Origin: Flavobacterium crocinum
GTDB taxonomy: Bacteria > Bacteroidota > Bacteroidia > Flavobacteriales > Flavobacteriaceae
Reading direction: 5' to 3'
Length of the DNA: 64,000 bases
NCBI RefSeq assembly: GCF_003122385.1
Contig: NZ_CP029255.1
Coordinates: 4,278,001-4,342,000, forward strand
Shown here: piece by piece, positions 1 to 64,000 of the stretch
Layout of the letters: each line of letters starts with the position of its first letter
How positions within the stretch are numbered: position 1 is the stretch's first letter
Notes under the pieces: generated by a model
What the model was told of the DNA's origin: nothing
The model's database searches: none
The model's input: only the letters and a program-made list of their open reading frames with translations
Position numbers and translations under genes: made by a program

Positions 1-366
1 GCCCGACGCTCCCATTTCTTCTGCGTAAATTGCCATTTCCAGAGATTTTTTTCCTTTCGTCTTTCCTCCTCCTACTCCGCAGACAACAGGTTTACCAGAA
101 AAATCAATTAGTGTTTTTATGATTTTTGGCGAAGGCGGAAAAGGATAAACCGCCAAAATAGCATCGGCATCATTATTCTCGATTAAAGCCATATCGGTAG
201 AGAATAAAAATGATTTTAAATTATAATTTCCTAATATTAATCCCTGACAATTATTCTCAATAATATCAGGCGTACTCAGTTCTTTAGCGATGTTTTTATT
301 TCTCCTAAACAGCTTGTCCCAGAATGAAATTTTCTTTTTGCTTCCCCAAATTGAATTGATCTGCAT
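1..366 (-). CDS. Conserved protein of unknown function (C-terminus beyond window)
   Basis: This reading frame is open from the ATG at 366 down to the first base, giving 122 N-terminal residues. The rest lies outside the window. I do not recognise the family with confidence. The N-terminus is basic (GSKKK, FRRNK) and has no signal peptide. The later part has alternating hydrophobic strands and a glycine-rich stretch (PVVCGVGGGKTKGKK) followed by a helix ending in EEMGASG. That pattern would fit a TIM-barrel strand and phosphate-binding loop, but this is inference only. It is divergent from the isochorismatase-like gene at 609, with a 242-bp gap between them. Confidence 0.6.
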   Translation of the reverse strand, partial: MQINSIWGSKKKISFWDKLFRRNKNIAKELSTPDIIENNCQGLILGNYNLKSFLFSTDMALIENNDADAILAVYPFPPSPKIIKTLIDFSGKPVVCGVGGGKTKGKKSLEMAIYAEEMGASG

Positions 367-608
367 GCTTCTATTTTTTTACATTTTGACCAAATTTAGT
401 ATAGTGAAATTTATTTTTTTTATAAAATGCAGCCTAAAAATTACATCTTGTAATGAGTACAGGAAAATTTGTAGTGAAACCAAAAATTGAATATTTATCG
501 GTGTTTAAAATCAAATTATCTCATAAAAAAGAAACATCTTTTGCGTGTATTTTTTGAGTAAATTTAGATAGCTAAATCAATTCCGGATTAGATTAAAAAA
601 CATTGCAA
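367..608. other. Divergent intergenic region
   Basis: This AT-rich gap lies between two divergent genes. Apart from a weak promoter-like pair (TTG at 541-543 and TAAATTTA at 559-566, only 15 bases apart) upstream of the isochorismatase-like gene, I see nothing definite. No RNA gene or convincing small reading frame is visible. Confidence 0.3.
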
Positions 609-1148
609 ATGCTGACACAGGAAAATACAGGTTTAATAATCGTTGATGTTCAGGGCAAACTCGCCCGTATTGTACAGGAAAGCGAAAAAATGATTGCTAA
701 TCTTGAAAAACTAATTCGTGGCTGTCAAATACTTTCGGTACCGATTATCTATCTCGAACAAAATCCAAACGGACTGGGAAATACTGTTCCCGAATTAGAA
801 AAACTATTAGCAAATCAAAAAGCAATAGAAAAATATACTTTTAATGCATTTGAAAACGAAGAGTTTCAGCAAACCGTTTTAAAAGCAAATAAAAAACAGT
901 GGCTAGTTTGTGGTATTGAAACGCATATTTGTGTCTACCAAACTGCTATGGGGCTATTAGCTCATAATTTTGAAGTCGAAATTGTGGCAGATTGCGTTTC
1001 TTCCCGCTCAAAAGAAAGTGTTGATCTGGCTTTGCAAAAAATGCAACAAAAAGGAATTAACTTAACGAATGTTGAAATGTGCCTTTACGAATTGGTTAAA
1101 GATTCTAGAAACGAAAATTTTAAAGCGATATTGAATTTGATCAAATAA
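609..1148 (+). CDS. Isochorismatase-family cysteine hydrolase
   Basis: This is a 180-residue cytosolic protein of the isochorismatase-like (cysteine hydrolase) fold. The expected triad is visible: Asp13 in the LIIVDVQ strand, Lys75 in the EKYTFNAF segment, and Cys108 in the GIETHICV motif. Family members hydrolyse amides or vinyl ethers such as nicotinamide or isochorismate; the substrate here cannot be told. The length is typical. I place the start at the ATG at 609; a TTG two codons upstream is in frame but less likely. The gene stands alone, 82 bp before the GH97 gene, so the two could be co-transcribed. Confidence 0.85.
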   Translation: MLTQENTGLIIVDVQGKLARIVQESEKMIANLEKLIRGCQILSVPIIYLEQNPNGLGNTVPELEKLLANQKAIEKYTFNAFENEEFQQTVLKANKKQWLVCGIETHICVYQTAMGLLAHNFEVEIVADCVSSRSKESVDLALQKMQQKGINLTNVEMCLYELVKDSRNENFKAILNLIK

Positions 1149-1230
1149 TTTAAAATTTATATAAAGTATATTTTTTGTGTTTTTAAAGTGTTAAGTTTAC
1201 ACTTAACTTATTAACTTCAAAAACCACTTT

Positions 1231-3174
1231 ATGAGATTAATTCTATTCGCCTTGCTTTTTCTCTTCTATTCTAGCGCATTAAAAGCACAATCTACTTCAG
1301 CCTTAAGTCCGGATAAAAGTCTGGAACTAAAAATATCAGTGACAGATGGGAAAGTATTTTATAATTTATTCTATCAACAAGAAGAATTTCTAAGCCAATC
1401 ACCTTTAGGACTTTTGAGTTCAGTAGGGGATTTTACAAAAGATCTTAAATTAATTGGTAAAACTTCTTCTAAAATTCAAGAGTCGTATAAACTAAACCGT
1501 TCAAAAGTAAGTGAGGTAAACTATCTGGCAAATGAAACTAAGTTTACGTTTGTCAATAAAGAAAATGATACAATCCATATAGTCTTCAGGATTTCTAATA
1601 ATGATGTTGCTTTTAGTTATTGGATTCCAAAAAGCAAAAAGAATAGCAATGATTGTATTGTTGAAAAAGAAATAACTGGTTTTAAACTTCCGTCGGGAAC
1701 AACGACTTTTATAACACCACAAGCTCCGCCTTTAAGTGGCTGGGAGAAAACAAAACCATCTTATGAAGAAGAATATACAAGAGAAGAAAAAGTTGGAACA
1801 AAATCACAATACGGATTAGGTTATACTTTTCCTGCGCTTTTCCATTTAGGAAACAAAGGCTGGTTATTAATTTCTGAAACCGGAATTAGCGGTAATTACC
1901 CTGGAACAAGATTAAGTGATGCTGATTCAGAAGGAATTTATTCTGTTAGTTTTCCTCAGGAGGGCGAAAACAATTTTAATGGCGCGGTTACAGCCTCTTC
2001 TACTCTGCCCATGCAAACATCATGGAAAACAATTACACTGGGAAAAACATTAAAACCAATTGTAGAATCTACTGTTTCTACAGATGTTGTAAAACCGCTT
2101 ATAAAATCTTCAAAAGTATTTGACACAGGTCGTGCAAGCTGGAGCTGGATTGTATGGCAGGATGAAAGTTGCAACTATAACGATCAAAAAACTTTTATTG
2201 ATCTAGCAGCAAACCTAAAATGCGAGTTTATTTTAATTGATGCGCTTTGGGATGTAAAAATCGGTAAAGAAAAAATGACTGAATTGGTAAATTACGCAAA
2301 ATCGAAAAATGTCGGCGTTATTTTATGGTACAACTCTAACGGGAACTGGAATACAGCACCACAAACTCCAAAAGATAAAATGAATACCGCAGAAGCCCGC
2401 AGAAAAGAAATGCAATGGCTACAGCAAATTGGAGTAAAAGGTTTAAAAATCGACTTTTTTGGCGGAGATAAACAAGTTACCATGAAATTGTATCACGATA
2501 TACTAATTGATGCAGCCGAATTTGGTTTGGGAATTAATTTTCATGGCGCTACACTTCCGCGCGGATGGGAAAGAATGTATCCTAATTACATGACGAGCGA
2601 AGCAGTATTAGCGTCAGAAAATTTAGTTTTTCAGCAAGGATTCAGTGACAGATATCCTTCAACAGCCACTATTTATCCTTTTACCAGAAATACAGTTGCA
2701 GCAATGGATTTTGGTCCTGTTTTCCTGAACAAACGTCTACATCGTGATCCAAACAAAGGAACAGTAAGAAAAACAACGGATGCTTTTGAAATGGCAACTG
2801 CTGTAGTATTCTTTTCGCCAGTTCAGCATTGGGGCTTAACTCCTGAAAACTTACAAGAAAAACCTTCTTACCTATTTGATTACTTAAAAAATGTCCCAAC
2901 AGTATGGGATGAAACAGTATACTTAGATGGTTATCCTGGAAAGTATTGTGTAATTGCCCGTAGAAAAAACACAAAATGGTATATAGCTGCAATTAACGGT
3001 GAAAACGTCCGCAAAAAAATCACAGTCAATCTTCCAATGTTAAAAGGAAAAGGAGTTTCTATTATAGCTGACGGCAATGAACAGGAATCTAAATTTAGTA
3101 TTCAAAAATTGCAAAATACAACTTTTGATTTTAATCTTTCTCCAAATGGAGGAACTGTAATATTTACTCCTTAA
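1231..3174 (+). CDS. Secreted GH97 glycoside hydrolase (retaining, alpha-galactosidase-type active site)
   Basis: This 647-residue protein has a signal peptide (about 1-20, ending ALKAQ), a beta-sandwich N-domain and a (beta/alpha)8 barrel. The GH97 hallmarks are present: the GWEKTKPSYEEEY segment near 170, the GLGYTFPALF strand near 195, and the barrel segment GVKGLKIDFFGGDK. GH97 contains inverting SusB-type alpha-glucosidases and retaining alpha-galactosidases. Here Asp408 in KIDFF sits where the retaining subgroup has its nucleophile, and Glu457 or Glu463 (MTSEAVLASE) can be the acid/base. I therefore favour alpha-galactosidase or a related alpha-glycosidase. It probably acts in the periplasm. 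A hairpin terminator follows, separating it from the fructokinase gene. Confidence 0.85.
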   Translation: MRLILFALLFLFYSSALKAQSTSALSPDKSLELKISVTDGKVFYNLFYQQEEFLSQSPLGLLSSVGDFTKDLKLIGKTSSKIQESYKLNRSKVSEVNYLANETKFTFVNKENDTIHIVFRISNNDVAFSYWIPKSKKNSNDCIVEKEITGFKLPSGTTTFITPQAPPLSGWEKTKPSYEEEYTREEKVGTKSQYGLGYTFPALFHLGNKGWLLISETGISGNYPGTRLSDADSEGIYSVSFPQEGENNFNGAVTASSTLPMQTSWKTITLGKTLKPIVESTVSTDVVKPLIKSSKVFDTGRASWSWIVWQDESCNYNDQKTFIDLAANLKCEFILIDALWDVKIGKEKMTELVNYAKSKNVGVILWYNSNGNWNTAPQTPKDKMNTAEARRKEMQWLQQIGVKGLKIDFFGGDKQVTMKLYHDILIDAAEFGLGINFHGATLPRGWERMYPNYMTSEAVLASENLVFQQGFSDRYPSTATIYPFTRNTVAAMDFGPVFLNKRLHRDPNKGTVRKTTDAFEMATAVVFFSPVQHWGLTPENLQEKPSYLFDYLKNVPTVWDETVYLDGYPGKYCVIARRKNTKWYIAAINGENVRKKITVNLPMLKGKGVSIIADGNEQESKFSIQKLQNTTFDFNLSPNGGTVIFTP

Positions 3175-3203
3175 CAAACAAAAAAAACATTTTTATACCT
3201 AAT

Positions 3204-3232
3204 AAAAGCTGAATTTCATATTCAGCTTTTTT
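3204..3232 (+). terminator. Rho-independent terminator after the GH97 gene
   Basis: A perfect 10-bp stem (3204-3213 with 3221-3230) has a 7-base loop and a T-run at its 3' side. It lies 30 bases after the GH97 stop codon. The A-run on the left makes it look bidirectional, but only the plus strand has a gene upstream. Confidence 0.75.
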
Positions 3233-3317
3233 ACTTTAAACAAATTAATAAATGCTAAAAATAACACTTCGCTGAATGACGGAATTAATAATTAATCGTT
3301 ATTTCATTCGCTAATCC

Positions 3318-3349
3318 TTTGTCAATGCCGACAATCTTTACTATTTTTA
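3318..3349 (+). promoter_or_regulatory. Possible promoter of the fructokinase gene
   Basis: TTTG at 3318-3321 is followed after 20 bases by TATTTTTA at 3342-3349. This is close to the Bacteroidota pattern TTG-N17-23-TAnnTTTG, but the final G is missing. It would give a leader of about 50 bases. Confidence 0.35.
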
Positions 3350-3407
3350 TCAAATCGTGTAGTTCTTAAGCTACAGAATTTAATATTTTATAAAAGACAA
3401 ATTTAGA

Positions 3408-4307
3408 ATGAACAACCACAAAAAACTTAAAGCAGTCGCTTTCGGAGAAGTACTTTGGGATATTTTTGACAACATAAAAAAAATTGGCGGAGCTCCATTA
3501 AACGTGGCGCTTCGTATGAAAGCTCTAGGAGCTGATGTTAATATGATCAGCTGTGTAGGAAACGATTCAGACGGCGAAGCGATTATCAATGAAGTAAAGA
3601 AATTAGGTTTAAATACAGAAACAATTCTGAAATCAGATAATTATCCAACCGGATTGGTTAATGTGACTTTGGACGAAACTAAATCCGCCACTTATGAAAT
3701 TCTTTATCCTTCTGCCTGGGACAAAATTATTTTAAATGATACTGCCAGAGAAACTGTTCAAAATGCCGACGTTTTAATTTATGGAAGTTTAGTTTGCAGA
3801 GATGAAGTTTCCAGACAAACATTGGAAGAACTACTTCATACAGACGCTTACAAAGTTTTTGATGTTAATTTAAGAAAACCTCATTATACTTATGAAATTC
3901 TAAAACAGTTAATGGACGCAGCCAATTTGATTAAATTTAATGATGAAGAATTAATGGAAATAAGTGCTGCTTTTGATTCTCCTTACACTACTTTAGAAGA
4001 AAACATGAATTTTATCTGCTCTTTTACTAATGCCATTGCTATATGTGTTACAAGAGGAAAAGATGGCGCTTTATTATTGTGGGACAAACATCTTTATGAA
4101 AATACTGGCTATGTTGTAAAGGTTGAAGATACTGTAGGTGCTGGAGATTCTTTTTTAGGCGCTTTGGTAACTTCGCTTTTAACTGGCAAGGAACCGCAGC
4201 AGGCTTTAAACTTTGCTTGTGCAACCGGAGCTTTAGTTGCTGGTTCTTCCGGAGCGAATCCTGAAATTCTTTTATCGAGAATTGATGATTTGATTAATCA
4301 GAATTAA
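3408..4307 (+). CDS. Fructokinase (PfkB family carbohydrate kinase)
   Basis: This 299-residue cytosolic kinase belongs to the PfkB/ribokinase family. The N-terminal sugar-binding GGAPLNVA motif (27-34) and the C-terminal ATP/anion-hole motif TVGAGDSF (242-249, catalytic Asp247) are both clear. Length and motif spacing are those of bacterial fructokinases, which phosphorylate fructose at the expense of ATP. Its placement between a GH97 glycosidase and a sucrose-phosphate synthase supports fructose as the substrate, though other ketoses or adenosine-type substrates cannot be excluded by sequence alone. The product, fructose 6-phosphate, is the acceptor used by the downstream synthase. A gap of 365 bp with a large inverted repeat follows. 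Confidence 0.88.
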   Translation: MNNHKKLKAVAFGEVLWDIFDNIKKIGGAPLNVALRMKALGADVNMISCVGNDSDGEAIINEVKKLGLNTETILKSDNYPTGLVNVTLDETKSATYEILYPSAWDKIILNDTARETVQNADVLIYGSLVCRDEVSRQTLEELLHTDAYKVFDVNLRKPHYTYEILKQLMDAANLIKFNDEELMEISAAFDSPYTTLEENMNFICSFTNAIAICVTRGKDGALLLWDKHLYENTGYVVKVEDTVGAGDSFLGALVTSLLTGKEPQQALNFACATGALVAGSSGANPEILLSRIDDLINQN

Positions 4308-4324
4308 ATAATATCCTAGATTAG

Positions 4325-4493
4325 TTTCACGCAGATTTTGCAGATTTAAGCAGATTTCTTTGTTTTTTTTTATAAAAAATCTGCGTGAAAATTTAAAAGC
4401 TCAGTGGAGCTATATATTCTCACAAATATTTCATCAAATTGAAGAAATCAATCAAATTAAAAATCTGCTTAAATCTGCAAAATCTGCGTGAAA
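4325..4493. repeat. Perfect 33-bp inverted repeat between fructokinase and SPS genes
   Basis: The arms at 4325-4357 and 4461-4493 are exact reverse complements (core GCAGATTTTGCAGATTTAAGC). A third partial copy of the arm end (ATCTGCGTGAAA) lies at 4379-4390. The intervening 100 bp is AT-rich and holds a small AGCTC/GAGCT hairpin. The same CTGCGTGAAA-type palindromes recur between genes in flavobacterial genomes as I recall them. The rest of the 4308-4672 gap is AT-rich with no gene seen. Confidence 0.8.
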
Positions 4494-4672
4494 AACAAAT
4501 AACATGAATCTTTCCATAAAAAACAACAAACTGACTTCTTTAGCAAATTTTTATAATTTAAACATCCAAAACACACTTCAAACATGGGAAATATGTAAAT
4601 TTTAAATGGAATTATTTCTTCCTAATCTTTATGGGTGCAGTAACTTGCGAATTCTAAATAATTTAAGGAAGA

Positions 4673-6853
4673 ATGATGAAAAAATTACGAATTTCTCTTA
4701 TCAATATACACGGACTCTTAAAAGGTTCTGGACTCGAAATCGGTCGTGATGCCGATAACGGCGGACAGACCAAATATATTTACGAATTAGCCGAATTTTT
4801 ATCCCAGCATGAAGATGTCGAACATGTACATTTGTTTACCAGATTAATCGACGATCCTTCTCTTTCGCCCGAATATGCAGTTCCTGTCGAAATTATAAAT
4901 GATAAATTGGATATAAGACGAATTCCATTTCTGGGTAAAAAATACAAAGCAAAAGAACAGCTTTGGGAAGGTCTGGATACTTTTGTAAATGGTGTTGTAC
5001 AGCACATCAAACAACATAATATTTTTCCCGACTGGATTCACTCTCATTACGGAGATGCCGGTTACGCAGCTGCCGAATTATCGGCAATATTAAATATTCC
5101 TTTTGCACATACTGGACACTCATTAGGTTTTTACAAGAAGAAAAAATTACTCGAAAGTGGGCAAACTGAGGAAGATCTTGAAAAGAAATTCAAATTTGCC
5201 GCCAGAATTGCCGCCGAAGAACGAACTTTAGAACTCTCCGAATTTATTGTTACTTCTACAGAACAAGAAATTGAAACCTACAAAGCTTACAAGAATTTCG
5301 AATTAGCCAAATACCACGCTATTTCACCCGGAATTGACACCAGAAAATTTGTTCCTTATTACTTTCAGGAAAGCGATACGGAAAAAAATCTGGAAGAAGC
5401 ACAACGCAAATACTGGGTTGCCGAAAGCATTTCAAAATTCCTTACCAATCCACACAAACCCATTATTCTGGCGCTTTCAAGACCAGATCGTCATAAAAAT
5501 CTAAATACGCTTATTGAAGTTTACGGTAAAGACAAAGAACTGCAAAGTATTGCTAATCTCGTCATTTTTGCCGGAATACGAAAAGATATTGCCAAAATGC
5601 CTGAATCTGAAAAAGACGTTTTGACTGATTTATTGCTGTTAATGGACAAATACGATTTGTACGGAAAAATGGCAATTCCTAAAAAACATGATGTCGAAAA
5701 TGAAGTTTCTATCATTTATCGGTATGCTGCAGAGAAACGAGGTGTTTTTGTCAATTTAGCTTTACATGAAAACTTCGGCTTGACCGTAATAGAATCGGCA
5801 AGTTCGGGGCTTCCGGTTGTGGTTACTAAAAATGGCGGGCCTTCAGAAATTATTCCCGTTTGTCAAAACGGAGAATTGGTTAATCCGCAGGAAGAAAGTC
5901 AGATTAAGAAAGCGCTTCGAAATATTTTAACTGATGAAAATCGATGGAAATACTATTCGAATAACGGTGCACTTAATATCCAAAAATATTACAGCTGGGT
6001 CAGTCATGTCAATCAATATGTAGAATTGGTTAATGAAAATTTATCGCTTTCATCTGGTGCCGGCATTAAAAAACAGCATTATCCAAATATCAATATCAGT
6101 CGATTAAAAAGAAAAATTGATCATCTTTTGGTTTCAGATATCGACGGAACTTTGATCGAACCTAAACTGGCTAATCCGGGTTTAAAAGAATTAAAAACAC
6201 ACCTTACCAATCGTACGGATAAAATGGCTTTTGCAATGGCTTCTGGCAGGAATTTAGAGTTGGTTAAAAAAGTAATCGACGAAGAAGAATTTCCCCTCCC
6301 CGATTTTATTATCTGTTCTGTCGGAACTGAGATTTATTACACCAACGGAAAAGATTATATTTTGGATAAAGGCTGGGCAAAATTCTTAGCCGGAAGATGG
6401 AAAAGAGAGGATATCGTAAACCGGTTAAAAGCTGTTAAATGGATAAAACTTCAGGAAGAAGAAGCACAGAATCCTTATAAAATCTCTTATTATTATGAAA
6501 AAGAACATTACAATCATGACGAATTAATTGAAGCTTTGGGAACAGGCTGGTACAAAGTAAATATTATTCCGAGTCATGGGCAGTTTCTGGATTTCATTCC
6601 GAAAAGAGCTTCTAAAGGAAATGCAATTAAGTTTTTATGCCGAAAATGGTCAATTCCATTATCAAATGTTATTGCAGCGGGAGATTCAGGAAACGATGTT
6701 GATATGTTTAGAGGTACTATAAGAGGAATTATTGTCGGCAACCGAAGCGCAGAACTGGCAGATTATGAAACGACCAAAAGCATTTATGTTGCCAAAACAT
6801 CTGCTTCCGAAGGAATTTTGGAAGGATTAAAACATTATAAAATAATAAAGTAA
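4673..6853 (+). CDS. Sucrose-phosphate synthase with C-terminal HAD phosphatase domain
   Basis: This 726-residue protein has two parts. Residues 1-455 form a GT-B glycosyltransferase of the sucrose synthase/SPS group (GT4): NGGQTKYIYELA (29-40) is the sugar-acceptor loop, HTGHSLG (146-152) is typical of SPS, and HENFGLTVIE (365-374) carries the E-x7-E nucleotide-sugar motif. Residues 480-726 form a HAD domain with LLVSDIDGTLI (Asp489 nucleophile) and AAGDSGNDVDMF, as in sucrose-6-phosphate phosphatase. The fusion would make sucrose from a nucleotide-activated glucose and fructose 6-phosphate. Two adjacent ATG codons (4673 and 4676) follow an AGGAAG ribosome-binding-like sequence. It has no signal peptide. 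Whether the phosphatase domain is active is not proven, but its key motifs are intact. Confidence 0.9.
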   Translation: MMKKLRISLINIHGLLKGSGLEIGRDADNGGQTKYIYELAEFLSQHEDVEHVHLFTRLIDDPSLSPEYAVPVEIINDKLDIRRIPFLGKKYKAKEQLWEGLDTFVNGVVQHIKQHNIFPDWIHSHYGDAGYAAAELSAILNIPFAHTGHSLGFYKKKKLLESGQTEEDLEKKFKFAARIAAEERTLELSEFIVTSTEQEIETYKAYKNFELAKYHAISPGIDTRKFVPYYFQESDTEKNLEEAQRKYWVAESISKFLTNPHKPIILALSRPDRHKNLNTLIEVYGKDKELQSIANLVIFAGIRKDIAKMPESEKDVLTDLLLLMDKYDLYGKMAIPKKHDVENEVSIIYRYAAEKRGVFVNLALHENFGLTVIESASSGLPVVVTKNGGPSEIIPVCQNGELVNPQEESQIKKALRNILTDENRWKYYSNNGALNIQKYYSWVSHVNQYVELVNENLSLSSGAGIKKQHYPNINISRLKRKIDHLLVSDIDGTLIEPKLANPGLKELKTHLTNRTDKMAFAMASGRNLELVKKVIDEEEFPLPDFIICSVGTEIYYTNGKDYILDKGWAKFLAGRWKREDIVNRLKAVKWIKLQEEEAQNPYKISYYYEKEHYNHDELIEALGTGWYKVNIIPSHGQFLDFIPKRASKGNAIKFLCRKWSIPLSNVIAAGDSGNDVDMFRGTIRGIIVGNRSAELADYETTKSIYVAKTSASEGILEGLKHYKIIK

Positions 6854-6915
6854 AAATTAAAGCCACGAATTTTTAATTCGAGAAAATTAGGGCAATTAGT
6901 GGCAAAAAAATATTA

Positions 6916-7192
6916 AACACATAGAAACATAGATTTTTTTAAAGATTAATAAAAGAATTTAGAAAAAAACTAGTTTCTAACACATAGCCAACACAGTTTG
7001 TCATCCTGACGAAGGAAGGATCTCCGCAAGTAGCTCCGCATAGTGAATCGCCAATCTTTGTAGAGTTTCTTACGGAGATCCTTCCTTCGTCAGGATGACA
7101 AGTTTGAGAGTAATATAGTAATAATGAAAACTATGTTTTTATTGTAAGTGAAATGCCTTTCAAGACAAATCGTAAATATGTTTCTATGTGTT
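6916..7192. repeat. Type A palindromic element, full copy 1
   Basis: The element has terminal inverted repeats at 6916-6932 and 7176-7192 (one mismatch at the inner base of the right end). An inner perfect 29-bp inverted repeat (6998-7026 with 7073-7101) surrounds a central loop. It also carries an ACTAGT-centred palindrome near 6970. Confidence 0.85.
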
Positions 7193-7279
7193 TAAAAAAA
7201 AATTTAAGCCACGAATTGCGCTAATTTCCACAAATTTTTAATTAGATAAAATTCGTGGAATTTGTGGTAAAAAAAATTA

Positions 7280-7558
7280 AACACATAGAAACATAGATTT
7301 TTTTTAAAGATTAATAAAAGAATTTAGAAAGAAACTAGTTTCTAACACATAGCCCACACAGTTTGTCATCCTGACGAAGGAAGGATCTCCGCAAGTAGCT
7401 CCGCATAGTGAATCGCTAATCTTTGTAGAGTTTCTTACGGAGATCCTTCCTTCGTCAGGATGACAAGTTTGAGAGTAATATAGTAATAATGAAAACTATG
7501 TTTTTTATTGTAAGTGAAATACCTTTCAAGACAAAGCATAACTATGTTTCTATGTGTT
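7280..7558. repeat. Type A palindromic element, full copy 2
   Basis: This copy is nearly identical to the one starting at 6916 and begins 364 bp later. Its terminal repeats are a perfect 17-bp match. Confidence 0.85.
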
Positions 7559-7642
7559 TTAAAAAAAATTAAGCCACGAATTGCACGAATTTCCTCGAAT
7601 GAAAAATTTGTGAAAATTCGTGCAATTTACGGCAAAAAAATT

Positions 7643-7717
7643 AAATACACAGAGCTATGTTCTTTATTGTAAGTGAAATGCCTTTCAAGACAAAGCATAA
7701 CTATGTTTCTATGTGTT
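7643..7717. repeat. Type A element, short internally deleted copy
   Basis: This 75-bp copy keeps the right end (from CTTTATTGTAAGTGAAATGCC to CTATGTTTCTATGTGTT) and a diverged left end (AAATACACAGAGCTATG). The nested 29-bp inverted repeat is missing. Confidence 0.75.
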
Positions 7718-7800
7718 AAAAAAAAATTAAGCCACGAATTACACCAATTTCCTCGAATGAAAAATTTGTGAAAATTCGTGCAATTTGCGGCAAAAAAATT

Positions 7801-7875
7801 AAATACACAGAGCTATGTTTTATATTGTAAGTGAAATGCCTTTCAAGACAAAGCATAACTATGTTTCTATGTGTT
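7801..7875. repeat. Type A element, second short copy
   Basis: This copy is almost identical to the short copy at 7643-7717, with a few substitutions. Together with its type B neighbour it forms a second-order repeat of about 158 bp. Confidence 0.75.
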
Positions 7876-7959
7876 AAAAATAAATTAAGCCACGAATTGC
7901 ACTAATTTCCACAAATTTTTAATTAGATAAAATTCGTGGAATTTGTGGTAAAAAAATTA

Positions 7960-8237
7960 AACACATAGAAACATAGATTTTTTTTAAAGATTAATAAAAG
8001 AATTTAGAAAGAAACTAGTTTCTAACACATAGCCCTCACAGTTTGTCATCCTGACGAAGGAAGGATCTCCGCAAGTAGCTCCGCATAGTGAATCGCTAAT
8101 CTTTGTAGAGTTTCTTACGGAGATCCTTCCTTCGTCAGGATGACAAGTTTGAGAGTAATATAGTAATAATGAAAACTATGTTTTTATTGTAAGTGAAATG
8201 CCTTTCAAGACAAAGCATAACTATGTTTCTATGTGTT
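7960..8237. repeat. Type A palindromic element, full copy 3
   Basis: The terminal repeats at 7960-7976 and 8221-8237 match perfectly, and the nested inverted repeat is intact. Confidence 0.85.
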
Positions 8238-8322
8238 AAAAATAAATTAAGCCACGAATTGCACTAATTTCCACAAATTTTTAATTAGATAAAATTCGTG
8301 GAATTTGTGGTAAAAAAAATTA

Positions 8323-8600
8323 AACACATAGAAACATAGATTTTTTTTAAAGATTAATAAAAGAATTTAGAAAGAAACTAGTTTCTAACACATAGCCCAC
8401 ACAGTTTGTCATCCTGACGAAGGAAGGATCTCCGCAAGTAGCTCCGCATAGTGAATCGCTAATCTTTGTAGAGTTTCTTACGGAGATCCTTCCTTCGTCA
8501 GGATGACAAGTTTGAGAGTAATATAGTAATAATGAAAACTATGTTTTTATTGTAAGTGAAATGCCTTTCAAGACAAATCGTAACTATGTTTCTATGTGTT
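8323..8600. repeat. Type A palindromic element, full copy 4
   Basis: The terminal repeats at 8323-8339 and 8584-8600 are perfect. This copy begins 363 bp after the previous full one. Confidence 0.85.
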
Positions 8601-8687
8601 TTAAAAAAAATTTAAGCCAAGAATTACACCAATTTCCTCGAATGAAAAATTTTGTGAAAATTCGTGCAATTTGCGGCAAAAAAAATT

Positions 8688-8749
8688 AAATACACAGAGC
8701 TATAGTGAAATGCCTTTCTAAGTAAAGGAAAGCTATGTTTCTATGTGTT
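8688..8749. repeat. Type A element, shortest copy, next to the GH-J gene
   Basis: This 62-bp remnant keeps the ends (AAATACACAGAGCTAT and GCTATGTTTCTATGTGTT) and ends 45 bp before the start codon at 8795. The promoter of that gene must therefore lie in or very near the repeat. Confidence 0.7.
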
Positions 8750-8794
8750 TAAAAATTAAAAAAAATATAATAACAGATTAAAATAAGTAATAAA

Positions 8795-10306
8795 ATGTAT
8801 TCAGGATCAGGATTTAGCAACTGGGAAATTGGAGATGTCGATGTATTTATAGATGAAAAAGGAATTCATCATTTGTTTCACTTAATTATTCCTAACCACG
8901 ATTATATTGCCCATGCGATATCTAAAGATGGCCTTTCTTGGAAACGTGTCAAGAACGCTTTGTTTGTTGGCGATCCCGGAGAATGGGACGACGATATGCT
9001 CTGGACAATGCACATCAGTAAAAGATCGGAAGGAGACGGTTATGAAATGTATTATACCGGTTTAAAACGTCAGGACAAAGGAATTGAGCAAAAAGTAGGA
9101 AGAGCCATTTCGACCGATTTATTAACCTGGAAAAAAGAGAATTTATATGGACTTCCGTTTCAAAGTGAAGCACCGCATTATGAAAGCAAAAACAATAATC
9201 CGAGAGAATGGATAAGTTTTCGAGATCCTTTTAAATATCAATATAAAGGAGACGATTATTTATTAATCTGTGCCAGAAGTGCTTCAGGACCAACTTACAG
9301 ACGTGGCTGTATCGGAATTGCTAAAAGAGAAGCAGAAGGTTATGTTTTACAGAAACCGCTTCATATTCCGTATGTGTATGATGATGTCGAATGTCCCTGT
9401 GTTTTTGAGATTAAAGGAAATCATTATCTACTAGGTTCCATTCGGGAAGATATAAAAGTCCGCTATTGGTCTTCGGCTGAATTTAGAGGAGAATATTCGG
9501 CTTTTCATAATAATGTGCTGATGCCTCAGGGAAATTATGCGGCAAGAGTCGTAAAAGACGGAAAACATTTTCTGGTTTATAATTTCTATTTCGCAGATGG
9601 AAATGTGAATACGCACCGCGTTATTCCGCCTCCAAAGGAATTGGATGTGGATAAAAGCGGTCGTCTTTTGCTAAAGACTTATTATTATTGGGAAAAACTC
9701 TATAAGAAAACCATTCTTCAAAAAGACCTGCCACAGCCAATGCCGATTCTGGGAAATCCTACTGCTGAGTTTGTTCAGGAAAATGAAAATAAATGGCGAT
9801 TTGGATGCCGAAGTGGTTATGAGATTTACGGCTTCGAAAAGCCTTCCAACGATTTTGTCTGGGAAGGTACTTTTTCTGTTGAAGGAATGGGAAAAACGGG
9901 ATTTGTAATTGAATGTGATAAAGAAGGAACGGGTTATTATATTTCAATCGACTTTATGAATGGTTTCGTTCAGTTCAGAGCTTGGGGATTTAATGAAAAA
10001 GATGTAAAGAATAATTTTATCTTTGAAAATATTCAGACCAATCAGTTTGAAATTAGCGAAGAAAAACAGATTTCTTTTAAGATCATCCGTTATGGAAATT
10101 ACTACGAACTTTCGATCAATGAAATTGTAAAACTGACCTTGCTAGATTTTAAATACAACGAGGGAAAAGTTGGTATTTATGTTTGTTCGGCGGTTATTTC
10201 TATCAGCGATTCTAAAATTCATGTTATTCCGGAACCAGAAAATGAATATGCAGCATCCGATCCTGAAAAATATGATAATGAGTTGCAACCGAATTCTTTA
10301 ATTTGA
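8795..10306 (+). CDS. Cytosolic clan GH-J (GH32-like) glycoside hydrolase, candidate sucrose/fructan hydrolase
   Basis: This 503-residue protein lacks a signal peptide. The N-terminal 310 residues read as a five-bladed beta-propeller with the three acidic positions of clan GH-J: Asp16 in GDVDVF (nucleophile position), Asp144 in the SFRDPF motif, and Glu199 in VECPCVF (the EC motif). The usual WMNDPNG opening is altered. Residues from about 320 to 480 look like a lectin-type beta-sandwich, as in GH32 enzymes. It probably cleaves sucrose or a fructosyl derivative in the cytosol. With the fructokinase and SPS genes it would complete a sucrose cycle, but related propellers of GH43 or GH130 type are alternatives. 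The start codon follows a repeat remnant. Confidence 0.75.
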   Translation: MYSGSGFSNWEIGDVDVFIDEKGIHHLFHLIIPNHDYIAHAISKDGLSWKRVKNALFVGDPGEWDDDMLWTMHISKRSEGDGYEMYYTGLKRQDKGIEQKVGRAISTDLLTWKKENLYGLPFQSEAPHYESKNNNPREWISFRDPFKYQYKGDDYLLICARSASGPTYRRGCIGIAKREAEGYVLQKPLHIPYVYDDVECPCVFEIKGNHYLLGSIREDIKVRYWSSAEFRGEYSAFHNNVLMPQGNYAARVVKDGKHFLVYNFYFADGNVNTHRVIPPPKELDVDKSGRLLLKTYYYWEKLYKKTILQKDLPQPMPILGNPTAEFVQENENKWRFGCRSGYEIYGFEKPSNDFVWEGTFSVEGMGKTGFVIECDKEGTGYYISIDFMNGFVQFRAWGFNEKDVKNNFIFENIQTNQFEISEEKQISFKIIRYGNYYELSINEIVKLTLLDFKYNEGKVGIYVCSAVISISDSKIHVIPEPENEYAASDPEKYDNELQPNSLI

Positions 10307-10325
10307 AATCTATACAATTAATTTT

Positions 10326-10572
10326 TAAACACATAGCCCCGATAGCTATCGGGGATTCTCTTTGAGCGGAAAAAGACATTTCACTTTTAATAAAAACACA
10401 TAGCATTAAGTTTTTAAAAGCCACGAATTTCTTGGATTTCCACAAATTTTTAATTCTCGAAAATCTGTGATTTTTTTTGGTAAAAAACAATAAACACATA
10501 GTGCTATGTGTTAGAAACTAGTTTCTTTTTGTACTCTTCATTGACAATAAAATTCTATGTTTCTATGTGTTT
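10326..10572. repeat. Diverged type A/B repeat copy
   Basis: The gap holds AAACACATAG ends at left and CTATGTTTCTATGTGTTTT at right, a CCACGAATT type B segment, and the ACTAGT palindrome. The nested 29-bp inverted repeat is replaced by the perfect 18-bp palindrome CCCCGATAGCTATCGGGG at 10337-10354. No gene is seen in this gap. Confidence 0.7.
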
Positions 10573-10629
10573 TACATTTATTGCCAGCAGTACATCAAAG
10601 AAATTAATTACTATTTAATTTAAATAATT

Positions 10630-11151
10630 ATGAAAATTCAAATCCATAAAATCTTTATTGCTTTAGCATTTTTGCTGATTTTTAATTTAGCTAATGCACA
10701 GCAAAATGATAAAGAAAAATGCCGTTATATTAAAATCCCAAATGGTTATTTGATGGTGCTTCGCGAAGGCGATAATGTTTTGGCTTTGATTGAAAATCTG
10801 GCGAAAGAACAAAATATCCCGTCCGCTAATTTTACCGGAATTGGTTTTGCACAGGATGCAACTTTCGGATTTTATGATTTCAGCCAGAAAAAATTTCATC
10901 CTAAAACTTTCAATAAAGTCGAAATGGGAAGTATAACTGGTTCTATCGCCTGGAGCGGAGAAAAACCATCGATTCACATGCACGGCGTAGCAACCGATGA
11001 TAAATTCGATGCTTATGGTGGTCATATTTTAGCGTTAAAAGTTGGAACGGGTTCTATGGAAATTTATATTACTGTAAACAGTGAAAAATTAGAAAGAAAG
11101 ATTGAACAGCCGTTGAATGCTAATGTTTTACAATTGCCTTGTTTGAAGTAA
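10630..11151 (+). CDS. Secreted PPC/DUF296-domain protein
   Basis: This 173-residue protein has a signal peptide (1-23, cut after ANA before QQNDKE) followed by a single PPC/DUF296 domain. Recognisable parts are GDNVLALIENLAKEQNI, TGIGFAQDATFGFYD, the MGSITGSIAW strand and IHMHGVATD...GGHILALKVG, whose His residues form the metal-like site of the family. PPC domains are found in plant AT-hook proteins and in small bacterial proteins; a bacterial enzymatic role is not established to my knowledge. Export from the cytoplasm is the unusual point. The gene is a monocistron between two repeat copies. Confidence 0.8.
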   Translation: MKIQIHKIFIALAFLLIFNLANAQQNDKEKCRYIKIPNGYLMVLREGDNVLALIENLAKEQNIPSANFTGIGFAQDATFGFYDFSQKKFHPKTFNKVEMGSITGSIAWSGEKPSIHMHGVATDDKFDAYGGHILALKVGTGSMEIYITVNSEKLERKIEQPLNANVLQLPCLK

Positions 11152-11169
11152 GCTTTGAATATAATTTTT

Positions 11170-11469
11170 AAACCAAAAGCCCCGATAGCTATCGGGGATA
11201 GATTTTGCTTTGTCTTGAAAGGCATCTCACTTACAATAAAAAACATAGCTTTCATTATTACTATCTTACTCTCAAACTTGTCATCCTGACGAAGGAAGGA
11301 TCTCCGTTAGAAACTCTACAAAGATTGGTGATTCACTATGCGGAGCTACTTGCGGAGATCCTTCCTTCGTCAGGATGACAAACTGTGTGAGCTATGTGTT
11401 AGAAACTGGTTTCTTTCTAAAGTCTTTTATTAAGTTTTTAAAAAGAAAAAATCTATGTTTCTATGTGTT
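11170..11469. repeat. Type A element in reverse orientation
   Basis: This copy is inverted relative to the 6.9-8.7 kb array. Its 29-bp nested arms are at 11278-11306 and 11353-11381, and the right end is CTATGTTTCTATGTGTT. The left end has been replaced by the CCCCGATAGCTATCGGGG palindrome (11180-11197), so it looks like a composite. The rest of the gap to 11556 is AT-rich and probably holds the promoter of the Crp-type gene. Confidence 0.8.
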
Positions 11470-11556
11470 AAAAAAAACTAATTCTCAAGTTAATACAGTT
11501 GTTTTTATTTTGAAAGATAAAACTTATATTGCCTTCTTCAACTGATAGTAAACAAC

Positions 11557-12147
11557 ATGCCACAAAGTCCTTCCCCTGAAGATGTAAAGAACATTTTTGA
11601 AACCTATTTTACCGCAGATATGACTATCTGGAAAGGATTCTCGGAGAAAATTAAAGTACGGGAATTTGAAAAATCAGAAATCATAAAAGATTACAATGCT
11701 ATAGAAAGATATCTAAACATTGTTATAAAAGGATCAGCAGGATTATTTGTTTGGGATGGGAAAAGAGATATCTGCATCAATCTTCTTTATGAAAAAAGTT
11801 TCATTAGTGATTATATGTCTTTCTTAAATCAACAGCCCACAGTTATCAAAACGGAAGCATTGGAAGAACTGATTTTATGGTCAATTTCTCATTCCGATTT
11901 AAACGAATTATACCAAAAATCTGAAACGGGTTTACGAATTGGCAAAGCGATTTCTGAAATGCTTTATGTACGCAAACAGCAGGAACAAATTAATCTCTTA
12001 ACGCTTTCTCCTCAGGAACGTTATTTAAAACTTATAGAAGGTCGCCCGGAAATATTCCAGAGAACGCCCTTAAAAATCATAGCTTCTTATCTCGGATTAA
12101 CAGCAGAAAGTTTAAGCCGAATTCGAAAAAGAGTTATGGAAAAATGA
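11557..12147 (+). CDS. Crp/Fnr-family transcriptional regulator
   Basis: This 196-residue protein has a cyclic-nucleotide-binding fold (about 20-130) and a short C-terminal helix-turn-helix, IIASYLGLTAESLSRIRKR, in which LGLT...SLSRIR matches the recognition helix of this family in Bacteroidota. The canonical phosphate-binding cassette is not conserved, so the ligand need not be a cyclic nucleotide. It lies 74 bp before a CPBP-family membrane protease gene on the same strand and may be co-transcribed with it. Confidence 0.85.
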   Translation: MPQSPSPEDVKNIFETYFTADMTIWKGFSEKIKVREFEKSEIIKDYNAIERYLNIVIKGSAGLFVWDGKRDICINLLYEKSFISDYMSFLNQQPTVIKTEALEELILWSISHSDLNELYQKSETGLRIGKAISEMLYVRKQQEQINLLTLSPQERYLKLIEGRPEIFQRTPLKIIASYLGLTAESLSRIRKRVMEK

Positions 12148-12221
12148 TTTCTTACCCAAAGTCAATTTTATTCTCATTTGAGCTCGCTAAGTTTGCTTTA
12201 CTAAATCAAACGAAATAACTT

Positions 12222-12917
12222 ATGAAAACTAAAATCAACTTTGGCGCTATAATAGTTTATTATGTAATTGCAGTAATCTGCAGATATGTTGCGGTTAAAA
12301 CCAATTTATTATCAGGAATTGAAAATCCGTATTTAGCTATTCTTCTTCGTGGTGTCGGCCCAGCTTTGGGTGCTTTGGCTGCGATAAAAATATTTTCTCT
12401 GCAAAATCCAATGTCTTTAAAAGGAATTTACAAAAATGCCATCGTTCCGTTTGCTGTTTATTGGTTGTTACCGGCTGTTTTAATTGCTGGAACTTATTAT
12501 TTTGTTATGGGTAAATTCCCAATTTTATTAATGTTTACGGTTTTAGTGTACGGACTTTTAGAAGAAATTGGCTGGCGAGGTTTTTTACAGGAACAATTAA
12601 AATCGCTTCCTAAATTTACTTCGATCTTAATTATTGCGGTTCTTTGGTTTGCGTGGCATTTAAACTTTGAAACCACTTCAAGCAATATGATTTTCTTAGG
12701 AATCATCTTCTTTGGCAGCTGGGGAATCGGAAAAGTATATTCTTCTACAGGATCTTTATTGGCAGTTGCCGGAGTGCATTCTCTAAACAATTTTTTCCGC
12801 AATGGCTTGCATGATACGGAATTAACGCTGATCGTGACTTTATTGATTATCTGGGTTGGCTTTATTATAATTTATAACAGAAAAAATAAAAAAGCACTAA
12901 ATCCAATTGCTGAGTAG
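12222..12917 (+). CDS. CPBP-family intramembrane glutamic protease
   Basis: This 231-residue integral membrane protein has about seven hydrophobic segments. The conserved CPBP (Abi) motifs are present: EEIGWRGFL with Glu114/Glu115 and Arg119, WFAWHLNF with His146, and HSLNN with His186 and Asn190. Family members include CAAX-processing proteases and bacteriocin-immunity proteins. The substrate is unknown. It follows the Crp-type regulator gene at close range. Confidence 0.85.
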   Translation: MKTKINFGAIIVYYVIAVICRYVAVKTNLLSGIENPYLAILLRGVGPALGALAAIKIFSLQNPMSLKGIYKNAIVPFAVYWLLPAVLIAGTYYFVMGKFPILLMFTVLVYGLLEEIGWRGFLQEQLKSLPKFTSILIIAVLWFAWHLNFETTSSNMIFLGIIFFGSWGIGKVYSSTGSLLAVAGVHSLNNFFRNGLHDTELTLIVTLLIIWVGFIIIYNRKNKKALNPIAE

Positions 12918-12929
12918 TTCCAAAAAATT

Positions 12930-13214
12930 AAATACATAGAAACATAGATTTTCTTAACGCTAAGAAAAGTCGTTTCACTTTTAATAAAACACATAGTAAT
13001 ACGTTATGTTATGCATTATGAGCTTTTTTTGTCATCCTGACGAAGGAAGGATCGCACTAGAAGCTCAGTAATCTACGTCGCCAATCTTTGTCGAGTTACG
13101 TTTGTGATCCTTCCTTCGTCAGGATGACAAACTGTGCGGACTATATGTGAGAAACCAGTTTCTTTTTCTATTCTTTTTCAAACTAAAAAAAAATCTATGT
13201 TTCTATGTGTTTAA
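12930..13214. repeat. Diverged type A element between two convergent genes
   Basis: The ends are AAATACATAGAAACATAG and CTATGTTTCTATGTGTTT. The nested inverted repeat arms are 25 bp (13029-13053 with 13106-13130), shorter than in the array copies. It fills the gap between the CPBP gene and the convergent small gene, so any terminator for these genes must come from the element itself. Confidence 0.8.
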
Positions 13215-13227
13215 ATTAAACGGTTTT

Positions 13228-13587
<360 letters not shown>

Positions 13588-13663
13588 TTACTTTTTTCTA
13601 ATCTTAAAATGAGGTTTTATGGGCTCAAAGGTACAAATTGAAAAAAGAATGTTTCTTTTGATT

Positions 13664-15532
13664 TTATTTCCCTAATTCTAAAACACTCTTCAACTCAAAT
13701 TCAAAATTGTGCATTTGGAAACCATCAATCAATACATTTCCTTTTTTATCAATAACAAAATATTTCGGAATTGCTTCAAATTTAAAAAGTTGTCGAAGAT
13801 AATTATAGTCATCTACTGATAATCTAAAGCTGTTTTTTAGTTCCTGATCCTTTATAAATTTAGAATAACCAGATAAAGGCGATTCTGTTTCTTCTGTTAT
13901 AAACAGAAACTCAAAGTCTTTATTTCCTTCGTATTTTCTGCGTATCTCCTTCATATTTTTAATGTTTCCAACGCATGGCGCGCAACTGGTAGACCAAAAA
14001 TCAACAAACAAAATTTTTCCTTTAAAGGGATTTATAATTTTATTAAAAATATCAGTCGCTTTTCCCGGAGGTAAAACATAAGCTTTGGAACTTTCAGACG
14101 GAAAAACCTGGTTCAGAAGAACGTTTCCTTCTTCAATTACAAAAGGAGTTGTTATTTCTTTTTTCTGATTTTCCCAATATGTCATGGCCTTTTTTCTGTC
14201 TGCTCTACTGGTATCAAATTTAAGTTTCCTCACTTTTGTAATATCATAAACTAAATTATGCTGTAATCCCAATACATTTGTTACTACAGAATCTCTTAGT
14301 CTGCTATATTCTTTTGCTATATTTAAAGAATTGGCATTCACTAATGGCATAACGTACTTTTCATTGTATAATTCGACTTCTTTCCTGTATTTTTCTCTAA
14401 ATTGCTTTACTTTATTCTCTCTATTTTCGACAACTGTTTTAGATGCATTTGATGAATTGTAAATGGCATTTAGTAACTCTCTATCTTCCTTTGATATTTT
14501 GACTGCCTGCTCATCTAAATAAGCTAAGATATTTTTTTCTGGCGTGACTCTGAATATTTCCCGACTTGGCTCAACACTAAAAGGCTGGCTGAATTCAAAA
14601 AGATTCTCAAATGTTCCAAATAGAGAAGATACCAAAAGACTTTGATCATTTAAAGGGAATTCTTTCAGGAAATTATAGAAACTATTATCAAGTGTATTAA
14701 CTGCTTTTTTGTCCGGGTGTGCCAGAGATCTGAATTTTATTTGCGGAAACTCAAACAAATTAATAGCCGTTTTTAAATAAATATCATTTTTTATAATAAC
14801 AGCCGCTTTACTGCTGAATTGATGACTTTTGATATAATTATCAAGGCTTTCTAAATTTTCTTTTTGCTCTGCAAATTGATTACTTTTGAAATCCTCGGCA
14901 GGAAGAGAATTTATCTTTCGTTCTGTATCTTCAAAATCTATTATATTGTAATCAAAATTTAGCAAATCGTTGTTTATCTGCTCCAGTGTTCCTTTGTAAA
15001 ACACTTTCTTAAATTTGGAATTATCAGAAACAGGCAGTAAATCCTTTATATCAACTATACATGCAACAACCTGTCCGGGTTCAATATACAAAGGAATCGA
15101 GACATCTTTAATTATGGCATTCAAATATATAGGGTATGATAATGGAAGATCAGCTTCAAAACGTCCATCAGGATGAATTTGTATCACCGCAGGTAAATCC
15201 TCTGAAGTAATCTCATTAATCCAATAGACAATTCCGGTAGTAAACCCTAAGTTTTTATTGTAACCGTTAATATATCCGATAAGTCGTCCATTAGTTTTAT
15301 TGTAAAAATCCGAAGAATTAAAATCTGCAATGGGTTGCTTTTTTATTTTTAAGAACTCACTATTCATCCATTCCTCAATTTCTTTTGGAACTTCTACAGC
15401 AACTGCTGTTTTCTCTTTTGAAACATCCGCAATCTTATTGTTTTTTTTATTTGCTGTTTGTCCATTCACTTCAGGAATAAACAATGACAATGTCATAAAC
15501 ACTAGTAACAGTCTTACTTTTTTAATTTTCAT
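13664..15532 (-). CDS. Exported TlpA-like protein with C-terminal thioredoxin fold
   Basis: This 622-residue protein has a signal peptide (1-25, ending VNGQ) and a long N-terminal region of mixed strands and helices (DUF4369-like position). A C-terminal TlpA/ResA-type domain of about 130 residues follows. The redox motif is CAPC (Cys517 and Cys520) in VDFWSTSCAPCVGN, and AIPKYFVIDKKG provides the cis-proline segment. Proteins of this plan are common periplasmic or outer-membrane thiol-disulfide proteins in Bacteroidota, sometimes next to SusCD loci. The physiological partner is unknown. The gene stands alone, and a terminator-like hairpin lies upstream for the preceding lipoprotein gene. Confidence 0.8.
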   Translation of the reverse strand: MKIKKVRLLLVFMTLSLFIPEVNGQTANKKNNKIADVSKEKTAVAVEVPKEIEEWMNSEFLKIKKQPIADFNSSDFYNKTNGRLIGYINGYNKNLGFTTGIVYWINEITSEDLPAVIQIHPDGRFEADLPLSYPIYLNAIIKDVSIPLYIEPGQVVACIVDIKDLLPVSDNSKFKKVFYKGTLEQINNDLLNFDYNIIDFEDTERKINSLPAEDFKSNQFAEQKENLESLDNYIKSHQFSSKAAVIIKNDIYLKTAINLFEFPQIKFRSLAHPDKKAVNTLDNSFYNFLKEFPLNDQSLLVSSLFGTFENLFEFSQPFSVEPSREIFRVTPEKNILAYLDEQAVKISKEDRELLNAIYNSSNASKTVVENRENKVKQFREKYRKEVELYNEKYVMPLVNANSLNIAKEYSRLRDSVVTNVLGLQHNLVYDITKVRKLKFDTSRADRKKAMTYWENQKKEITTPFVIEEGNVLLNQVFPSESSKAYVLPPGKATDIFNKIINPFKGKILFVDFWSTSCAPCVGNIKNMKEIRRKYEGNKDFEFLFITEETESPLSGYSKFIKDQELKNSFRLSVDDYNYLRQLFKFEAIPKYFVIDKKGNVLIDGFQMHNFEFELKSVLELGK

Positions 15533-15652
15533 ATTTTTTACTCACTTTTAAGTTTATTAGTAAGTAAAAAAAATCGGACATATCCCCTAGTGAAGAAAGT
15601 CATTTTTTAAAATATTTTTCCAATTCCACTAAAATTATGATTGAACTAAAAT

Positions 15653-15685
15653 AAAAACAGACTGTCTTTTGACAGCCTGTTTTTT
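15653..15685 (-). terminator. Terminator of the lipoprotein gene
   Basis: The stem 15653-15660 pairs with 15677-15684, with an inner stem CTGTC/GACAG and a TTTT loop. On the minus strand the hairpin is followed by a T-rich run, as expected for termination of the gene ending at 15705. It is nearly symmetrical and could stop transcription both ways. Confidence 0.7.
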
Positions 15686-15704
15686 CCAAAAACTAATTCT
15701 AAAA

Positions 15705-16355
15705 TTAGTTAAAAATAATTGTGTGATCTTTTTCTACTCTCAACAGAGAATTAGATTTTTTTGCTGTAAAATTCTTTGCTTCGGAACGACTTACATTTCC
15801 TTTATACTGCATTACAAAATTGACATCATTCTCACTCGAAGTAAGTACTCCGTCTTTATAATAACTCGCCGTGCCTTTTCCCGTAAAACTGACTTTATAA
15901 TTTTCCCCATTTTCCGAAACTTTAAATGTGCCGCTGGTTGGTTTTATACTGACACCATTAGTTACCGACATACCGCCTTTTTCTGCATTAATGTTTTTCC
16001 CTAATAATGATTGTCCCCATTTTGTAAAAGTATAAGCCGTTGCTTCAGAATATCCGCCAAAACTGTAATCGCCCTTTGCTAAATTATTTTTTAATGAAGA
16101 AAACAATTCGAAGTACACTACTGCTCCATCTTCTTTATCCGAAATGGATTTTGATCGTAACGAAAAATCGATATTATAAGCATTTCCCCTTACACCATAA
16201 TTTTCAAGGTATCCCTGTGATAATTCTACCGTCTGGCTTCCAATTTTCAGATAACCCTTGTTTGCATTAGCATCCTGATCACTTTCATTATCACTTGAAC
16301 AAGATGATAATAAAGTAATGAAAACCAGCATTATTATTTTAAAACTATTATTCAT
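15705..16355 (-). CDS. Lipoprotein of unknown function
   Basis: This 216-residue protein begins with a lipoprotein signal (lipobox LLSSC, Cys19) and a short Ser/Asp/Asn-rich linker. The remainder is strand-rich with repeated patterns such as KGYLKIGSQTVEL, AVVYFELFSS and YKVSFTGKGTASYY. This resembles small outer-membrane-anchored beta-sandwich lipoproteins of Bacteroidota, but I do not recognise a family. It lies just downstream of the giant pectinase gene on the same strand with a 90-bp gap, so read-through is possible. Confidence 0.75.
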   Translation of the reverse strand: MNNSFKIIMLVFITLLSSCSSDNESDQDANANKGYLKIGSQTVELSQGYLENYGVRGNAYNIDFSLRSKSISDKEDGAVVYFELFSSLKNNLAKGDYSFGGYSEATAYTFTKWGQSLLGKNINAEKGGMSVTNGVSIKPTSGTFKVSENGENYKVSFTGKGTASYYKDGVLTSSENDVNFVMQYKGNVSRSEAKNFTAKKSNSLLRVEKDHTIIFN

Positions 16356-16445
16356 ATCTATAATGATTTATTTTTTATACTGATGAATTTCGTGTTGCAA
16401 ATCAGGGATGAAAATTGAAAACTTTCATCCCATGATTCTATAAAC

Positions 16446-19400
16446 TTATTTAACTATAATTCTAGCCGTTTCTCCTGTTTTTAAACTTTTGATAAAGTAA
16501 CTTCCAGAAGCTAAATCAGAGATTGAGATGTCAGTCTCTAAACCAATCACATCTACTTGTTTAACTAAAAGTCCATTCATACTGAAAATAGCCAAACGAT
16601 CCAATTCTGTGCTTGATCTTAAAGTAATCTTGCCACTAGCAACCGTTGGGAAAACTAAAAACTCTCCCAGCTTTTTCCAGCGTCCGTAAACCGTTGCATT
16701 TTCCTTTTGAGTAGTACCAAAACCTGTTACTTCTTTTCCGTATAAAGCATCAGCATACCAGCCTAAGAATCGGTAACCTGTAGCTTGTGCTTCTTCTAAA
16801 ACAAAAGTGGTTCCGGTCTGTACACTTGTTTTATTTGGATTAACGGCTCCAGATGGCAGATTCAAATAAGAAATACTGTAGAAAGTCGGTGGAATTACCT
16901 CATCTTTTTTGTTATTCCCATCAACACCCCAGAAAGCATAAAACGTTTGATTTCCTGTTGCTGTAGCTCCAATTTCTTTAATCGAATTCGGTGTTGTTGC
17001 AGAAGCCGACCATCCGAAGAAAGTATAATCCTTTAAAGTTGGAACAGGTAAAGTCAGTGCAGTACCTTCTGTATATTCAACAGGAGTTAATCCAATTATA
17101 GCTTTGCCATCAATTGAATTCATGTAGCTAATTCCCGATTTTACAACAGGTTTGGGATCTGGTTTATTGTTTCCTCCTTCTCCCCAAAACGCATAAAACG
17201 TTTGATTTCCTGTCGCTGTTGCCGGAATGGTTTTGAGTAATCCTGGTGTAGTTACAGAAGCCGACCAGCCAAAGAAAGTGTACCCTTCCAATTTTGGTAT
17301 TGGCAAATTGGTTACCGCTCCTTCCATAAATTCAGATGGAGATAATGTAATGGCTTTTCCGTCTATCGAATTCACATAATTAATTATTGAAAACTTAGCA
17401 TCTGCTTTTAGCCATCTTGGATCTCCAAGAACTCCGCCTTCCAATGAAGCTTTTGCTAAAGGAGAATTTTTAGAGAAGCTAAAATCTCCCGAAACAGGAT
17501 TTGGAAATGAAAGTGATAATAATCCTAAACTATTAATTGTTTTAACATTAGTTTCAGTAACCGTAACTGTTCCTTTAACAATTTGTGAAGTTACTCCAAC
17601 CAAAAGATTATTATCCAAAACTGCTTTTCCTGCACCAATTGCGTGATTAGAATTGAACATAAAAATCGGTTTTGGATTTTCACGTTCGTCCTGCATGATA
17701 TTGTTTTTAAAGGTATAAGTCGAAGTGTTGCTGTACTGATTATTGATAAACACAAAACCATCCTGGCTTCCCGAATTATGAATGGTATTATTTTCAATCG
17801 CAACATTTAAGCTTTCATTGACCGCATCTTTTTTCTGAAGCATTATAAAACTATTTCCTTTTTTGTAATTAAAAACCGTTGAATTTTTAACCGAAATCGT
17901 ATTTACAATATGTGAATCGGGTTGAATAAAACTCGCGCTTTCTGAAGCCGTTCCATCAATAATACAATTCTCTAAAACTATCTTAGAAATTGGATGATCG
18001 CTCGCACCTTCCGTTACGAATAAGCTTTGTTTAATTCCTTTAATAGAAGCATTTTTTATTTCAAAAGCCGATACTCCAGAACCATTTTTAAACTGAAATA
18101 CATTAGAGTAGGTATTCGTTAAATCAAAATCAACTCCTGAAAAACTGAAACTTCCTGAAAAAATTTCTGCTTGATCAGATAAAAATGAACCTGCAAACAC
18201 TGGCTTTGAATTTTCGTCAGGAACGAAAGTGTATTTATGATTTTTAACCGTAAGTGCTGTACTTGTGGTATAAGTACCACTTGCCATTATAAACTTTGAA
18301 CCATCTTCTGCGGCGTTGTATTTCTCTACAAAATTCTGCGGATTTACATACACATCTAAACTTCCATTTTGTACCGCTGTGATATGATTGACCAAACTAT
18401 TGATATAAACTTCAATATTGGTATAAATTCCGTCAACTGTTTTTAGATTTCCGTCGGCCGCGCTGGCAGGATTTAAACCTTTTTCAGTTTCCCATTTATC
18501 TGGCATTCCATCTCCATCTGTATCTAATGGAGCTTCGCCAGTAGGAAGAACTGGCCATCCTCCAGTTGCCGATGGTGTATCAATATAACCGTTTGTACTT
18601 CCGTTGCCTCCGTTCATAATACTTGCTGTTCCAGAACGTGTATCATCTACCGCTCTTTTGTCAACAGCATCTCTAAAAAGATTGGCTCCAGCATTCTCCA
18701 AAACCAATTGATACGCTTTTGTAGCACTATGCGTTGTTATTTCGCCTGGTGCGTGAGGTGTACTCATTTTTATTGAAGCTTTATCAGCATCGCTTACTGG
18801 AAGCTGACTGCCGTGAAACTGACTGTAAACTCCATATGTCCAGTTATCCTGAGTAGCTCTTTCAGAACCTACCACGTAATTTCCATCCACAAAATATTTA
18901 CCCCAGATGCCGTATAATGGCGAAGTCGTATCTAAACTTCTTCCTGTAGATAAAATTCGTTCTTTGGTAGAATTGGAAGTTCCAGGTCCAGGTTTCCAGT
19001 AATTGTTTACCAGATTCACGTTCATAGCATCTCCGCCATAACAGCTGTTTCCTCCCCAGTTATAGATTACGTTATTACGAATATCAACTAAATCGGTTTT
19101 AGCAAAAATATCATTGGCATATTCTCCTAATCTTGGATTACGGCTATCATGATGCGCTAACAAATTGTGATGGAAAGAAGCATTTTTACCTCCCCAAACA
19201 CCTCCGTAACCGTGAGCTCCTTTTGCATGAACAGAATTTCGAAGACTTTCAGAAATAATACACCACTGAAGCGTAAAATTTTCATTTTGATAAAAAGATA
19301 CACATTCGTCTGTAGACCAGCTCATCGAACAGTGATCGACAATAATGTTCTTTTGAAAACGTCCGCCTAAAGCATCATTTTCTACATCATGGGTATCTCC

Positions 19401-22400
19401 CATTCTAAAACGTAAATAACGCAGGATAATATTATTTCCTCTTACCTTAACGTTGTAATCTTTTAAAGTAATACCTCCGCCCGGTGCTGTTTGTCCGGCA
19501 ATAGTAATATTATCGGTGATGTTTAATTCGCTTTTCAGTTCGATATTTCCAGAGACTTTGAAAACCACAATTCTCGGCCCAGCCTGATTAATGGCTTCAC
19601 GAAGCGAACCTGCTCCGGAATCGTTCAGATTCGTTACATAAATTACTTTTCCACCGCGACCTCCAGTTACGTATTTACCATAACCTTCTGCTCCCGGAAA
19701 TGCAGGAATAGTTTCACTTCCTCCGCCTGTCGCTTCTTTCTTAACTTCGATTTTTCCTTCTCCTGTAAAAAATTCCGGATTCGTTGTTTTGTCGTAAGTT
19801 CCTTCTTTAAATTCTACTCCGTTAACAGTTAATTTTTGTACATTTAAAACAGTATTTAAAGATGCTTTTCCGTTTTCTGTAATAATCAGATTTAAATTGG
19901 AACCAGCCGCTCGTTCATGGCTGAAAACAATATAATTGTCCTGACCAACTTTTATCGTTCCCGAACCAAAAGCATTTGCCGAAGCTCCTTCAATTACAGT
20001 TGGATAATTTAGGGCTGGGAATTTGGTGCTTTTTTGCGTCACGTCCCAAGTTCCGATAAACTCGCTGTTATCTCCTTTCAACAATAAAGTTCCTGTATTC
20101 GCATTCACTCCCTGACCTGTATTTAAAGGAGAAACAATTCCATTTCCTGAAACTGGTCCGCTTAAAGTCAATATGGTTTGATTAGCAATGCCTGAGATCA
20201 TTTCGAATTTTACATTACCGGAAACAATCATTGGTGCTTCTAAAGTCATTCCTGCACCGCTTGTATTATAATAAACTCTTGTACCGTCTTTGAAAGTTAG
20301 ATTTCCTGTCGATTTATGAGCGCCTCTTAATCGAAGTGTCCCTGCACCTGAAAAAGTCATATCGGCTGGAAAAACGGTTGCAGTTGTTTCTATTTCTTTA
20401 GTACAAGAAACAGTTTTACCTGCAGCAGGCATTTCGGCAGGACTAAAGTTGGCTGCATTATCCCAGTTTTTATTTACAGCTGCTGTAAAATCATAATCGA
20501 AACTGCCTGGAGGAATCACTTCGTCTGGTTTATTATTCCCCGCTGTTCCCCAGTAAGCATATACCGTTTGATTTCCTGTCGCTGTCGCTGCAATTTCTTT
20601 AAGTGTGTTTGGAACTGTAGCAGAAGCTGACCATCCGTAGAAAGTGTAACCATTTAAAGTCGGTACAGGTAAAGTTAAGGCTGTTCCCTCTGTATATTCG
20701 ACAGGAGTTAGTCCGGCTATAGCTTTTCCATCAATCGAATTTAAATAAGAAATAGGAGATTTTACTACTCCACCGTTAATTGTCATGCTGATGCTACTGA
20801 TTTCGCTCAATCCTCCATATTCATTTGCTGCCTGAATGGTGTAAGTATAAGTTCCCGCTTTTGTGTCCGTATCTGCATAAAGGGCATCTGTTGTAATAGC
20901 TAAGATTTTACCCTCTTTACTGATTACATAACACATCGCATATTTATTTTCATCCCATTTTAAAGTATTCTTGTCAGATACTAAAAGATTAGAAGGTTTT
21001 GTAACTTGTTCCACTATCGTGCGCGGATCCCATTTATCAGTTCCGCTTAATACATTTTCTATAGTATATTCGTCAGCCTGAGCTTTTGTCAAAACTGGAT
21101 TGTAATTTCCTGTTTTTGAAACGCCATCAACAGTAAAGGTATTGGTTCTGTTATCGGTGTTAACAGCAATTCCGTTTCCGTTTACGCTGTTGTATTCTGC
21201 GAAAAGTGCCGGATACGTTCCCATATTTGCCCAACCTAATACATTTGGTTCGTTGATCATTTTAGTATTTAGGTAAACCGCTCTAGGTGCATTCTGCCAC
21301 GGACGGCCTAAATAATAACTTGTAGCTGCAGTGATTGTATTGTTATTAAAAATATAACCGTATTGCGTTGCAGCGTCATGATTTGGTGCTACGATATAAC
21401 CAGAAGCCACTGAAACCAGTTTACATTCTTCAAACCAATGTGTTCCGCCTCCGCAGATAAAATCCACATCACCTTCAATGGTTGATTTATAATAGAAACT
21501 TCTTTTTCCGCCTGTAACTTGCGTGTCTTGTTTACTTCTTAAACGAACTCCGTTATACACATTTCGATCTCCTGCCGGATTAAGAGCTGGTCTTTGGCCT
21601 GATGTTGTAATTCCGTCTTTATGCTCGATTGTTACATTTTCCATGTATAAATCATTGGCTTCAATAGAAAGAACCGCATTTTTGATTCCCCAGCCCGGAT
21701 TTCCCTGCAGAATTACTTTATCTTTTGATTGTGCCACTAAGGAAACGTTATTTTTTCCTGTTGGAAGTTTCAATACAATATCCTGCGGATTTGTTCCGTC
21801 TCCACCTAAATTATAAGTTCCGTTTGTAATCAGAACTAGAAATCTTGAAGCAGAATTATTTGGTGCCAGATTAAATGCCTCTGCTATAGTTTTGACATAT
21901 TTTTTTGAAGCAATTTGTTCATCCGTAGCATTGGCATCAACAATTAAATCAAAATTACGTTTAACAGGAACCGGTTTTTCCATTGTTTTAAAGGAAAGAG
22001 TCAATGCAGGCCCGTTGTTTCCTGAAAGATCTTTTACAAATCCTGCCGGAATGGTAAACGTATATTGTTTATTATATTCTAATCCGAAATAGCTAAACTT
22101 TACCGTTTTATTGATAAACTCCGCATTTAGATTTTTTCCGTTTAAAACGGCTTGTCCTGTACCAAATTGAACTTGTTCATTATAATTCAAAATGATGTTT
22201 CCATTTGCCCCAACTGAACTTGCTAATTCTGCAGGCAATGAAGATTCTAAAACAGGTGCATTCGTATCAACCACCAAAACCTCATCGGCTTTAATCATCA
22301 AGTTGGAAATAATCGTTGCAGTTACATCAACAGCAGATCCATGTTTTGGTCCGTTACTATTTGGAAACCATCTTAAATAGATCTTTTCTTTTCCTTCTGC

Positions 22401-23732
22401 TTCAGCTGGAAGAGTTCCTCCGATAGATGTAATTGTATTAGTATTTATGGTTGTTAAAGCTGAAACATTCACAAAGTTTACGCCGTCTAATGAATATTGA
22501 AAAGTCCATTCGTCAGCACCATAATAATACCCCAGTAATCCCGATGCCACATTTATGTTTTTATAACCCACTGTAGAAAGTGTAGTCATAAAATAATAGA
22601 AATTCCCTCTTTCGGTATTCCAGACACAAAAACCGTTTTTCCCGCCTCGGTTCTGAAGTCTTACGTTTGGAGCCAATACATTATCGGCAACATTATACGC
22701 CATTAACTGCGGGCGGTTTTCTATTTTAGAATATAATTCCGCTACACGTGGATTCGCATACTGATCGGTTTTGAAAGTCCATCCCGCAATAAAAGTCTGA
22801 TTCGCATAAGTTCCTGTAACCGTTTGGTTCTGATTCATAACTACAGAAGTATTTAACGACGTAGAACCATCAGACCAATTGCTGAATTTCACAATGTCAT
22901 TTTCTACAGCTGTAACCGTAACATTCGTGCCTTTTTCATAAACAGAAAATGCACCGTCTTTTCCCGCAGGAGAAATGGTATAATCTCCCAAGCCAAATGC
23001 TCCATTCACATTTACGGTCAATGAATACGTTTCTAATGTTTCATATTGTGCAATTAAAGTGGCATCTGCCTCAATAGTATAAGTTAATGGGTTTGCAGTC
23101 GAAACCACAACTCCTTTATCATCTACCCATTGTTTGAAGTTATAACCAAAATTTTTGTTTGCTGTTAGCTTAATTTCAGTTCCTTTTACGAAAGTAGTTC
23201 CGGCAGGATTCAGCGTAATCGTTCCTGCTGATGACGGACTAACACTAGTGGTCAGTTTATGCGTTACAGCATTTGGATTATCTGTTACTTTTTCGAAATA
23301 ATCAAGGTTGAATAAATATCCGGTATTGGTTGGATGTTTAAAAAGAAATACCAAATCATAAGTTCCTGTTGTGGGCTGAATTGCCACAGAAAACTTCTTA
23401 TAATCTGTAAAACTTGTACTTCCTGAAACAGTTGCCGTTCCAATTAAAGTTCCTGTATCTGAACCTAATCTCAATTCGATAGTTCCACCTGTTGCTCCCG
23501 CGGCGGCGATATCAAAACGGGTTAAAAATTCAGTAAAATTGACCGCATTAAATTTAATCCAGGTATTGTTTTTAATGTAACCTACGTTTCCGCCTCCCGA
23601 AAGAGAAGCATTGGTTTCGGCTCGTGCTCCGGAAGCCTGATTGAATTTTTCGGCTTCAATTCTCTCAATGGTCTGAGAGTACCCCATTACTGTAAACAGT
23701 ATGAGGAATAGATGAATAAATTGTTTTTTCAT
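16446..23732 (-). CDS. Giant T9SS-exported multidomain pectinase (CBM - CE8 - PL1 - beta-helix - sorting domain)
   Basis: This 2,428-residue protein has, in order: a signal peptide (1-20); a CBM6/35-like sandwich (about 21-152); two bacterial-repeat modules (about 156-310); Ig-like regions; a CE8 pectinesterase (about 590-905) with SKQDTQ, GDVDFICGGG and LGRPWQ; a fibronectin-like linker; an InlB-type repeat (about 992-1067); a strand-rich region (about 1084-1331); a PL1-type pectate lyase (about 1340-1785) with FPGAEGYGKYVTGGRGG, VDHCSMSWSTDE and a Ca-binding DTDGDGMPDKWE; a second beta-helix (about 1790-2112); three more InlB-type repeats (to about 2353); and a C-terminal T9SS sorting domain. 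CE8 would remove methyl esters so that PL1 can cleave polygalacturonate by beta-elimination. It probably acts at the cell surface or is released. It is encoded downstream of, but apart from, the SusCD operon. Confidence 0.9.
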   Translation of the reverse strand: MKKQFIHLFLILFTVMGYSQTIERIEAEKFNQASGARAETNASLSGGGNVGYIKNNTWIKFNAVNFTEFLTRFDIAAAGATGGTIELRLGSDTGTLIGTATVSGSTSFTDYKKFSVAIQPTTGTYDLVFLFKHPTNTGYLFNLDYFEKVTDNPNAVTHKLTTSVSPSSAGTITLNPAGTTFVKGTEIKLTANKNFGYNFKQWVDDKGVVVSTANPLTYTIEADATLIAQYETLETYSLTVNVNGAFGLGDYTISPAGKDGAFSVYEKGTNVTVTAVENDIVKFSNWSDGSTSLNTSVVMNQNQTVTGTYANQTFIAGWTFKTDQYANPRVAELYSKIENRPQLMAYNVADNVLAPNVRLQNRGGKNGFCVWNTERGNFYYFMTTLSTVGYKNINVASGLLGYYYGADEWTFQYSLDGVNFVNVSALTTINTNTITSIGGTLPAEAEGKEKIYLRWFPNSNGPKHGSAVDVTATIISNLMIKADEVLVVDTNAPVLESSLPAELASSVGANGNIILNYNEQVQFGTGQAVLNGKNLNAEFINKTVKFSYFGLEYNKQYTFTIPAGFVKDLSGNNGPALTLSFKTMEKPVPVKRNFDLIVDANATDEQIASKKYVKTIAEAFNLAPNNSASRFLVLITNGTYNLGGDGTNPQDIVLKLPTGKNNVSLVAQSKDKVILQGNPGWGIKNAVLSIEANDLYMENVTIEHKDGITTSGQRPALNPAGDRNVYNGVRLRSKQDTQVTGGKRSFYYKSTIEGDVDFICGGGTHWFEECKLVSVASGYIVAPNHDAATQYGYIFNNNTITAATSYYLGRPWQNAPRAVYLNTKMINEPNVLGWANMGTYPALFAEYNSVNGNGIAVNTDNRTNTFTVDGVSKTGNYNPVLTKAQADEYTIENVLSGTDKWDPRTIVEQVTKPSNLLVSDKNTLKWDENKYAMCYVISKEGKILAITTDALYADTDTKAGTYTYTIQAANEYGGLSEISSISMTINGGVVKSPISYLNSIDGKAIAGLTPVEYTEGTALTLPVPTLNGYTFYGWSASATVPNTLKEIAATATGNQTVYAYWGTAGNNKPDEVIPPGSFDYDFTAAVNKNWDNAANFSPAEMPAAGKTVSCTKEIETTATVFPADMTFSGAGTLRLRGAHKSTGNLTFKDGTRVYYNTSGAGMTLEAPMIVSGNVKFEMISGIANQTILTLSGPVSGNGIVSPLNTGQGVNANTGTLLLKGDNSEFIGTWDVTQKSTKFPALNYPTVIEGASANAFGSGTIKVGQDNYIVFSHERAAGSNLNLIITENGKASLNTVLNVQKLTVNGVEFKEGTYDKTTNPEFFTGEGKIEVKKEATGGGSETIPAFPGAEGYGKYVTGGRGGKVIYVTNLNDSGAGSLREAINQAGPRIVVFKVSGNIELKSELNITDNITIAGQTAPGGGITLKDYNVKVRGNNIILRYLRFRMGDTHDVENDALGGRFQKNIIVDHCSMSWSTDECVSFYQNENFTLQWCIISESLRNSVHAKGAHGYGGVWGGKNASFHHNLLAHHDSRNPRLGEYANDIFAKTDLVDIRNNVIYNWGGNSCYGGDAMNVNLVNNYWKPGPGTSNSTKERILSTGRSLDTTSPLYGIWGKYFVDGNYVVGSERATQDNWTYGVYSQFHGSQLPVSDADKASIKMSTPHAPGEITTHSATKAYQLVLENAGANLFRDAVDKRAVDDTRSGTASIMNGGNGSTNGYIDTPSATGGWPVLPTGEAPLDTDGDGMPDKWETEKGLNPASAADGNLKTVDGIYTNIEVYINSLVNHITAVQNGSLDVYVNPQNFVEKYNAAEDGSKFIMASGTYTTSTALTVKNHKYTFVPDENSKPVFAGSFLSDQAEIFSGSFSFSGVDFDLTNTYSNVFQFKNGSGVSAFEIKNASIKGIKQSLFVTEGASDHPISKIVLENCIIDGTASESASFIQPDSHIVNTISVKNSTVFNYKKGNSFIMLQKKDAVNESLNVAIENNTIHNSGSQDGFVFINNQYSNTSTYTFKNNIMQDERENPKPIFMFNSNHAIGAGKAVLDNNLLVGVTSQIVKGTVTVTETNVKTINSLGLLSLSFPNPVSGDFSFSKNSPLAKASLEGGVLGDPRWLKADAKFSIINYVNSIDGKAITLSPSEFMEGAVTNLPIPKLEGYTFFGWSASVTTPGLLKTIPATATGNQTFYAFWGEGGNNKPDPKPVVKSGISYMNSIDGKAIIGLTPVEYTEGTALTLPVPTLKDYTFFGWSASATTPNSIKEIGATATGNQTFYAFWGVDGNNKKDEVIPPTFYSISYLNLPSGAVNPNKTSVQTGTTFVLEEAQATGYRFLGWYADALYGKEVTGFGTTQKENATVYGRWKKLGEFLVFPTVASGKITLRSSTELDRLAIFSMNGLLVKQVDVIGLETDISISDLASGSYFIKSLKTGETARIIVK

Positions 23733-23840
23733 TTGGTTTAAAAGTTGGTTTTAGTTAGTAAATAGTTGTCAAAAGGACTTTTATCTTCACATCCTCTTGA
23801 CGGTTTTATAAAATTTTAAATTATTAATTGTAGCTATAGT

Positions 23841-23920
23841 TTTTTCTACCATTAAGGCATTAAGAGAATTAAGCTAGCTTTGTATTAAAACTTAACTGAC
23901 TTAATTTCTTAATGGTAAAA
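23841..23920. repeat. Inverted repeat between the CE8 gene and the giant pectinase gene
   Basis: Arms TACCATTAAG (23847-23856) and CTTAATGGTA (23907-23916) are perfect complements, extended outward by T/A runs and inward by further TTAAG/CTTAA pairs. The hairpin is followed by A-runs on both strands, so it is not a standard terminator. It looks like a dispersed palindromic repeat. The rest of the 23733-23923 gap probably holds the giant gene's promoter, which I could not pin down. Confidence 0.7.
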
Positions 23921-23923
23921 AGC

Positions 23924-24910
23924 TCACTTCGGTTTCCAATCTTTAAAAATTGCTTTCATTGAATACTCCTTTTTAATTTGTTCCGATGAAAGCTGATGCG
24001 ACCAGCTTACTCTTGCTTCTGTATTAGCTCCTTTTCCTGTTGATTGGTATTCGGCATAAAAAGCGGTCTTTTCTGCTTCAGGTTTTCCCCAATTGTGCCA
24101 ACCCAAAGGTTTTATGTGTGAATCCATTTCACATTTTATAAAAACAGTTCGGGCATAATTTCTCCAAGGCCTTCCTAAGAAATAAGAAGCATCTCCTGAA
24201 TTGGTTGTTAGTTTACAGTTTAGAAATACAAAACCGCATGAATTCGATTCCGGAGTATTTGCGGCAGTGATATAAGAACCTCCTTTTTTAGCGAAGATTT
24301 CACATTGGTCAAATAGGACTGTTGAACCTCCGAAAATGAAATCGGTCGTTCCTTCGATATAACAATTTTTATAGTATTGTCTACTGTTACTTTCTCTTGG
24401 GTATAAAGTATCCTGAAAACCTAAGAACTTACAATTATCAAAAATGATTCGGTCTCCGTCTATTCGTACCGCAACGGCTTGTCCGACTGGGCCTGATGAA
24501 TTTTCAAAAGTGATGTTCTGCGCTTTAAAATCGTTTCCTGTCACAATAAAACTAGCCGATCCTGAAGTTCCAATTGTTCCTCCTGTTCCATTTGATTTTG
24601 AAGCAAAATCATCATAAGTCAGAATCACTTTTTCTTTGCTTTCTCCAATCAGAGTAATGTGATTTTTATCTAAAGGCAATTCCAGCTTTTCTTTGTAAAT
24701 GCCGTTTTTGATAAAGATTGTGGTCTCCGTTGTTTTCAAAGAGGCAACCGAATTAAATGCCTCCTGAACCGTTTTAAAATCTCCCGTTCCATTTGCATCC
24801 ACTACAATATCATATTTAGATTTCGCTTCGTCTGTTTTAATCCTATTAGAATTTCCATCTAAAGAAAAATGGACAAAGAAAACTACCGTTGTTAGAAGAT
24901 TTAGAATCAT
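23924..24910 (-). CDS. Pectinesterase (CE8)
   Basis: This 328-residue protein is a right-handed beta-helix pectin methylesterase. Family motifs are intact: GTGDFKTVQEAF (41-52), GQAVAVRIDGDR (Gln144), GFQDTLY (Gln166, Asp167 acid/base), TTDFIFGG (Asp190 nucleophile) and FLGRPWR (Arg247). It removes methyl esters from galacturonan. A hydrophobic N-terminus (MILNLLTTVVFFVHFSLDG) serves as signal peptide or anchor, suggesting periplasmic action. It is the last gene of the operon, 8 bp after the GH28 gene. Confidence 0.92.
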   Translation of the reverse strand: MILNLLTTVVFFVHFSLDGNSNRIKTDEAKSKYDIVVDANGTGDFKTVQEAFNSVASLKTTETTIFIKNGIYKEKLELPLDKNHITLIGESKEKVILTYDDFASKSNGTGGTIGTSGSASFIVTGNDFKAQNITFENSSGPVGQAVAVRIDGDRIIFDNCKFLGFQDTLYPRESNSRQYYKNCYIEGTTDFIFGGSTVLFDQCEIFAKKGGSYITAANTPESNSCGFVFLNCKLTTNSGDASYFLGRPWRNYARTVFIKCEMDSHIKPLGWHNWGKPEAEKTAFYAEYQSTGKGANTEARVSWSHQLSSEQIKKEYSMKAIFKDWKPK

Positions 24911-24918
24911 AGTTTTTT

Positions 24919-26601
24919 TTAATTAATCTTCACTTCATTTTTAACCGCTTCCAGGACTTTTACATCTTTATCCCAAATCATTTTTCTGCCTTCGCTATTT
25001 AATGTAATATCCTTTGTAGCTGTTCCGCCAACCCAGAACATTTGATTTTCTCCGGTCGATTTAAAGCCCTCAATATTTACATTCTGACTGTTCGAAAAAC
25101 TAACCGCAATTCCCGGTTTATCCAATCTTAAATCCAAACCTTTGAATTCGATTTTACTGGTATAATTCATCTGAATGCCAACATCTGAACGAATAATCAT
25201 ATTCTCGAACACAATACCTTCAACAGGCATTTCCGGAATTCCCATAATTTTCATTGCCTGAGAAGCTCCGTTTACATAAATGTTTTTGAAATACATATTT
25301 TTGAATGCAGGTGTTTCTTCAGAAACGGGCTCTTTTGCCACTGCTACTTCGCCTGTCTCTTTATCTTCTGTTAATGATTTTCCGAAATAATACAAATTGA
25401 AGTTGATGGCATCTGTTGGAATATTGTTCATTCGGATGTCTTCCATCCAGATATTCTCTACGACTCCGCCACGTCCTCGAACCGATTTAAAACGAAGTCC
25501 GCAGTCTGTTCCGTTAAACGTCAGGTTTTTGGCATAAATATTTTTAACTCCGCCCGACATTTCACTTCCAATGGTAAATCCACCGTGTGCGTGATACACA
25601 ACACAATCTGTAATGACGAACAATTCTGTTGGTTTTCCTCGGTCTCTGCCTTCTTTGTCTTTTCCTGATTTAATACAAATCGCATCGTCTCCTACGTCAA
25701 AACGGCAATTGGTTACCGATCCGATTCTACAGGATTCTAAATCCAGTCCATCGCCATTTTGAGAATACCATGGATTACGAATCGTCAAATTGCGCAAAGT
25801 AAGATGTTCACACATTAACGGATTGACATTCCAAGCAGGAGAATTCTGAAATGTAACACCGTCTAAAAGCAGTTTTTTACAATTCACAAAATTGACCATA
25901 ACGGGACGAAGCGCTTCTTTATAAGGCTCCATATTTTCTACGGTTTGTTTTTTAGGCAGTTTGTCTTTTTCTTCATTCCCCAAATAAGCTCCTTTTGACG
26001 GATACCAGATTTTACCGTCTTTGGATAAAACACCACCCGATTTTACCAGTTCATCCCATTGCCCGGCAGTCATTTTTCCAATTTTGACTGGTCGCCATTT
26101 AGCCCCATTTCCATCAAAAATACCTTCTCCGGTAATGGCAATATTTTCCAGATTAATTCCCATAATAGGCGATTCACAGCGAATGACTTTACTTCCTTCA
26201 AAATAAGATTCAATCAGTTTGTATTGTTTTAAATCACTTGTAAAAGAAACAAATGCACCATTTTGAGTATGGAGATTTACATTGCTTTTCATTTTTATCG
26301 GCCCCGTTGTCCATAAACCAGCCGGAATTAAAACAACACCTCCGCCAGATTCTGAACATTTGCTGATCGCATCGTTAATGGCTTTGGTACACAATGCTTC
26401 AGTATTTGGAACTGCGCCAAAATCGATAATATTTAAAGTGTCTTTTTTAAAAGTCGGAATCTGTATTTCAGGCATTTTGAACGGAATCTTCAAAGCGGAA
26501 CTTTTTTCAGTAACATTTGAAGCTACTTTCTTTTGACTCACACAAGACAAGGCAGTAAAAAGAAATACTGTTATCAAAAGTCTATTTTTTATTTTTATCA
26601 T
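24919..26601 (-). CDS. GH28 polygalacturonase-type lipoprotein
   Basis: This 560-residue right-handed beta-helix hydrolase carries a lipobox (TALSC, Cys20). The GH28 catalytic signatures are visible: NGDGLD (282-287), VGDDAI with Asp305/Asp306, HAHGGFTIGSE with His339, and LRFKS with Arg370 and Lys372. It would hydrolyse galacturonan or related pectic backbones. An insertion near 170-230 relative to fungal enzymes is common in bacterial exo-acting members, so exo-polygalacturonase or a rhamnogalacturonan-specific activity is possible. It sits between GH105 and CE8 genes with short spacers of 24 and 8 bp. Confidence 0.9.
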   Translation of the reverse strand: MIKIKNRLLITVFLFTALSCVSQKKVASNVTEKSSALKIPFKMPEIQIPTFKKDTLNIIDFGAVPNTEALCTKAINDAISKCSESGGGVVLIPAGLWTTGPIKMKSNVNLHTQNGAFVSFTSDLKQYKLIESYFEGSKVIRCESPIMGINLENIAITGEGIFDGNGAKWRPVKIGKMTAGQWDELVKSGGVLSKDGKIWYPSKGAYLGNEEKDKLPKKQTVENMEPYKEALRPVMVNFVNCKKLLLDGVTFQNSPAWNVNPLMCEHLTLRNLTIRNPWYSQNGDGLDLESCRIGSVTNCRFDVGDDAICIKSGKDKEGRDRGKPTELFVITDCVVYHAHGGFTIGSEMSGGVKNIYAKNLTFNGTDCGLRFKSVRGRGGVVENIWMEDIRMNNIPTDAINFNLYYFGKSLTEDKETGEVAVAKEPVSEETPAFKNMYFKNIYVNGASQAMKIMGIPEMPVEGIVFENMIIRSDVGIQMNYTSKIEFKGLDLRLDKPGIAVSFSNSQNVNIEGFKSTGENQMFWVGGTATKDITLNSEGRKMIWDKDVKVLEAVKNEVKIN

Positions 26602-26625
26602 AACTAATTGTTGTTTTGGGAAACA

Positions 26626-27828
26626 TTATTTTTTGTCTAAAACTTTTTGCAATTCGATACCTGCCATAATGAAAGGTCCAACAGCTTTTGCATCGTCATC
26701 TCTGATAGGTTCCGAAATATAATATTCAAATGAGCCATCTCGGTCTTTGGGATTTTTCCCTCCTAATCCGGCTACGGCACAGCATTTTGTTATAGAAACA
26801 GTTCCGTCCAGGTTTTCTTTGATGAACTCTTTCTGAATTCCGTTAAAACCAATTCTAGCCGACTTCAGAAATTTTTCTCCTACATACCCTTTGTTATATG
26901 CTTTCGCGAAAGCATACACAAACATGGCTGAACAAGTTGATTCCAGATAATTTCCTTTTCGTTCCGGCTGATCCATAACCTGCCACCAAACTCCTATTTT
27001 TTTATCCTGAGCTTTTAGAACAGCTCCATAAACTTTTTGAAGAATTTTTATTAAATCTTTCCGTTTTGGATGATTCTCAGGGACAAAATCCAAAATATCA
27101 ACCAATGCCATACAGTACCAGCCTTGCGCACGCCCCCAAACATGCGAGGAAGTTCCTGTTTTTTTATTCGCCCAAAACTGAACTTTTTTTTCATCGTAAC
27201 CATGAAAGTTTAAACCTGTTTTAGGTTCATAAGTATGTTTCTGAATTAACTCTGCCTGTAAAATAGCGTCATCAATCGCCTTCGGATCATTAAAAACTAA
27301 TCCGTATTGCGCTGAAAAAGGATCAGCCATATAAACACCGTCAAGCCACATCTGCCACGGGTAACTTTTCTTATGCCAATAACCGCCGTCTGAATTTCTT
27401 GGGTGTCTTTCCAATTGTTTATGAAGCATATCCAGTGCTGTTTTATAGCGCTCATCTTTGGTTTTAGTATAAATCTCAAAAAGTATTTTTCCTGAATTGA
27501 TTAAATCCAAACTGTATTTCTCGAGTTCGTAACCTCCACCTATTTTTCCGTCTTTATCAATAAGCTGTTCGGCATACGAAATTCCGTAATCCCAATATTT
27601 TTGTTCTTTCGTATAATCAAATAATTGCTGATTCGCCAATGTTACCAGACCATTCGTATAATTCCATTTAGGGAATTTCACGCCATCCAGATAAACCGGA
27701 TTTGGAATACGCTTTTGATCGGAATAGGCCATTTTCTTAGCCCATTCAATTGGTGTTATTGGTGATTGTCCAAATGAAACCAAATGAACGAACAAAGCGA
27801 GAAAACAATATTTTATTTTATATATCAT
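26626..27828 (-). CDS. GH105 unsaturated rhamnogalacturonyl/galacturonyl hydrolase
   Basis: This 400-residue protein has a signal peptide (1-20, SFGQ) and an (alpha/alpha)6 barrel. WLDGVYMADP holds the expected catalytic Asp163, and GRAQGWYCMAL and KCCAVAGLGG are typical GH105 segments. The enzyme hydrates and removes the unsaturated uronic acid from oligosaccharides made by pectate or rhamnogalacturonan lyases, so it processes the products of the PL1 module in the giant enzyme. It begins about 65 bp after a terminator-like hairpin inside the operon. Confidence 0.9.
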   Translation of the reverse strand: MIYKIKYCFLALFVHLVSFGQSPITPIEWAKKMAYSDQKRIPNPVYLDGVKFPKWNYTNGLVTLANQQLFDYTKEQKYWDYGISYAEQLIDKDGKIGGGYELEKYSLDLINSGKILFEIYTKTKDERYKTALDMLHKQLERHPRNSDGGYWHKKSYPWQMWLDGVYMADPFSAQYGLVFNDPKAIDDAILQAELIQKHTYEPKTGLNFHGYDEKKVQFWANKKTGTSSHVWGRAQGWYCMALVDILDFVPENHPKRKDLIKILQKVYGAVLKAQDKKIGVWWQVMDQPERKGNYLESTCSAMFVYAFAKAYNKGYVGEKFLKSARIGFNGIQKEFIKENLDGTVSITKCCAVAGLGGKNPKDRDGSFEYYISEPIRDDDAKAVGPFIMAGIELQKVLDKK

Positions 27829-27892
27829 AATTCTTTAATTTTCTTCTACTCTAAACCAATCATAATCGGCATAATCGCTTTTGTTACTGAGG

Positions 27893-27949
27893 CAAAAAAT
27901 CAGTACATAGAAGTATCCTCAACCACAAGGATACTTCCTGAGTACTGAA
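27893..27949 (-). terminator. Intra-operon terminator-like hairpin
   Basis: AAGTATCCT (27911-27919) pairs with AGGATACTT (27928-27936), and the outer TCAGTAC (27900-27906) pairs with GTACTGA (27942-27948). On the minus strand the stem is followed directly by TTTTTT. It lies between the beta-helix lipoprotein gene and the GH105 gene, so it probably reduces transcription of GH105, GH28 and CE8 relative to SusCD. I saw no clear new promoter between it and the GH105 start. Confidence 0.75.
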
Positions 27950-27973
27950 ACCACTTAACTTAATTAACAAAAT

Positions 27974-29623
27974 TTATGGCAACCATCTTGTATCTCCTAC
28001 TCTGTTGGTCACAATTGGAGAATTAGAATCTTTAATCATCAGATTTCCATTGGCCGGATCGACAAATAAATTCTGTGCACTGATTCCTAATTCTGTTCCT
28101 TGAATAGCAGAAGCTCCAAGCAGATAATTTGTTGTTGTATAGTTATTACCGTATGTAGAAGTTGTATTGGCTCCAATAGCCTGAATCACTTTTCCGCACG
28201 CCGAAGCTAACAACACATTTTTAAAGATCAGCGTAGATCCAACAGCAGACGGAATATTAATTAATGCTCTGTTATAAGCATAATCGTAAATCGTAATATT
28301 TTGATATTCCAAATGAATTGGATAAGCTGATGTACCGTAATCCCAAAGATTTTTAAAGTTTCGGTTTTGATCTGTTGTCTGATAGTAATCTCTCATGAAA
28401 GTACAATTCGAGAAAACCGCTTTTTTCACATTATCAGCTCCGGCAGAACCAAAAGCAAATGTTCCGTACGGCCCGGTGTGACCTCCAACCTGATCAAACG
28501 TACAATAACTCATATCAAAATTTCCGATTTCTTTGTATTTACCATTCCCCTGATGTCTCCAGAAACCACGTTTGAAATAATTGAAAACACAGTTATAGAA
28601 AGTAATCTCATCAATTTTCCAGGCTGTTCCACTGTTAAAGAAATAACTCGCATCGATAGTTTGATAGAAACGGATATTCTCAAAAGCAAGAGAAGACAAA
28701 TAAGAACCTTCGGCAATATTCCAGTTTCCGTTCATTTCAATCTGAGGGCGTTCTCCCTGCGTTCCTCCAGTCAGTTTAAATCCTTTTGAGATAGTAAACG
28801 GAGTAATTTTAAACAAGGAACCTGCTTCAAGGAAATATTCTGTTCCTTCCGGAATAGTTGGATCGTCATTATTGGTTCTCAATAAAGCATCTAGATCCAT
28901 TCCTTTTGTTACAATAATAGTAGAAGCTGAAGGCCCTGCAGAACGGAAAGAAACCTGATTGTATGGTTTATCATAACGTCTCGGTTTAATATTATCGAAA
29001 ATGTTTAAGTTGTATAAAGTATTCTTTTCTAAACCGGTAACGGTAGCTTCTCCTTTAGACATTTCATCGGCTGTTAATTTACGTCCGATAGCTGGAAGCT
29101 CTAATGACTGTGCCGGCTGTACCGAAATACTGTCTACAGGATTTTTTGAAGAAACCGCCCAGGTTACTGTAACATCTGTTTCCGTGATATTTACTCTTTC
29201 TACTGCATTTAAAATAGGATCAAAAGGCGGACGATCTTCTGTCAGGGCATTTGTGTAAGCCCATTGTGAATTGTGTGCTCCGTTTACATGGTTTGATCTT
29301 ACCCTGATATAAAACTGGGTTTTATACGGAATATCATCCATTAAAATCTGCGTATCTGTTGTCGTGTACGATTTGTACAAACTTTTGTAATAATTGTCTA
29401 AATGTAATTCTACTGTATAAGACGCCGCGTCGTTTACTTTGTACCAAACCACAGCAATTGAATTACTTTTTACCAAAGGCGCTGCTAGCACAAATTTTGG
29501 CTGAAATAAATCTTCTACAGGTTTATAGCGAAATTCGTCATTGTCGCAGGATTTTAGTATTTCTCCAAAAACAATCAATCCGATAAGGGATAAAATATAA
29601 ATTAGTTTTTTTGAATTTTTCAT
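27974..29623 (-). CDS. Beta-helix surface lipoprotein of the pectin locus
   Basis: This 549-residue protein has a lipobox (LKSC, Cys26), then two fibronectin-III-like domains (about 45-235). A right-handed beta-helix follows (about 240-545), with many short repeats of the form F-x-N-C-x-F and a C-terminal GDTRWLP. The C-terminal part resembles the second beta-helix of the giant pectinase, which ends GDPRWLK. I recall this plan as DUF4957/DUF5123-type proteins in pectin loci. It may be a surface glycan-binding protein in the SusE/F position or a lyase; no catalytic residues can be assigned. The gene follows susD by 11 bp. Confidence 0.75.
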   Translation of the reverse strand: MKNSKKLIYILSLIGLIVFGEILKSCDNDEFRYKPVEDLFQPKFVLAAPLVKSNSIAVVWYKVNDAASYTVELHLDNYYKSLYKSYTTTDTQILMDDIPYKTQFYIRVRSNHVNGAHNSQWAYTNALTEDRPPFDPILNAVERVNITETDVTVTWAVSSKNPVDSISVQPAQSLELPAIGRKLTADEMSKGEATVTGLEKNTLYNLNIFDNIKPRRYDKPYNQVSFRSAGPSASTIIVTKGMDLDALLRTNNDDPTIPEGTEYFLEAGSLFKITPFTISKGFKLTGGTQGERPQIEMNGNWNIAEGSYLSSLAFENIRFYQTIDASYFFNSGTAWKIDEITFYNCVFNYFKRGFWRHQGNGKYKEIGNFDMSYCTFDQVGGHTGPYGTFAFGSAGADNVKKAVFSNCTFMRDYYQTTDQNRNFKNLWDYGTSAYPIHLEYQNITIYDYAYNRALINIPSAVGSTLIFKNVLLASACGKVIQAIGANTTSTYGNNYTTTNYLLGASAIQGTELGISAQNLFVDPANGNLMIKDSNSPIVTNRVGDTRWLP

Positions 29624-29634
29624 GATTGATTCAA

Positions 29635-31530
29635 TTAAAAATTAAAACCATAATAATTTTGAATGGCTCCGCGATGATCTGTAATCACCTTTGATGGATA
29701 AGGACATAAATAACGCAACGGATTATTTGGTGAAACCGATGAAGCGTTATTGTAGTTAATGAACCCTCTAAAACTCCATTTGATTTCGTTTATCGGTTCG
29801 TAACTCGCCGTATCATTATTTAAGGAATACCAGCTAATCGCAAATGGATGTACGGTATAACCTGCAGGATTTGCCGTCAGGATTTGATTAATTCCCTGTA
29901 TATCCAGAATTTTTCTGCCTGAATTAGCAGGATCATTAACCAATTTATAGTAGACATTGCCCGGAACCTGATCTATTCCCGGAACATACGCTCCGTTTGC
30001 TACACGTCCCCAGTTGAATAATTTGTAATATTGGTTGTAAACCACTTCACTATATTTATTCCAGCGTGCTAAATCGAATTTACGTTTACTTTCCCCTCCA
30101 AATTCCCATTTACGTTCGTCCATAATCGCTTTAAAGAATAACTCTGGAGAAGATTGAGCGTTTACATAATTATCAACTTTCATTCCCCAATCTGCTTGTG
30201 CGAAAGCTCTTCTTCTTACACGTCTCAGACATTCTTTAGCATCTTCACGTGGGCCAAAACGTTCGTTTACAGCTTCGGCATACATTAACAATACATCGGC
30301 AAAACGCATCCAGGAATAATTAACTCCCGTTCCTTTTTCGCTAGTGCCCCCTAAAGGACTGGTCATGTATAATTTAGACCATTTTCCAACGGCTAAACGA
30401 GCTATCCCCAAACGCATTTCCTGATTTAGATTTAAATCGTAACCATAAGGTGCACAAGTAACATCTCTTCTCAAATCTTTATTATCAAATGAAAAAAGGT
30501 ATTCCCCGCATAAACTTAGACTTCCCGAAGCAGATCCGTAAGGATGATTCCCGGACGCAATAGGAATTCCGGCTAAATAACCGTATTCTCCGGAAGAGTT
30601 TTTCAACATGGCGATAGAGAAAATCACATCATCATTAACCGGAGTTTCCCAATTGTTTTGTTTGATCCAGAATTCTCTGAAACCTAATTTCAAATCGTGT
30701 TGTTTTCCCTGAATTACTTTGTCTAAATACTGAATAGCAATGTCATAATATTGCTCATAGTTTTTTCCTCTTTCCATGTGACCAATGTTCGCTGGATTAT
30801 TTTCGTCCGGGCGAAGTGTCCATCCACCACGAGTTAAAGCCAATAAACCAATTAATCCCTGATTGAAACTTCTTGATGCACGTTCTACGCCATAGTCCAA
30901 TTCACTGGCATTTTTCATCAAAGGTTCAACTGACTTTAAATCGTCAATTAGGAATTCTAAAATGGTATTTCTATCCGTAACTCCCACAGCAAAATTTTCA
31001 TCTCCTGTTGAAGATTTAGTTCTAAAAACAACATCTCCCCAGATACGAATCATATCCAGATAAACCATTGCACGAATAGTTTTTACTTCACCATACATTT
31101 GCATTACGTTAGAAGGCTGTGTTTTTGGATCTGTTTTGTATAAATCTGAGCTTTCAATTCCTTCAATAACGTCATTCGCCATATTGATAATTTTGTACAT
31201 GGCACTCCAGGTTGAGTTTAACGTTGTCCAATAAGGTTTTGGATCATAACAGGCAATGTCTGAACCATTTCCGTTTACTGTATTGGTTCCAACACCAGCC
31301 ATTTCTACATCGGTATTGGTATTAAAAACAAAAGCAATACGGTTGGAATAGGCATCTTCTGCAAGCATCAGGGTATAAACTCCTGCAACAGCAGACTGCA
31401 TGTCTTTTTCTGATTTAAAAACTTCTGCCTGAGTAAAACCCGATCCAGGCTGTACATCTAAATAATCTTCGCAGGCTGTAAAAGTCAGCGCAAAAATCAA
31501 CAGAAAACTTAATACTATATTTTTCATCAT
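29635..31530 (-). CDS. SusD/RagB-family starch-binding-like lipoprotein (pectin locus)
   Basis: This 631-residue protein has a lipobox (TFTAC, Cys20) followed by EDYLDVQPGSGFT, the usual SusD opening. It also has the RagB/SusD region with TPR-like helices, such as TIRAMVYLDMIRIWGDVV, and the C-terminal segment WSFRGFINYNN. SusD proteins cap the partner SusC transporter and capture oligosaccharides at the surface. It lies 20 bp downstream of susC in the same operon. The surrounding enzymes point to pectin-derived oligosaccharides. Confidence 0.93.
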   Translation of the reverse strand: MMKNIVLSFLLIFALTFTACEDYLDVQPGSGFTQAEVFKSEKDMQSAVAGVYTLMLAEDAYSNRIAFVFNTNTDVEMAGVGTNTVNGNGSDIACYDPKPYWTTLNSTWSAMYKIINMANDVIEGIESSDLYKTDPKTQPSNVMQMYGEVKTIRAMVYLDMIRIWGDVVFRTKSSTGDENFAVGVTDRNTILEFLIDDLKSVEPLMKNASELDYGVERASRSFNQGLIGLLALTRGGWTLRPDENNPANIGHMERGKNYEQYYDIAIQYLDKVIQGKQHDLKLGFREFWIKQNNWETPVNDDVIFSIAMLKNSSGEYGYLAGIPIASGNHPYGSASGSLSLCGEYLFSFDNKDLRRDVTCAPYGYDLNLNQEMRLGIARLAVGKWSKLYMTSPLGGTSEKGTGVNYSWMRFADVLLMYAEAVNERFGPREDAKECLRRVRRRAFAQADWGMKVDNYVNAQSSPELFFKAIMDERKWEFGGESKRKFDLARWNKYSEVVYNQYYKLFNWGRVANGAYVPGIDQVPGNVYYKLVNDPANSGRKILDIQGINQILTANPAGYTVHPFAISWYSLNNDTASYEPINEIKWSFRGFINYNNASSVSPNNPLRYLCPYPSKVITDHRGAIQNYYGFNF

Positions 31531-31550
31531 TTTGTGATTTATTCGTTTAA

Positions 31551-34500
31551 TTAAAATGACAGCTGTACTCCAAAAGCGTAGTTACGCGTTCTTGGATAAG
31601 CGTTATAATCAATGTTTGGTGTAAGACCTGTTTCTAAATTGATATCCGGATCATATCCTGAATAGTTTGTCCACACAAATAAGTTACTTCCTGTAGCATA
31701 CAATCTTACTCGGCTTAATCCTATTGCTTTACTTTGTTGTTTTGGAATTGTGTAACCAATACTCAGCGTATTTAATCTTAAGAAAGAACCATCTTCAACT
31801 GCATAAGACATTGCAATTGGACGACCAATACTTACCGGATTCCACATCGTAGCATTTTCGTTTTGTTTTGCCAGTAATTCAGGAGAATAACGAAGATCAT
31901 TCCCCATATCGTCATAATTTCTCCAGCGTTTATCCAATCCTACTTCCATTCCAAAATTGTTTTGGTTGTTTTGGAAGAAAGAAGTCATCATAATCTTATT
32001 AGCATTGTACACATCAAAACCATACATGAAATTGAAGAATGCTGTTAAATCGAAGTTTTTCCAAACGGCATTCACACCAAATCCACCAGAGAAATCAGGA
32101 TTTGTATCTCCGATCACTTTTCTGTCTTTATCTCCAATTACATAGCTGTTTGGGTCTGAAGGATCAGTTGGAGTTAATTTTTTAAACTTTGCACTTCCCG
32201 GAACCGGCTCTCCTGAAAGGTTTTTTGAGTTGGCAACTCCTTCTTTTAGTTTCCAAACTCTGGTTACAGCATCAAAAGATTCGAAATCATCCATTGTATA
32301 GAATCCGTCATTTACGAAACCGTAAATCAAACCTTTTGTTCCGCCGACATATGCACGGTAATCATCGTCATTTAATAACTGCGTTCCTGCCCAGCCCGAA
32401 CTTAAAATCCATTCCTGTTCTCCGCTTGCCAGTTTGTCAATTTTATTTTTGTTGTAACCAATGTTGAAAGTCAGATCAACCTGAAAGTCTTTTTTTCTAA
32501 TTACACTTCCGTTAAGCGCCAATTCAACACCTTTATTAGAAGTCTGTCCAACATTCGTCATCATTTTGGTAAAACCGGAAACCGAAGCGATATCAGAAGG
32601 CACCAATAAATCTTTTACTTTATTGTAATAGAAATCAAGTGTTCCTGTTAATCTTTCTTTGAAGAAACCAAAATCAAGACCTGCGTTAGCTGTATAAGTT
32701 GTCTCCCACTTTACGTTTGGATTGTTCAGATACTGACTGTTGTAAAAATTATAATAATATTGATTTTGCTCTCCCCAGCCTATAGAACGATCTCTGGAAA
32801 CACCATAATATTTCGCATATAAATCGGCTTTAATTCTGTCATTTCCTGAAGCTCCATAACTCAAACGAAGTTTAAGATTAGAAACAGTCTGACTTTCCTT
32901 TAAGAAACTTTCGTTTGAAATTCTCCAGGCAAAAGCTCCTGCAGGGAAAACGCCCCATCTATTATCCGGACCAAACTTTGTAGAACCATCGGTACGAACC
33001 GTGAATGTAAATAAGTAACGATCATCATAACCGTAATTGGCTCTTCCAAAAAAGGAAGCGATTCTGTTTGGAGATTCAGCCAATGAACCATTGTCGAAAG
33101 GAGTTCCTAATGCCAAGTTATCCAAAGCTTTTGGGCCCGAAATATCGTCAGGAAAATAACGGGAACGGTAAAATTTAGCCTTAGATTCCTGATCTTTGAT
33201 CTCTTGTCCGATCATCAACTGAAAATCGTGACGCTCTTTTACTTTGAATCCGTAGTTTAATACGTTATTCAACTGCCAGCGTGGCGATTGTGTCATCGAC
33301 CAATATACTACTGGTAGATTGTTATTATCGGTTGCCGTACGCGTATCGGTTCCCCAAAAACGTCCGTCTTCTGCATATTTGTATTCGTAACCAAAAGAAG
33401 AACGTAATGTCAGTCCTTTTTGGATTGTCCAAGTCAAGGCTCCTTGTGTATTAAAAATTCTCGTAATACGTTTACGGTAATTCTTTTCTGCTTCTTCCAA
33501 CGGGTTAAAACGAGGTTTTGTTTGATAGTCTTCCGGATCAAAATAAGTGTTGTCATCCGGTAAAGTCATATAATCTTCCAAACCTCCTGTTGGTGCTTCG
33601 CGTAAAGCTCTAAGGAGACTCACGCCATCTGTACCAGAACCATCAATAGTCTGATTGGTTAAACGCGTCTGATATTCGAACAAAAGATTATCCGTCAGCT
33701 TGGTATTCATAATCAGGTAAACATAATTCTGACGCATTCCTGTTCCTACTAAAGCTCCAGGCTGATCCTGATTTACAAACGTGAATTTGAATTTTGTTTT
33801 TTCGCTTCCGCCGTTCACATTGATATCAGTATATCTGGCAATTGGGTTGCTTCCGAAAATTTCGTCCTGCCAGTCTGTACCTTTGTTTCCTTTATAAATA
33901 TATAATTCGTTAGCTTTTCCATACTGATTATAAAATGCGGTTGGATTAGAACTTCCTTTACGCGCATTCTCATACTGCAACATCACAAACTCATACGGAT
34001 CCATTACATCCAAATGATTGGCAAGCGTTTTAATCTGGGTATAATTATGAATGTTTACCTGAACTTTTCCTGCTTTTGGCACTTTAGTAGTAACAATAAT
34101 AACTCCGTTTGCTCCTCGCGCACCATAAACCGCTGTTGACGCCGCGTCTTTTAAAACTTCTACCGATTCAATATCAGTTGGCGGAATATCATTTAGATTC
34201 GCAACTTCAAATCCATCGACTAAAATCAAAGGCGAATTGTCTTCTGTAATAGATCCTCCACCACGAATTCTAATCTTTACCTCTGCACCCGGCGAACCAT
34301 CAACAGTAGTAACCTGAACTCCGGGAAGTCTTCCTGTCAAAGCTTCGGCCACGTTAGCAGTTGGCACTTTTGCCAGTTCCGTTCCTTTTATACTGGCAAC
34401 GGCACCTGTTAAGTTTTTACGTTTTTGTGTACCGTAACCAATAACGACAACTTCATTCAATTCACTGTTCGATTCTTTCATCTGAACTGTAATTCCGGAA

Positions 34501-34772
34501 GTACGTCCTTTTACCGCTACAGTCTCATCGGTTAACCCAATAAATTTGACAATCAAAACTGCTGTTGCCGGGTCATTTACCGGGATACTGAATTTCCCGT
34601 CAAAATCGGTAACGGTATTAGTATTTTCATTCTTTACAATAATGGTTGCGCCGGGAATAAGCCCCATGTTATCCCTTACTGTACCGCTTACAGTAACACG
34701 CTTCTGAGCATAAGCACTAACTGTCAAAAACAGTACGACTAAAATGCTCCAGATATATTTTTTCATCTTCAT
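31551..34772 (-). CDS. SusC/RagA-family TonB-dependent transporter (pectin locus)
   Basis: This 1,073-residue outer-membrane protein has a signal peptide (1-22, AYAQ) and a carboxypeptidase-regulatory-like domain (VSGTVRDNMGLIPGATI). A plug domain (VVIGYGTQKRKNLTGAVASI, then LLILVDG- and TVYGARGANGVIIVTTK-type segments) and a large beta-barrel ending in the aromatic LSF follow. It imports oligosaccharides using TonB energy, with the SusD partner as lid. Predicted substrate is pectic oligosaccharide, inferred from the locus. The 162-bp gap upstream contains a stable hairpin. Confidence 0.93.
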   Translation of the reverse strand: MKMKKYIWSILVVLFLTVSAYAQKRVTVSGTVRDNMGLIPGATIIVKNENTNTVTDFDGKFSIPVNDPATAVLIVKFIGLTDETVAVKGRTSGITVQMKESNSELNEVVVIGYGTQKRKNLTGAVASIKGTELAKVPTANVAEALTGRLPGVQVTTVDGSPGAEVKIRIRGGGSITEDNSPLILVDGFEVANLNDIPPTDIESVEVLKDAASTAVYGARGANGVIIVTTKVPKAGKVQVNIHNYTQIKTLANHLDVMDPYEFVMLQYENARKGSSNPTAFYNQYGKANELYIYKGNKGTDWQDEIFGSNPIARYTDINVNGGSEKTKFKFTFVNQDQPGALVGTGMRQNYVYLIMNTKLTDNLLFEYQTRLTNQTIDGSGTDGVSLLRALREAPTGGLEDYMTLPDDNTYFDPEDYQTKPRFNPLEEAEKNYRKRITRIFNTQGALTWTIQKGLTLRSSFGYEYKYAEDGRFWGTDTRTATDNNNLPVVYWSMTQSPRWQLNNVLNYGFKVKERHDFQLMIGQEIKDQESKAKFYRSRYFPDDISGPKALDNLALGTPFDNGSLAESPNRIASFFGRANYGYDDRYLFTFTVRTDGSTKFGPDNRWGVFPAGAFAWRISNESFLKESQTVSNLKLRLSYGASGNDRIKADLYAKYYGVSRDRSIGWGEQNQYYYNFYNSQYLNNPNVKWETTYTANAGLDFGFFKERLTGTLDFYYNKVKDLLVPSDIASVSGFTKMMTNVGQTSNKGVELALNGSVIRKKDFQVDLTFNIGYNKNKIDKLASGEQEWILSSGWAGTQLLNDDDYRAYVGGTKGLIYGFVNDGFYTMDDFESFDAVTRVWKLKEGVANSKNLSGEPVPGSAKFKKLTPTDPSDPNSYVIGDKDRKVIGDTNPDFSGGFGVNAVWKNFDLTAFFNFMYGFDVYNANKIMMTSFFQNNQNNFGMEVGLDKRWRNYDDMGNDLRYSPELLAKQNENATMWNPVSIGRPIAMSYAVEDGSFLRLNTLSIGYTIPKQQSKAIGLSRVRLYATGSNLFVWTNYSGYDPDINLETGLTPNIDYNAYPRTRNYAFGVQLSF

Positions 34773-34822
34773 AACTAGAATATTTCTTTAATTATTTTTA
34801 AAGCCTTAAAAGTGGATTTTTA

Positions 34823-34878
34823 CAAGGAACTGCAAGACATTACGATGACAATACATCGTACTGCGTGTTCCTGCCTTT
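34823..34878 (-). promoter_or_regulatory. Stem-loop in the susC leader
   Basis: An inner perfect stem TACGATG/CATCGTA (34841-34847 with 34854-34860) with a 6-base loop is extended by AGGAAC/GTTCCT (34825-34830 with 34869-34874). It lies between the upstream lipoprotein gene and susC. It has no T-run on the minus strand, so it is more likely an RNA-processing or stability element than a terminator. Confidence 0.55.
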
Positions 34879-34934
34879 ATGAAATCCATCAAAGAGGCTT
34901 AGTATGTTTTGCAAGTATTTTAGAAAACAGCATT

Positions 34935-35693
34935 TTAAAGTGCGTTCAAATAGAAATCAGCATTTGTGACTTTACTGGCTTCAATGGCAAAAGTTCCTTC
35001 GATCTCTTTTGTTTTGACAACCTGCTGATTTTGATCTAAACATTCGATTTTAATTCGGACATTGTTTGCAGGATCACCAGTTTGAAACAGAATAAAATCT
35101 TCTGCATAATTTACACCACCACTGGTTGTGGCTTTGCTTCTGGTTACGAACATGTCTTCGTTGATATAAGTTCCGTCCAAAACTTTGTAACCGCTTCGTT
35201 TTATAGAAATAGTAGTTTTAATAGTCGTGTAACTTTTATCCGCATTTAAATCCAAAGATTTTAAACGAAGTATTCCCGTTCGAGTTTTAATGTTCAGCGT
35301 AAGCGGTTGATCAAATGGCGAAGCATAAGGCATCGCGTCCGAAAGATTCACATGCTGATTGGCCAATGCCGGCTGTTGCACAATAAGGTCATTCAGATTT
35401 GTTGGAGACGGAATCATCTGTTCCGGATAATCTGAGGCTACAAATTTGTATTTTCCGTCATTTAGTGAAAAAGGATAAAGCGAACTGTAGTTGGCAAAAT
35501 ATTCTCCGTTGTCTTTGTACACAAAAAGCGGTCTTGTAGAAATTCCGACATTCAGGTTCCAGGGCACATCATTTAATTGAAAATCTAATAGTTTTACTGT
35601 AGAGCTTTCGTATTTAAAATCGTCACTTGAACAAGAACTTAATATTGAAAGCAATACTCCTGCTCCAAATATTAATTGTTTCATGATTTTCAT
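34935..35693 (-). CDS. Lipoprotein of unknown function, first gene of the SusCD operon
   Basis: This 252-residue protein has a lipoprotein signal (lipobox ILSSC, Cys21) and SSDD behind it. The rest is strand-rich, with KLLDFQLNDVPWNLNVG near the start and several Lys/Thr-rich strands. I do not recognise a family. Being the promoter-proximal gene of a SusCD operon, it is a candidate surface glycan-binding accessory. A second in-frame ATG lies three codons in. Confidence 0.75.
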   Translation of the reverse strand: MKIMKQLIFGAGVLLSILSSCSSDDFKYESSTVKLLDFQLNDVPWNLNVGISTRPLFVYKDNGEYFANYSSLYPFSLNDGKYKFVASDYPEQMIPSPTNLNDLIVQQPALANQHVNLSDAMPYASPFDQPLTLNIKTRTGILRLKSLDLNADKSYTTIKTTISIKRSGYKVLDGTYINEDMFVTRSKATTSGGVNYAEDFILFQTGDPANNVRIKIECLDQNQQVVKTKEIEGTFAIEASKVTNADFYLNAL

Positions 35694-35847
35694 AACAGCA
35701 AAATTTAAAGATGACTACTATTTTGCTTTTCGAACTTTCTACAGCTACAGTTTGTAGAATTTGGTTTTGAGAGTTGAGTTAAGATTTTGGTTTGGTTCAT
35801 AATTTTGGTTTTAAGGTTAGTTAGTAAAATCATTTCCGATTATGAAG

Positions 35848-35855
35848 CAAAACTA
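35848..35855 (-). promoter_or_regulatory. -7 promoter element of the pectin SusCD operon
   Basis: On the minus strand this reads TAGTTTTG, an exact match to TAnnTTTG. No TTG element is found at the usual -33 distance, which fits an activator-dependent promoter. It would give a leader of about 150 bases before 35693. Confidence 0.6.
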
Positions 35856-35875
35856 GATATAGCGTATTGTATTGA

Positions 35876-35917
35876 GGGGTAAATTTTGCTTTTCGAAAAG
35901 GGTTAAATTGCTATTTC
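35876..35917 (-). promoter_or_regulatory. Direct-repeat operator, probable HTCS binding site
   Basis: On the minus strand two similar half-sites, AAATAGCAATTTAACCC (distal, 35901-35917) and AAAAGCAAAATTTACCCC (proximal, 35876-35893), are spaced 22 bp apart. The proximal one ends about 20 bp before the -7 element. A pair with the same core and spacing lies upstream of the HTCS and GH3 genes. Confidence 0.55.
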
Positions 35918-36040
35918 ACCCTAAAAGCATAAGTTTTTATTAATTATCAATGCTGTTTTTTATTTTATGCAAAAAAATATTCACAAATAAAAACACATAT
36001 CACAATACAATTCTCAAATATTGAACAAACAAAAAAATAG

Positions 36041-37165
36041 CAATCTAATAGTGCCCTGGAGGGGCATAATATTTATAGAAATTCAATTATACAGAGCAAA
36101 AAAAAGCTCCAGCGGAGCGACATATTACCCACAATGTAAATAATTATGTCGCTCCGCTGGAGCTCTTAAACAGATAACGAATACTATTTCTATAAATATT
36201 TCGCTTCTCCGAAGCTTTATTTTTAAAAGCAAAAAAAGGTCATTAAAAAAAAACCGTGTTTTTGATATAATGTTTTTCAATCTAATAGTGCCCCGGAGGG
36301 GCATAATATTTATAGAAATTAAATTATACAGAGCAAAAAAAAGCTCCAGCGGAGCGATATATTACTCACATTGTAAATATTTATGTCGCTCCGCTGGAGT
36401 TCTGATGCAGATAATGAATACGATTTCTATAAATATTTCGCTTCTCCGAAGCTTTATTTTTAAAAGCAAAAAAAGGTCATTAAAAAAAAACCGTGTTTTT
36501 GATATAATGTTTTTCAATCTAATAGTGCCCCGGAGGGGCATAATATTTATAGAAATTAAATTATGCAGAGCAAAAAAAAGCTCCAGCGGAGCGATATATT
36601 ACTCACATTGTAAATAATTATGTCGCTCCGCTGGAGTTCTGATGCAGATAATGAATACGATTTCTATAAATATTTCGCTTCTCAGAAGCTTTACTTTTAA
36701 AAGCAAAAAAGGTCATTAAAAAAAAAACGCATTTTTGATATAATGTTTTTCAATCTAATAGTGCCCCGGAGGGGCATAATATTTATAGAAATTAAATTAT
36801 GCAGAGCAAAAAAAAGCTCCAGCGGAGCGATATATTACTCACATTGTAAATAATTATGTCACTCCGCTGGAGTTCTGATGCAGATAATGAATACGATTTC
36901 TATAAATATTTCGCTTCTCAGAAGCTTTACTTTTAAAAGCAAAAAAGGTCATTAAAAAAAACGCATTTTTGATATAATGTTTTTCAATCTAATAGTGCCC
37001 TGAAGGGGCATAATATTTATAGAAATTCAATTATGCAGAGCAAAAAAAAGCTCCAGCAGAGCGACATATTAACCACAATGTAAACAATATGCCGCTCTGC
37101 TGGAGCTCTGATGCGGATAATGAATACGATTTCTATAAATATTTCGCTTCTCCGAAGCTTTACTT
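36041..37165. repeat. Five tandem copies of a 237-bp palindromic unit
   Basis: Copies begin (CAATCTAATAGTGCCC) at 36041, 36278, 36515, 36751 and 36985. Each holds a perfect 18-bp inverted repeat (GCTCCAGCGGAGCGACAT type) around a 30-bp loop, an outer pair ATTTATAGAAAT/ATTTCTATAAAT, and small hairpins CCCCGGAGGGG and CTTCTCCGAAG. The three middle copies are nearly identical; the outer ones are more diverged. It lies between the SusCD operon promoter and the 3' end of the HTCS gene. Reading frames through it are products of the repetition. Confidence 0.88.
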
Positions 37166-37194
37166 AAATATCTATTAAAAAATATCTTATCTCA

Positions 37195-40100
37195 CTAACG
37201 AAACTGTCGTCGATATTCTGCAGGAGTATAATTGTATTTTGATTTAAAACATTTTCCGAAATATTTCAAATCACTGAAACCGACTTCAAAACAGATTTCT
37301 TTAATTAATAAATCTTCATTTTTCAGAAGATTCGCCGCCTCATTTAATTTCATGTCTCTTATAAAAACAACCGGAGAAACTCCTGTAACATCTTTCAGTT
37401 TATTAAAGAAACTGGCTCGTGACATACACATCAATTTTCCTAATTCATCTACAGAGAAATCGGTTTTAGAAATGTTTTCTTTTACCAATTCGATTACTTT
37501 CAGCATAAACTTATTGTCTTTCTCTGAAATATGTAAAGGCTCTTCTTTTGCAATTTGCGCAATACTTCCTGTTGAATACAACTGCTGTAAACGAATGCGC
37601 TGTTCCAAAACATTCTTTACTCTTGCTTTTAAGAAACTCACATTAAAAGGCTTTGTAATATAATCATCTGCACCATATTCCATTCCGGCTAATTTACTTT
37701 CGATAGCCGTTTTTGCACTCAATAAAATCACAGGAACATGACTGATTGCAAAGTTGTTTCGAATAATTTTAAGCATTTCGATTCCGTCCATTTCAGGCAT
37801 CATAATATCACTGATTATGAAATCCGGCGATAATTCTTCAGCTTTCACATGACCTTCTTTTCCATTTTCAGCGATATAAATGGTATAATCCTCTTTTAAA
37901 ATAGAAAGAATAAAGTTTCTTAATTCAGGATCATCTTCTATTATTAAGCCAACTGGTTTTTCTCTTATTTCTTCTGTAACCAATTCTTCAGTTACTATTT
38001 CATTCGGTTGAATATCTTCTGTAAAATGTTCCTCTGTATCTTCAAAATGAATTTCTACATCATCAGAAAAATGATTGTATCCTTTTTGAAAATTAATTTC
38101 AAAACTGCTTCCCTTTCCTAATTTTGTTTCAACTGAAATTTCCGCTCCGTGTTTTTCAACCGAATCTTTTACAATCGAAAGCCCTATTCCAGTACTTGGA
38201 TTAAAAGGATTTTCATTGTAATTGGAAAAACGCACAAATAGTTTCTTCTGAACCACAGCACTAATTCCAGGGCCATTATCAATCACTTTTAAACAAACAT
38301 TTTTCTCCGTTTCTTCTACTTTAACTTCGATAACATTTCCTTTTTTACAATATTTAAAAGCATTCGAAAGCAGATTGACCAAAATTTTATCCAGACTATC
38401 AGGATCTGCCCAAATATGTGGTTTTCTATCGGCGATGCTGACGTTCAGCTGTATATTTCGACGCTGGCTCACTTCTGTAAAACCTTCGCAGACTTCCTTT
38501 ACAAATTCTCCCAAATCAATTTCGCGAACTTCCAGTTTTCTGTCCTGCATTCTTCTAAAATCCAGAATCTGATTAACCAAATTCAATAATTTATTACTGT
38601 ATTTTTCAATAATCCGAAGCTGTGATTTTGCCGATTCATCTAACTTATTATCCGAAAGCATCACTTCTAAAGGAGCGGTAATCATAGTAAGTGGTGTACG
38701 GATTTCATGTGAAATATCAGTAAAGAAATTTAGCTTTAAGGCGCTAACTTCTTTTTCTACCCGTACATCATTTCGCAATTTTAAGATTGTTGAAATCGCG
38801 CGTCTTACTAATAAAAACAAACCTACAGCCAATACCAAATAACAGAAATAAGCGAAGTATGTTCCCCAAATAGAAGGCTTAATCGTAATTTTGATTTGTC
38901 TTTCGTTATCCAGCCACAAATTGTGTCCGTTTGTAGAAGATACTATTAAGGTATAAGTTCCTCTTCCTAAATTGGTATAGTTAATTGACTGACCTCCTTT
39001 AAGATAATTCCAGTCTTTATCGATTCCTTCCAGTTTATATCGATACACAATATTTTCATTTTTGATATAATCTAAAGCTGAGAACTGAACTCTGAAAAAA
39101 TTCTGATCGTGTTTTAAAGTAACTTCAGTTAAAAGATCCGGATTCTTTGGTGTTTCAGGATTTACCTCAAATAATTCTTTATTGTTGACCAAAAATCCAG
39201 AGATTGCTAAATAAGGTTTAAATTTTGAAGGTTTAATCGCATCTGGTTTAAAATAAATTACCCCATCTGAATAACCTGCGGCGATTTCACCATTGGATAA
39301 TCTGCATTTGGTTGCTTCTGAGAATATCTCGGTTCCTATAATAGATTTTAATTCAGGAAAAGTTTCACTGCTGTTGTTTTTAGGATCAAAACGTACAATC
39401 TGATTATCGCCCATGAGCCATATTTTTCCGAATTTATCTTCCTCCATACCCACGACACCTTCTAATGGAAATCCGAAATTTTCGCTCCAAAATGTTTCTG
39501 CTTTAACCTGGTCCTGTTTATCAATATCAACTAAAATAAGCCCTTTCCCATTTGTAGATAATGCCAATTTCCCATTTGAAGTCACGATAATATCCAAAAT
39601 ATCATTTCCCGAAGCCTGAAAATGATCTTTAAACTGCATTTTATCAGCTGATAGCTTTTCTCCTGCTATAGAAAATAATCGGTAAGATGAAACAAAGAAA
39701 ATTCTATGATCTTTAGTTTCCACAACCGAACGCACTTTATCTGCTCTGCCAATTGGATAATTTTTGAGTTCATTTCTGTAACTTATAAAATTCGCTTTGC
39801 CAGCAGATTCTTTAATCAAATTAAGTCCACCTCCCCAAGTTGCAAGGTAAATCTGCCCGCTTGATGCCTGAAAGATTTTGTAAATATCATCACAACTAAT
39901 ACTGTATTTATCGTCTTTATCATATTTATATTGTTTGACGATGAAACTGAAAGAAAGCGGTTTTGGGGTCAGACAGAAGACACCGTTCCCTCTTGTTCCA
40001 ATCCATATCCGGCCTTTGGCATCCTGCATCATACTATAAATATCTGCTCCCCAGCCCGAACTGTTTGGAGACAAAGTACCATCAGATCCTAAATTTCCTA

Positions 40101-41529
40101 TTCTTCTTTTTTGAGAATCAAAAATTTCAATTTTCTCATCTCGACTGGCAACCCAGAGATTTTTCTCTCGGTCTTCCATTAAACTTCTTACATTGTGCTT
40201 TTTATGATTTCCTGATGCGCTTAAATTTAATTTTAGAAAATTACTGTTATTAAATACAATCAAATCTAAACCTTGTTTATGAGAACAAAACCAAAGATTT
40301 CCCAATTTATCAAACGCCGCAGTGTGCATTACATCTGAAAATGTTTCTTTAGATTCTTTGATGCATCTGATAACAGAAAAAAGTCTGTTTTGTTTTTCAT
40401 CCCAATACGAAAACGCACCTTTACCAGACTGAAGCCAGACGGTTCCATTTGGAGAAGTCAGCAGAAAACTTTTTTGTCGGCCCGCTGCCGCAGAAGGTTC
40501 GCTTGGATCTACTTCCAGTTTCTTCAATTTTTCAGTCATGAGATCAAACATAAATATCCCGGAATTTGGGGTGTCAAACCAAAATCGACGTAAAGCTGTA
40601 AGTCCTAAAAAATTAATACTTTCCTTCGGAAGACCTGCTAGTGTGGTACTTTTGTAATTATTGAATTTTCCTGTTTTAATATCGTAAGTACAGAAACCTT
40701 CCTTCTTTTTTACAATTAATATTTTGCTGTCGCCTATTTCTTTTAAAAGCAGAATATCATCTTGAATTCCTAAATCCAAATTAAAAAATGTCGTTGATTT
40801 TTTATTGTACCGAATAAATTTTCCCTGATCGCCTCCAAACCAAAGATCATCTTTTGTTTCAACAGCAATATTGAACGAATTTCCTTTTCCTGTCTGCTCT
40901 GAAACATTAGTAAAGAAATATTCAGGTTGTTTAGCTCCTTTATTTAATCTTGAAAGTCCAGCATTGGATAAAAACCAGGTTACTCCGGCTTTATCTTCTA
41001 ATACATCCGCAATTTTTCCAAAATGTCTCGTGTTTTTGAAACTAACTTTTCTAATTTGTCCGTTACTTTCAAAAGCTATCATTTCATTTTTATCTTTTGG
41101 AAAAAGCCAAGTTCTGCCCGAACGCATTATTTTGAATTGCTCTAAAACAAGCTCGTCTGTATTGGATTCTATCGGATTATGAAATTTTAGTTCATTAGTA
41201 TCAAAATAATAAACATCATTTTTCTCTGACTGAATCCATATTCTTCCATTGTTATCAAAAATAAATTTGGAAACACGATTCGATTGTATGTTTAATGGAG
41301 TATCATCCTGTCCGACTTTGAATTTTCTAAAAGTATTTCCGTCATAACGAATCAGACCGTTAAAAGTAGCCAGCCAGATAAATCCTTTTTTATCCTGCTG
41401 AATACCTAAAACTCTTGATTGACTTAACTTGCCATCATTAGAAAAGTGAGTCAAAACGCCCTGAGGCTGAGATATACCTTTAATACAGATAAAAGAAAAT
41501 AAAAAGACAAGTAAAGTGTGTTTCAACAT
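37195..41529 (-). CDS. Hybrid two-component system regulator (HTCS) of the pectin locus
   Basis: This 1,444-residue membrane protein combines sensor, kinase and transcription factor. A signal peptide (1-20) is followed by a two-propeller periplasmic sensor with many regulator-propeller repeats (for example GFIWLATFNGLIRYDG). Then come a Y_Y_Y domain (about 795-870), a membrane span (about 886-910), HisKA (FFTDISHEIRTPLTMI, His near 940), an HATPase, a receiver (IISDIMMPEMDG, Asp near 1241) and an AraC helix-turn-helix (last 100 residues). HTCS proteins bind breakdown products of their target glycan and activate nearby genes. Pectic oligosaccharide is the likely ligand from context. Confidence 0.93.
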   Translation of the reverse strand: MLKHTLLVFLFSFICIKGISQPQGVLTHFSNDGKLSQSRVLGIQQDKKGFIWLATFNGLIRYDGNTFRKFKVGQDDTPLNIQSNRVSKFIFDNNGRIWIQSEKNDVYYFDTNELKFHNPIESNTDELVLEQFKIMRSGRTWLFPKDKNEMIAFESNGQIRKVSFKNTRHFGKIADVLEDKAGVTWFLSNAGLSRLNKGAKQPEYFFTNVSEQTGKGNSFNIAVETKDDLWFGGDQGKFIRYNKKSTTFFNLDLGIQDDILLLKEIGDSKILIVKKKEGFCTYDIKTGKFNNYKSTTLAGLPKESINFLGLTALRRFWFDTPNSGIFMFDLMTEKLKKLEVDPSEPSAAAGRQKSFLLTSPNGTVWLQSGKGAFSYWDEKQNRLFSVIRCIKESKETFSDVMHTAAFDKLGNLWFCSHKQGLDLIVFNNSNFLKLNLSASGNHKKHNVRSLMEDREKNLWVASRDEKIEIFDSQKRRIGNLGSDGTLSPNSSGWGADIYSMMQDAKGRIWIGTRGNGVFCLTPKPLSFSFIVKQYKYDKDDKYSISCDDIYKIFQASSGQIYLATWGGGLNLIKESAGKANFISYRNELKNYPIGRADKVRSVVETKDHRIFFVSSYRLFSIAGEKLSADKMQFKDHFQASGNDILDIIVTSNGKLALSTNGKGLILVDIDKQDQVKAETFWSENFGFPLEGVVGMEEDKFGKIWLMGDNQIVRFDPKNNSSETFPELKSIIGTEIFSEATKCRLSNGEIAAGYSDGVIYFKPDAIKPSKFKPYLAISGFLVNNKELFEVNPETPKNPDLLTEVTLKHDQNFFRVQFSALDYIKNENIVYRYKLEGIDKDWNYLKGGQSINYTNLGRGTYTLIVSSTNGHNLWLDNERQIKITIKPSIWGTYFAYFCYLVLAVGLFLLVRRAISTILKLRNDVRVEKEVSALKLNFFTDISHEIRTPLTMITAPLEVMLSDNKLDESAKSQLRIIEKYSNKLLNLVNQILDFRRMQDRKLEVREIDLGEFVKEVCEGFTEVSQRRNIQLNVSIADRKPHIWADPDSLDKILVNLLSNAFKYCKKGNVIEVKVEETEKNVCLKVIDNGPGISAVVQKKLFVRFSNYNENPFNPSTGIGLSIVKDSVEKHGAEISVETKLGKGSSFEINFQKGYNHFSDDVEIHFEDTEEHFTEDIQPNEIVTEELVTEEIREKPVGLIIEDDPELRNFILSILKEDYTIYIAENGKEGHVKAEELSPDFIISDIMMPEMDGIEMLKIIRNNFAISHVPVILLSAKTAIESKLAGMEYGADDYITKPFNVSFLKARVKNVLEQRIRLQQLYSTGSIAQIAKEEPLHISEKDNKFMLKVIELVKENISKTDFSVDELGKLMCMSRASFFNKLKDVTGVSPVVFIRDMKLNEAANLLKNEDLLIKEICFEVGFSDLKYFGKCFKSKYNYTPAEYRRQFR

Positions 41530-41557
41530 GGTAAGTTTTTCATTTTGGCAGGAATAA

Positions 41558-41565
41558 CAAAAATA
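41558..41565 (-). promoter_or_regulatory. -7 element of the HTCS gene
   Basis: On the minus strand this reads TATTTTTG, matching TAnnTTTG, 29 bp before the start codon at 41529. No convincing -33 element was found. Confidence 0.5.
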
Positions 41566-41600
41566 TCAAAATTCTTTACCTAACCTAGAACTGAGGACTT

Positions 41601-41640
41601 AAATAGCAGAATGTCCTCCTTTAATTAGCAATTTATCTCC
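41601..41640 (+). promoter_or_regulatory. Direct-repeat operator between the HTCS and GH3 genes
   Basis: AAATAGCA (41601-41608) and AATTAGCA followed by ATTTATCTCCC (41623-41640) are spaced 22 bp apart, the same spacing and core as at 35876-35917. A third half-site (AAATAGCAATTAAT) lies near 41697-41710, about 31 bp before the GH3 -7 element. The arrangement suggests autoregulation of the HTCS gene and control of the GH3 gene. Confidence 0.55.
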
Positions 41641-41734
41641 CTTTTCTCTTTTCAACAAATTAATAAAAATAGACTCCAAGCTTTACCACACCCTTTAAAT
41701 AGCAATTAATACTCAGCTGGAAAATACTAAGATT

Positions 41735-41742
41735 TAATTTTG
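41735..41742 (+). promoter_or_regulatory. -7 element of the GH3 gene
   Basis: TAATTTTG matches TAnnTTTG exactly and would give a leader of about 75-80 bases before 41826. There is no clear -33 element, which again fits activation. Confidence 0.5.
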
Positions 41743-41825
41743 TATTTTCAAATGTTGTAAACACTTACGAAAAAACCACAGTAAAAAAGAATAACTATCA
41801 AACCAAAAAACACCCAAATAATTTG

Positions 41826-44441
41826 ATGAAAAAAGTATACAAATTAGCTTTAGTGTTACATTTTGCGACATTAACCTCTTTCGCGCAGGAAAACCCTGCA
41901 TTTAAAAATCCTAACTTACCTATTGAACAGCGTGTAAATGATTTAGTTTCCCGAATGACTGTAGAGGAAAAAATCAGTCAGCTGATGGATTCTGCACCGG
42001 CAATTGAACGTCTCGGCATACCGGAATACAATTGGTGGAACGAATCCTTACATGGTGTTGCAAGAGCAGGATTTGCAACTGTTTTTCCGCAATCTATTTC
42101 GATTGCCTCTTCTTGGGACAAACAATTAGTTTTGGATGTTGCCAACGCAATCTCTGATGAAGCTCGTGCCAAACATCATGAATATCTTCGACGAGGGCAA
42201 CACGGTATCTATCAGGGATTGACGTTTTGGTCGCCAAATGTCAACATTTTTCGTGATCCACGCTGGGGACGCGGACATGAAACTTACGGCGAAGATCCCT
42301 ATTTAACTGGTCAATTGGGACTTAATTATGTAAAAGGTCTTCAGGGAACTGATCCAAAATATTTAAAAGTAGTGGCGACTGCCAAACATTATGCTGTACA
42401 TTCCGGGCCAGAACCTTCTCGTCATGAGTTCAATGCGAATGTCAGCGATATTGATTTATATGAAACCTATTTACCAGCATTCCGCACTCTTGTAAAAGAC
42501 GGAAGTGTTTATTCTGTCATGGGAGCTTATAATCGTTTTAGAGGAGAATCTTGCAGTGCCAGTCCGTTTTTATTTAATATTCTTCGAAATGACTGGGGTT
42601 TTCAAGGTTATATTGTTTCAGACTGTGGTGCTGTTACAGATATTTGGAAATATCATAAAATTACAAAAGATGCCGCTTCGGCTTCGGCGCTTGCTGTAAA
42701 AGAAGGTTTAGATTTGGAATGTGGCAGCAGTTATCAATCTTTAAAAGAAGCATTGGATCGTAAACTACTTTCGGAAGCCGATATCGATTTAACCATAAAA
42801 CGCCTTTTTACGGCTCGTTTTAAATTAGGAATGTTCGATCCGGACGAAATTGTGCCTTATGCGCAGATTCCGTTTTCAGTTAACAATAATGCCGCAAATG
42901 ACTGGCTGGCACGAATAGCTTCTCAAAAAAGTATCGTTCTTCTAAAAAATCAAAACAATGCTTTACCGCTTTCTAAAAACTTAAAAACAATTGCAGTAAT
43001 CGGTCCTAATGCAGATGATGTACAATCTCTATGGGGTAATTACAGCGGCGTGCCAAGTAATCCTGTTACAGTATTAAGAGGCATTCAGAATAAAATAGAA
43101 CCGAATGCAAAAGTATTGTACGCAAAAGGAACCGATCTTGCCAAAGGTGTTCCGGAAATGAATGTTATTCCATCTGTCTATTTTCAAAATGAAAACGGAA
43201 AACAAGGTTTAACAGGAGAGTATTTTGATAACAGCAAATGGCAAGGAAATCCGCTTTTTACCCGAAATGATGATAATATAGATTTTCATTGGGATATTAA
43301 TACACCAGATCCTAGAATGAAAATGGGGAATTACAGTGTAAAATGGTCGGGCTATCTTAGGGTGCCAAAATCTGGAGTTTATGAAATATCAGACTGGGCA
43401 AAACCTTTTATGACTGTTGAAATTGAAACCGGGAAATTAACTGGAGGAAAAAATAATCATCATCCTAGAATCCGTCCGCAGAAAATTGAACTAGAAGCAG
43501 GAAGAAAATATAAAATAGAAGTAAAATATCAAAACTTTTATGGTGATGCCATAGCACAGCTTTTATGGGCAGAACCACAAGAAAATGTTTTGAAAGAAGC
43601 TGTTGAAACCGCCAATAAAGCAGATGTAGTAGTTTTAGTTTTAGGATTAAACGAACGTCTGGAAGGCGAAGAAATGAAAGTCGAAGCCGATGGTTTTGAT
43701 GGCGGCGATCGTACAAGCCTTAATTTACCAGCCAATCAGGAAGAATTAATGAAGGCTTTAGTTGCTACAGGAAAACCTGTTGTTTTAGTTTTAATTAACG
43801 GAAGTGCACTTTCCATCAATTGGGCAAATGATAATGTTCCTGCTATATTAACTGCCGGATATCCTGGTCAGCAAGGAGGAAATGCCATTGCAGATGTTCT
43901 TTTTGGCGATTATAATCCAGCCGGGCGATTACCTGTTACGTATTATAAATCGGTAGATCAGCTTCCTGCTTTTGAAAACTACGATATGAAAGGTCGTACT
44001 TATCGCTATTTTGAGAAAAAGCCTTTATATCCGTTTGGCTTTGGCTTGAGCTATACCAAATTTAAATACAGTAATTTACAGCTTCCATCAACTCCAACAA
44101 CAAATAAAGATTTAAAAGTATCTGTTGATGTAACCAATATTGGTGATTGTGACGGCGAAGAAGTAGTGGAATTATATATTAAAGATGAAAAAGCTTCAAC
44201 TCCTCGTCCAATCATTCAATTGGAAGGTTTTGAACGTATTAATCTAAAGAAAGGCGAAACCAAAACAGTAGATTTTATACTGACTCCAAGACAATTATCA
44301 TTAATCAATAAGAAAAAACAAAGAGTTGTAGAACCGGGATGGTTTACTATTTCAGTTGGAGGAAAACAACCTGATGGTTCTGCTGATGTTCAAACTGGAC
44401 GTGTAAATATTACTGGAAAACCACTTACGCTGGATAAATAA
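41826..44441 (+). CDS. GH3 beta-glycosidase with PA14 domain (beta-xylosidase/arabinosidase type)
   Basis: This 871-residue exported enzyme starts with a signal peptide (1-20, TSFA before QENP). It has the GH3 N-domain with NWWNESLHGVAR near 69-80, DPRWGRG and KHYAVHSGPE, and the nucleophile Asp266 in GYIVSDCGAV. The C-terminal alpha/beta domain is interrupted by a PA14 insertion (about 455-590: GLTGEYFDN ... QLLWAEP), and a fibronectin-like domain ends the protein. The NWWNESLHG signature favours beta-xylosidase/arabinofuranosidase over glucosidase. I chose the ATG at 41826 because the in-frame TTG before it is unlikely. It is divergent from the HTCS gene and probably belongs to its regulon. 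Confidence 0.88.
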   Translation: MKKVYKLALVLHFATLTSFAQENPAFKNPNLPIEQRVNDLVSRMTVEEKISQLMDSAPAIERLGIPEYNWWNESLHGVARAGFATVFPQSISIASSWDKQLVLDVANAISDEARAKHHEYLRRGQHGIYQGLTFWSPNVNIFRDPRWGRGHETYGEDPYLTGQLGLNYVKGLQGTDPKYLKVVATAKHYAVHSGPEPSRHEFNANVSDIDLYETYLPAFRTLVKDGSVYSVMGAYNRFRGESCSASPFLFNILRNDWGFQGYIVSDCGAVTDIWKYHKITKDAASASALAVKEGLDLECGSSYQSLKEALDRKLLSEADIDLTIKRLFTARFKLGMFDPDEIVPYAQIPFSVNNNAANDWLARIASQKSIVLLKNQNNALPLSKNLKTIAVIGPNADDVQSLWGNYSGVPSNPVTVLRGIQNKIEPNAKVLYAKGTDLAKGVPEMNVIPSVYFQNENGKQGLTGEYFDNSKWQGNPLFTRNDDNIDFHWDINTPDPRMKMGNYSVKWSGYLRVPKSGVYEISDWAKPFMTVEIETGKLTGGKNNHHPRIRPQKIELEAGRKYKIEVKYQNFYGDAIAQLLWAEPQENVLKEAVETANKADVVVLVLGLNERLEGEEMKVEADGFDGGDRTSLNLPANQEELMKALVATGKPVVLVLINGSALSINWANDNVPAILTAGYPGQQGGNAIADVLFGDYNPAGRLPVTYYKSVDQLPAFENYDMKGRTYRYFEKKPLYPFGFGLSYTKFKYSNLQLPSTPTTNKDLKVSVDVTNIGDCDGEEVVELYIKDEKASTPRPIIQLEGFERINLKKGETKTVDFILTPRQLSLINKKKQRVVEPGWFTISVGGKQPDGSADVQTGRVNITGKPLTLDK

Positions 44442-44468
44442 ATATAACATCATTTTTCTACCGATGAG

Positions 44469-44485
44469 ATGTTCCGAAGGAACAT
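44469..44485. repeat. Short palindrome ATGTTCCGAAGGAACAT
   Basis: This perfect 7-bp stem with a GAA loop lies in the 3' region between convergent GH3 and MscS genes. Similar GTTCCGAAGGAAC hairpins recur between genes in Bacteroidota as I recall them. It may contribute to termination. Confidence 0.6.
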
Positions 44486-44491
44486 TAAAAA

Positions 44492-44526
44492 AAATAAGCT
44501 GTTTCAAAAATTGAAACAGCTTATTT
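44492..44526. terminator. Bidirectional terminator between GH3 and MscS genes
   Basis: A perfect 16-bp stem (44492-44507 with 44511-44526) has a 3-base loop, an A-run on the left and a T-run on the right. It serves the convergent genes on both sides and touches the MscS stop codon. Confidence 0.85.
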
Positions 44527-44527
44527 T

Positions 44528-46300
44528 TTATTCTTCGTTTGGTCTGTAACTTCCATCGTTGGGATATTTAAGCGTATCTTTTAATTCTTCGACACGTTTA
44601 GGGTCGAATTTAGGTAATTGCAATTCATTATTTTCTTTCCATTTTTTTATGGTTTCAGAAATTGCATCTGATTTTTCTGTGGAAGGTGGTATATGACGAG
44701 TCATATAAAGTGTTTGCGATGGATAGGCCAAAGAGGTTCCACTCTGCTCTATTATATCCATCATTCGTAATAAAATATCTTCCTGCACTTCCTGAGACGT
44801 TTCTACATTTATAGCTTCAATGTAAGCTGTTACTTCCACTTTTAATGCATCAGCTGTGATTCCTGTAAAACGAACAATTGGATTTGAATTATTTATGGCA
44901 GGATGGGCATATAATAAAGATCTCAATTCGACCAAGAGATAACGCATCTGATCCGGAGAAGTCTCCATTCTGAAATTGAATATCGGATTAAATATAAAGC
45001 GATCGCGATGCGTAAAATTCTCTATTTTACTCGCTGAAAGCTGTCCATTTGGAATAGTTACAATAGTTCGTGCAGAAGTTCTAAGTGTTGTAGAGCGCAT
45101 TCCGATCGATTCCACTGTTCCTTTTATATCATCAACTCTGCAATAATCTCCAACACGCAAAGGCTGATCGGCAATAAGACTCACACTACCAACAAAGTTC
45201 TCAATTGTTTTTTGTGCTCCTAATGCCAATGCGATACCTCCTATTCCCAGTGCAGCAAGTCCGGCAGTAACATCTACTCCAATAATTCCTAATAAAGCAA
45301 TTATCCCTATCACTACGATGGCTGCTTTAGTTGTTCGACTTAGAAATAAAATAGCAGAAATGGCAGAAATACGCCCACTCCTACTCATTCTGCTTCGGGC
45401 ATACATACTTACAAAATCGGTCATTCTCCACAGCAATATCAAAAAAGCAAGAATTCCAATTGTTATTATGATGATTCCAAAACGCTGCCGCACGATTATC
45501 GAAATGCCCATACGCTGTGTAAATGCCACAAATAAAAGTACGGTAAGATACATATGAACCGGCAATGTAAGCGCTTCAATAATAGCTGTTCCTTGTTCTG
45601 TGGCCGCTTTTTTCCATAATTTTTGTACTAATAATCCAATCAGGAAAACTAGCAACCTGGCAAGCAAATAAGATAAAACAGTCATAACTACTACAACGGT
45701 CCAATGTCCAATTGGAACATTTCCTAATTTTCTTTCTTTCAAAACCGTAGGCAATATGCGATCTAAAAAAGTTTTTGCCTTAGAAACATCAGCAGAAAGA
45801 ATCGATTCTACCGTTTCAGCAGAGAAAAGCCATAAAGCAGGCTGACTGTCATCTGACTGGTTTTCTACATAAAGCTGGATTGCCGTTTTACTGGTAGTAA
45901 TACTTCCAACATGATCAACACCCGTTGCTAAATCATCATCGGTACGTCCGGTCTCTTTATTACTGATAATAGAAGATGGCGATAGATTTCCTCCCTGATC
46001 CAATAATTGCTGAAAAGTCTTAGCGATACGAATTCTTTCAGCGGTTTTACGATACGAACGTTTACTTAATACAAAATACTGACTTGCACGAAGATAATTC
46101 TGATCACCTATAGCTTTTATAAAGCCATTAACGGTTCCTTGCGGGGTTCTTCTGCCTAAAGAATCTTCGGGAACTTTTGCTGGTTCTTCAGTTGCACTTT
46201 TACTTGTTCCTAATAATTGGGCCGTTAATGCTTCGGGTTTAATTAGTAATGCCAACCATAGTAGAAAAAAAAACAGTAAACGTTTTGTGTTTAAACTCAT
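44528..46300 (-). CDS. MscS-family mechanosensitive ion channel protein
   Basis: This 590-residue inner-membrane protein has a signal-like N-terminus and a soluble periplasmic region of about 180 residues with NGFIKAIGDQNYLRASQYFVLSK. Several membrane segments lead into the MscS core (about 345-420). The pore-lining helix AGLAALGIGGIALALGAQKT and the beta-domain GDYCRVDDIKGTVESIGMRSTTLRT are clear. It is expected to release solutes on hypo-osmotic shock. The large periplasmic domain is longer than in E. coli MscS. It stands alone and is convergent with the GH3 gene. Confidence 0.9.
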   Translation of the reverse strand: MSLNTKRLLFFFLLWLALLIKPEALTAQLLGTSKSATEEPAKVPEDSLGRRTPQGTVNGFIKAIGDQNYLRASQYFVLSKRSYRKTAERIRIAKTFQQLLDQGGNLSPSSIISNKETGRTDDDLATGVDHVGSITTSKTAIQLYVENQSDDSQPALWLFSAETVESILSADVSKAKTFLDRILPTVLKERKLGNVPIGHWTVVVVMTVLSYLLARLLVFLIGLLVQKLWKKAATEQGTAIIEALTLPVHMYLTVLLFVAFTQRMGISIIVRQRFGIIIITIGILAFLILLWRMTDFVSMYARSRMSRSGRISAISAILFLSRTTKAAIVVIGIIALLGIIGVDVTAGLAALGIGGIALALGAQKTIENFVGSVSLIADQPLRVGDYCRVDDIKGTVESIGMRSTTLRTSARTIVTIPNGQLSASKIENFTHRDRFIFNPIFNFRMETSPDQMRYLLVELRSLLYAHPAINNSNPIVRFTGITADALKVEVTAYIEAINVETSQEVQEDILLRMMDIIEQSGTSLAYPSQTLYMTRHIPPSTEKSDAISETIKKWKENNELQLPKFDPKRVEELKDTLKYPNDGSYRPNEE

Positions 46301-46493
46301 ATCACTTCGATTTTCTGATTTAATAAACTAAAAATAAGAAATATAGAAGAGAAAAAGAATCTAAAACATTTTTTTTAATTTAGAAATAATGCTCTTTTAC
46401 ATCATTCAGATCTGATGTTTTTACTTCATTTTAAAAAATAAATTGAATGCTAAATCTATAATAAATCGTAAATTTAAGTTCTTCAAATTTTTC

Positions 46494-46507
46494 TTAACCT
46501 AGATTAA
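46494..46507 (+). promoter_or_regulatory. Operator TTAACCTAGATTAA before the acetyltransferase operon
   Basis: This 14-bp near-palindrome is the reverse complement of the one at 48188-48201. It lies 23 bp before the -7 element TAAATTTG (46531-46538) and covers the -33 region. The paired site before the dioxygenase gene has the same spacing. Confidence 0.65.
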
Positions 46508-46530
46508 TCGACAAACTTGTATGTCCTATC

Positions 46531-46538
46531 TAAATTTG
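46531..46538 (+). promoter_or_regulatory. -7 element TAAATTTG of the acetyltransferase operon
   Basis: This exactly matches TAnnTTTG and is followed by TAAAAGAAAT, nearly the same as behind the -7 element at 48225. The expected leader is about 35 bases. Confidence 0.65.
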
Positions 46539-46579
46539 TAAAAGAAATTTAACAACATCAAATTATAACCTAAAATAAT

Positions 46580-46870
46580 ATGGAAACGATAAAACTAGAA
46601 TTAGACGAGAAAAAACACGGCGCTTTTAATCTTTATGTTGATGGCAAAAAACAAGGCGAAATGACGGTAAGCCTTAAACCGGATTTATTAACTGTTTATC
46701 ATACCGGAGTTGAACCGGAAGCTGAGGGAAAAGGTTACGCAAAAAAACTTCTGGAAGAAATGGTATCTTATGTTCGTGCTAATAATTTAATGGTTTTACC
46801 GTTTTGTCCATACGTCCATGCACAATTCAAAAGACATCCGGACGAATATCAGGATATCTGGAAGAAATAA
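46580..46870 (+). CDS. Small GNAT-fold N-acetyltransferase
   Basis: This 96-residue protein is the short, single-domain GNAT type (YjdJ/Gcn5-related). The acetyl-CoA loop EPEAEGKGYAKKLLEEMVSYV and the C-terminal MVLPFCPYVHAQFKRHPDEY are typical of that subfamily, with a conserved Cys and a His-rich end. Its acceptor is unknown. It is the first gene behind the shared operator and probably co-transcribed with the downstream hydrolase, although a 92-bp gap with an inverted repeat (CACAGATT at 46888-46895, AATCTGTG at 46917-46924) lies between. Confidence 0.85.
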   Translation: METIKLELDEKKHGAFNLYVDGKKQGEMTVSLKPDLLTVYHTGVEPEAEGKGYAKKLLEEMVSYVRANNLMVLPFCPYVHAQFKRHPDEYQDIWKK

Positions 46871-46887
46871 TTTAGCCATTTTTTAGC

Positions 46888-46924
46888 CACAGATTAAAAG
46901 GATTAAAAAGATTTTAAATCTGTG
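46888..46924. repeat. Inverted repeat CACAGATT/AATCTGTG
   Basis: An 8-bp perfect stem with an AT-rich loop lies between the acetyltransferase and hydrolase genes. It resembles other dispersed intergenic palindromes in the window and lacks a T-run. Confidence 0.5.
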
Positions 46925-46962
46925 AAAAACCTTACTCTATTTAACTTAAAAAAACAGCAATT

Positions 46963-47583
46963 ATGAATACAGAAATCTTAACAGACGGTATTCCTTTAAA
47001 TGAAGCTAAAAAAGCTTTAATATTAATTCATGGCCGTGGTGCAAGTGCTCATGACATCCTTTCGGTTGCCAAACATCTTAAAGTAGATGACTTTGCATTG
47101 GTAGCTCCTCAGGCAGAAAACAGAACCTGGTATCCTTATTCTTTCCTTGCTCCTCTTAACGAAAACGAACCTTCTTTTTCAAAATCATTAGAAGCTATTC
47201 ATCAGGTCGTGGTGGCAATACAACAAAACGGAATCGAAAAAGAAAACATCTACTTTCTTGGATTTTCACAAGGCGCTTGTCTTGCTTTGGAATTTACAGC
47301 GAGAAATGCTGCTAAATATGGAGGCATCGTAGCTTTTACCGGTGGATTAATTGGTGATAAAGTTTATGAAAATCATTATTCAGGAAATTTTGAAAACACA
47401 CCAATCTTCATAGGAACCAGTGATCCGGATTTTCATGTCCCGGTTGAAAGAGTAAATGATTCTGAAACTCTCCTTACAAAACTGGGCGCAGATGTTACCA
47501 AAAAAATCTATCCAAATATGGGACATACCATTAGTAAAGACGAAGTAGATTGTGCAAATGCATTAATTTTCAATAAAAAATAA
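46963..47583 (+). CDS. MhqD-like alpha/beta hydrolase (phospholipase/carboxylesterase family)
   Basis: This 206-residue cytosolic esterase has the motifs LILIHGRGASAHD (oxyanion region), GFSQGACLA (Ser102), GTSDPDFHVP (Asp154 or Asp156) and MGHTIS (His188). Related hydrolases (MhqD in Bacillus) belong to the methylhydroquinone regulon and are found beside ring-cleaving dioxygenases. A role in handling quinone-derived or electrophile esters is therefore likely but inferred. Its stop codon overlaps the next start by one base. Confidence 0.85.
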   Translation: MNTEILTDGIPLNEAKKALILIHGRGASAHDILSVAKHLKVDDFALVAPQAENRTWYPYSFLAPLNENEPSFSKSLEAIHQVVVAIQQNGIEKENIYFLGFSQGACLALEFTARNAAKYGGIVAFTGGLIGDKVYENHYSGNFENTPIFIGTSDPDFHVPVERVNDSETLLTKLGADVTKKIYPNMGHTISKDEVDCANALIFNKK

Positions 47584-47933
47584 TGATCACGATAACCCGC
47601 ATTTACAGCAATGCTGATGGTGAAAGTCATTTTGAAGACTTTGAAGTTCCGTTGAAAAACAATGGAGATATAGGATTTCTATCTGAGGATGAACCTGTAA
47701 AATCTATAGTTTTCAGAGAAGTAATTTCTTCTTACGATTACGATTTTCATAATGCTCCGGATCGTCAATATATTATTCTTTTAGAAGGCGGTGTAGAAAT
47801 CGAAACTTCATTAGGAGAAAAAAGAAAATTTGAAACCGGATCTATTCTCTTAGTTGAAGATACTACAGGAAAAGGACATAAAACAAAAAATATCGAACCC
47901 AAACTTCGAAAATCAATATTTATAAAATTATAA
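47583..47933 (+). CDS. Cupin-like small protein
   Basis: This 116-residue protein has the look of a single cupin barrel: RQYIILLEGGVEIETSLGEKRKFETGSILLVEDTTGKGHKTKN contains the G-x-hydrophobic turn and a distal His, but the first metal-binding motif is incomplete. It starts one base inside the previous stop codon (ATG at 47583), so translation is probably coupled. The function is unknown. A terminator hairpin follows. Confidence 0.75.
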   Translation: MITITRIYSNADGESHFEDFEVPLKNNGDIGFLSEDEPVKSIVFREVISSYDYDFHNAPDRQYIILLEGGVEIETSLGEKRKFETGSILLVEDTTGKGHKTKNIEPKLRKSIFIKL

Positions 47934-47937
47934 AAAC

Positions 47938-47960
47938 AGCCGGCAAATTGTCGGCTTTTC
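47938..47960 (+). terminator. Terminator of the acetyltransferase-hydrolase-cupin operon
   Basis: Stem AGCCGGC (47938-47944) pairs with GTCGGCT (47950-47956), with one G-T pair, a 5-base loop and TTTTC at the 3' side. It lies just after the stop codon at 47933. Confidence 0.75.
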
Positions 47961-48062
47961 TATTATTACACCCCTTCTAAAACAACAAAGAATCCAAATA
48001 CAAAATATCTATATCTATTTTCTTTATTCTATTTTCTAAATACAAATAACCACATTCCTAAA

Positions 48063-48191
48063 ATGACGATATATCGTAAATCTTCACGAGAACAACTCAG
48101 TCAAAACATTAAAAACCAAATATTTAACACAAAAGGAACAGTATTTGGATATTATCTTCATAAAGATAAAAAAGAGTTTCGTATTTCTTAA
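48063..48191 (+). CDS. Possible 42-residue small protein in the gap before the dioxygenase gene
   Basis: An ATG at 48063 opens a 42-codon frame ending at the TAA inside the next operator. The product is basic and without recognisable domain (MTIYRKSSREQL ...). It contains the perfect palindrome ACGATATATCGT at its start. It may be a true small gene or chance; codon use is not decisive. The rest of 47934-48269 is AT-rich and holds only the operator and promoter. Confidence 0.2.
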   Translation: MTIYRKSSREQLSQNIKNQIFNTKGTVFGYYLHKDKKEFRIS

Positions 48192-48201
48192 TCTAGGTTA
48201 A
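48188..48201 (+). promoter_or_regulatory. Operator TTAATCTAGGTTAA before the ring-cleaving dioxygenase gene
   Basis: This is the exact reverse complement of the operator at 46494-46507 and is also 23 bp before its -7 element TAAATTTG (48225-48232). The conserved pair suggests one regulator for both transcription units. Confidence 0.65.
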
Positions 48202-48224
48202 TCAATCCAGAGCTATAACGGGTG

Positions 48225-48232
48225 TAAATTTG
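48225..48232 (+). promoter_or_regulatory. -7 element TAAATTTG of the dioxygenase gene
   Basis: This is an exact match to TAnnTTTG, followed by TATAAGAAAT as behind the -7 element at 46531. The expected leader is about 31 bases before the ATG at 48270. Confidence 0.65.
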
Positions 48233-48269
48233 TATAAGAAATCAATAACAATTTAACATTATAAATACC

Positions 48270-49208
48270 ATGGAAAATACAATTTTAGGTTTACACCATA
48301 TCACTGCAATTGCAGGTGACGCTAAAAGAAACTTCGATTTTTATTCTAAAATATTAGGATTACGTTTTATCAAAAAAACAGTAAACTTTGATGATCCGGG
48401 AACTTACCACTTTTACTTTGGTGATGAAGTTGGAAGTGCCGGAACAATCTTAACCTTTTTTCCTTGGGGAGCAGGAATTCAACAAGGCAGAAAAGGTTCC
48501 GGAATGGCTACAGAAATTGGTTATTCTGTTCCTAAAGGAAGTCTGGATTTCTGGCAAAAACGTTTTGAACAATACAATGTGATTTACAATAAACCAGCTG
48601 AGAAATTCGGCGAAAAATATCTTACTTTCTTAGATCCTGATGGTTTGAAATTAGAATTAATCGAATCTAAAACCGAAGACAATAGAAAACCTTGGGAAAC
48701 AGATGAGGTAAAAGCGGATGTGGCAACAAGAGGTTTTCATAACATTACTTTGACTCTGAATGACATAAAACCAACGGCAGCTATTTTGACTGAAATATTT
48801 GGTTACAAACTAATCGATCAGGATGTAAATCGTTATCGTTATGCTACAACTGCAGTAGAAAACGCTGCAATTGTTGATCTGGTAGAATTAGCTGATGAAA
48901 AAAGAGGTTTAAACGCGAACGGTACTGTGCATCATGTGGCTTTCCGCGTTAAAAACGATGAAATTTTAATGCACTTCCGTGAAAAAATTGAAGCTTACGG
49001 ATTGTCTATTACCCCTCAGATCGACAGACAATATTTCCACTCTTTGTATTTCAGAGAACCGGGAGGCGTTTTGTTTGAAATTGCTACCGACAATCCTGGG
49101 TTTACTGTAGATGAAAGTTTAGAAGAATTAGGTCAAAACTTAAAACTTCCTGCTCAATACGAAGCACACAGAAAAGCAATTGAAGATCATTTGGTAAAAA
49201 TTAATTAA
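48270..49208 (+). CDS. MhqO-like ring-cleaving dioxygenase (vicinal oxygen chelate fold)
   Basis: This 312-residue protein has two glyoxalase/VOC modules. The likely metal ligands are visible: LGLHHITAIAGD (His9/His10), VHHVAFRV (His221/His222) and GGVLFEIATD (Glu270). The sequence YFHSLYFREPGG near 255-266 is typical of the MhqO/MhqE type of putative ring-cleaving dioxygenase induced by hydroquinones. Cleavage of hydroquinone or catechol-type rings is the family expectation, not shown here. It shares its operator with the acetyltransferase operon and lies 141 bp before the GAPDH gene, which may be its read-through partner. Confidence 0.88.
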   Translation: MENTILGLHHITAIAGDAKRNFDFYSKILGLRFIKKTVNFDDPGTYHFYFGDEVGSAGTILTFFPWGAGIQQGRKGSGMATEIGYSVPKGSLDFWQKRFEQYNVIYNKPAEKFGEKYLTFLDPDGLKLELIESKTEDNRKPWETDEVKADVATRGFHNITLTLNDIKPTAAILTEIFGYKLIDQDVNRYRYATTAVENAAIVDLVELADEKRGLNANGTVHHVAFRVKNDEILMHFREKIEAYGLSITPQIDRQYFHSLYFREPGGVLFEIATDNPGFTVDESLEELGQNLKLPAQYEAHRKAIEDHLVKIN

Positions 49209-49349
49209 TCCAAAACATTTAAATAGCAAATGGAAACATAAAAAAGAGTATTTTTATTAATAAATTGATAATCAGAATCTTATTTTATGTTTCCTTTTTT
49301 TTAGCATATAATCCCATACCAATTAGTAATCCATAAAAACAAATATATC

Positions 49350-50351
49350 ATGGCAAAAATAGCATTATACGGATTTGGCCGAATCGGAAGACAATTTCTC
49401 CGCATAGCTTTAAAAAACAATCTTTTTGTTCCTGAAGTCGTTGCTGACATTCAAGATATAGATTTGCTCGGAGCGCTTTTTAGTGTCGATTCTAACTACG
49501 GAAGATGGCACGAAGAAGTAAAGACGGCAGATGAAAATTTTATTATTGGAGACCGAAAAATTCCCTACAAGAATTCTAAACTGGATATTCCGGATTGGAA
49601 AGCTTTAGGAGTTGATTTGGTTGTAGATTGTACCGGACGTGCAACAAATAGAGAAAACGCGCAAAAACACATAGACAAAGGAGCAAAATATGTGCTGATA
49701 AGTGCTCCAAGTAAATCTCTAGCAGATTGTGATGCAGTACTTTTAAAAGGGATTAATCTTGACGAATTTAATGCCGAAAATCACAAAATCATCAGTATGG
49801 GAAGTTGTACGACTAATGGTTTAGCTGCGGTCGTAAAAGTAATTAAAGAGAATTTCGGAATTGAATATGGTTTATTTTCAACGGTTCATTCTTACACTAA
49901 CACTCAATCCCTGACAGATCAGCCAATGAAAGACAGGCGAGACTCGTGGGCTGCTGCAGAAAATATAATTCCATCATCATCCGGAGCTGCGAAAGCATTA
50001 CAGTTTATATGGAGTGATTTAAAAATTACCGGAAAAGCCTATAGAGTTCCAACTAAAACAGGAAGTATTGCCGAACTGAATTTGGTTACAACCAAAGATT
50101 GTTCTGTAGAAGAAGTAAATGACGCTTTTAGAAAAGCCGCTAAAGAAGGTTCTTTAAAAGGTGTTATGGATGTTTTGGAAGAACAATGGAGTTCTGCCAG
50201 AATTGTAGGCGATCCTCATTCTTCTATTATCGATTTACCACTTACAACGAAACAAGGAAACTTACTTTCTGTAGCAGCATGGTACGATAACGAATGGGGC
50301 TTTGCCAACAGACTTGCTGAAGTTGCGCAATACATTTCGAATAAGATATAA
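49350..50351 (+). CDS. Glyceraldehyde-3-phosphate dehydrogenase paralogue
   Basis: This 333-residue protein is a type I GAPDH. It has an N-terminal Rossmann motif GFGRIGR (8-14), catalytic Cys153 in MGSCTTNGLAA, His180 in STVHSYTNTQ, DRRDSWAAAENIIPSSSGAAKA, and the C-terminal WYDNEWGFANR. The usual SCTTNC is changed to SCTTNG, so the second active-site cysteine is absent. It may serve glycolysis or replace a redox-sensitive housekeeping enzyme under stress. It lacks an obvious promoter match. It follows the dioxygenase gene and ends at a terminator shared with the second susD gene. Confidence 0.9.
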   Translation: MAKIALYGFGRIGRQFLRIALKNNLFVPEVVADIQDIDLLGALFSVDSNYGRWHEEVKTADENFIIGDRKIPYKNSKLDIPDWKALGVDLVVDCTGRATNRENAQKHIDKGAKYVLISAPSKSLADCDAVLLKGINLDEFNAENHKIISMGSCTTNGLAAVVKVIKENFGIEYGLFSTVHSYTNTQSLTDQPMKDRRDSWAAAENIIPSSSGAAKALQFIWSDLKITGKAYRVPTKTGSIAELNLVTTKDCSVEEVNDAFRKAAKEGSLKGVMDVLEEQWSSARIVGDPHSSIIDLPLTTKQGNLLSVAAWYDNEWGFANRLAEVAQYISNKI

Positions 50352-50386
50352 TCTAATATTTATAGTATTTCTGTTCTTTAAAATAA

Positions 50387-50434
50387 AAAATCCATAACAA
50401 CAGAGCTTTTACAATACTCTTTGTTATGGATTTT
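50387..50434. terminator. Bidirectional terminator between GAPDH and susD genes
   Basis: A perfect 14-bp stem (50387-50400 with 50421-50434, core ATCCATAACAA) holds an inner AGAG/CTCT pair. A-run and T-run flank it on both strands, and the genes are convergent. Confidence 0.85.
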
Positions 50435-50466
50435 AATTGATTTTTATTTATAACTTATTTCAAAGA

Positions 50467-52470
50467 TTATATTTTACTTTCATCTTCAACAGCATCCTGC
50501 CATTTATCCCAGACTTTTACTCCTGCATTATAGCCATCATAACCATAGTTCTGGCTTAACTGACCTCTAATATTAGGTTCTATAGCAAGTCTAAATGGAA
50601 TTGGCCAGTAATTATTACGTTTATCCATAGAATAAAACTTTACACCCGGTTTTAAAGAAATACCTGCAGGGTATTTGTTATATAAAGTATAATGTACAAT
50701 ACGTTGCCACCAATAACTTCCACCTGCTGCATCTGTTCCTGATTGTTTATCCCAATTTGAGATGCTGTAAGTATGCCCCCATTCATCCGGTTTTCCGCTA
50801 AGAGCCAGACAGTGAGAAATACGTTTTAACTCTACATTTCTCCATTCTTCCATATAAAGTTCTCTCCCTCTTTCTGCACAAATATCGCCAATCGTTACTG
50901 TAGTGTACATTTGCGAAGCTTTTGCTCTTGTTCTTACCACATTCACATCCTGCGCCGCTCCTGAAGCATTTCCCTGATAGAAACGTGCTTCGGCGCGCAA
51001 TAAATAAGTTTCAGCTAAGCGATAGATATACATATGCGCACTTGCTCCTGCCGTAGCTCCCTGAAAATCATTTGCCGCCGGATTTGCCTCCGCTACAACG
51101 TCATGATAAAATATTTTATAATGTGGAAAATCAAACCAGTCACGAATAGAATCCTGTGCCAATAGCTTTCCTGTTGCATCCTTCATTCTGAAATTTTGAC
51201 CGGCCCACGCCGCACTTCCACCTGCTCCTGAAGCATATTTAAGATCTTCCATGTTTACCCAGTTCCCAACAGTACTGTTATGTCTAAGATCTACTTTGTC
51301 TTCAACACCATTTACAACCCACATAGGATGCTGTGAATAATAAGAACCACTAATTGTACCAATACCACGACCTATAGCTCTTTGATAGTCATATTTTGCA
51401 TTATAATTTGTTTTATCTGTTAATGGAAAACGAGGTGCCGCAGTTTTACCATCAGGCGTAATTAAATTGGCATCATTCCAGTTTGGTCCAAAAATCCTCA
51501 TGGAAGAAAATGCTAAAAACGACTGAGCTCCTCCATTTGGTGCAACCAAAATAGCTTCGGTATTAGCAGCAATTACTTTGTTCTCCGGTCTGTGCAAATC
51601 CCAAATTACATTTCTGGTAATAGGCCAGGCTGTTGGATTTCCTCCCGGATCAAAAATTCCTAAGGTATTTTGTACTAAAGAATACCCTGACTGGTTGATC
51701 AAAATAGTAGCTTGTGCTTCAGCATCTGCAAATCTTCCAGATGCTAAATAACACTTAATTAATAACTGGCGACAAGCACCTTTACTAACCATACCAACAT
51801 ATCCTATTTTTGCCTGTTCCGGTACCCATTGTACAGCTTTCTCCATATCTGCCGTAATCATTTCAATGATGGCTTCCTTTTTAGTAGAATAATAACTTTG
51901 CTTTGGTACTTCCAAAATTTTAGTAATCAACGGTATGTCTCCAAACTGATATACCAAATTAAGGTAACGGTATGCTCTGTGAAAATAAGCTTGTCCGATA
52001 TATTTATTTTTAACCTCCTCTGTTAAACTTGTTACATTACCAATATACGTTAATACAGTATTAGCATTCTTAATACCTGTGTAGGCTTCTGTCCACATAA
52101 ATCCAAGATAAAGGGACTCACCACTTGGGTCTCTTCTAAAATCTCCGGTAGGAACAATCGTATTGGCGTAATCAGCAATATTACTACCTGTATCTGTTTT
52201 TCCATATTGCGCCATGTCAGAGAAAAGATACTCTGTACCAATTGGCACACTAACACCTGAATAACCGTAGTGAATATAATTGTTACGAAGTTGTTTATCG
52301 CACAATGCTAAAGTTGCCTGCAACCCTGCTTCTGTAGAAAACGTAGTTTCGGGTTCATAAAACGAAAGCGGATCTGATTCAAGGAAATCTTTTGAGCAAG
52401 AACCCGACATCAAGGCCAATATTGCAAAAGGCACTAGTCTTGTAATTTTATTTTGTATATATTTTTTCAT
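50467..52470 (-). CDS. SusD/RagB-family lipoprotein (second locus)
   Basis: This 667-residue protein has a lipobox (MSGSC, Cys25), then SKDFLESDPLSFYEPETTF, and the SusD segments YIGQAYFHRAYRYLNLVYQFGDIPLI and AETYLLRAEARFYQG. It partners the SusC protein encoded 12 bp upstream. No glycosidase, lyase or esterase gene lies next to the pair, so the ligand cannot be inferred. Confidence 0.92.
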   Translation of the reverse strand: MKKYIQNKITRLVPFAILALMSGSCSKDFLESDPLSFYEPETTFSTEAGLQATLALCDKQLRNNYIHYGYSGVSVPIGTEYLFSDMAQYGKTDTGSNIADYANTIVPTGDFRRDPSGESLYLGFMWTEAYTGIKNANTVLTYIGNVTSLTEEVKNKYIGQAYFHRAYRYLNLVYQFGDIPLITKILEVPKQSYYSTKKEAIIEMITADMEKAVQWVPEQAKIGYVGMVSKGACRQLLIKCYLASGRFADAEAQATILINQSGYSLVQNTLGIFDPGGNPTAWPITRNVIWDLHRPENKVIAANTEAILVAPNGGAQSFLAFSSMRIFGPNWNDANLITPDGKTAAPRFPLTDKTNYNAKYDYQRAIGRGIGTISGSYYSQHPMWVVNGVEDKVDLRHNSTVGNWVNMEDLKYASGAGGSAAWAGQNFRMKDATGKLLAQDSIRDWFDFPHYKIFYHDVVAEANPAANDFQGATAGASAHMYIYRLAETYLLRAEARFYQGNASGAAQDVNVVRTRAKASQMYTTVTIGDICAERGRELYMEEWRNVELKRISHCLALSGKPDEWGHTYSISNWDKQSGTDAAGGSYWWQRIVHYTLYNKYPAGISLKPGVKFYSMDKRNNYWPIPFRLAIEPNIRGQLSQNYGYDGYNAGVKVWDKWQDAVEDESKI

Positions 52471-52482
52471 TGTTGAATAATT

Positions 52483-55400
52483 TTAAAGTTGGAAATTAAA
52501 ACCTAAATTAAACTGTCTCGTAGCCAATCCTCCTGTTTCCGGATCTCCAAAATATTTCCATTCTTTAGAAGCAGACCATGTTGCAACGTTTTGAACAGAA
52601 GCATAAATTTTTATATTTTTAACGTGTACTCGATCTAAAAGATCTCTAGGAAGTGTGTAGGCTAACGAAATGTTGTCCAGACGAATAAAACTTCTGTCAT
52701 ATAATCTTCCCGGCGCAACCGGAGTTCCCGCAGGTCCTTTCGCATCCAGACGTGCCCATTCATTGGTTGGGTTATCAAGTGTCCAATATGGATTTACGTA
52801 TGGATTGAAATTGAATTTGTATAAACTGGCATCGTTAAAAGTGTTCATGTAATTCGAATTAAGCGATTTACCTCCCATATTGGAGTACATACTGATACCC
52901 AAATCCCAATTTTTATATATCTTAAAATCATTACGCATCGACCATTGTACAGGAGAATTATAATTCCCTAAAAACTGCTTATCTTTTTCATTGTAAACTG
53001 CTTTTTTATAAGGCTGACCATCTGCATCTACTGCATCTATATCATCTGCTGTATAGCTGTTAGCCACTTTTGGATCTCCTGGGCGCTGTCCATATTTCTG
53101 CGCCTCCTTCCATTCGTCTTTTTGCCAAATCCCGGTTACTCTGTAATCCCAGATTTGAGAAATTGGTTTTCCTATAAACCAACCATTAGCGGAATCATTT
53201 CCTTCCTTTTTTCCAATAACATTCCCATTTTCATCCTTAACATCTACCATATTACCATATAATGAAACAATCTTATTTTCGTTGTAAGAGATACCAAATG
53301 TAGTACGCCATTCAAAGTTTGATTTTTTCATATTAAGAGTACTAAGACTCAATTCAACACCCTGATTCTGAACTTCTCCAAGGTTGGTTGCAATAGATGA
53401 AAAACCAGTAAAACCAGGCAAAGACTGGCTCATAATCATATCATGAGTTGATGCCTTGTAAAAATCTAAAGTAGCAGTAATACGATCTTGTAAAAATCCC
53501 AAGTCAAGACCAATGTTTGTTGAGGTAGTTTTTTCCCATTCCAGATTTGGGTTTGCCATACGATCAAGTGCCAAATACTTTATTTCAAGAGCTTTTCCTG
53601 AAGCATCCAAATAGCCCATTGTTCCGGTGTTTACTAAGTTTGCCAAAGAAATGTACGGATCTGCAAGTGATCTGTTTCCATTTTTACCCCAGGACACACG
53701 TAATTTACCTGTACTCATCGCATCCCAATTAAACCATTTTTCATTCTTAAAGTTCCATGCAACCCCAAAAGAAGGGAAAACTGCATAAGGATTTGAAGCT
53801 CCAAATGCCGAATATCCATCACGTCTTACAGTTGCTGTCAACATATAACGATTATCAAACGAATAGAAAAGTCTGGCCATTAATGCGTCTGCCGTTTCAT
53901 GTGAATCGTATGATCTAAGCGCACTATTTGCCATTGTTGCTGTATTAACAAGGTGAAATCCTAAAGCATCTGAGGGCTGAATATTATAAGCATCCATTCC
54001 ATCTGACCAATAACGACGTTCTTCTGCTTCCTGAACAAAAGTGGCAACGATGTGATGTTTTTCAGCAATCGTATAATCCCATGTTAAGGTATTATTCAGG
54101 TTATAATCAAATCTTGTAGCATTATTTCTGTTTACCCCAGTGGTAGCGGCAGGCCAGTTTGGATTCTGTGTTGATCTGAAATAACGATCGTGAAAAAACT
54201 GATAACGAGGTGCAATATTAAATGAATACGTAATCCCCAGAGGTAAAGTTACCTTTGCATTTAAAATAGTATTCAATGTAGTATATCCTGTCTCCTTATC
54301 TATAAATTGTCGCTCGTAGTAATAGTTATAATTCTGACCTGAAACATTTTTCCCCATTGGCTGTCTCTCGTAGTTACCATTTGCATCTCTAAAGGTTCCG
54401 AACGGGCTCGTTCTCATCATATTATTATCCCCAGCATTTGTACCTAAAGAAGGAGTAACATCTCCATCTGATCGATCCTGAAAATTGACGTTTACTCCCA
54501 AGTCCAGCCAATCTGTAACTTTAGCATCAACTTTCATGTTGGAGCGGGCTGACTTATAATCATTCCCAACGATAGCTCCTTCTGAAGTTAAATAACCAAA
54601 AGACACATAATAGTTTACTCTGTCGCCTGCTCCAGAAATACTCAAATTATTATCATGATTAATTCCTGTTCTAAAAGAGCTATTACTCCAATCGTGTGTT
54701 TTATCTGCCAGGAAATTTGCCATCAGTGAAGGATCAAAATTCAGTCCTAAACGTGCTCCCCACACTTCTTTAGAACTTTTTCCTGTTGTTTGAGAAACAG
54801 GCTGATAAGCCAGCCACTGTGCTTCAGTAATTCCCCACTTGGACAAATCGTTTGGATTTGAAAAATATCCGGGTTTGCCATTAGCCACTGTTCCTGCTAT
54901 AAATGCTTCGTATTGCTGGGTTGCTGTGTTGACGCCATAAGTTTGGGCAGTTTCCCAATCTTCACGATATTTTAAGTACCCTTCCGGAGAATACACTCCA
55001 CGATAAGCACTCTTGTTGCTAATTGTTGTATTGGTAGTAAAACTAACGATAGGTTTACCTGTTTTTCCTTTTTTGGTCGAAATAAGAATAACCCCTGCTG
55101 CCGCTCTCGATCCGTACACAGATGCTGCCGAAGCATCTTTTAAAATATCAAGTTGAGCAATATCATCAGGATTGATTTCTGAAAGTTCTCCATAAAACTG
55201 CATTCCATCTAAAATAATAAGTGGTGAGTTATGGCTTCCTCCGGTATATACAGAAGTCTGTCCTCGAACCTGAATACTACCTCCTCCTTTTGCAGAAGGA
55301 TCATACCCAACTCTTACTCCGGGAGTACCTCTTAATATATCCTGAACAGTCTGCGGGTTTTGGTTTGCTAATTTGTCAGGAGTAACCTGAACAACTGCTC

Positions 55401-55848
55401 CGGTTAAATCCTTTTTCTTCATCTTACCATAACCTACAACAACGACTTCCTCTAACGAAGCTGTAGTTCTTTGCATCTTTACGTTTACAGTAGCTTTTCC
55501 TTTTATGGAAACCTCAGTATTGGTATAACCTAAAAAGGAGAATACCAATACTGCATTTTCATTTTCTACTTTTAAAGTAAATTTTCCGTCAAAATCTGTT
55601 AAAGCAGCATTTTTACTGCCTTTTTCCAAAATAGTTACGCCTGGGAGTGGCATACCATTTTCATCATTGACCTGTCCGCTAATGCTTTTTTGCTGGAAAG
55701 CATTTTGCGCTTTTGTTGTACCCTTAAAACTAATGGCATATCCCTGAACTTGAAATAAAGAAAACATAACAAAAAAGATCATCATTTTTGCTTTCAAATT
55801 AAATCCAGATGCACCATCAGGACTTTTAATCCTAATAAAATTTGTCAT
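52483..55848 (-). CDS. SusC/RagA-family TonB-dependent transporter (second locus)
   Basis: This 1,121-residue outer-membrane protein has an extended N-terminus (24 residues before the hydrophobic MMIFFVMFSLFQVQGYA) and a carboxypeptidase-regulatory domain (ISGQVNDENGMPLPGVT). The plug (VVVGYGKMKKKDLTGAVVQV; ASVYGSRAAAGVILISTKKG) and a long barrel ending FNLGFNFQL follow. It imports an unknown oligosaccharide or other large nutrient. The promoter region upstream contains an inverted-repeat operator. Confidence 0.92.
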   Translation of the reverse strand: MTNFIRIKSPDGASGFNLKAKMMIFFVMFSLFQVQGYAISFKGTTKAQNAFQQKSISGQVNDENGMPLPGVTILEKGSKNAALTDFDGKFTLKVENENAVLVFSFLGYTNTEVSIKGKATVNVKMQRTTASLEEVVVVGYGKMKKKDLTGAVVQVTPDKLANQNPQTVQDILRGTPGVRVGYDPSAKGGGSIQVRGQTSVYTGGSHNSPLIILDGMQFYGELSEINPDDIAQLDILKDASAASVYGSRAAAGVILISTKKGKTGKPIVSFTTNTTISNKSAYRGVYSPEGYLKYREDWETAQTYGVNTATQQYEAFIAGTVANGKPGYFSNPNDLSKWGITEAQWLAYQPVSQTTGKSSKEVWGARLGLNFDPSLMANFLADKTHDWSNSSFRTGINHDNNLSISGAGDRVNYYVSFGYLTSEGAIVGNDYKSARSNMKVDAKVTDWLDLGVNVNFQDRSDGDVTPSLGTNAGDNNMMRTSPFGTFRDANGNYERQPMGKNVSGQNYNYYYERQFIDKETGYTTLNTILNAKVTLPLGITYSFNIAPRYQFFHDRYFRSTQNPNWPAATTGVNRNNATRFDYNLNNTLTWDYTIAEKHHIVATFVQEAEERRYWSDGMDAYNIQPSDALGFHLVNTATMANSALRSYDSHETADALMARLFYSFDNRYMLTATVRRDGYSAFGASNPYAVFPSFGVAWNFKNEKWFNWDAMSTGKLRVSWGKNGNRSLADPYISLANLVNTGTMGYLDASGKALEIKYLALDRMANPNLEWEKTTSTNIGLDLGFLQDRITATLDFYKASTHDMIMSQSLPGFTGFSSIATNLGEVQNQGVELSLSTLNMKKSNFEWRTTFGISYNENKIVSLYGNMVDVKDENGNVIGKKEGNDSANGWFIGKPISQIWDYRVTGIWQKDEWKEAQKYGQRPGDPKVANSYTADDIDAVDADGQPYKKAVYNEKDKQFLGNYNSPVQWSMRNDFKIYKNWDLGISMYSNMGGKSLNSNYMNTFNDASLYKFNFNPYVNPYWTLDNPTNEWARLDAKGPAGTPVAPGRLYDRSFIRLDNISLAYTLPRDLLDRVHVKNIKIYASVQNVATWSASKEWKYFGDPETGGLATRQFNLGFNFQL

Positions 55849-55935
55849 TTTGCTTGGTAATTTGGTTAATTAAATAGTTAGTTTTGAAAATTACTTATCG
55901 GCTGAATGCTTTAAACCAAACCGTAATTCTTGATG

Positions 55936-55963
55936 CAAATTTGAATAATAATGATTTTTGCAA
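55936..55963 (-). promoter_or_regulatory. Promoter of the second SusCD operon
   Basis: On the minus strand TTG (55961-55963) is followed after 17 bases by CAAATTTG (55936-55943), one base off TAnnTTTG. The leader would be about 85 bases before the ATG at 55848. Confidence 0.45.
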
Positions 55964-55986
55964 GGAGAAATAAAATACGTTTTAGG

Positions 55987-56018
55987 GGATAAAATAGTAT
56001 TGAGAATAAATTTTATCC
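55987..56018. promoter_or_regulatory. Inverted-repeat operator GGATAAAAT/ATTTTATCC
   Basis: The 9-bp arms at 55987-55995 and 56010-56018 are perfect complements, with half-site centres 23 bp apart. The site lies just upstream of the predicted second SusCD promoter. The regulator is not known; the neighbouring kinase/regulator pair is a candidate. The remainder of 55849-56324 is AT-rich, with an imperfect ACGAAATATCGT palindrome at 56234-56245 and a weak TACCTTCG -7 element at 56293-56300 for the kinase gene. Confidence 0.45.
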
Positions 56019-56324
56019 TGTATTTATCATAAAAAATTTACAATATTCAAAAATACAACGGTAAAAATGTATGAAATACAATTATTGATCTACTATTGAA
56101 CAGCTAAAAAGGAGGTGTCTTATATTTTTATAAATATGTTTTTAGAGAAAATCCCAAGTATCATTTTTTCTCATTTATTCCTACATAGTTTATTTCAGTT
56201 CCCAACTACATACTACACCCTTCATTAAAAACAACGAAATATCGTCGGCAATCAATTTTATCATATTTTAAATTTAAATACATAATAATCTATACCTTCG
56301 TATAGCCAGTTTAATCCTAAGAAA

Positions 56325-57935
56325 ATGCACTCTAATCAATACAGAATAGTTCTGTCTCTCCTTGTGTGGTTCATATTTGGAGAACTAAATGCATTGACTT
56401 CTTTTACCAACGAAAATCAGGTTGAAACGGCTGAAAAAAATCTGCCTGCTTTTGGAAATTATTTAAATAAAGACCTTCCTTATACCGATCAAGAGGTAAA
56501 AAAAACAGAAAAAATACTAAGCGAATTACAGGAAAACATAGATAAAATAAGGACTTTACTGAAATTAAGCGACTGGTATGAAGCTTCTTTTAATAATCCT
56601 GAAACATTAGAAAAAGCTTTTAATTATGCTGAAGACGCTCTTCGTTTAAGCAGAAATCTGCATTCTGATATTTATGCAGGAAAATGTTATCTGCAGTTTT
56701 CAATGCTGTACCAATTAAGAAATAATGATCCAATGATCGAAACCAGTGCCAAAAAAGCAATAGCATTATTGGCTAAAACTAATCAAATAGATGATTTGGG
56801 CGAATCCTGGGTAATGATCTGGTCGGCAAAAATGCGTACACATGCACCAATAGAAGAAAGACTGGATCCTATTTTCAAAGCAGCTGTCTTATTCGAAAAA
56901 TCTGGAAATAATAAAAGAAGTGGTGACTGCTACAGAGAAATTAGTGAACTCTATTTTTCAATCTCAGATTTTAATCATTCGTCAAACTTTCTAAAAAAAG
57001 CAATCTCTTTTTATAAAGCATCGCATCTTAAAGAAAGTGACATTTATCCTATTTCTTCCAGACTGAATATTATTTACGAAGCCGAAAAAAGGAACAGGGA
57101 TATTATTAAACTAAAAAACAAAACCCTTATACAGCAAAGCAAACTTAAAAACGAGGTATTTCTCCGCAATTCCATGATCATTTTTATGATCCTTCTGCTT
57201 ATAATTCTTGGCCTCCTTTATAAAAGTTACAGATTCAAAAAGAAAACAAATAAAATACTGGAAACACAACAAAACGAAATCAATAAAAAAAATCATGCGC
57301 TTCAGAATCTGGTTACTGAAAAAGAATGGCTTTTACGAGAAATTCACCACAGAGTAAAAAACAATCTTCATATGGTGGTTGGTTTGTTAGCAAGCCAGAT
57401 TGAATTTTTAAAAAATGAAGAAGCTGTTCAGGCCATTAATAATAGTCAGAACCGAATTCATGCCATGTCGTTGATTCATCAGAAATTATATCAATCCGAA
57501 AATTTATCGATAATTGACATGCCTTCCTATATTTTTGAATTGACTGAATATTTAAAGGATTCATTCGAAATCAAGAATTCTATCCGGTTTATTCTGGATA
57601 TCGACAGCTTTACGCTGCCCCTATCTCATTCCATTCCAATTGGGCTTATTTTCAATGAAGCTGTTACAAATGCAATTAAATACGCATTTCCAAACAATGA
57701 AAAAGGAAAAATTAATATTTCACTAAATAAAAATGATAACGGTAACTATACTTTAGTTATTCATGATAATGGTATCGGGCTTCCTCCTGATTTCGATCCT
57801 TATAATAATCCTTCATTAGGTATAAAATTAATGCGTGGATTATCTGCAGATATTCATGGGAAATTTCTAATTGCAAACGCAAACGGAACCAAAATAACTT
57901 TGGAATTCTCTTTAGTCGAAAATAATCCAGATTAA
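56325..57935 (+). CDS. TPR-containing sensor histidine kinase (HisKA_2/HWE type)
   Basis: This 536-residue protein has a hydrophobic N-terminus (about 9-26), a periplasmic region of TPR-like helices (about 55-260) and one membrane span (about 283-300). A coiled-coil linker (305-335) leads to the kinase: EIHHRVKNNLHMVVGLL (phospho-His 341 or 342) and an HATPase with NEAVTNAIKYAF (N-box) and DNGIGLP (G-box). Kinases of this kind often signal to stand-alone receiver proteins. The regulator gene follows after 14 bp, so the two form a cognate pair. Confidence 0.9.
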   Translation: MHSNQYRIVLSLLVWFIFGELNALTSFTNENQVETAEKNLPAFGNYLNKDLPYTDQEVKKTEKILSELQENIDKIRTLLKLSDWYEASFNNPETLEKAFNYAEDALRLSRNLHSDIYAGKCYLQFSMLYQLRNNDPMIETSAKKAIALLAKTNQIDDLGESWVMIWSAKMRTHAPIEERLDPIFKAAVLFEKSGNNKRSGDCYREISELYFSISDFNHSSNFLKKAISFYKASHLKESDIYPISSRLNIIYEAEKRNRDIIKLKNKTLIQQSKLKNEVFLRNSMIIFMILLLIILGLLYKSYRFKKKTNKILETQQNEINKKNHALQNLVTEKEWLLREIHHRVKNNLHMVVGLLASQIEFLKNEEAVQAINNSQNRIHAMSLIHQKLYQSENLSIIDMPSYIFELTEYLKDSFEIKNSIRFILDIDSFTLPLSHSIPIGLIFNEAVTNAIKYAFPNNEKGKINISLNKNDNGNYTLVIHDNGIGLPPDFDPYNNPSLGIKLMRGLSADIHGKFLIANANGTKITLEFSLVENNPD

Positions 57936-57949
57936 TTTAATTCTACAAA

Positions 57950-59899
57950 ATGGCAAAACCACTAAAAATACTTATTGTTGAAGATCAGTTTGTTGAGGCA
58001 AATCACTTGAGATTGATGCTGAAAAAAGCAGGTCATACTGTCACCGGAATGGCACGCTCCGTAACTGATGCCAAATATTATATTGCACAGGAAAAACCGG
58101 AATTAGTGCTTCTGGATATTTTCTTATCCGGGAAAGAAACCGGAATTGATCTTGCCGAAATACTGAAAAATGATAACATCCCTTTTATTTATCTTTCCGC
58201 TAATTCCAACGAAGAAGTATTAAGCAAAGCTAAATTGACACATCCGTACGGCTTTTTAGTTAAACCTTTCCGGGAAAGAGATTTACTGGTAACTATTGAA
58301 ATTGCCGAATATCATCAGCAACACGGAATCGAATCTTCTATCCGGAAAGAGCTATTATTTCAAAAACAATTAAAAGCAATAGTTCGTAAAAGCGGCACAT
58401 GGGATGAAAGGGTTTTAAATATAATAACATCCTTGCAGGCGCTAATTTCCTTTGATCTTGTAATGGCTGTGTTCTACATGGATAATAAACTTACCAACCG
58501 GGTATTAGGATATGCAAGAACAGGATTGCATGAATATCAAAAAATAGGAATCGAAGAACTCCAAAATATTACAGCACTAAAGGAATCTGAAATTAACGAA
58601 CTAAGAAGTAAAAGCAATGTAGAAACAACAGCTACATTTTATAACGATACAGACTTCATAAAAATATGTGACAAAACGCCCATTAAAAAAATGATCGCGA
58701 CATCAATGAATATGAAATCTAATCTAATGCTTCCTATTCCGTTTACTCTTCATGAGAATGGCGGATTGTATTTATCTTTTTTCAGCAGACAACCCCATAA
58801 TTACAATAAGAATGTTTTAACAACTTGCGAAAGACTTCAGGAAACTTTAATTTTTGCTATAGAAAATTTAATTAGTGCCGATAAAAAATTAAGCGGAAAA
58901 AATAATTCCACGAAAAATCAAAACCCAAAAAAAGAATTAAAACCATCCTGTTTCAGTTCAATTGTAGGTAAAAGTCCTGTACTTCTTAAATTATTTGATC
59001 ATATTATACAGGTTGCTCCTGCAGATACTACAGTTTTAATTACCGGCGAAAGCGGTACCGGCAAGGAAAGTATTGCAAACAGCATTCATCAATTATCAGG
59101 AAGAAAAGACGAAGCATTTGTAAAAATCAACTGCTCCGCTCTTCCTCCAAGTCTAATTGAATCTGAATTATTTGGTCACGAAAAAGGATCTTTTACCGGA
59201 GCAACAGAAAAACGAATTGGTAAGTTTGAACAAGCAAATAACGGAACTTTATTTCTGGATGAAATTGGAGATATGCCTTTGGAAATGCAGGCAAAACTGC
59301 TTCGGGCAATTCAGGAAAAAGAAATTGAACGCGTGGGTGGAAATCTTCCGATAAAAGTAAATGTCCGAATTATTGCCGCAACTAATTGCAATCTCGAAAA
59401 AGAAGTTGCTGACGGCCGTTTCAGACTTGATTTGTACTACAGATTAAATGTATTCCCAATTCAATTACCTCCATTGCGTGAGCGAAAAGAAGATATTGGC
59501 CTTCTTGCACGTCATTTTATTGCTGTCTATAGTGCCAGAACGGGAAAAAATGTAACCGAAATATCTGAAAGTGCCTTAAAAAGTCTTTTATCCTATCAAT
59601 GGCCCGGAAATATCCGTGAACTGGAAAATCTAATAGAAAGAAGTATTCTTTTAGCCAAAACCGATACCATTGAACACATTCCACTTCCTGCTATTGATGA
59701 AATCAAACTAAACAATAATTCAAACGAATGGTATTTTAAAACCATCCAGGAAAACGAAAGAGAACACATTATCAACGTTCTCGAAAAATGTAACGGAAGA
59801 ATCAGAGGCGTCGGCGGAGCTTCTGAAATTCTTGGACTGCCTCCTACTACACTCGCATCCAGAATGCAAAAACTAGGAATTAAGAGAAGCCATTTTTAA
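57950..59899 (+). CDS. REC-GAF-AAA+-Fis response regulator (sigma-54 activator type)
   Basis: This 649-residue protein has a receiver (1-120; Asp56 in LVLLDIF, Ser83, Lys105), a GAF-like region (about 150-310) and an AAA+ domain (about 336-570) with Walker A GESGTGKE (366-373), GSFTGA (413-418) and Walker B LFLDEIGD (434-441). A C-terminal Fis-type helix-turn-helix (about 605-649: GGASEILGLPPTTLASRMQKLGI) ends it. The GSFTGA loop normally contacts sigma-54, so phosphorylation by the neighbouring kinase probably activates sigma-54 promoters. No clear -24/-12 site was found in the window. Confidence 0.92.
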   Translation: MAKPLKILIVEDQFVEANHLRLMLKKAGHTVTGMARSVTDAKYYIAQEKPELVLLDIFLSGKETGIDLAEILKNDNIPFIYLSANSNEEVLSKAKLTHPYGFLVKPFRERDLLVTIEIAEYHQQHGIESSIRKELLFQKQLKAIVRKSGTWDERVLNIITSLQALISFDLVMAVFYMDNKLTNRVLGYARTGLHEYQKIGIEELQNITALKESEINELRSKSNVETTATFYNDTDFIKICDKTPIKKMIATSMNMKSNLMLPIPFTLHENGGLYLSFFSRQPHNYNKNVLTTCERLQETLIFAIENLISADKKLSGKNNSTKNQNPKKELKPSCFSSIVGKSPVLLKLFDHIIQVAPADTTVLITGESGTGKESIANSIHQLSGRKDEAFVKINCSALPPSLIESELFGHEKGSFTGATEKRIGKFEQANNGTLFLDEIGDMPLEMQAKLLRAIQEKEIERVGGNLPIKVNVRIIAATNCNLEKEVADGRFRLDLYYRLNVFPIQLPPLRERKEDIGLLARHFIAVYSARTGKNVTEISESALKSLLSYQWPGNIRELENLIERSILLAKTDTIEHIPLPAIDEIKLNNNSNEWYFKTIQENEREHIINVLEKCNGRIRGVGGASEILGLPPTTLASRMQKLGIKRSHF

Positions 59900-59914
59900 G
59901 ACAGTGAATTAACA

Positions 59915-59956
59915 GTTATGAGTTAGAGGTTATAGGTTATGAGTTATAGGTTATGT
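59915..59956. repeat. Six heptamers of the GTTATRG type
   Basis: GTTATGA, GTTAGAG, GTTATAG, GTTATGA, GTTATAG and GTTATGT follow one another. They are inverted relative to the TTCTAAC array at 60124-60228. Confidence 0.7.
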
Positions 59957-59972
59957 GCTAAAAAGTTACATG

Positions 59973-60059
59973 AAACTTTGCGTCTTTGCGACTTTGCGAG
60001 ATTAAAATTGTAAGCCTTTTTTTAGCAACGAGAAATTTGCTCGCAAAGACGCAAAGTTT
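59973..60059. repeat. Inverted repeat with AAACTTTGCGTCTTTGCGA arms
   Basis: Arms at 59973-59991 and 60041-60059 are perfect 19-bp complements around a 49-bp AT-rich loop. It lies between the two inverted heptamer arrays, giving the whole gap a nested palindromic plan. Confidence 0.75.
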
Positions 60060-60123
60060 TTAGAAATCCTATTGTTATTGTTTTAAACTAACAATTCTTA
60101 ACTTTTAACTCTTAACCTTTAAC

Positions 60124-60228
60124 TTCTAACTTCTAACTTCTAACTTCTAACTTCTAACTTCTAACTTCTAACTCTTAACTTCTAACTCTTAACTTCTAAC
60201 TCTTAACTTCTAACTCTTAACTTCTAAC
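60124..60228. repeat. Fifteen tandem heptamers TTCTAAC/TCTTAAC
   Basis: Seven TTCTAAC units (60124-60172) are followed by four TCTTAAC-TTCTAAC pairs (60173-60228). Degenerate units precede it from about 60096. The array ends 157 bp before the alpha/beta hydrolase start. Confidence 0.85.
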
Positions 60229-60385
60229 TCAAAAAAACGTTATTCCGTTGCTTATTTTTCGTTGTACGACGAAATATAGTTTGGCACACTTAATCAAAAC
60301 CAACATAAATACCTATAAATAAACAGATTAACAAAAACGGTCTGATTTTAGTCTGTAGTTTGGCATAACATCAAAACAATGTATT

Positions 60386-61183
60386 ATGCTAACTGAAAAT
60401 CCTACGACGATTCTTTTTATTACCGGCGCCTTTGTCAGCAATAAATGCTGGGACGAATGGAAAGTTTTTTTCGAAAACAAAGGCTATAAAACTTTAGCGC
60501 CTGCATGGCCTTACAAAGATGCTCCGGTCGAAGTCCTGCGCGAGCGCCATCCTGATCCACAAGTTGCCGGACTGAGATTGACGCAATTAATTGAACACTT
60601 TGAAAATATTGCTAAAAATTTACCTCATAAACCTATTATAGTTGGTCACTCCATTGGCGGACTTTTAGCACAAATACTTTTACAGCGTAACCTTGCAACT
60701 TCGGCAATCGCGATACATTCTGTTCCGCCACAGGGAATTATAACTTTTAAATTCTCCTTTTTAAAAGCTGGCTGGGGTCCGCTTGGCTTTTTTACTTCGA
60801 CAAAAAAAACATTTATGATGAGTTTTAGTCAGTGGCAATATGCTTTCACAAACGGAATGCCCGAAGAATGGCAGGAAAAAGCCTATTGCGATGCGGCAAT
60901 TCCTGAATCAAAATTAATCGTTCGGGACACCATAACTTCCGTCGCAAAAGTAGATTTTCATGCACCTCATAAACCTTTATTACTCATTGCAGGATCTATC
61001 GATCACACGATTCCAGAATCATTGAATTATTCTAACTACAAAAAATACTCAGACAAAAATTCTATTACCGATTACAAAGTTTTCCCCGAAAGAAACCATT
61101 TTGTATTAAACCAGCCGGGTTGGCAGGAAATTGCACTTTATATACAAAATTGGATCGAAAAACTTCCGATTCAAAATTCATAA
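60386..61183 (+). CDS. Alpha/beta hydrolase (serine type)
   Basis: This 265-residue cytosolic protein has ITGAFVSNKCWDEW after strand 1, the nucleophile elbow VGHSIGG (Ser89), and the C-terminal GSIDHTIPE and ERNHFVLNQPGW segments that supply the Asp and His. The early sequence resembles stand-alone lipase/esterase-like proteins; the substrate is unknown. It is 38 bp upstream of another alpha/beta hydrolase gene and both are probably transcribed together. Upstream is a repeat-rich gap. Confidence 0.82.
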   Translation: MLTENPTTILFITGAFVSNKCWDEWKVFFENKGYKTLAPAWPYKDAPVEVLRERHPDPQVAGLRLTQLIEHFENIAKNLPHKPIIVGHSIGGLLAQILLQRNLATSAIAIHSVPPQGIITFKFSFLKAGWGPLGFFTSTKKTFMMSFSQWQYAFTNGMPEEWQEKAYCDAAIPESKLIVRDTITSVAKVDFHAPHKPLLLIAGSIDHTIPESLNYSNYKKYSDKNSITDYKVFPERNHFVLNQPGWQEIALYIQNWIEKLPIQNS

Positions 61184-61221
61184 AAACCAATTATTCATTA
61201 ACTAATTAAAATTTTAAAATC

Positions 61222-62241
61222 ATGAAAACGAATTTATTAAACAATGTTTTTTCTAACCTAAAAAACAAAACGGCTCAATTATTTGCCGTTGTAATTTTAC
61301 TATTGACTTTTATTTCTTGTAATAAAAAAGCAGAAGAAACTCCTGCCACAGAAGCTAAACCTGCCAAAACAACTGAAACTACTCAGCCTGCACCGGCAAA
61401 TCCTCCAGCAAACTTTAAACACGCCACCGCGACTGTAAACGGAATCAAAATTCACTACGTTATTGGTGGTCAAGGCGATCCGTTGGTTTTAGTTCACGGA
61501 TTTGGACAAAACTGGTACATGTGGAATCGCTTATTGCCTGAATTATCGAAACATTTTACCGTTATCGCTCCAGATTTAAGAGGCGTTGGCGAATCAGACA
61601 AACCGGAAAGCGGTTATGACAAAAAAACAATGGCATCTGATATACATGAACTGGTAAATCAGCTTGGGTATAAAAGCATTAATCTGGCTGGACACGACAT
61701 CGGATTAATGGTGGCTTATGCTTATGCCGCGCAATATGGCGACAGTGTAAAAAAAGTCGCTTTAATGGATGCCCTTTTACCTGGAATTGAACCTGTTTGG
61801 TCAAATGTAAAAGGATCTGCATGGTGGTTTGGATTCTTTGCATGGCCAGCATCCGGAGATATTGTAAAAGGAAAAGAAAAAGAATTCTTAACTAATTTTT
61901 GGCCAGTTGTAGGTCACGTTAAAGATCCTTTTACTGCCGAAGAATCTGCAGAATTTATTAGAGCATATGCTACTGAAGGCGGAACAACTGCTGCTTTTAA
62001 ATGGTTTGGCGCTTTCGATCAGGATGGAAAAGACAACTTAGTTTTTGCGAAGAAAAAACTAAAAATGCCACTATTAGCAATGGGCGGAGAATATTTCGCG
62101 GCTGCTTTCCTTAAAGATCATTCCAAACTAGTGGCAGAAAATGTAACTGAATCTAAAATTGCGGGCGCTGGACACTGGTTGGTTCAGGAAAATACAGCTC
62201 AGGTTCAAAAAGATTTATTGGCATTCTTTCTTGGTAAATAA
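61222..62241 (+). CDS. Lipoprotein alpha/beta hydrolase with Asp nucleophile (epoxide hydrolase/dehalogenase-like)
   Basis: This 339-residue protein has a lipobox (LTFISC, Cys33), a Pro/Ala/Thr-rich linker (37-65) and a hydrolase domain. The oxyanion motif is HGFGQNWYMW (92-101). The nucleophile elbow reads GHDIGLM, with Asp159 in place of Ser, as in epoxide hydrolases and haloalkane dehalogenases. DLRGVGESDKP and AGAGHWLVQE (His318) agree. Anchoring to a membrane is inferred from the lipobox. The true substrate cannot be told. Confidence 0.85.
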   Translation: MKTNLLNNVFSNLKNKTAQLFAVVILLLTFISCNKKAEETPATEAKPAKTTETTQPAPANPPANFKHATATVNGIKIHYVIGGQGDPLVLVHGFGQNWYMWNRLLPELSKHFTVIAPDLRGVGESDKPESGYDKKTMASDIHELVNQLGYKSINLAGHDIGLMVAYAYAAQYGDSVKKVALMDALLPGIEPVWSNVKGSAWWFGFFAWPASGDIVKGKEKEFLTNFWPVVGHVKDPFTAEESAEFIRAYATEGGTTAAFKWFGAFDQDGKDNLVFAKKKLKMPLLAMGGEYFAAAFLKDHSKLVAENVTESKIAGAGHWLVQENTAQVQKDLLAFFLGK

Positions 62242-62261
62242 ATAACCCTTTGGATATCGTT

Positions 62262-62407
62262 TTTTCAACACATAGAAACATAGATTTTTATTTATATAAA
62301 AGTTTTTAAAAAGAAACTAGTTTCTAACACATAGCTAGCTATGTTTATTTTAAACAAGTGAAACGCCTTTTCTGAGGCTTTGGATAACTATGTTTCTATG
62401 TGTTAAA
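62262..62407. repeat. Short type A repeat copy
   Basis: The ends AACACATAGAAACATAG (62264-62280) and CTATGTTTCTATGTGTT are perfect, and an ACTAGT palindrome lies inside, but the nested 29-bp inverted repeat is absent. It fills the gap before the amidohydrolase gene, the only such copy in this half of the window. Confidence 0.8.
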
Positions 62408-62439
62408 AATTACCCTCAACAGATTAAATAACAAAAATT

Positions 62440-64000
62440 ATGAAAAGGTTAATTCTATTTTTTCTGTTTTTTTCTGCGCTTTTATCTCAAGCGCAGCAGA
62501 AAGCAGACTTGATTATCTACAACGGAAAAATTGCAACCATGCAGAAACAAAACGAATTTGTTGAGGCAATTGCGATTAAAGACGGAATTATTCTGGACAC
62601 CGGAACGGAGAAAAATATTCTTTCTTCCTATAAATCTTCGGCAACAAAATTAGTTGATGCTAAAGGCAAAACGGTAATTCCGGGATTGAATGACAGTCAT
62701 ATGCATGTGATTCGCGAAGGTTTAAATTATAATTCGGAGTTGCGCTGGGATGGCGTAAAAACCTTAAAACGCGCCATGGAAATGCTGAAAGAACAAGCAG
62801 CAAGAACACCGGAAGGCGTTTGGATTAAAGTTATAGGAGGCTGGAATGAATTTCAGTTTGAAGAAAAAAGACAGCCTACAATTGACGAAATCAACGCTGC
62901 AGTCCCTGATAAACCAGTTTTTATCACTTATTTATATGGAAAAGCTTTCCTGAATAAAAAAGGAATTGAAGTTTTAAAATACACCAAAGACACGAAATAC
63001 GAAGGAAGTCTTTTGGAACAAGATGCAAACGGAAATTTAACCGGTTTGATGTATGCCAAAGAAACCCCAAAAGCCATTTACACCACTTTAGGATTGACTA
63101 CAAAATTAACTCCGGAAGAACGCATCAATAGCTCGATGCAGTTTAATCGCGAATTGAATCGCTTTGGATTGACTAGTATAATCGACGCGGCCGGCGGAAG
63201 TCAAAATTTCCCTGCGGATTATGTGACTTCTTTGGAATTGGCAAAGCAAAACAAACTAAGTCTTAGAATTTCTTATTATTTGTTTGCTCAACAAAAAGGC
63301 AAAGAATTGCAGGATTATGAAAAATGGGTTTCGGAAACTCAAATCAATAAAAATGATAATTTGATAGTTCCAAATGGTTATGTAGAAGAAGGCGCCGGAG
63401 AAAACATAGTTGCTTCTGCAGCTGATTTTGAAAATTTCCTAGAACCGAGAATTGTTTTGTCTGACGAAATGGAAAAAGATCTTGAACCAATTATCCGATT
63501 ATTAGCGAAAAACAAATGGCCTTTTAGACTTCACGCGACGTACGGCGAATCGATTGACAGGATGCTGAATGTATTTGAGAAAGTAAACAAAGAGATTCCG
63601 TTTAATGGTTTGCGATGGTTTTTTGATCATGCTGAAACCATTACGTCTTCAGAATTGAAACGTGTTAAAAAATTGAATGGCGGAATTGCAGTTCAATTCA
63701 GAATGTATTATCAGGGAGAATTGTACAACAAACTATACGGAGTGCCGAAAACACAATTACCTCCTATCAAAAAAATGTTGGAACTAGGAATTCCGGTTGG
63801 AATGGGAACCGATGCTACCCGAATTTCAACTTATAATCCTTGGATGTCTTTGCATTGGTTACTTACAGGAAAAACAATTGGCGGGATGCAGTTCTGGCCA
63901 AAAGATCAGGTTTTGGATAAATTCACTGCCTTGAAATTATACACTTCTGGAAGCGCTTGGTTTTCGGGCGAAGAAAAAGAGAAAGGAAAACTGGTAAAGG
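62440..64000 (+). CDS. Secreted amidohydrolase (amidohydrolase-3 type), C-terminus beyond window
   Basis: The frame is open from the ATG at 62440 to the window edge, giving about 520 residues. It starts with a signal peptide (MKRLILFFLFFSALLSQAQ). The metal-binding GLNDSHMHV (HxH) follows a typical VDAKGKTVIPG strand. Further motifs are PFRLHATYGESID, FDHAETI and PVGMGTDATR (conserved Asp). The plan is that of YtcJ-like amidohydrolases; the substrate is unknown. A stop codon was not reached. Confidence 0.85.
   Translation, partial: MKRLILFFLFFSALLSQAQQKADLIIYNGKIATMQKQNEFVEAIAIKDGIILDTGTEKNILSSYKSSATKLVDAKGKTVIPGLNDSHMHVIREGLNYNSELRWDGVKTLKRAMEMLKEQAARTPEGVWIKVIGGWNEFQFEEKRQPTIDEINAAVPDKPVFITYLYGKAFLNKKGIEVLKYTKDTKYEGSLLEQDANGNLTGLMYAKETPKAIYTTLGLTTKLTPEERINSSMQFNRELNRFGLTSIIDAAGGSQNFPADYVTSLELAKQNKLSLRISYYLFAQQKGKELQDYEKWVSETQINKNDNLIVPNGYVEEGAGENIVASAADFENFLEPRIVLSDEMEKDLEPIIRLLAKNKWPFRLHATYGESIDRMLNVFEKVNKEIPFNGLRWFFDHAETITSSELKRVKKLNGGIAVQFRMYYQGELYNKLYGVPKTQLPPIKKMLELGIPVGMGTDATRISTYNPWMSLHWLLTGKTIGGMQFWPKDQVLDKFTALKLYTSGSAWFSGEEKEKGKLVK

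Follow-up and report, generated by a model that had tools for sequence, protein, structure and literature searches.

The window analysed here is a stretch of 64,000 nucleotides from the soil bacterium Flavobacterium crocinum (contig NZ_CP029255.1, positions 4,278,001 to 4,342,000), and its central feature is a giant pectinase gene at 16446-23732, a single open frame on the minus strand that begins with ATG and encodes 2428 amino acids. All the genes and modules located below are on this same strand. A small lipoprotein of 216 residues is encoded 90 bp downstream of the giant (15705..16355), its lipobox Cys19 being invariant in 20 aligned rows. Upstream lie a second, stand-alone CE8 of 328 residues (23924..24910; Pfam PF01095, 261 bits), a GH28 (24919..26601; PF00295), an unsaturated uronidase of the GH88/GH105 type (26626..27828; PF07470, 351 bits), which we take to belong to GH105, a DUF5123 lipoprotein (27974..29623; Pfam DUF5123 and fn3, both over the cut-off) that is likely a surface glycan-binding protein, SusD (29635..31530; PF07980, 82.6 bits), SusC (31551..34772; NCBIfam TIGR04056, 855 bits, and Pfam Plug) and a hybrid two-component regulator, HTCS (37195..41529; Pfam Reg_prop, HisKA, HATPase_c, Response_reg and HTH_18). 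A small protein of no family is found between SusC and HTCS. Judged by its gene content, the locus around the giant is a utilisation locus of the homogalacturonan type. It resembles the PUL BT4108-4124 of Bacteroides thetaiotaomicron, which has SusC/D, a capture protein, PL1_2, GH28, GH105 and HTCS (PMC8002723), and a DUF5123 protein among BT4109-4114 (PMC10434189) parallels the DUF5123 lipoprotein of the window. The esterases, lyases and binder of the B. thetaiotaomicron locus are listed on separate genes, however, and no fused giant is mentioned in the excerpts of that source (PMC8002723).

The giant begins with a signal peptide (residues 1-19; 23676..23732), read by eye from the sequence, and a CBM6 (26-147; 23292..23657; PF03422, 83.5 bits for a cut-off of 28.9), kin of the solved chains 2v4v, 1gmm and 1w9s. 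Two divergent InlB repeats follow (158-312; 22797..23261), matched by PF18998 (Flg_new_2) in three stretches, the best at 161-231; the division into two is our own and recurs in relatives. Residues 313-488 (22269..22796) form an unnamed module, delimited here and labelled N300, for which Pfam and NCBIfam gave no match. It also occurs in proteins adjoining the giant in F. palustre and F. pokkalii, and a Pfam scan of the F. palustre protein gave no CE8 match. A Big_5 Ig-like domain (489-583; 21984..22268; PF13205, 45.5 bits) precedes the CE8 pectin methylesterase module (612-896; 21045..21899; PF01095, 83.2 bits for a cut-off of 27), from which a short linker domain leads to an InlB repeat (1009-1059; 20556..20708; PF09479, Flg_new, the best of five stretches). 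Next come a module at about 1070-1337 (19722..20525), beta-rich and labelled PATR-like by us, with no Pfam match and with a TIGR02601 score (12.9 bits) below the cut-off of 19.85, and the PL1 module with a C-terminal Asp-rich Ca motif (1342-1752; 18477..19709; 245 bits against PfPL1, 9buj). The chain is completed by a second beta-helix composed of DUF4957 and DUF5123 (1786-2109; 17406..18377), three InlB repeats (2130-2355; 16668..17345), placed from module matches in relatives, and a C-terminal T9SS sorting domain, Por_Secre_tail (2360-2425; 16458..16655; PF18962). This last domain is barely over its cut-off (27.5 bits versus 27); together with the signal peptide seen by eye, it makes the giant a predicted T9SS-secreted bifunctional pectinase. 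A preliminary description of this DNA had listed a CBM, a sorting domain and at least four InlB repeats, all of which were found by Pfam. Our own division gives about six InlB repeats, four classical and two divergent; the Pfam stretches (five Flg_new and three Flg_new_2) may overlap. The beta-rich module (about 1072-1335) and the unnamed module at 313-488 had no place in that description.

Both catalytic modules look competent. In CE8, residues Q713, Q735, D736, D757, R810 and W812 align with the active site of Dickeya PemA (Gln/Gln/Asp/Asp/Arg/Trp, which we take to be numbered 153, 177, 178, 199, 267 and 269), and all six are invariant in the aligned rows (19 of 19). The substitution in PDB entry 2nsp (D178A) falls at the Asp of QDT in this alignment. 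That the region-II Gln might be replaced by Asn in the giant was considered and rejected, as the PDB alignment puts Q713 at that position. The module is divergent: it scores 83 bits against PF01095, whereas the neighbouring stand-alone CE8 reaches 261. Among solved structures, the PL1 module is nearest to PfPL1 (9buj, PL1_2), whose alignment spans 1343-1752 of the giant. The NCBIfam PelZ equivalog NF041900 matches 1342-1716 with 137.6 bits, far under its cut-off of 840; on this score the module is related to PelZ without being a PelZ orthologue. All 33 aligned rows have both R1531 and R1534, and R1531 aligns with residue R220 of the PfPL1 chain. Arg220 of PfPL1 has been proposed to take the C5 proton, with Ca-assisted substrate binding (PMC11229556); the second catalytic residue named in that paper, Arg235, has no match to the chain numbering of the 9buj alignment. 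The Asp-rich Ca motif is likewise conserved at the C-terminal end of the giant's PL1, so that PfPL1 and this module have both the catalytic Arg and the Ca motif in common, whereas CE8, DUF4957-DUF5123 and a T9SS domain are not described for PfPL1 in the portion of the paper covered (PMC11229556). A loss of catalytic residues in CE8 or PL1, which the preliminary description had named as a possible refutation, was thus sought by alignment and none was seen: CE8 keeps its six residues and PL1 its base Arg.

The second beta-helix, which the same description had placed at about 1790-2112 with no assigned activity, corresponds to DUF4957 and DUF5123, closed by the motif GDPRWLK (2103-2109). A scan of the module by itself puts both families over their Pfam cut-offs (39.8 and 37.5 bits for 30.8 and 35.1, respectively); a scan of the whole protein lists DUF4957 over its cut-off at 1819-1955, and not DUF5123. 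In an alignment of the enzyme-borne module, each family matches all 12 rows at E<=1; for the helix of the DUF5123 lipoprotein (27974-29623), DUF5123 matches 12 of 12 rows and DUF4957 one of 12, at the same threshold. The profiles of the two helices match each other with a probability of 93% (E 3.5e-7, 22% identity). Because of the common DUF5123 and this profile match, the second helix and the lipoprotein are, by sequence comparison, kin, and the likeness suspected at first is real, although distant.

An AF2 model of the second helix, 349 residues long, gives a beta-helix with a mean pLDDT of 71.2; confidence is good up to about residue 170, moderate from there to about 230, and poor beyond. 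Foldseek places this model closest to 5gkd, a PL6 alginate lyase (E 2.6e-4, TMq 0.52), and many of the other matches listed are lyases or polygalacturonases. One might thus consider a third catalytic module, for instance a lyase or hydrolase acting on another pectin linkage, that would make the protein trifunctional; the right-handed beta-helix fold would suit such a role. However, 5gkd is the only one of the 194 matches listed to pass E 0.001, and its superposition is poor (rmsd 7.8). No lyase model was found by Pfam at E<=1 and no PL6 chain by a PDB sequence search at E<=10, the best PDB sequence match being an unconvincing one to a 173-residue hypothetical protein (E 0.0065); a PDB sequence search with the lipoprotein at 27974-29623 was also without a convincing solved relative. 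Moreover, 12 diverse members of the family, aligned and compared by eye, have in common the C-terminal GDxRW and a few scattered columns, and no conserved set of Lys, Arg, Asp or Glu beyond GDxRW was seen among them. The family also occurs in PUL lipoproteins, in which DUF5123 proteins are placed directly after SusD. Taken together, these observations make a third enzyme unlikely.

The helix is most likely, on comparative grounds, a non-catalytic homogalacturonan-binding module. Three observations lead us there. First, BT4112 is described as a surface protein that binds homogalacturonan in B. thetaiotaomicron (PMC8002723), and a DUF5123 protein is listed among BT4109-4114 (PMC10434189); by elimination between these two papers, BT4112 would be that DUF5123 protein. 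Second, one sampled Flavobacterium genome (G138) shows a natural swap: the N-terminus of the CE8 protein in this locus consists of DUF4957-DUF5123, whereas that of its relatives has CBM6; in G138 DUF5123 is over its cut-off (38.5 bits), whereas DUF4957, at 26.2 bits, is under the cut-off of 30.8. Third, there is the lack of a common set of catalytic-looking residues in the alignment described above. Beta-helices are often enzymes, and DUF5123 matches generic beta-helix proteins too, which is a counterweight to the binding reading. The helix and the InlB repeats could also be a mere rigid spacer or export aid that binds no glycan: the helix adjoins spacer repeats near the C-terminus, and split PL1 enzymes (see below) manage without it. 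This we hold to be unlikely, although less so than a third activity, since a plain spacer accounts neither for the exchange of the helix for CBM6 in G138 nor for its kinship with capture lipoproteins. Extending the binding role to the whole family, one might tentatively speculate that DUF4957-DUF5123 beta-helices bind homogalacturonan in general, serving in pectin loci as capture lipoproteins and in secreted pectinases as a large CBM, and that in the fused lineage the helix is paired with a dedicated small outer-membrane lipoprotein that couples the enzyme to the uptake complex; this broader proposal is possible rather than probable.

The DUF4957 and DUF5123 families occur in pectin loci of Bacteroidota from the gut as well as from soil, and we asked how well DUF5123 marks such loci. 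Among the counted lipoprotein loci with DUF5123 above the cut-off, 4 of 7 have CE8, PL1 or GH28 in the surrounding stretch, versus 2 of 20 SusD controls (Fisher test, p = 0.024, with small numbers and related genomes, loci and controls alike coming from 7 genomes). The three loci without such a gene are look-alike trios of SusC, SusD and a lipoprotein within the genus. Outside the 7 stand three orthologues of the F. crocinum lipoprotein, two giants and the over-cut-off matches of one genome (G299), namely a frame of 1,992 residues and a frame of 571 residues on another contig; a 21st SusD window, with no pectinase, is outside the count of 20. In the fetched windows around DUF5123 matches below the cut-off, a pectinase was detected in 0 of 13. 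The searches were made by phmmer with the CE8, PL1, GH28 and GH105-like proteins of the F. crocinum locus as queries, so that other families would be missed. The 1,992-residue protein, with multiple matches partly over the DUF5123 cut-off, is by eye a generic beta-helix protein. As a marker of pectin loci, DUF5123 is thus clean only in part, with 4 of 7 loci and with matches to generic beta-helices as well.

Among 299 sampled Flavobacterium genomes, the full-length form of the giant is found in 9, its own included, at 82-100% identity; G050 has a fused form of 2,167 residues without the beta-rich module, and G031 the C-terminal half of a giant, with broken frames on a short contig. The profile of the enzyme-borne helix matches 13 of the 299: these 11 genomes, the swapped protein of G138 and a frame of 527 residues in G149. 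Among 29 named Flavobacterium loci, collected with the CE8 profile, the fused enzyme is present in 19, in frames of 2,352-2,457 residues, with three C-terminal InlB repeats in 15 and two in 4. With full-length copies in 9 of 299 genomes and the fusion shared by 19 of the 29 loci, chance or artefact was rejected as an explanation of the giant. In the other 10 loci CE8 is on a protein of its own, encoded in frames of 1,074-1,097 residues; within the fetched stretch, 7 of them also have a separate CBM6-InlB-PL1 protein of 861-1,162 residues and 6 a CBM6-InlB-GH28 protein of 761-776 residues, three loci having both. In the split PL1 proteins of these named loci, DUF4957-DUF5123 was not detected. 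The split form bears on whether the fusion is processive, as the preliminary description proposed, with one pectin chain threading through CE8 and on to PL1 before it is let go. Processivity is reported for bacterial CE8 enzymes, and the giant combines two likely binding modules with both activities in a single chain; against this, relatives have the same modules on separate proteins, so that physical coupling is not essential. Processive action along the fused chain seems improbable to us, on a par with a third catalytic activity or marginally below it.

Trees of the two halves of the fusion give different pictures of its origin. On the CE8 side, the fused forms (21 rows) make one clade nested in split forms, with an SH-aLRT of 96, in a tree obtained by a quick search in which some rows overrun the module, as matches of the same frame were merged, and columns less than 30% filled were dropped. 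In the PL1 tree, a single clade of the 19 fused PL1s is rejected (p-AU 3e-60); without F. panacis a single fused clade is not rejected (p = 0.085), with the set picked after the tree had been seen. Rows of 460 residues or more (L057, L062, L064, L067 and L117) were left out of both PL1 trees, and L113 additionally from the one used for the AU test. One clean origin of the fusion, with which the CE8 tree agrees, is hence not what the PL1 tree gives. As the PL1 tree fits only without F. panacis, some exchange of PL1 modules is likely, and we think it likely from these trees that the fusion arose once, with later module exchange.

The small lipoprotein downstream follows the fused form closely. 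At E 1e-10 it is found in 11 of the 299 Flavobacterium genomes, the 10 with a fused gene and G031, and in 0 of the remaining 288. In the named loci it comes after the enzyme in 19 of 19 fused cases, and none of the 10 split loci was seen to have it. In a second set of genomes it is present in all the fused ones (11 of 11), whereas three of the 10 split genomes give only weak partial matches, with 30-31% identity and E values of about 1e-4. It has no Pfam family; its AF2 model is an all-beta fold (mean pLDDT 75.8) without a match at E 0.001 among PDB structures. All the fused genes may descend from one event, and linkage alone could therefore explain this pattern. Even between the deepest branches of the fused form, however, the lipoprotein retains 50-57% identity, which suggests that it has been kept for use, and we infer that it may be a dedicated partner of the fused enzyme.

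The preliminary description had presented CE8 and PL1 on one chain as a possibly undescribed combination. In this respect it does not stand: CE8-PL1-Doc cellulosomal proteins are already listed for Ruminococcus flavefaciens (PMC4081043), and there are three further layouts in the order of the window (Flavobacteriales). Of the early claims, the two competent-looking activities and the helix kinship survive, the novelty of the pairing falls, and processivity is unsupported. Like the giant, the R. flavefaciens proteins carry CE8, PL1 and a module for attachment to a complex on one chain; in contrast, a dockerin takes the place of the T9SS domain, and DUF4957-DUF5123, CBM6 and InlB are not listed in the table entries of that source (PMC4081043). 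Of 296 genomes of the order, at least 7 encode CE8 and PL1 on a single frame. Three of these frames are giants, a pair are compact CE8-CBM6-PL1 proteins, another is a PL1-CE8 protein with the order reversed (747 residues), and the last is a PL1...CE8 giant of 2,573 residues (L160), whose PL1 matches PF00544. When three further big frames (L159, L160 and L161) were scanned with Pfam, L160 alone had both modules. Another compact CE8+PL1 protein occurs in the F. salmonis genome. Given these several layouts, the pairing probably arose several times.

The compact proteins of other Flavobacterium (L162 and L163, and L051, without a CBM6 match) resemble the giant in having both activities on a single chain and, in L162 and L051, a T9SS domain over the cut-off. 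They differ in their shorter frames (1,129-1,380 residues), in a CE8 nearer to the stand-alone type, in a PL1 on a separate branch and in giving no DUF4957-DUF5123 match. Compact CE8-PL1 is present in 5 of 10 split genomes (one copy broken by a stop) versus 0 of 11 fused ones (Fisher test, p = 0.012); as the genomes are related, the idea that it stands in for the giant is weak. Another parallel in design is CelAly (GH5-PL31), also a flavobacterial chain with two activities and unfamiliar binding modules, for which binding of two substrates by an unknown domain is reported in the abstract; it acts, however, on alginate and cellulose instead of pectin, with different catalytic families (PMC13235733). 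In the open-licence PMC literature, as far as its accessible text goes, we found no description of the DUF4957-DUF5123 form of the enzyme, and the giant is not described in the excerpts of studies on F. johnsoniae grown on pectin (PMC8056085), on a Gramella pectin PUL (PMC5306329) or in PMC12758843. In the parts of that literature searched, a single paper names DUF4957 or DUF5123, in gene tables as far as its excerpts show. What is new here is thus the enzyme-borne DUF4957-DUF5123, the split-gene relatives of CE8 and PL1, and the small lipoprotein restricted to the fusion.

We propose that the giant is a T9SS-exported, probably surface-attached pectinase with two activities, belonging to a homogalacturonan utilisation locus and using CBM6 and the helix as pectin anchors, a reading to which we assign a probability of roughly two in three. 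The protein would be exported and attached to the cell surface through the T9SS, and CBM6 and the DUF4957-DUF5123 helix would anchor it to cell-wall pectin, with the InlB repeats presumably serving as spacers. CE8 would strip methyl groups, leaving stretches that PL1 on the same chain could bind, and the adjacent PL1 would cleave these de-esterified stretches by beta-elimination. The DUF5123 lipoprotein may then capture the oligosaccharides for import by SusC/D, and CE8, GH28 and the GH88/105-type uronidase would complete the breakdown of what is imported.

The full architecture of the giant is also found in strain CI04 of F. johnsoniae, a genetically tractable species; its locus is one of the 19 fused named ones. 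The fused and split relatives offer a natural comparison between coupled and separate de-esterification and cleavage. Two features give the locus its lasting interest, a DUF4957-DUF5123 module borne by an enzyme and a lipoprotein specific to the fusion. With this module on an enzyme, a relative in which it replaces CBM6 and relatives with split genes, the role of an uncharacterised module becomes directly testable.

The fused 2,428-residue pectinase is accompanied in the window by a 216-residue lipoprotein (15705-16355) of no known family. This lipoprotein was found in 11 of the 299 sampled Flavobacterium genomes, each with either the fused enzyme or just the C-terminal half of it, and nowhere else in the sample. 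Within the fused enzyme itself, the CE8 domain is preceded by a module of about 175 residues (residues 313-488; window 22269-22796) to which no Pfam family corresponds. The module recurs in F. palustre, in a CBM6-InlB-InlB protein that adjoins the giant enzyme (L074:16241-20929) and has putative Ig repeats; a scan of that protein gave no CE8 match. It is also present in F. pokkalii, in a protein that likewise adjoins the giant but whose frame is truncated at the contig end.

The F. crocinum genome possesses a second pectin locus, outside the window (contig 4352-4378 kb; L151, L154), which encodes SusC, SusD, a DUF5123 lipoprotein, a GH105-like enzyme, two CE8, a GH28 and a PL1 that is 64-66% identical to the PL1 of the giant. 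Trios of SusC, SusD and DUF5123 lipoprotein also occur at three other loci (L111, L112, L116), around which no CE8, PL1, GH28 or GH105-like genes were detected in a 20-kb stretch.

Further designs with CE8 and PL1 on one chain exist within the order (loci L162, L163, L051, L164 and L160), one of them with reversed module order; these other designs include a giant of 2,573 residues, whose PL1 is unlike that of the window enzyme. In F. panacis (L078), the PL1 module of the fused enzyme clusters with PL1s from relatives in which CE8 and PL1 lie on separate proteins, and this grouping points to module exchange.
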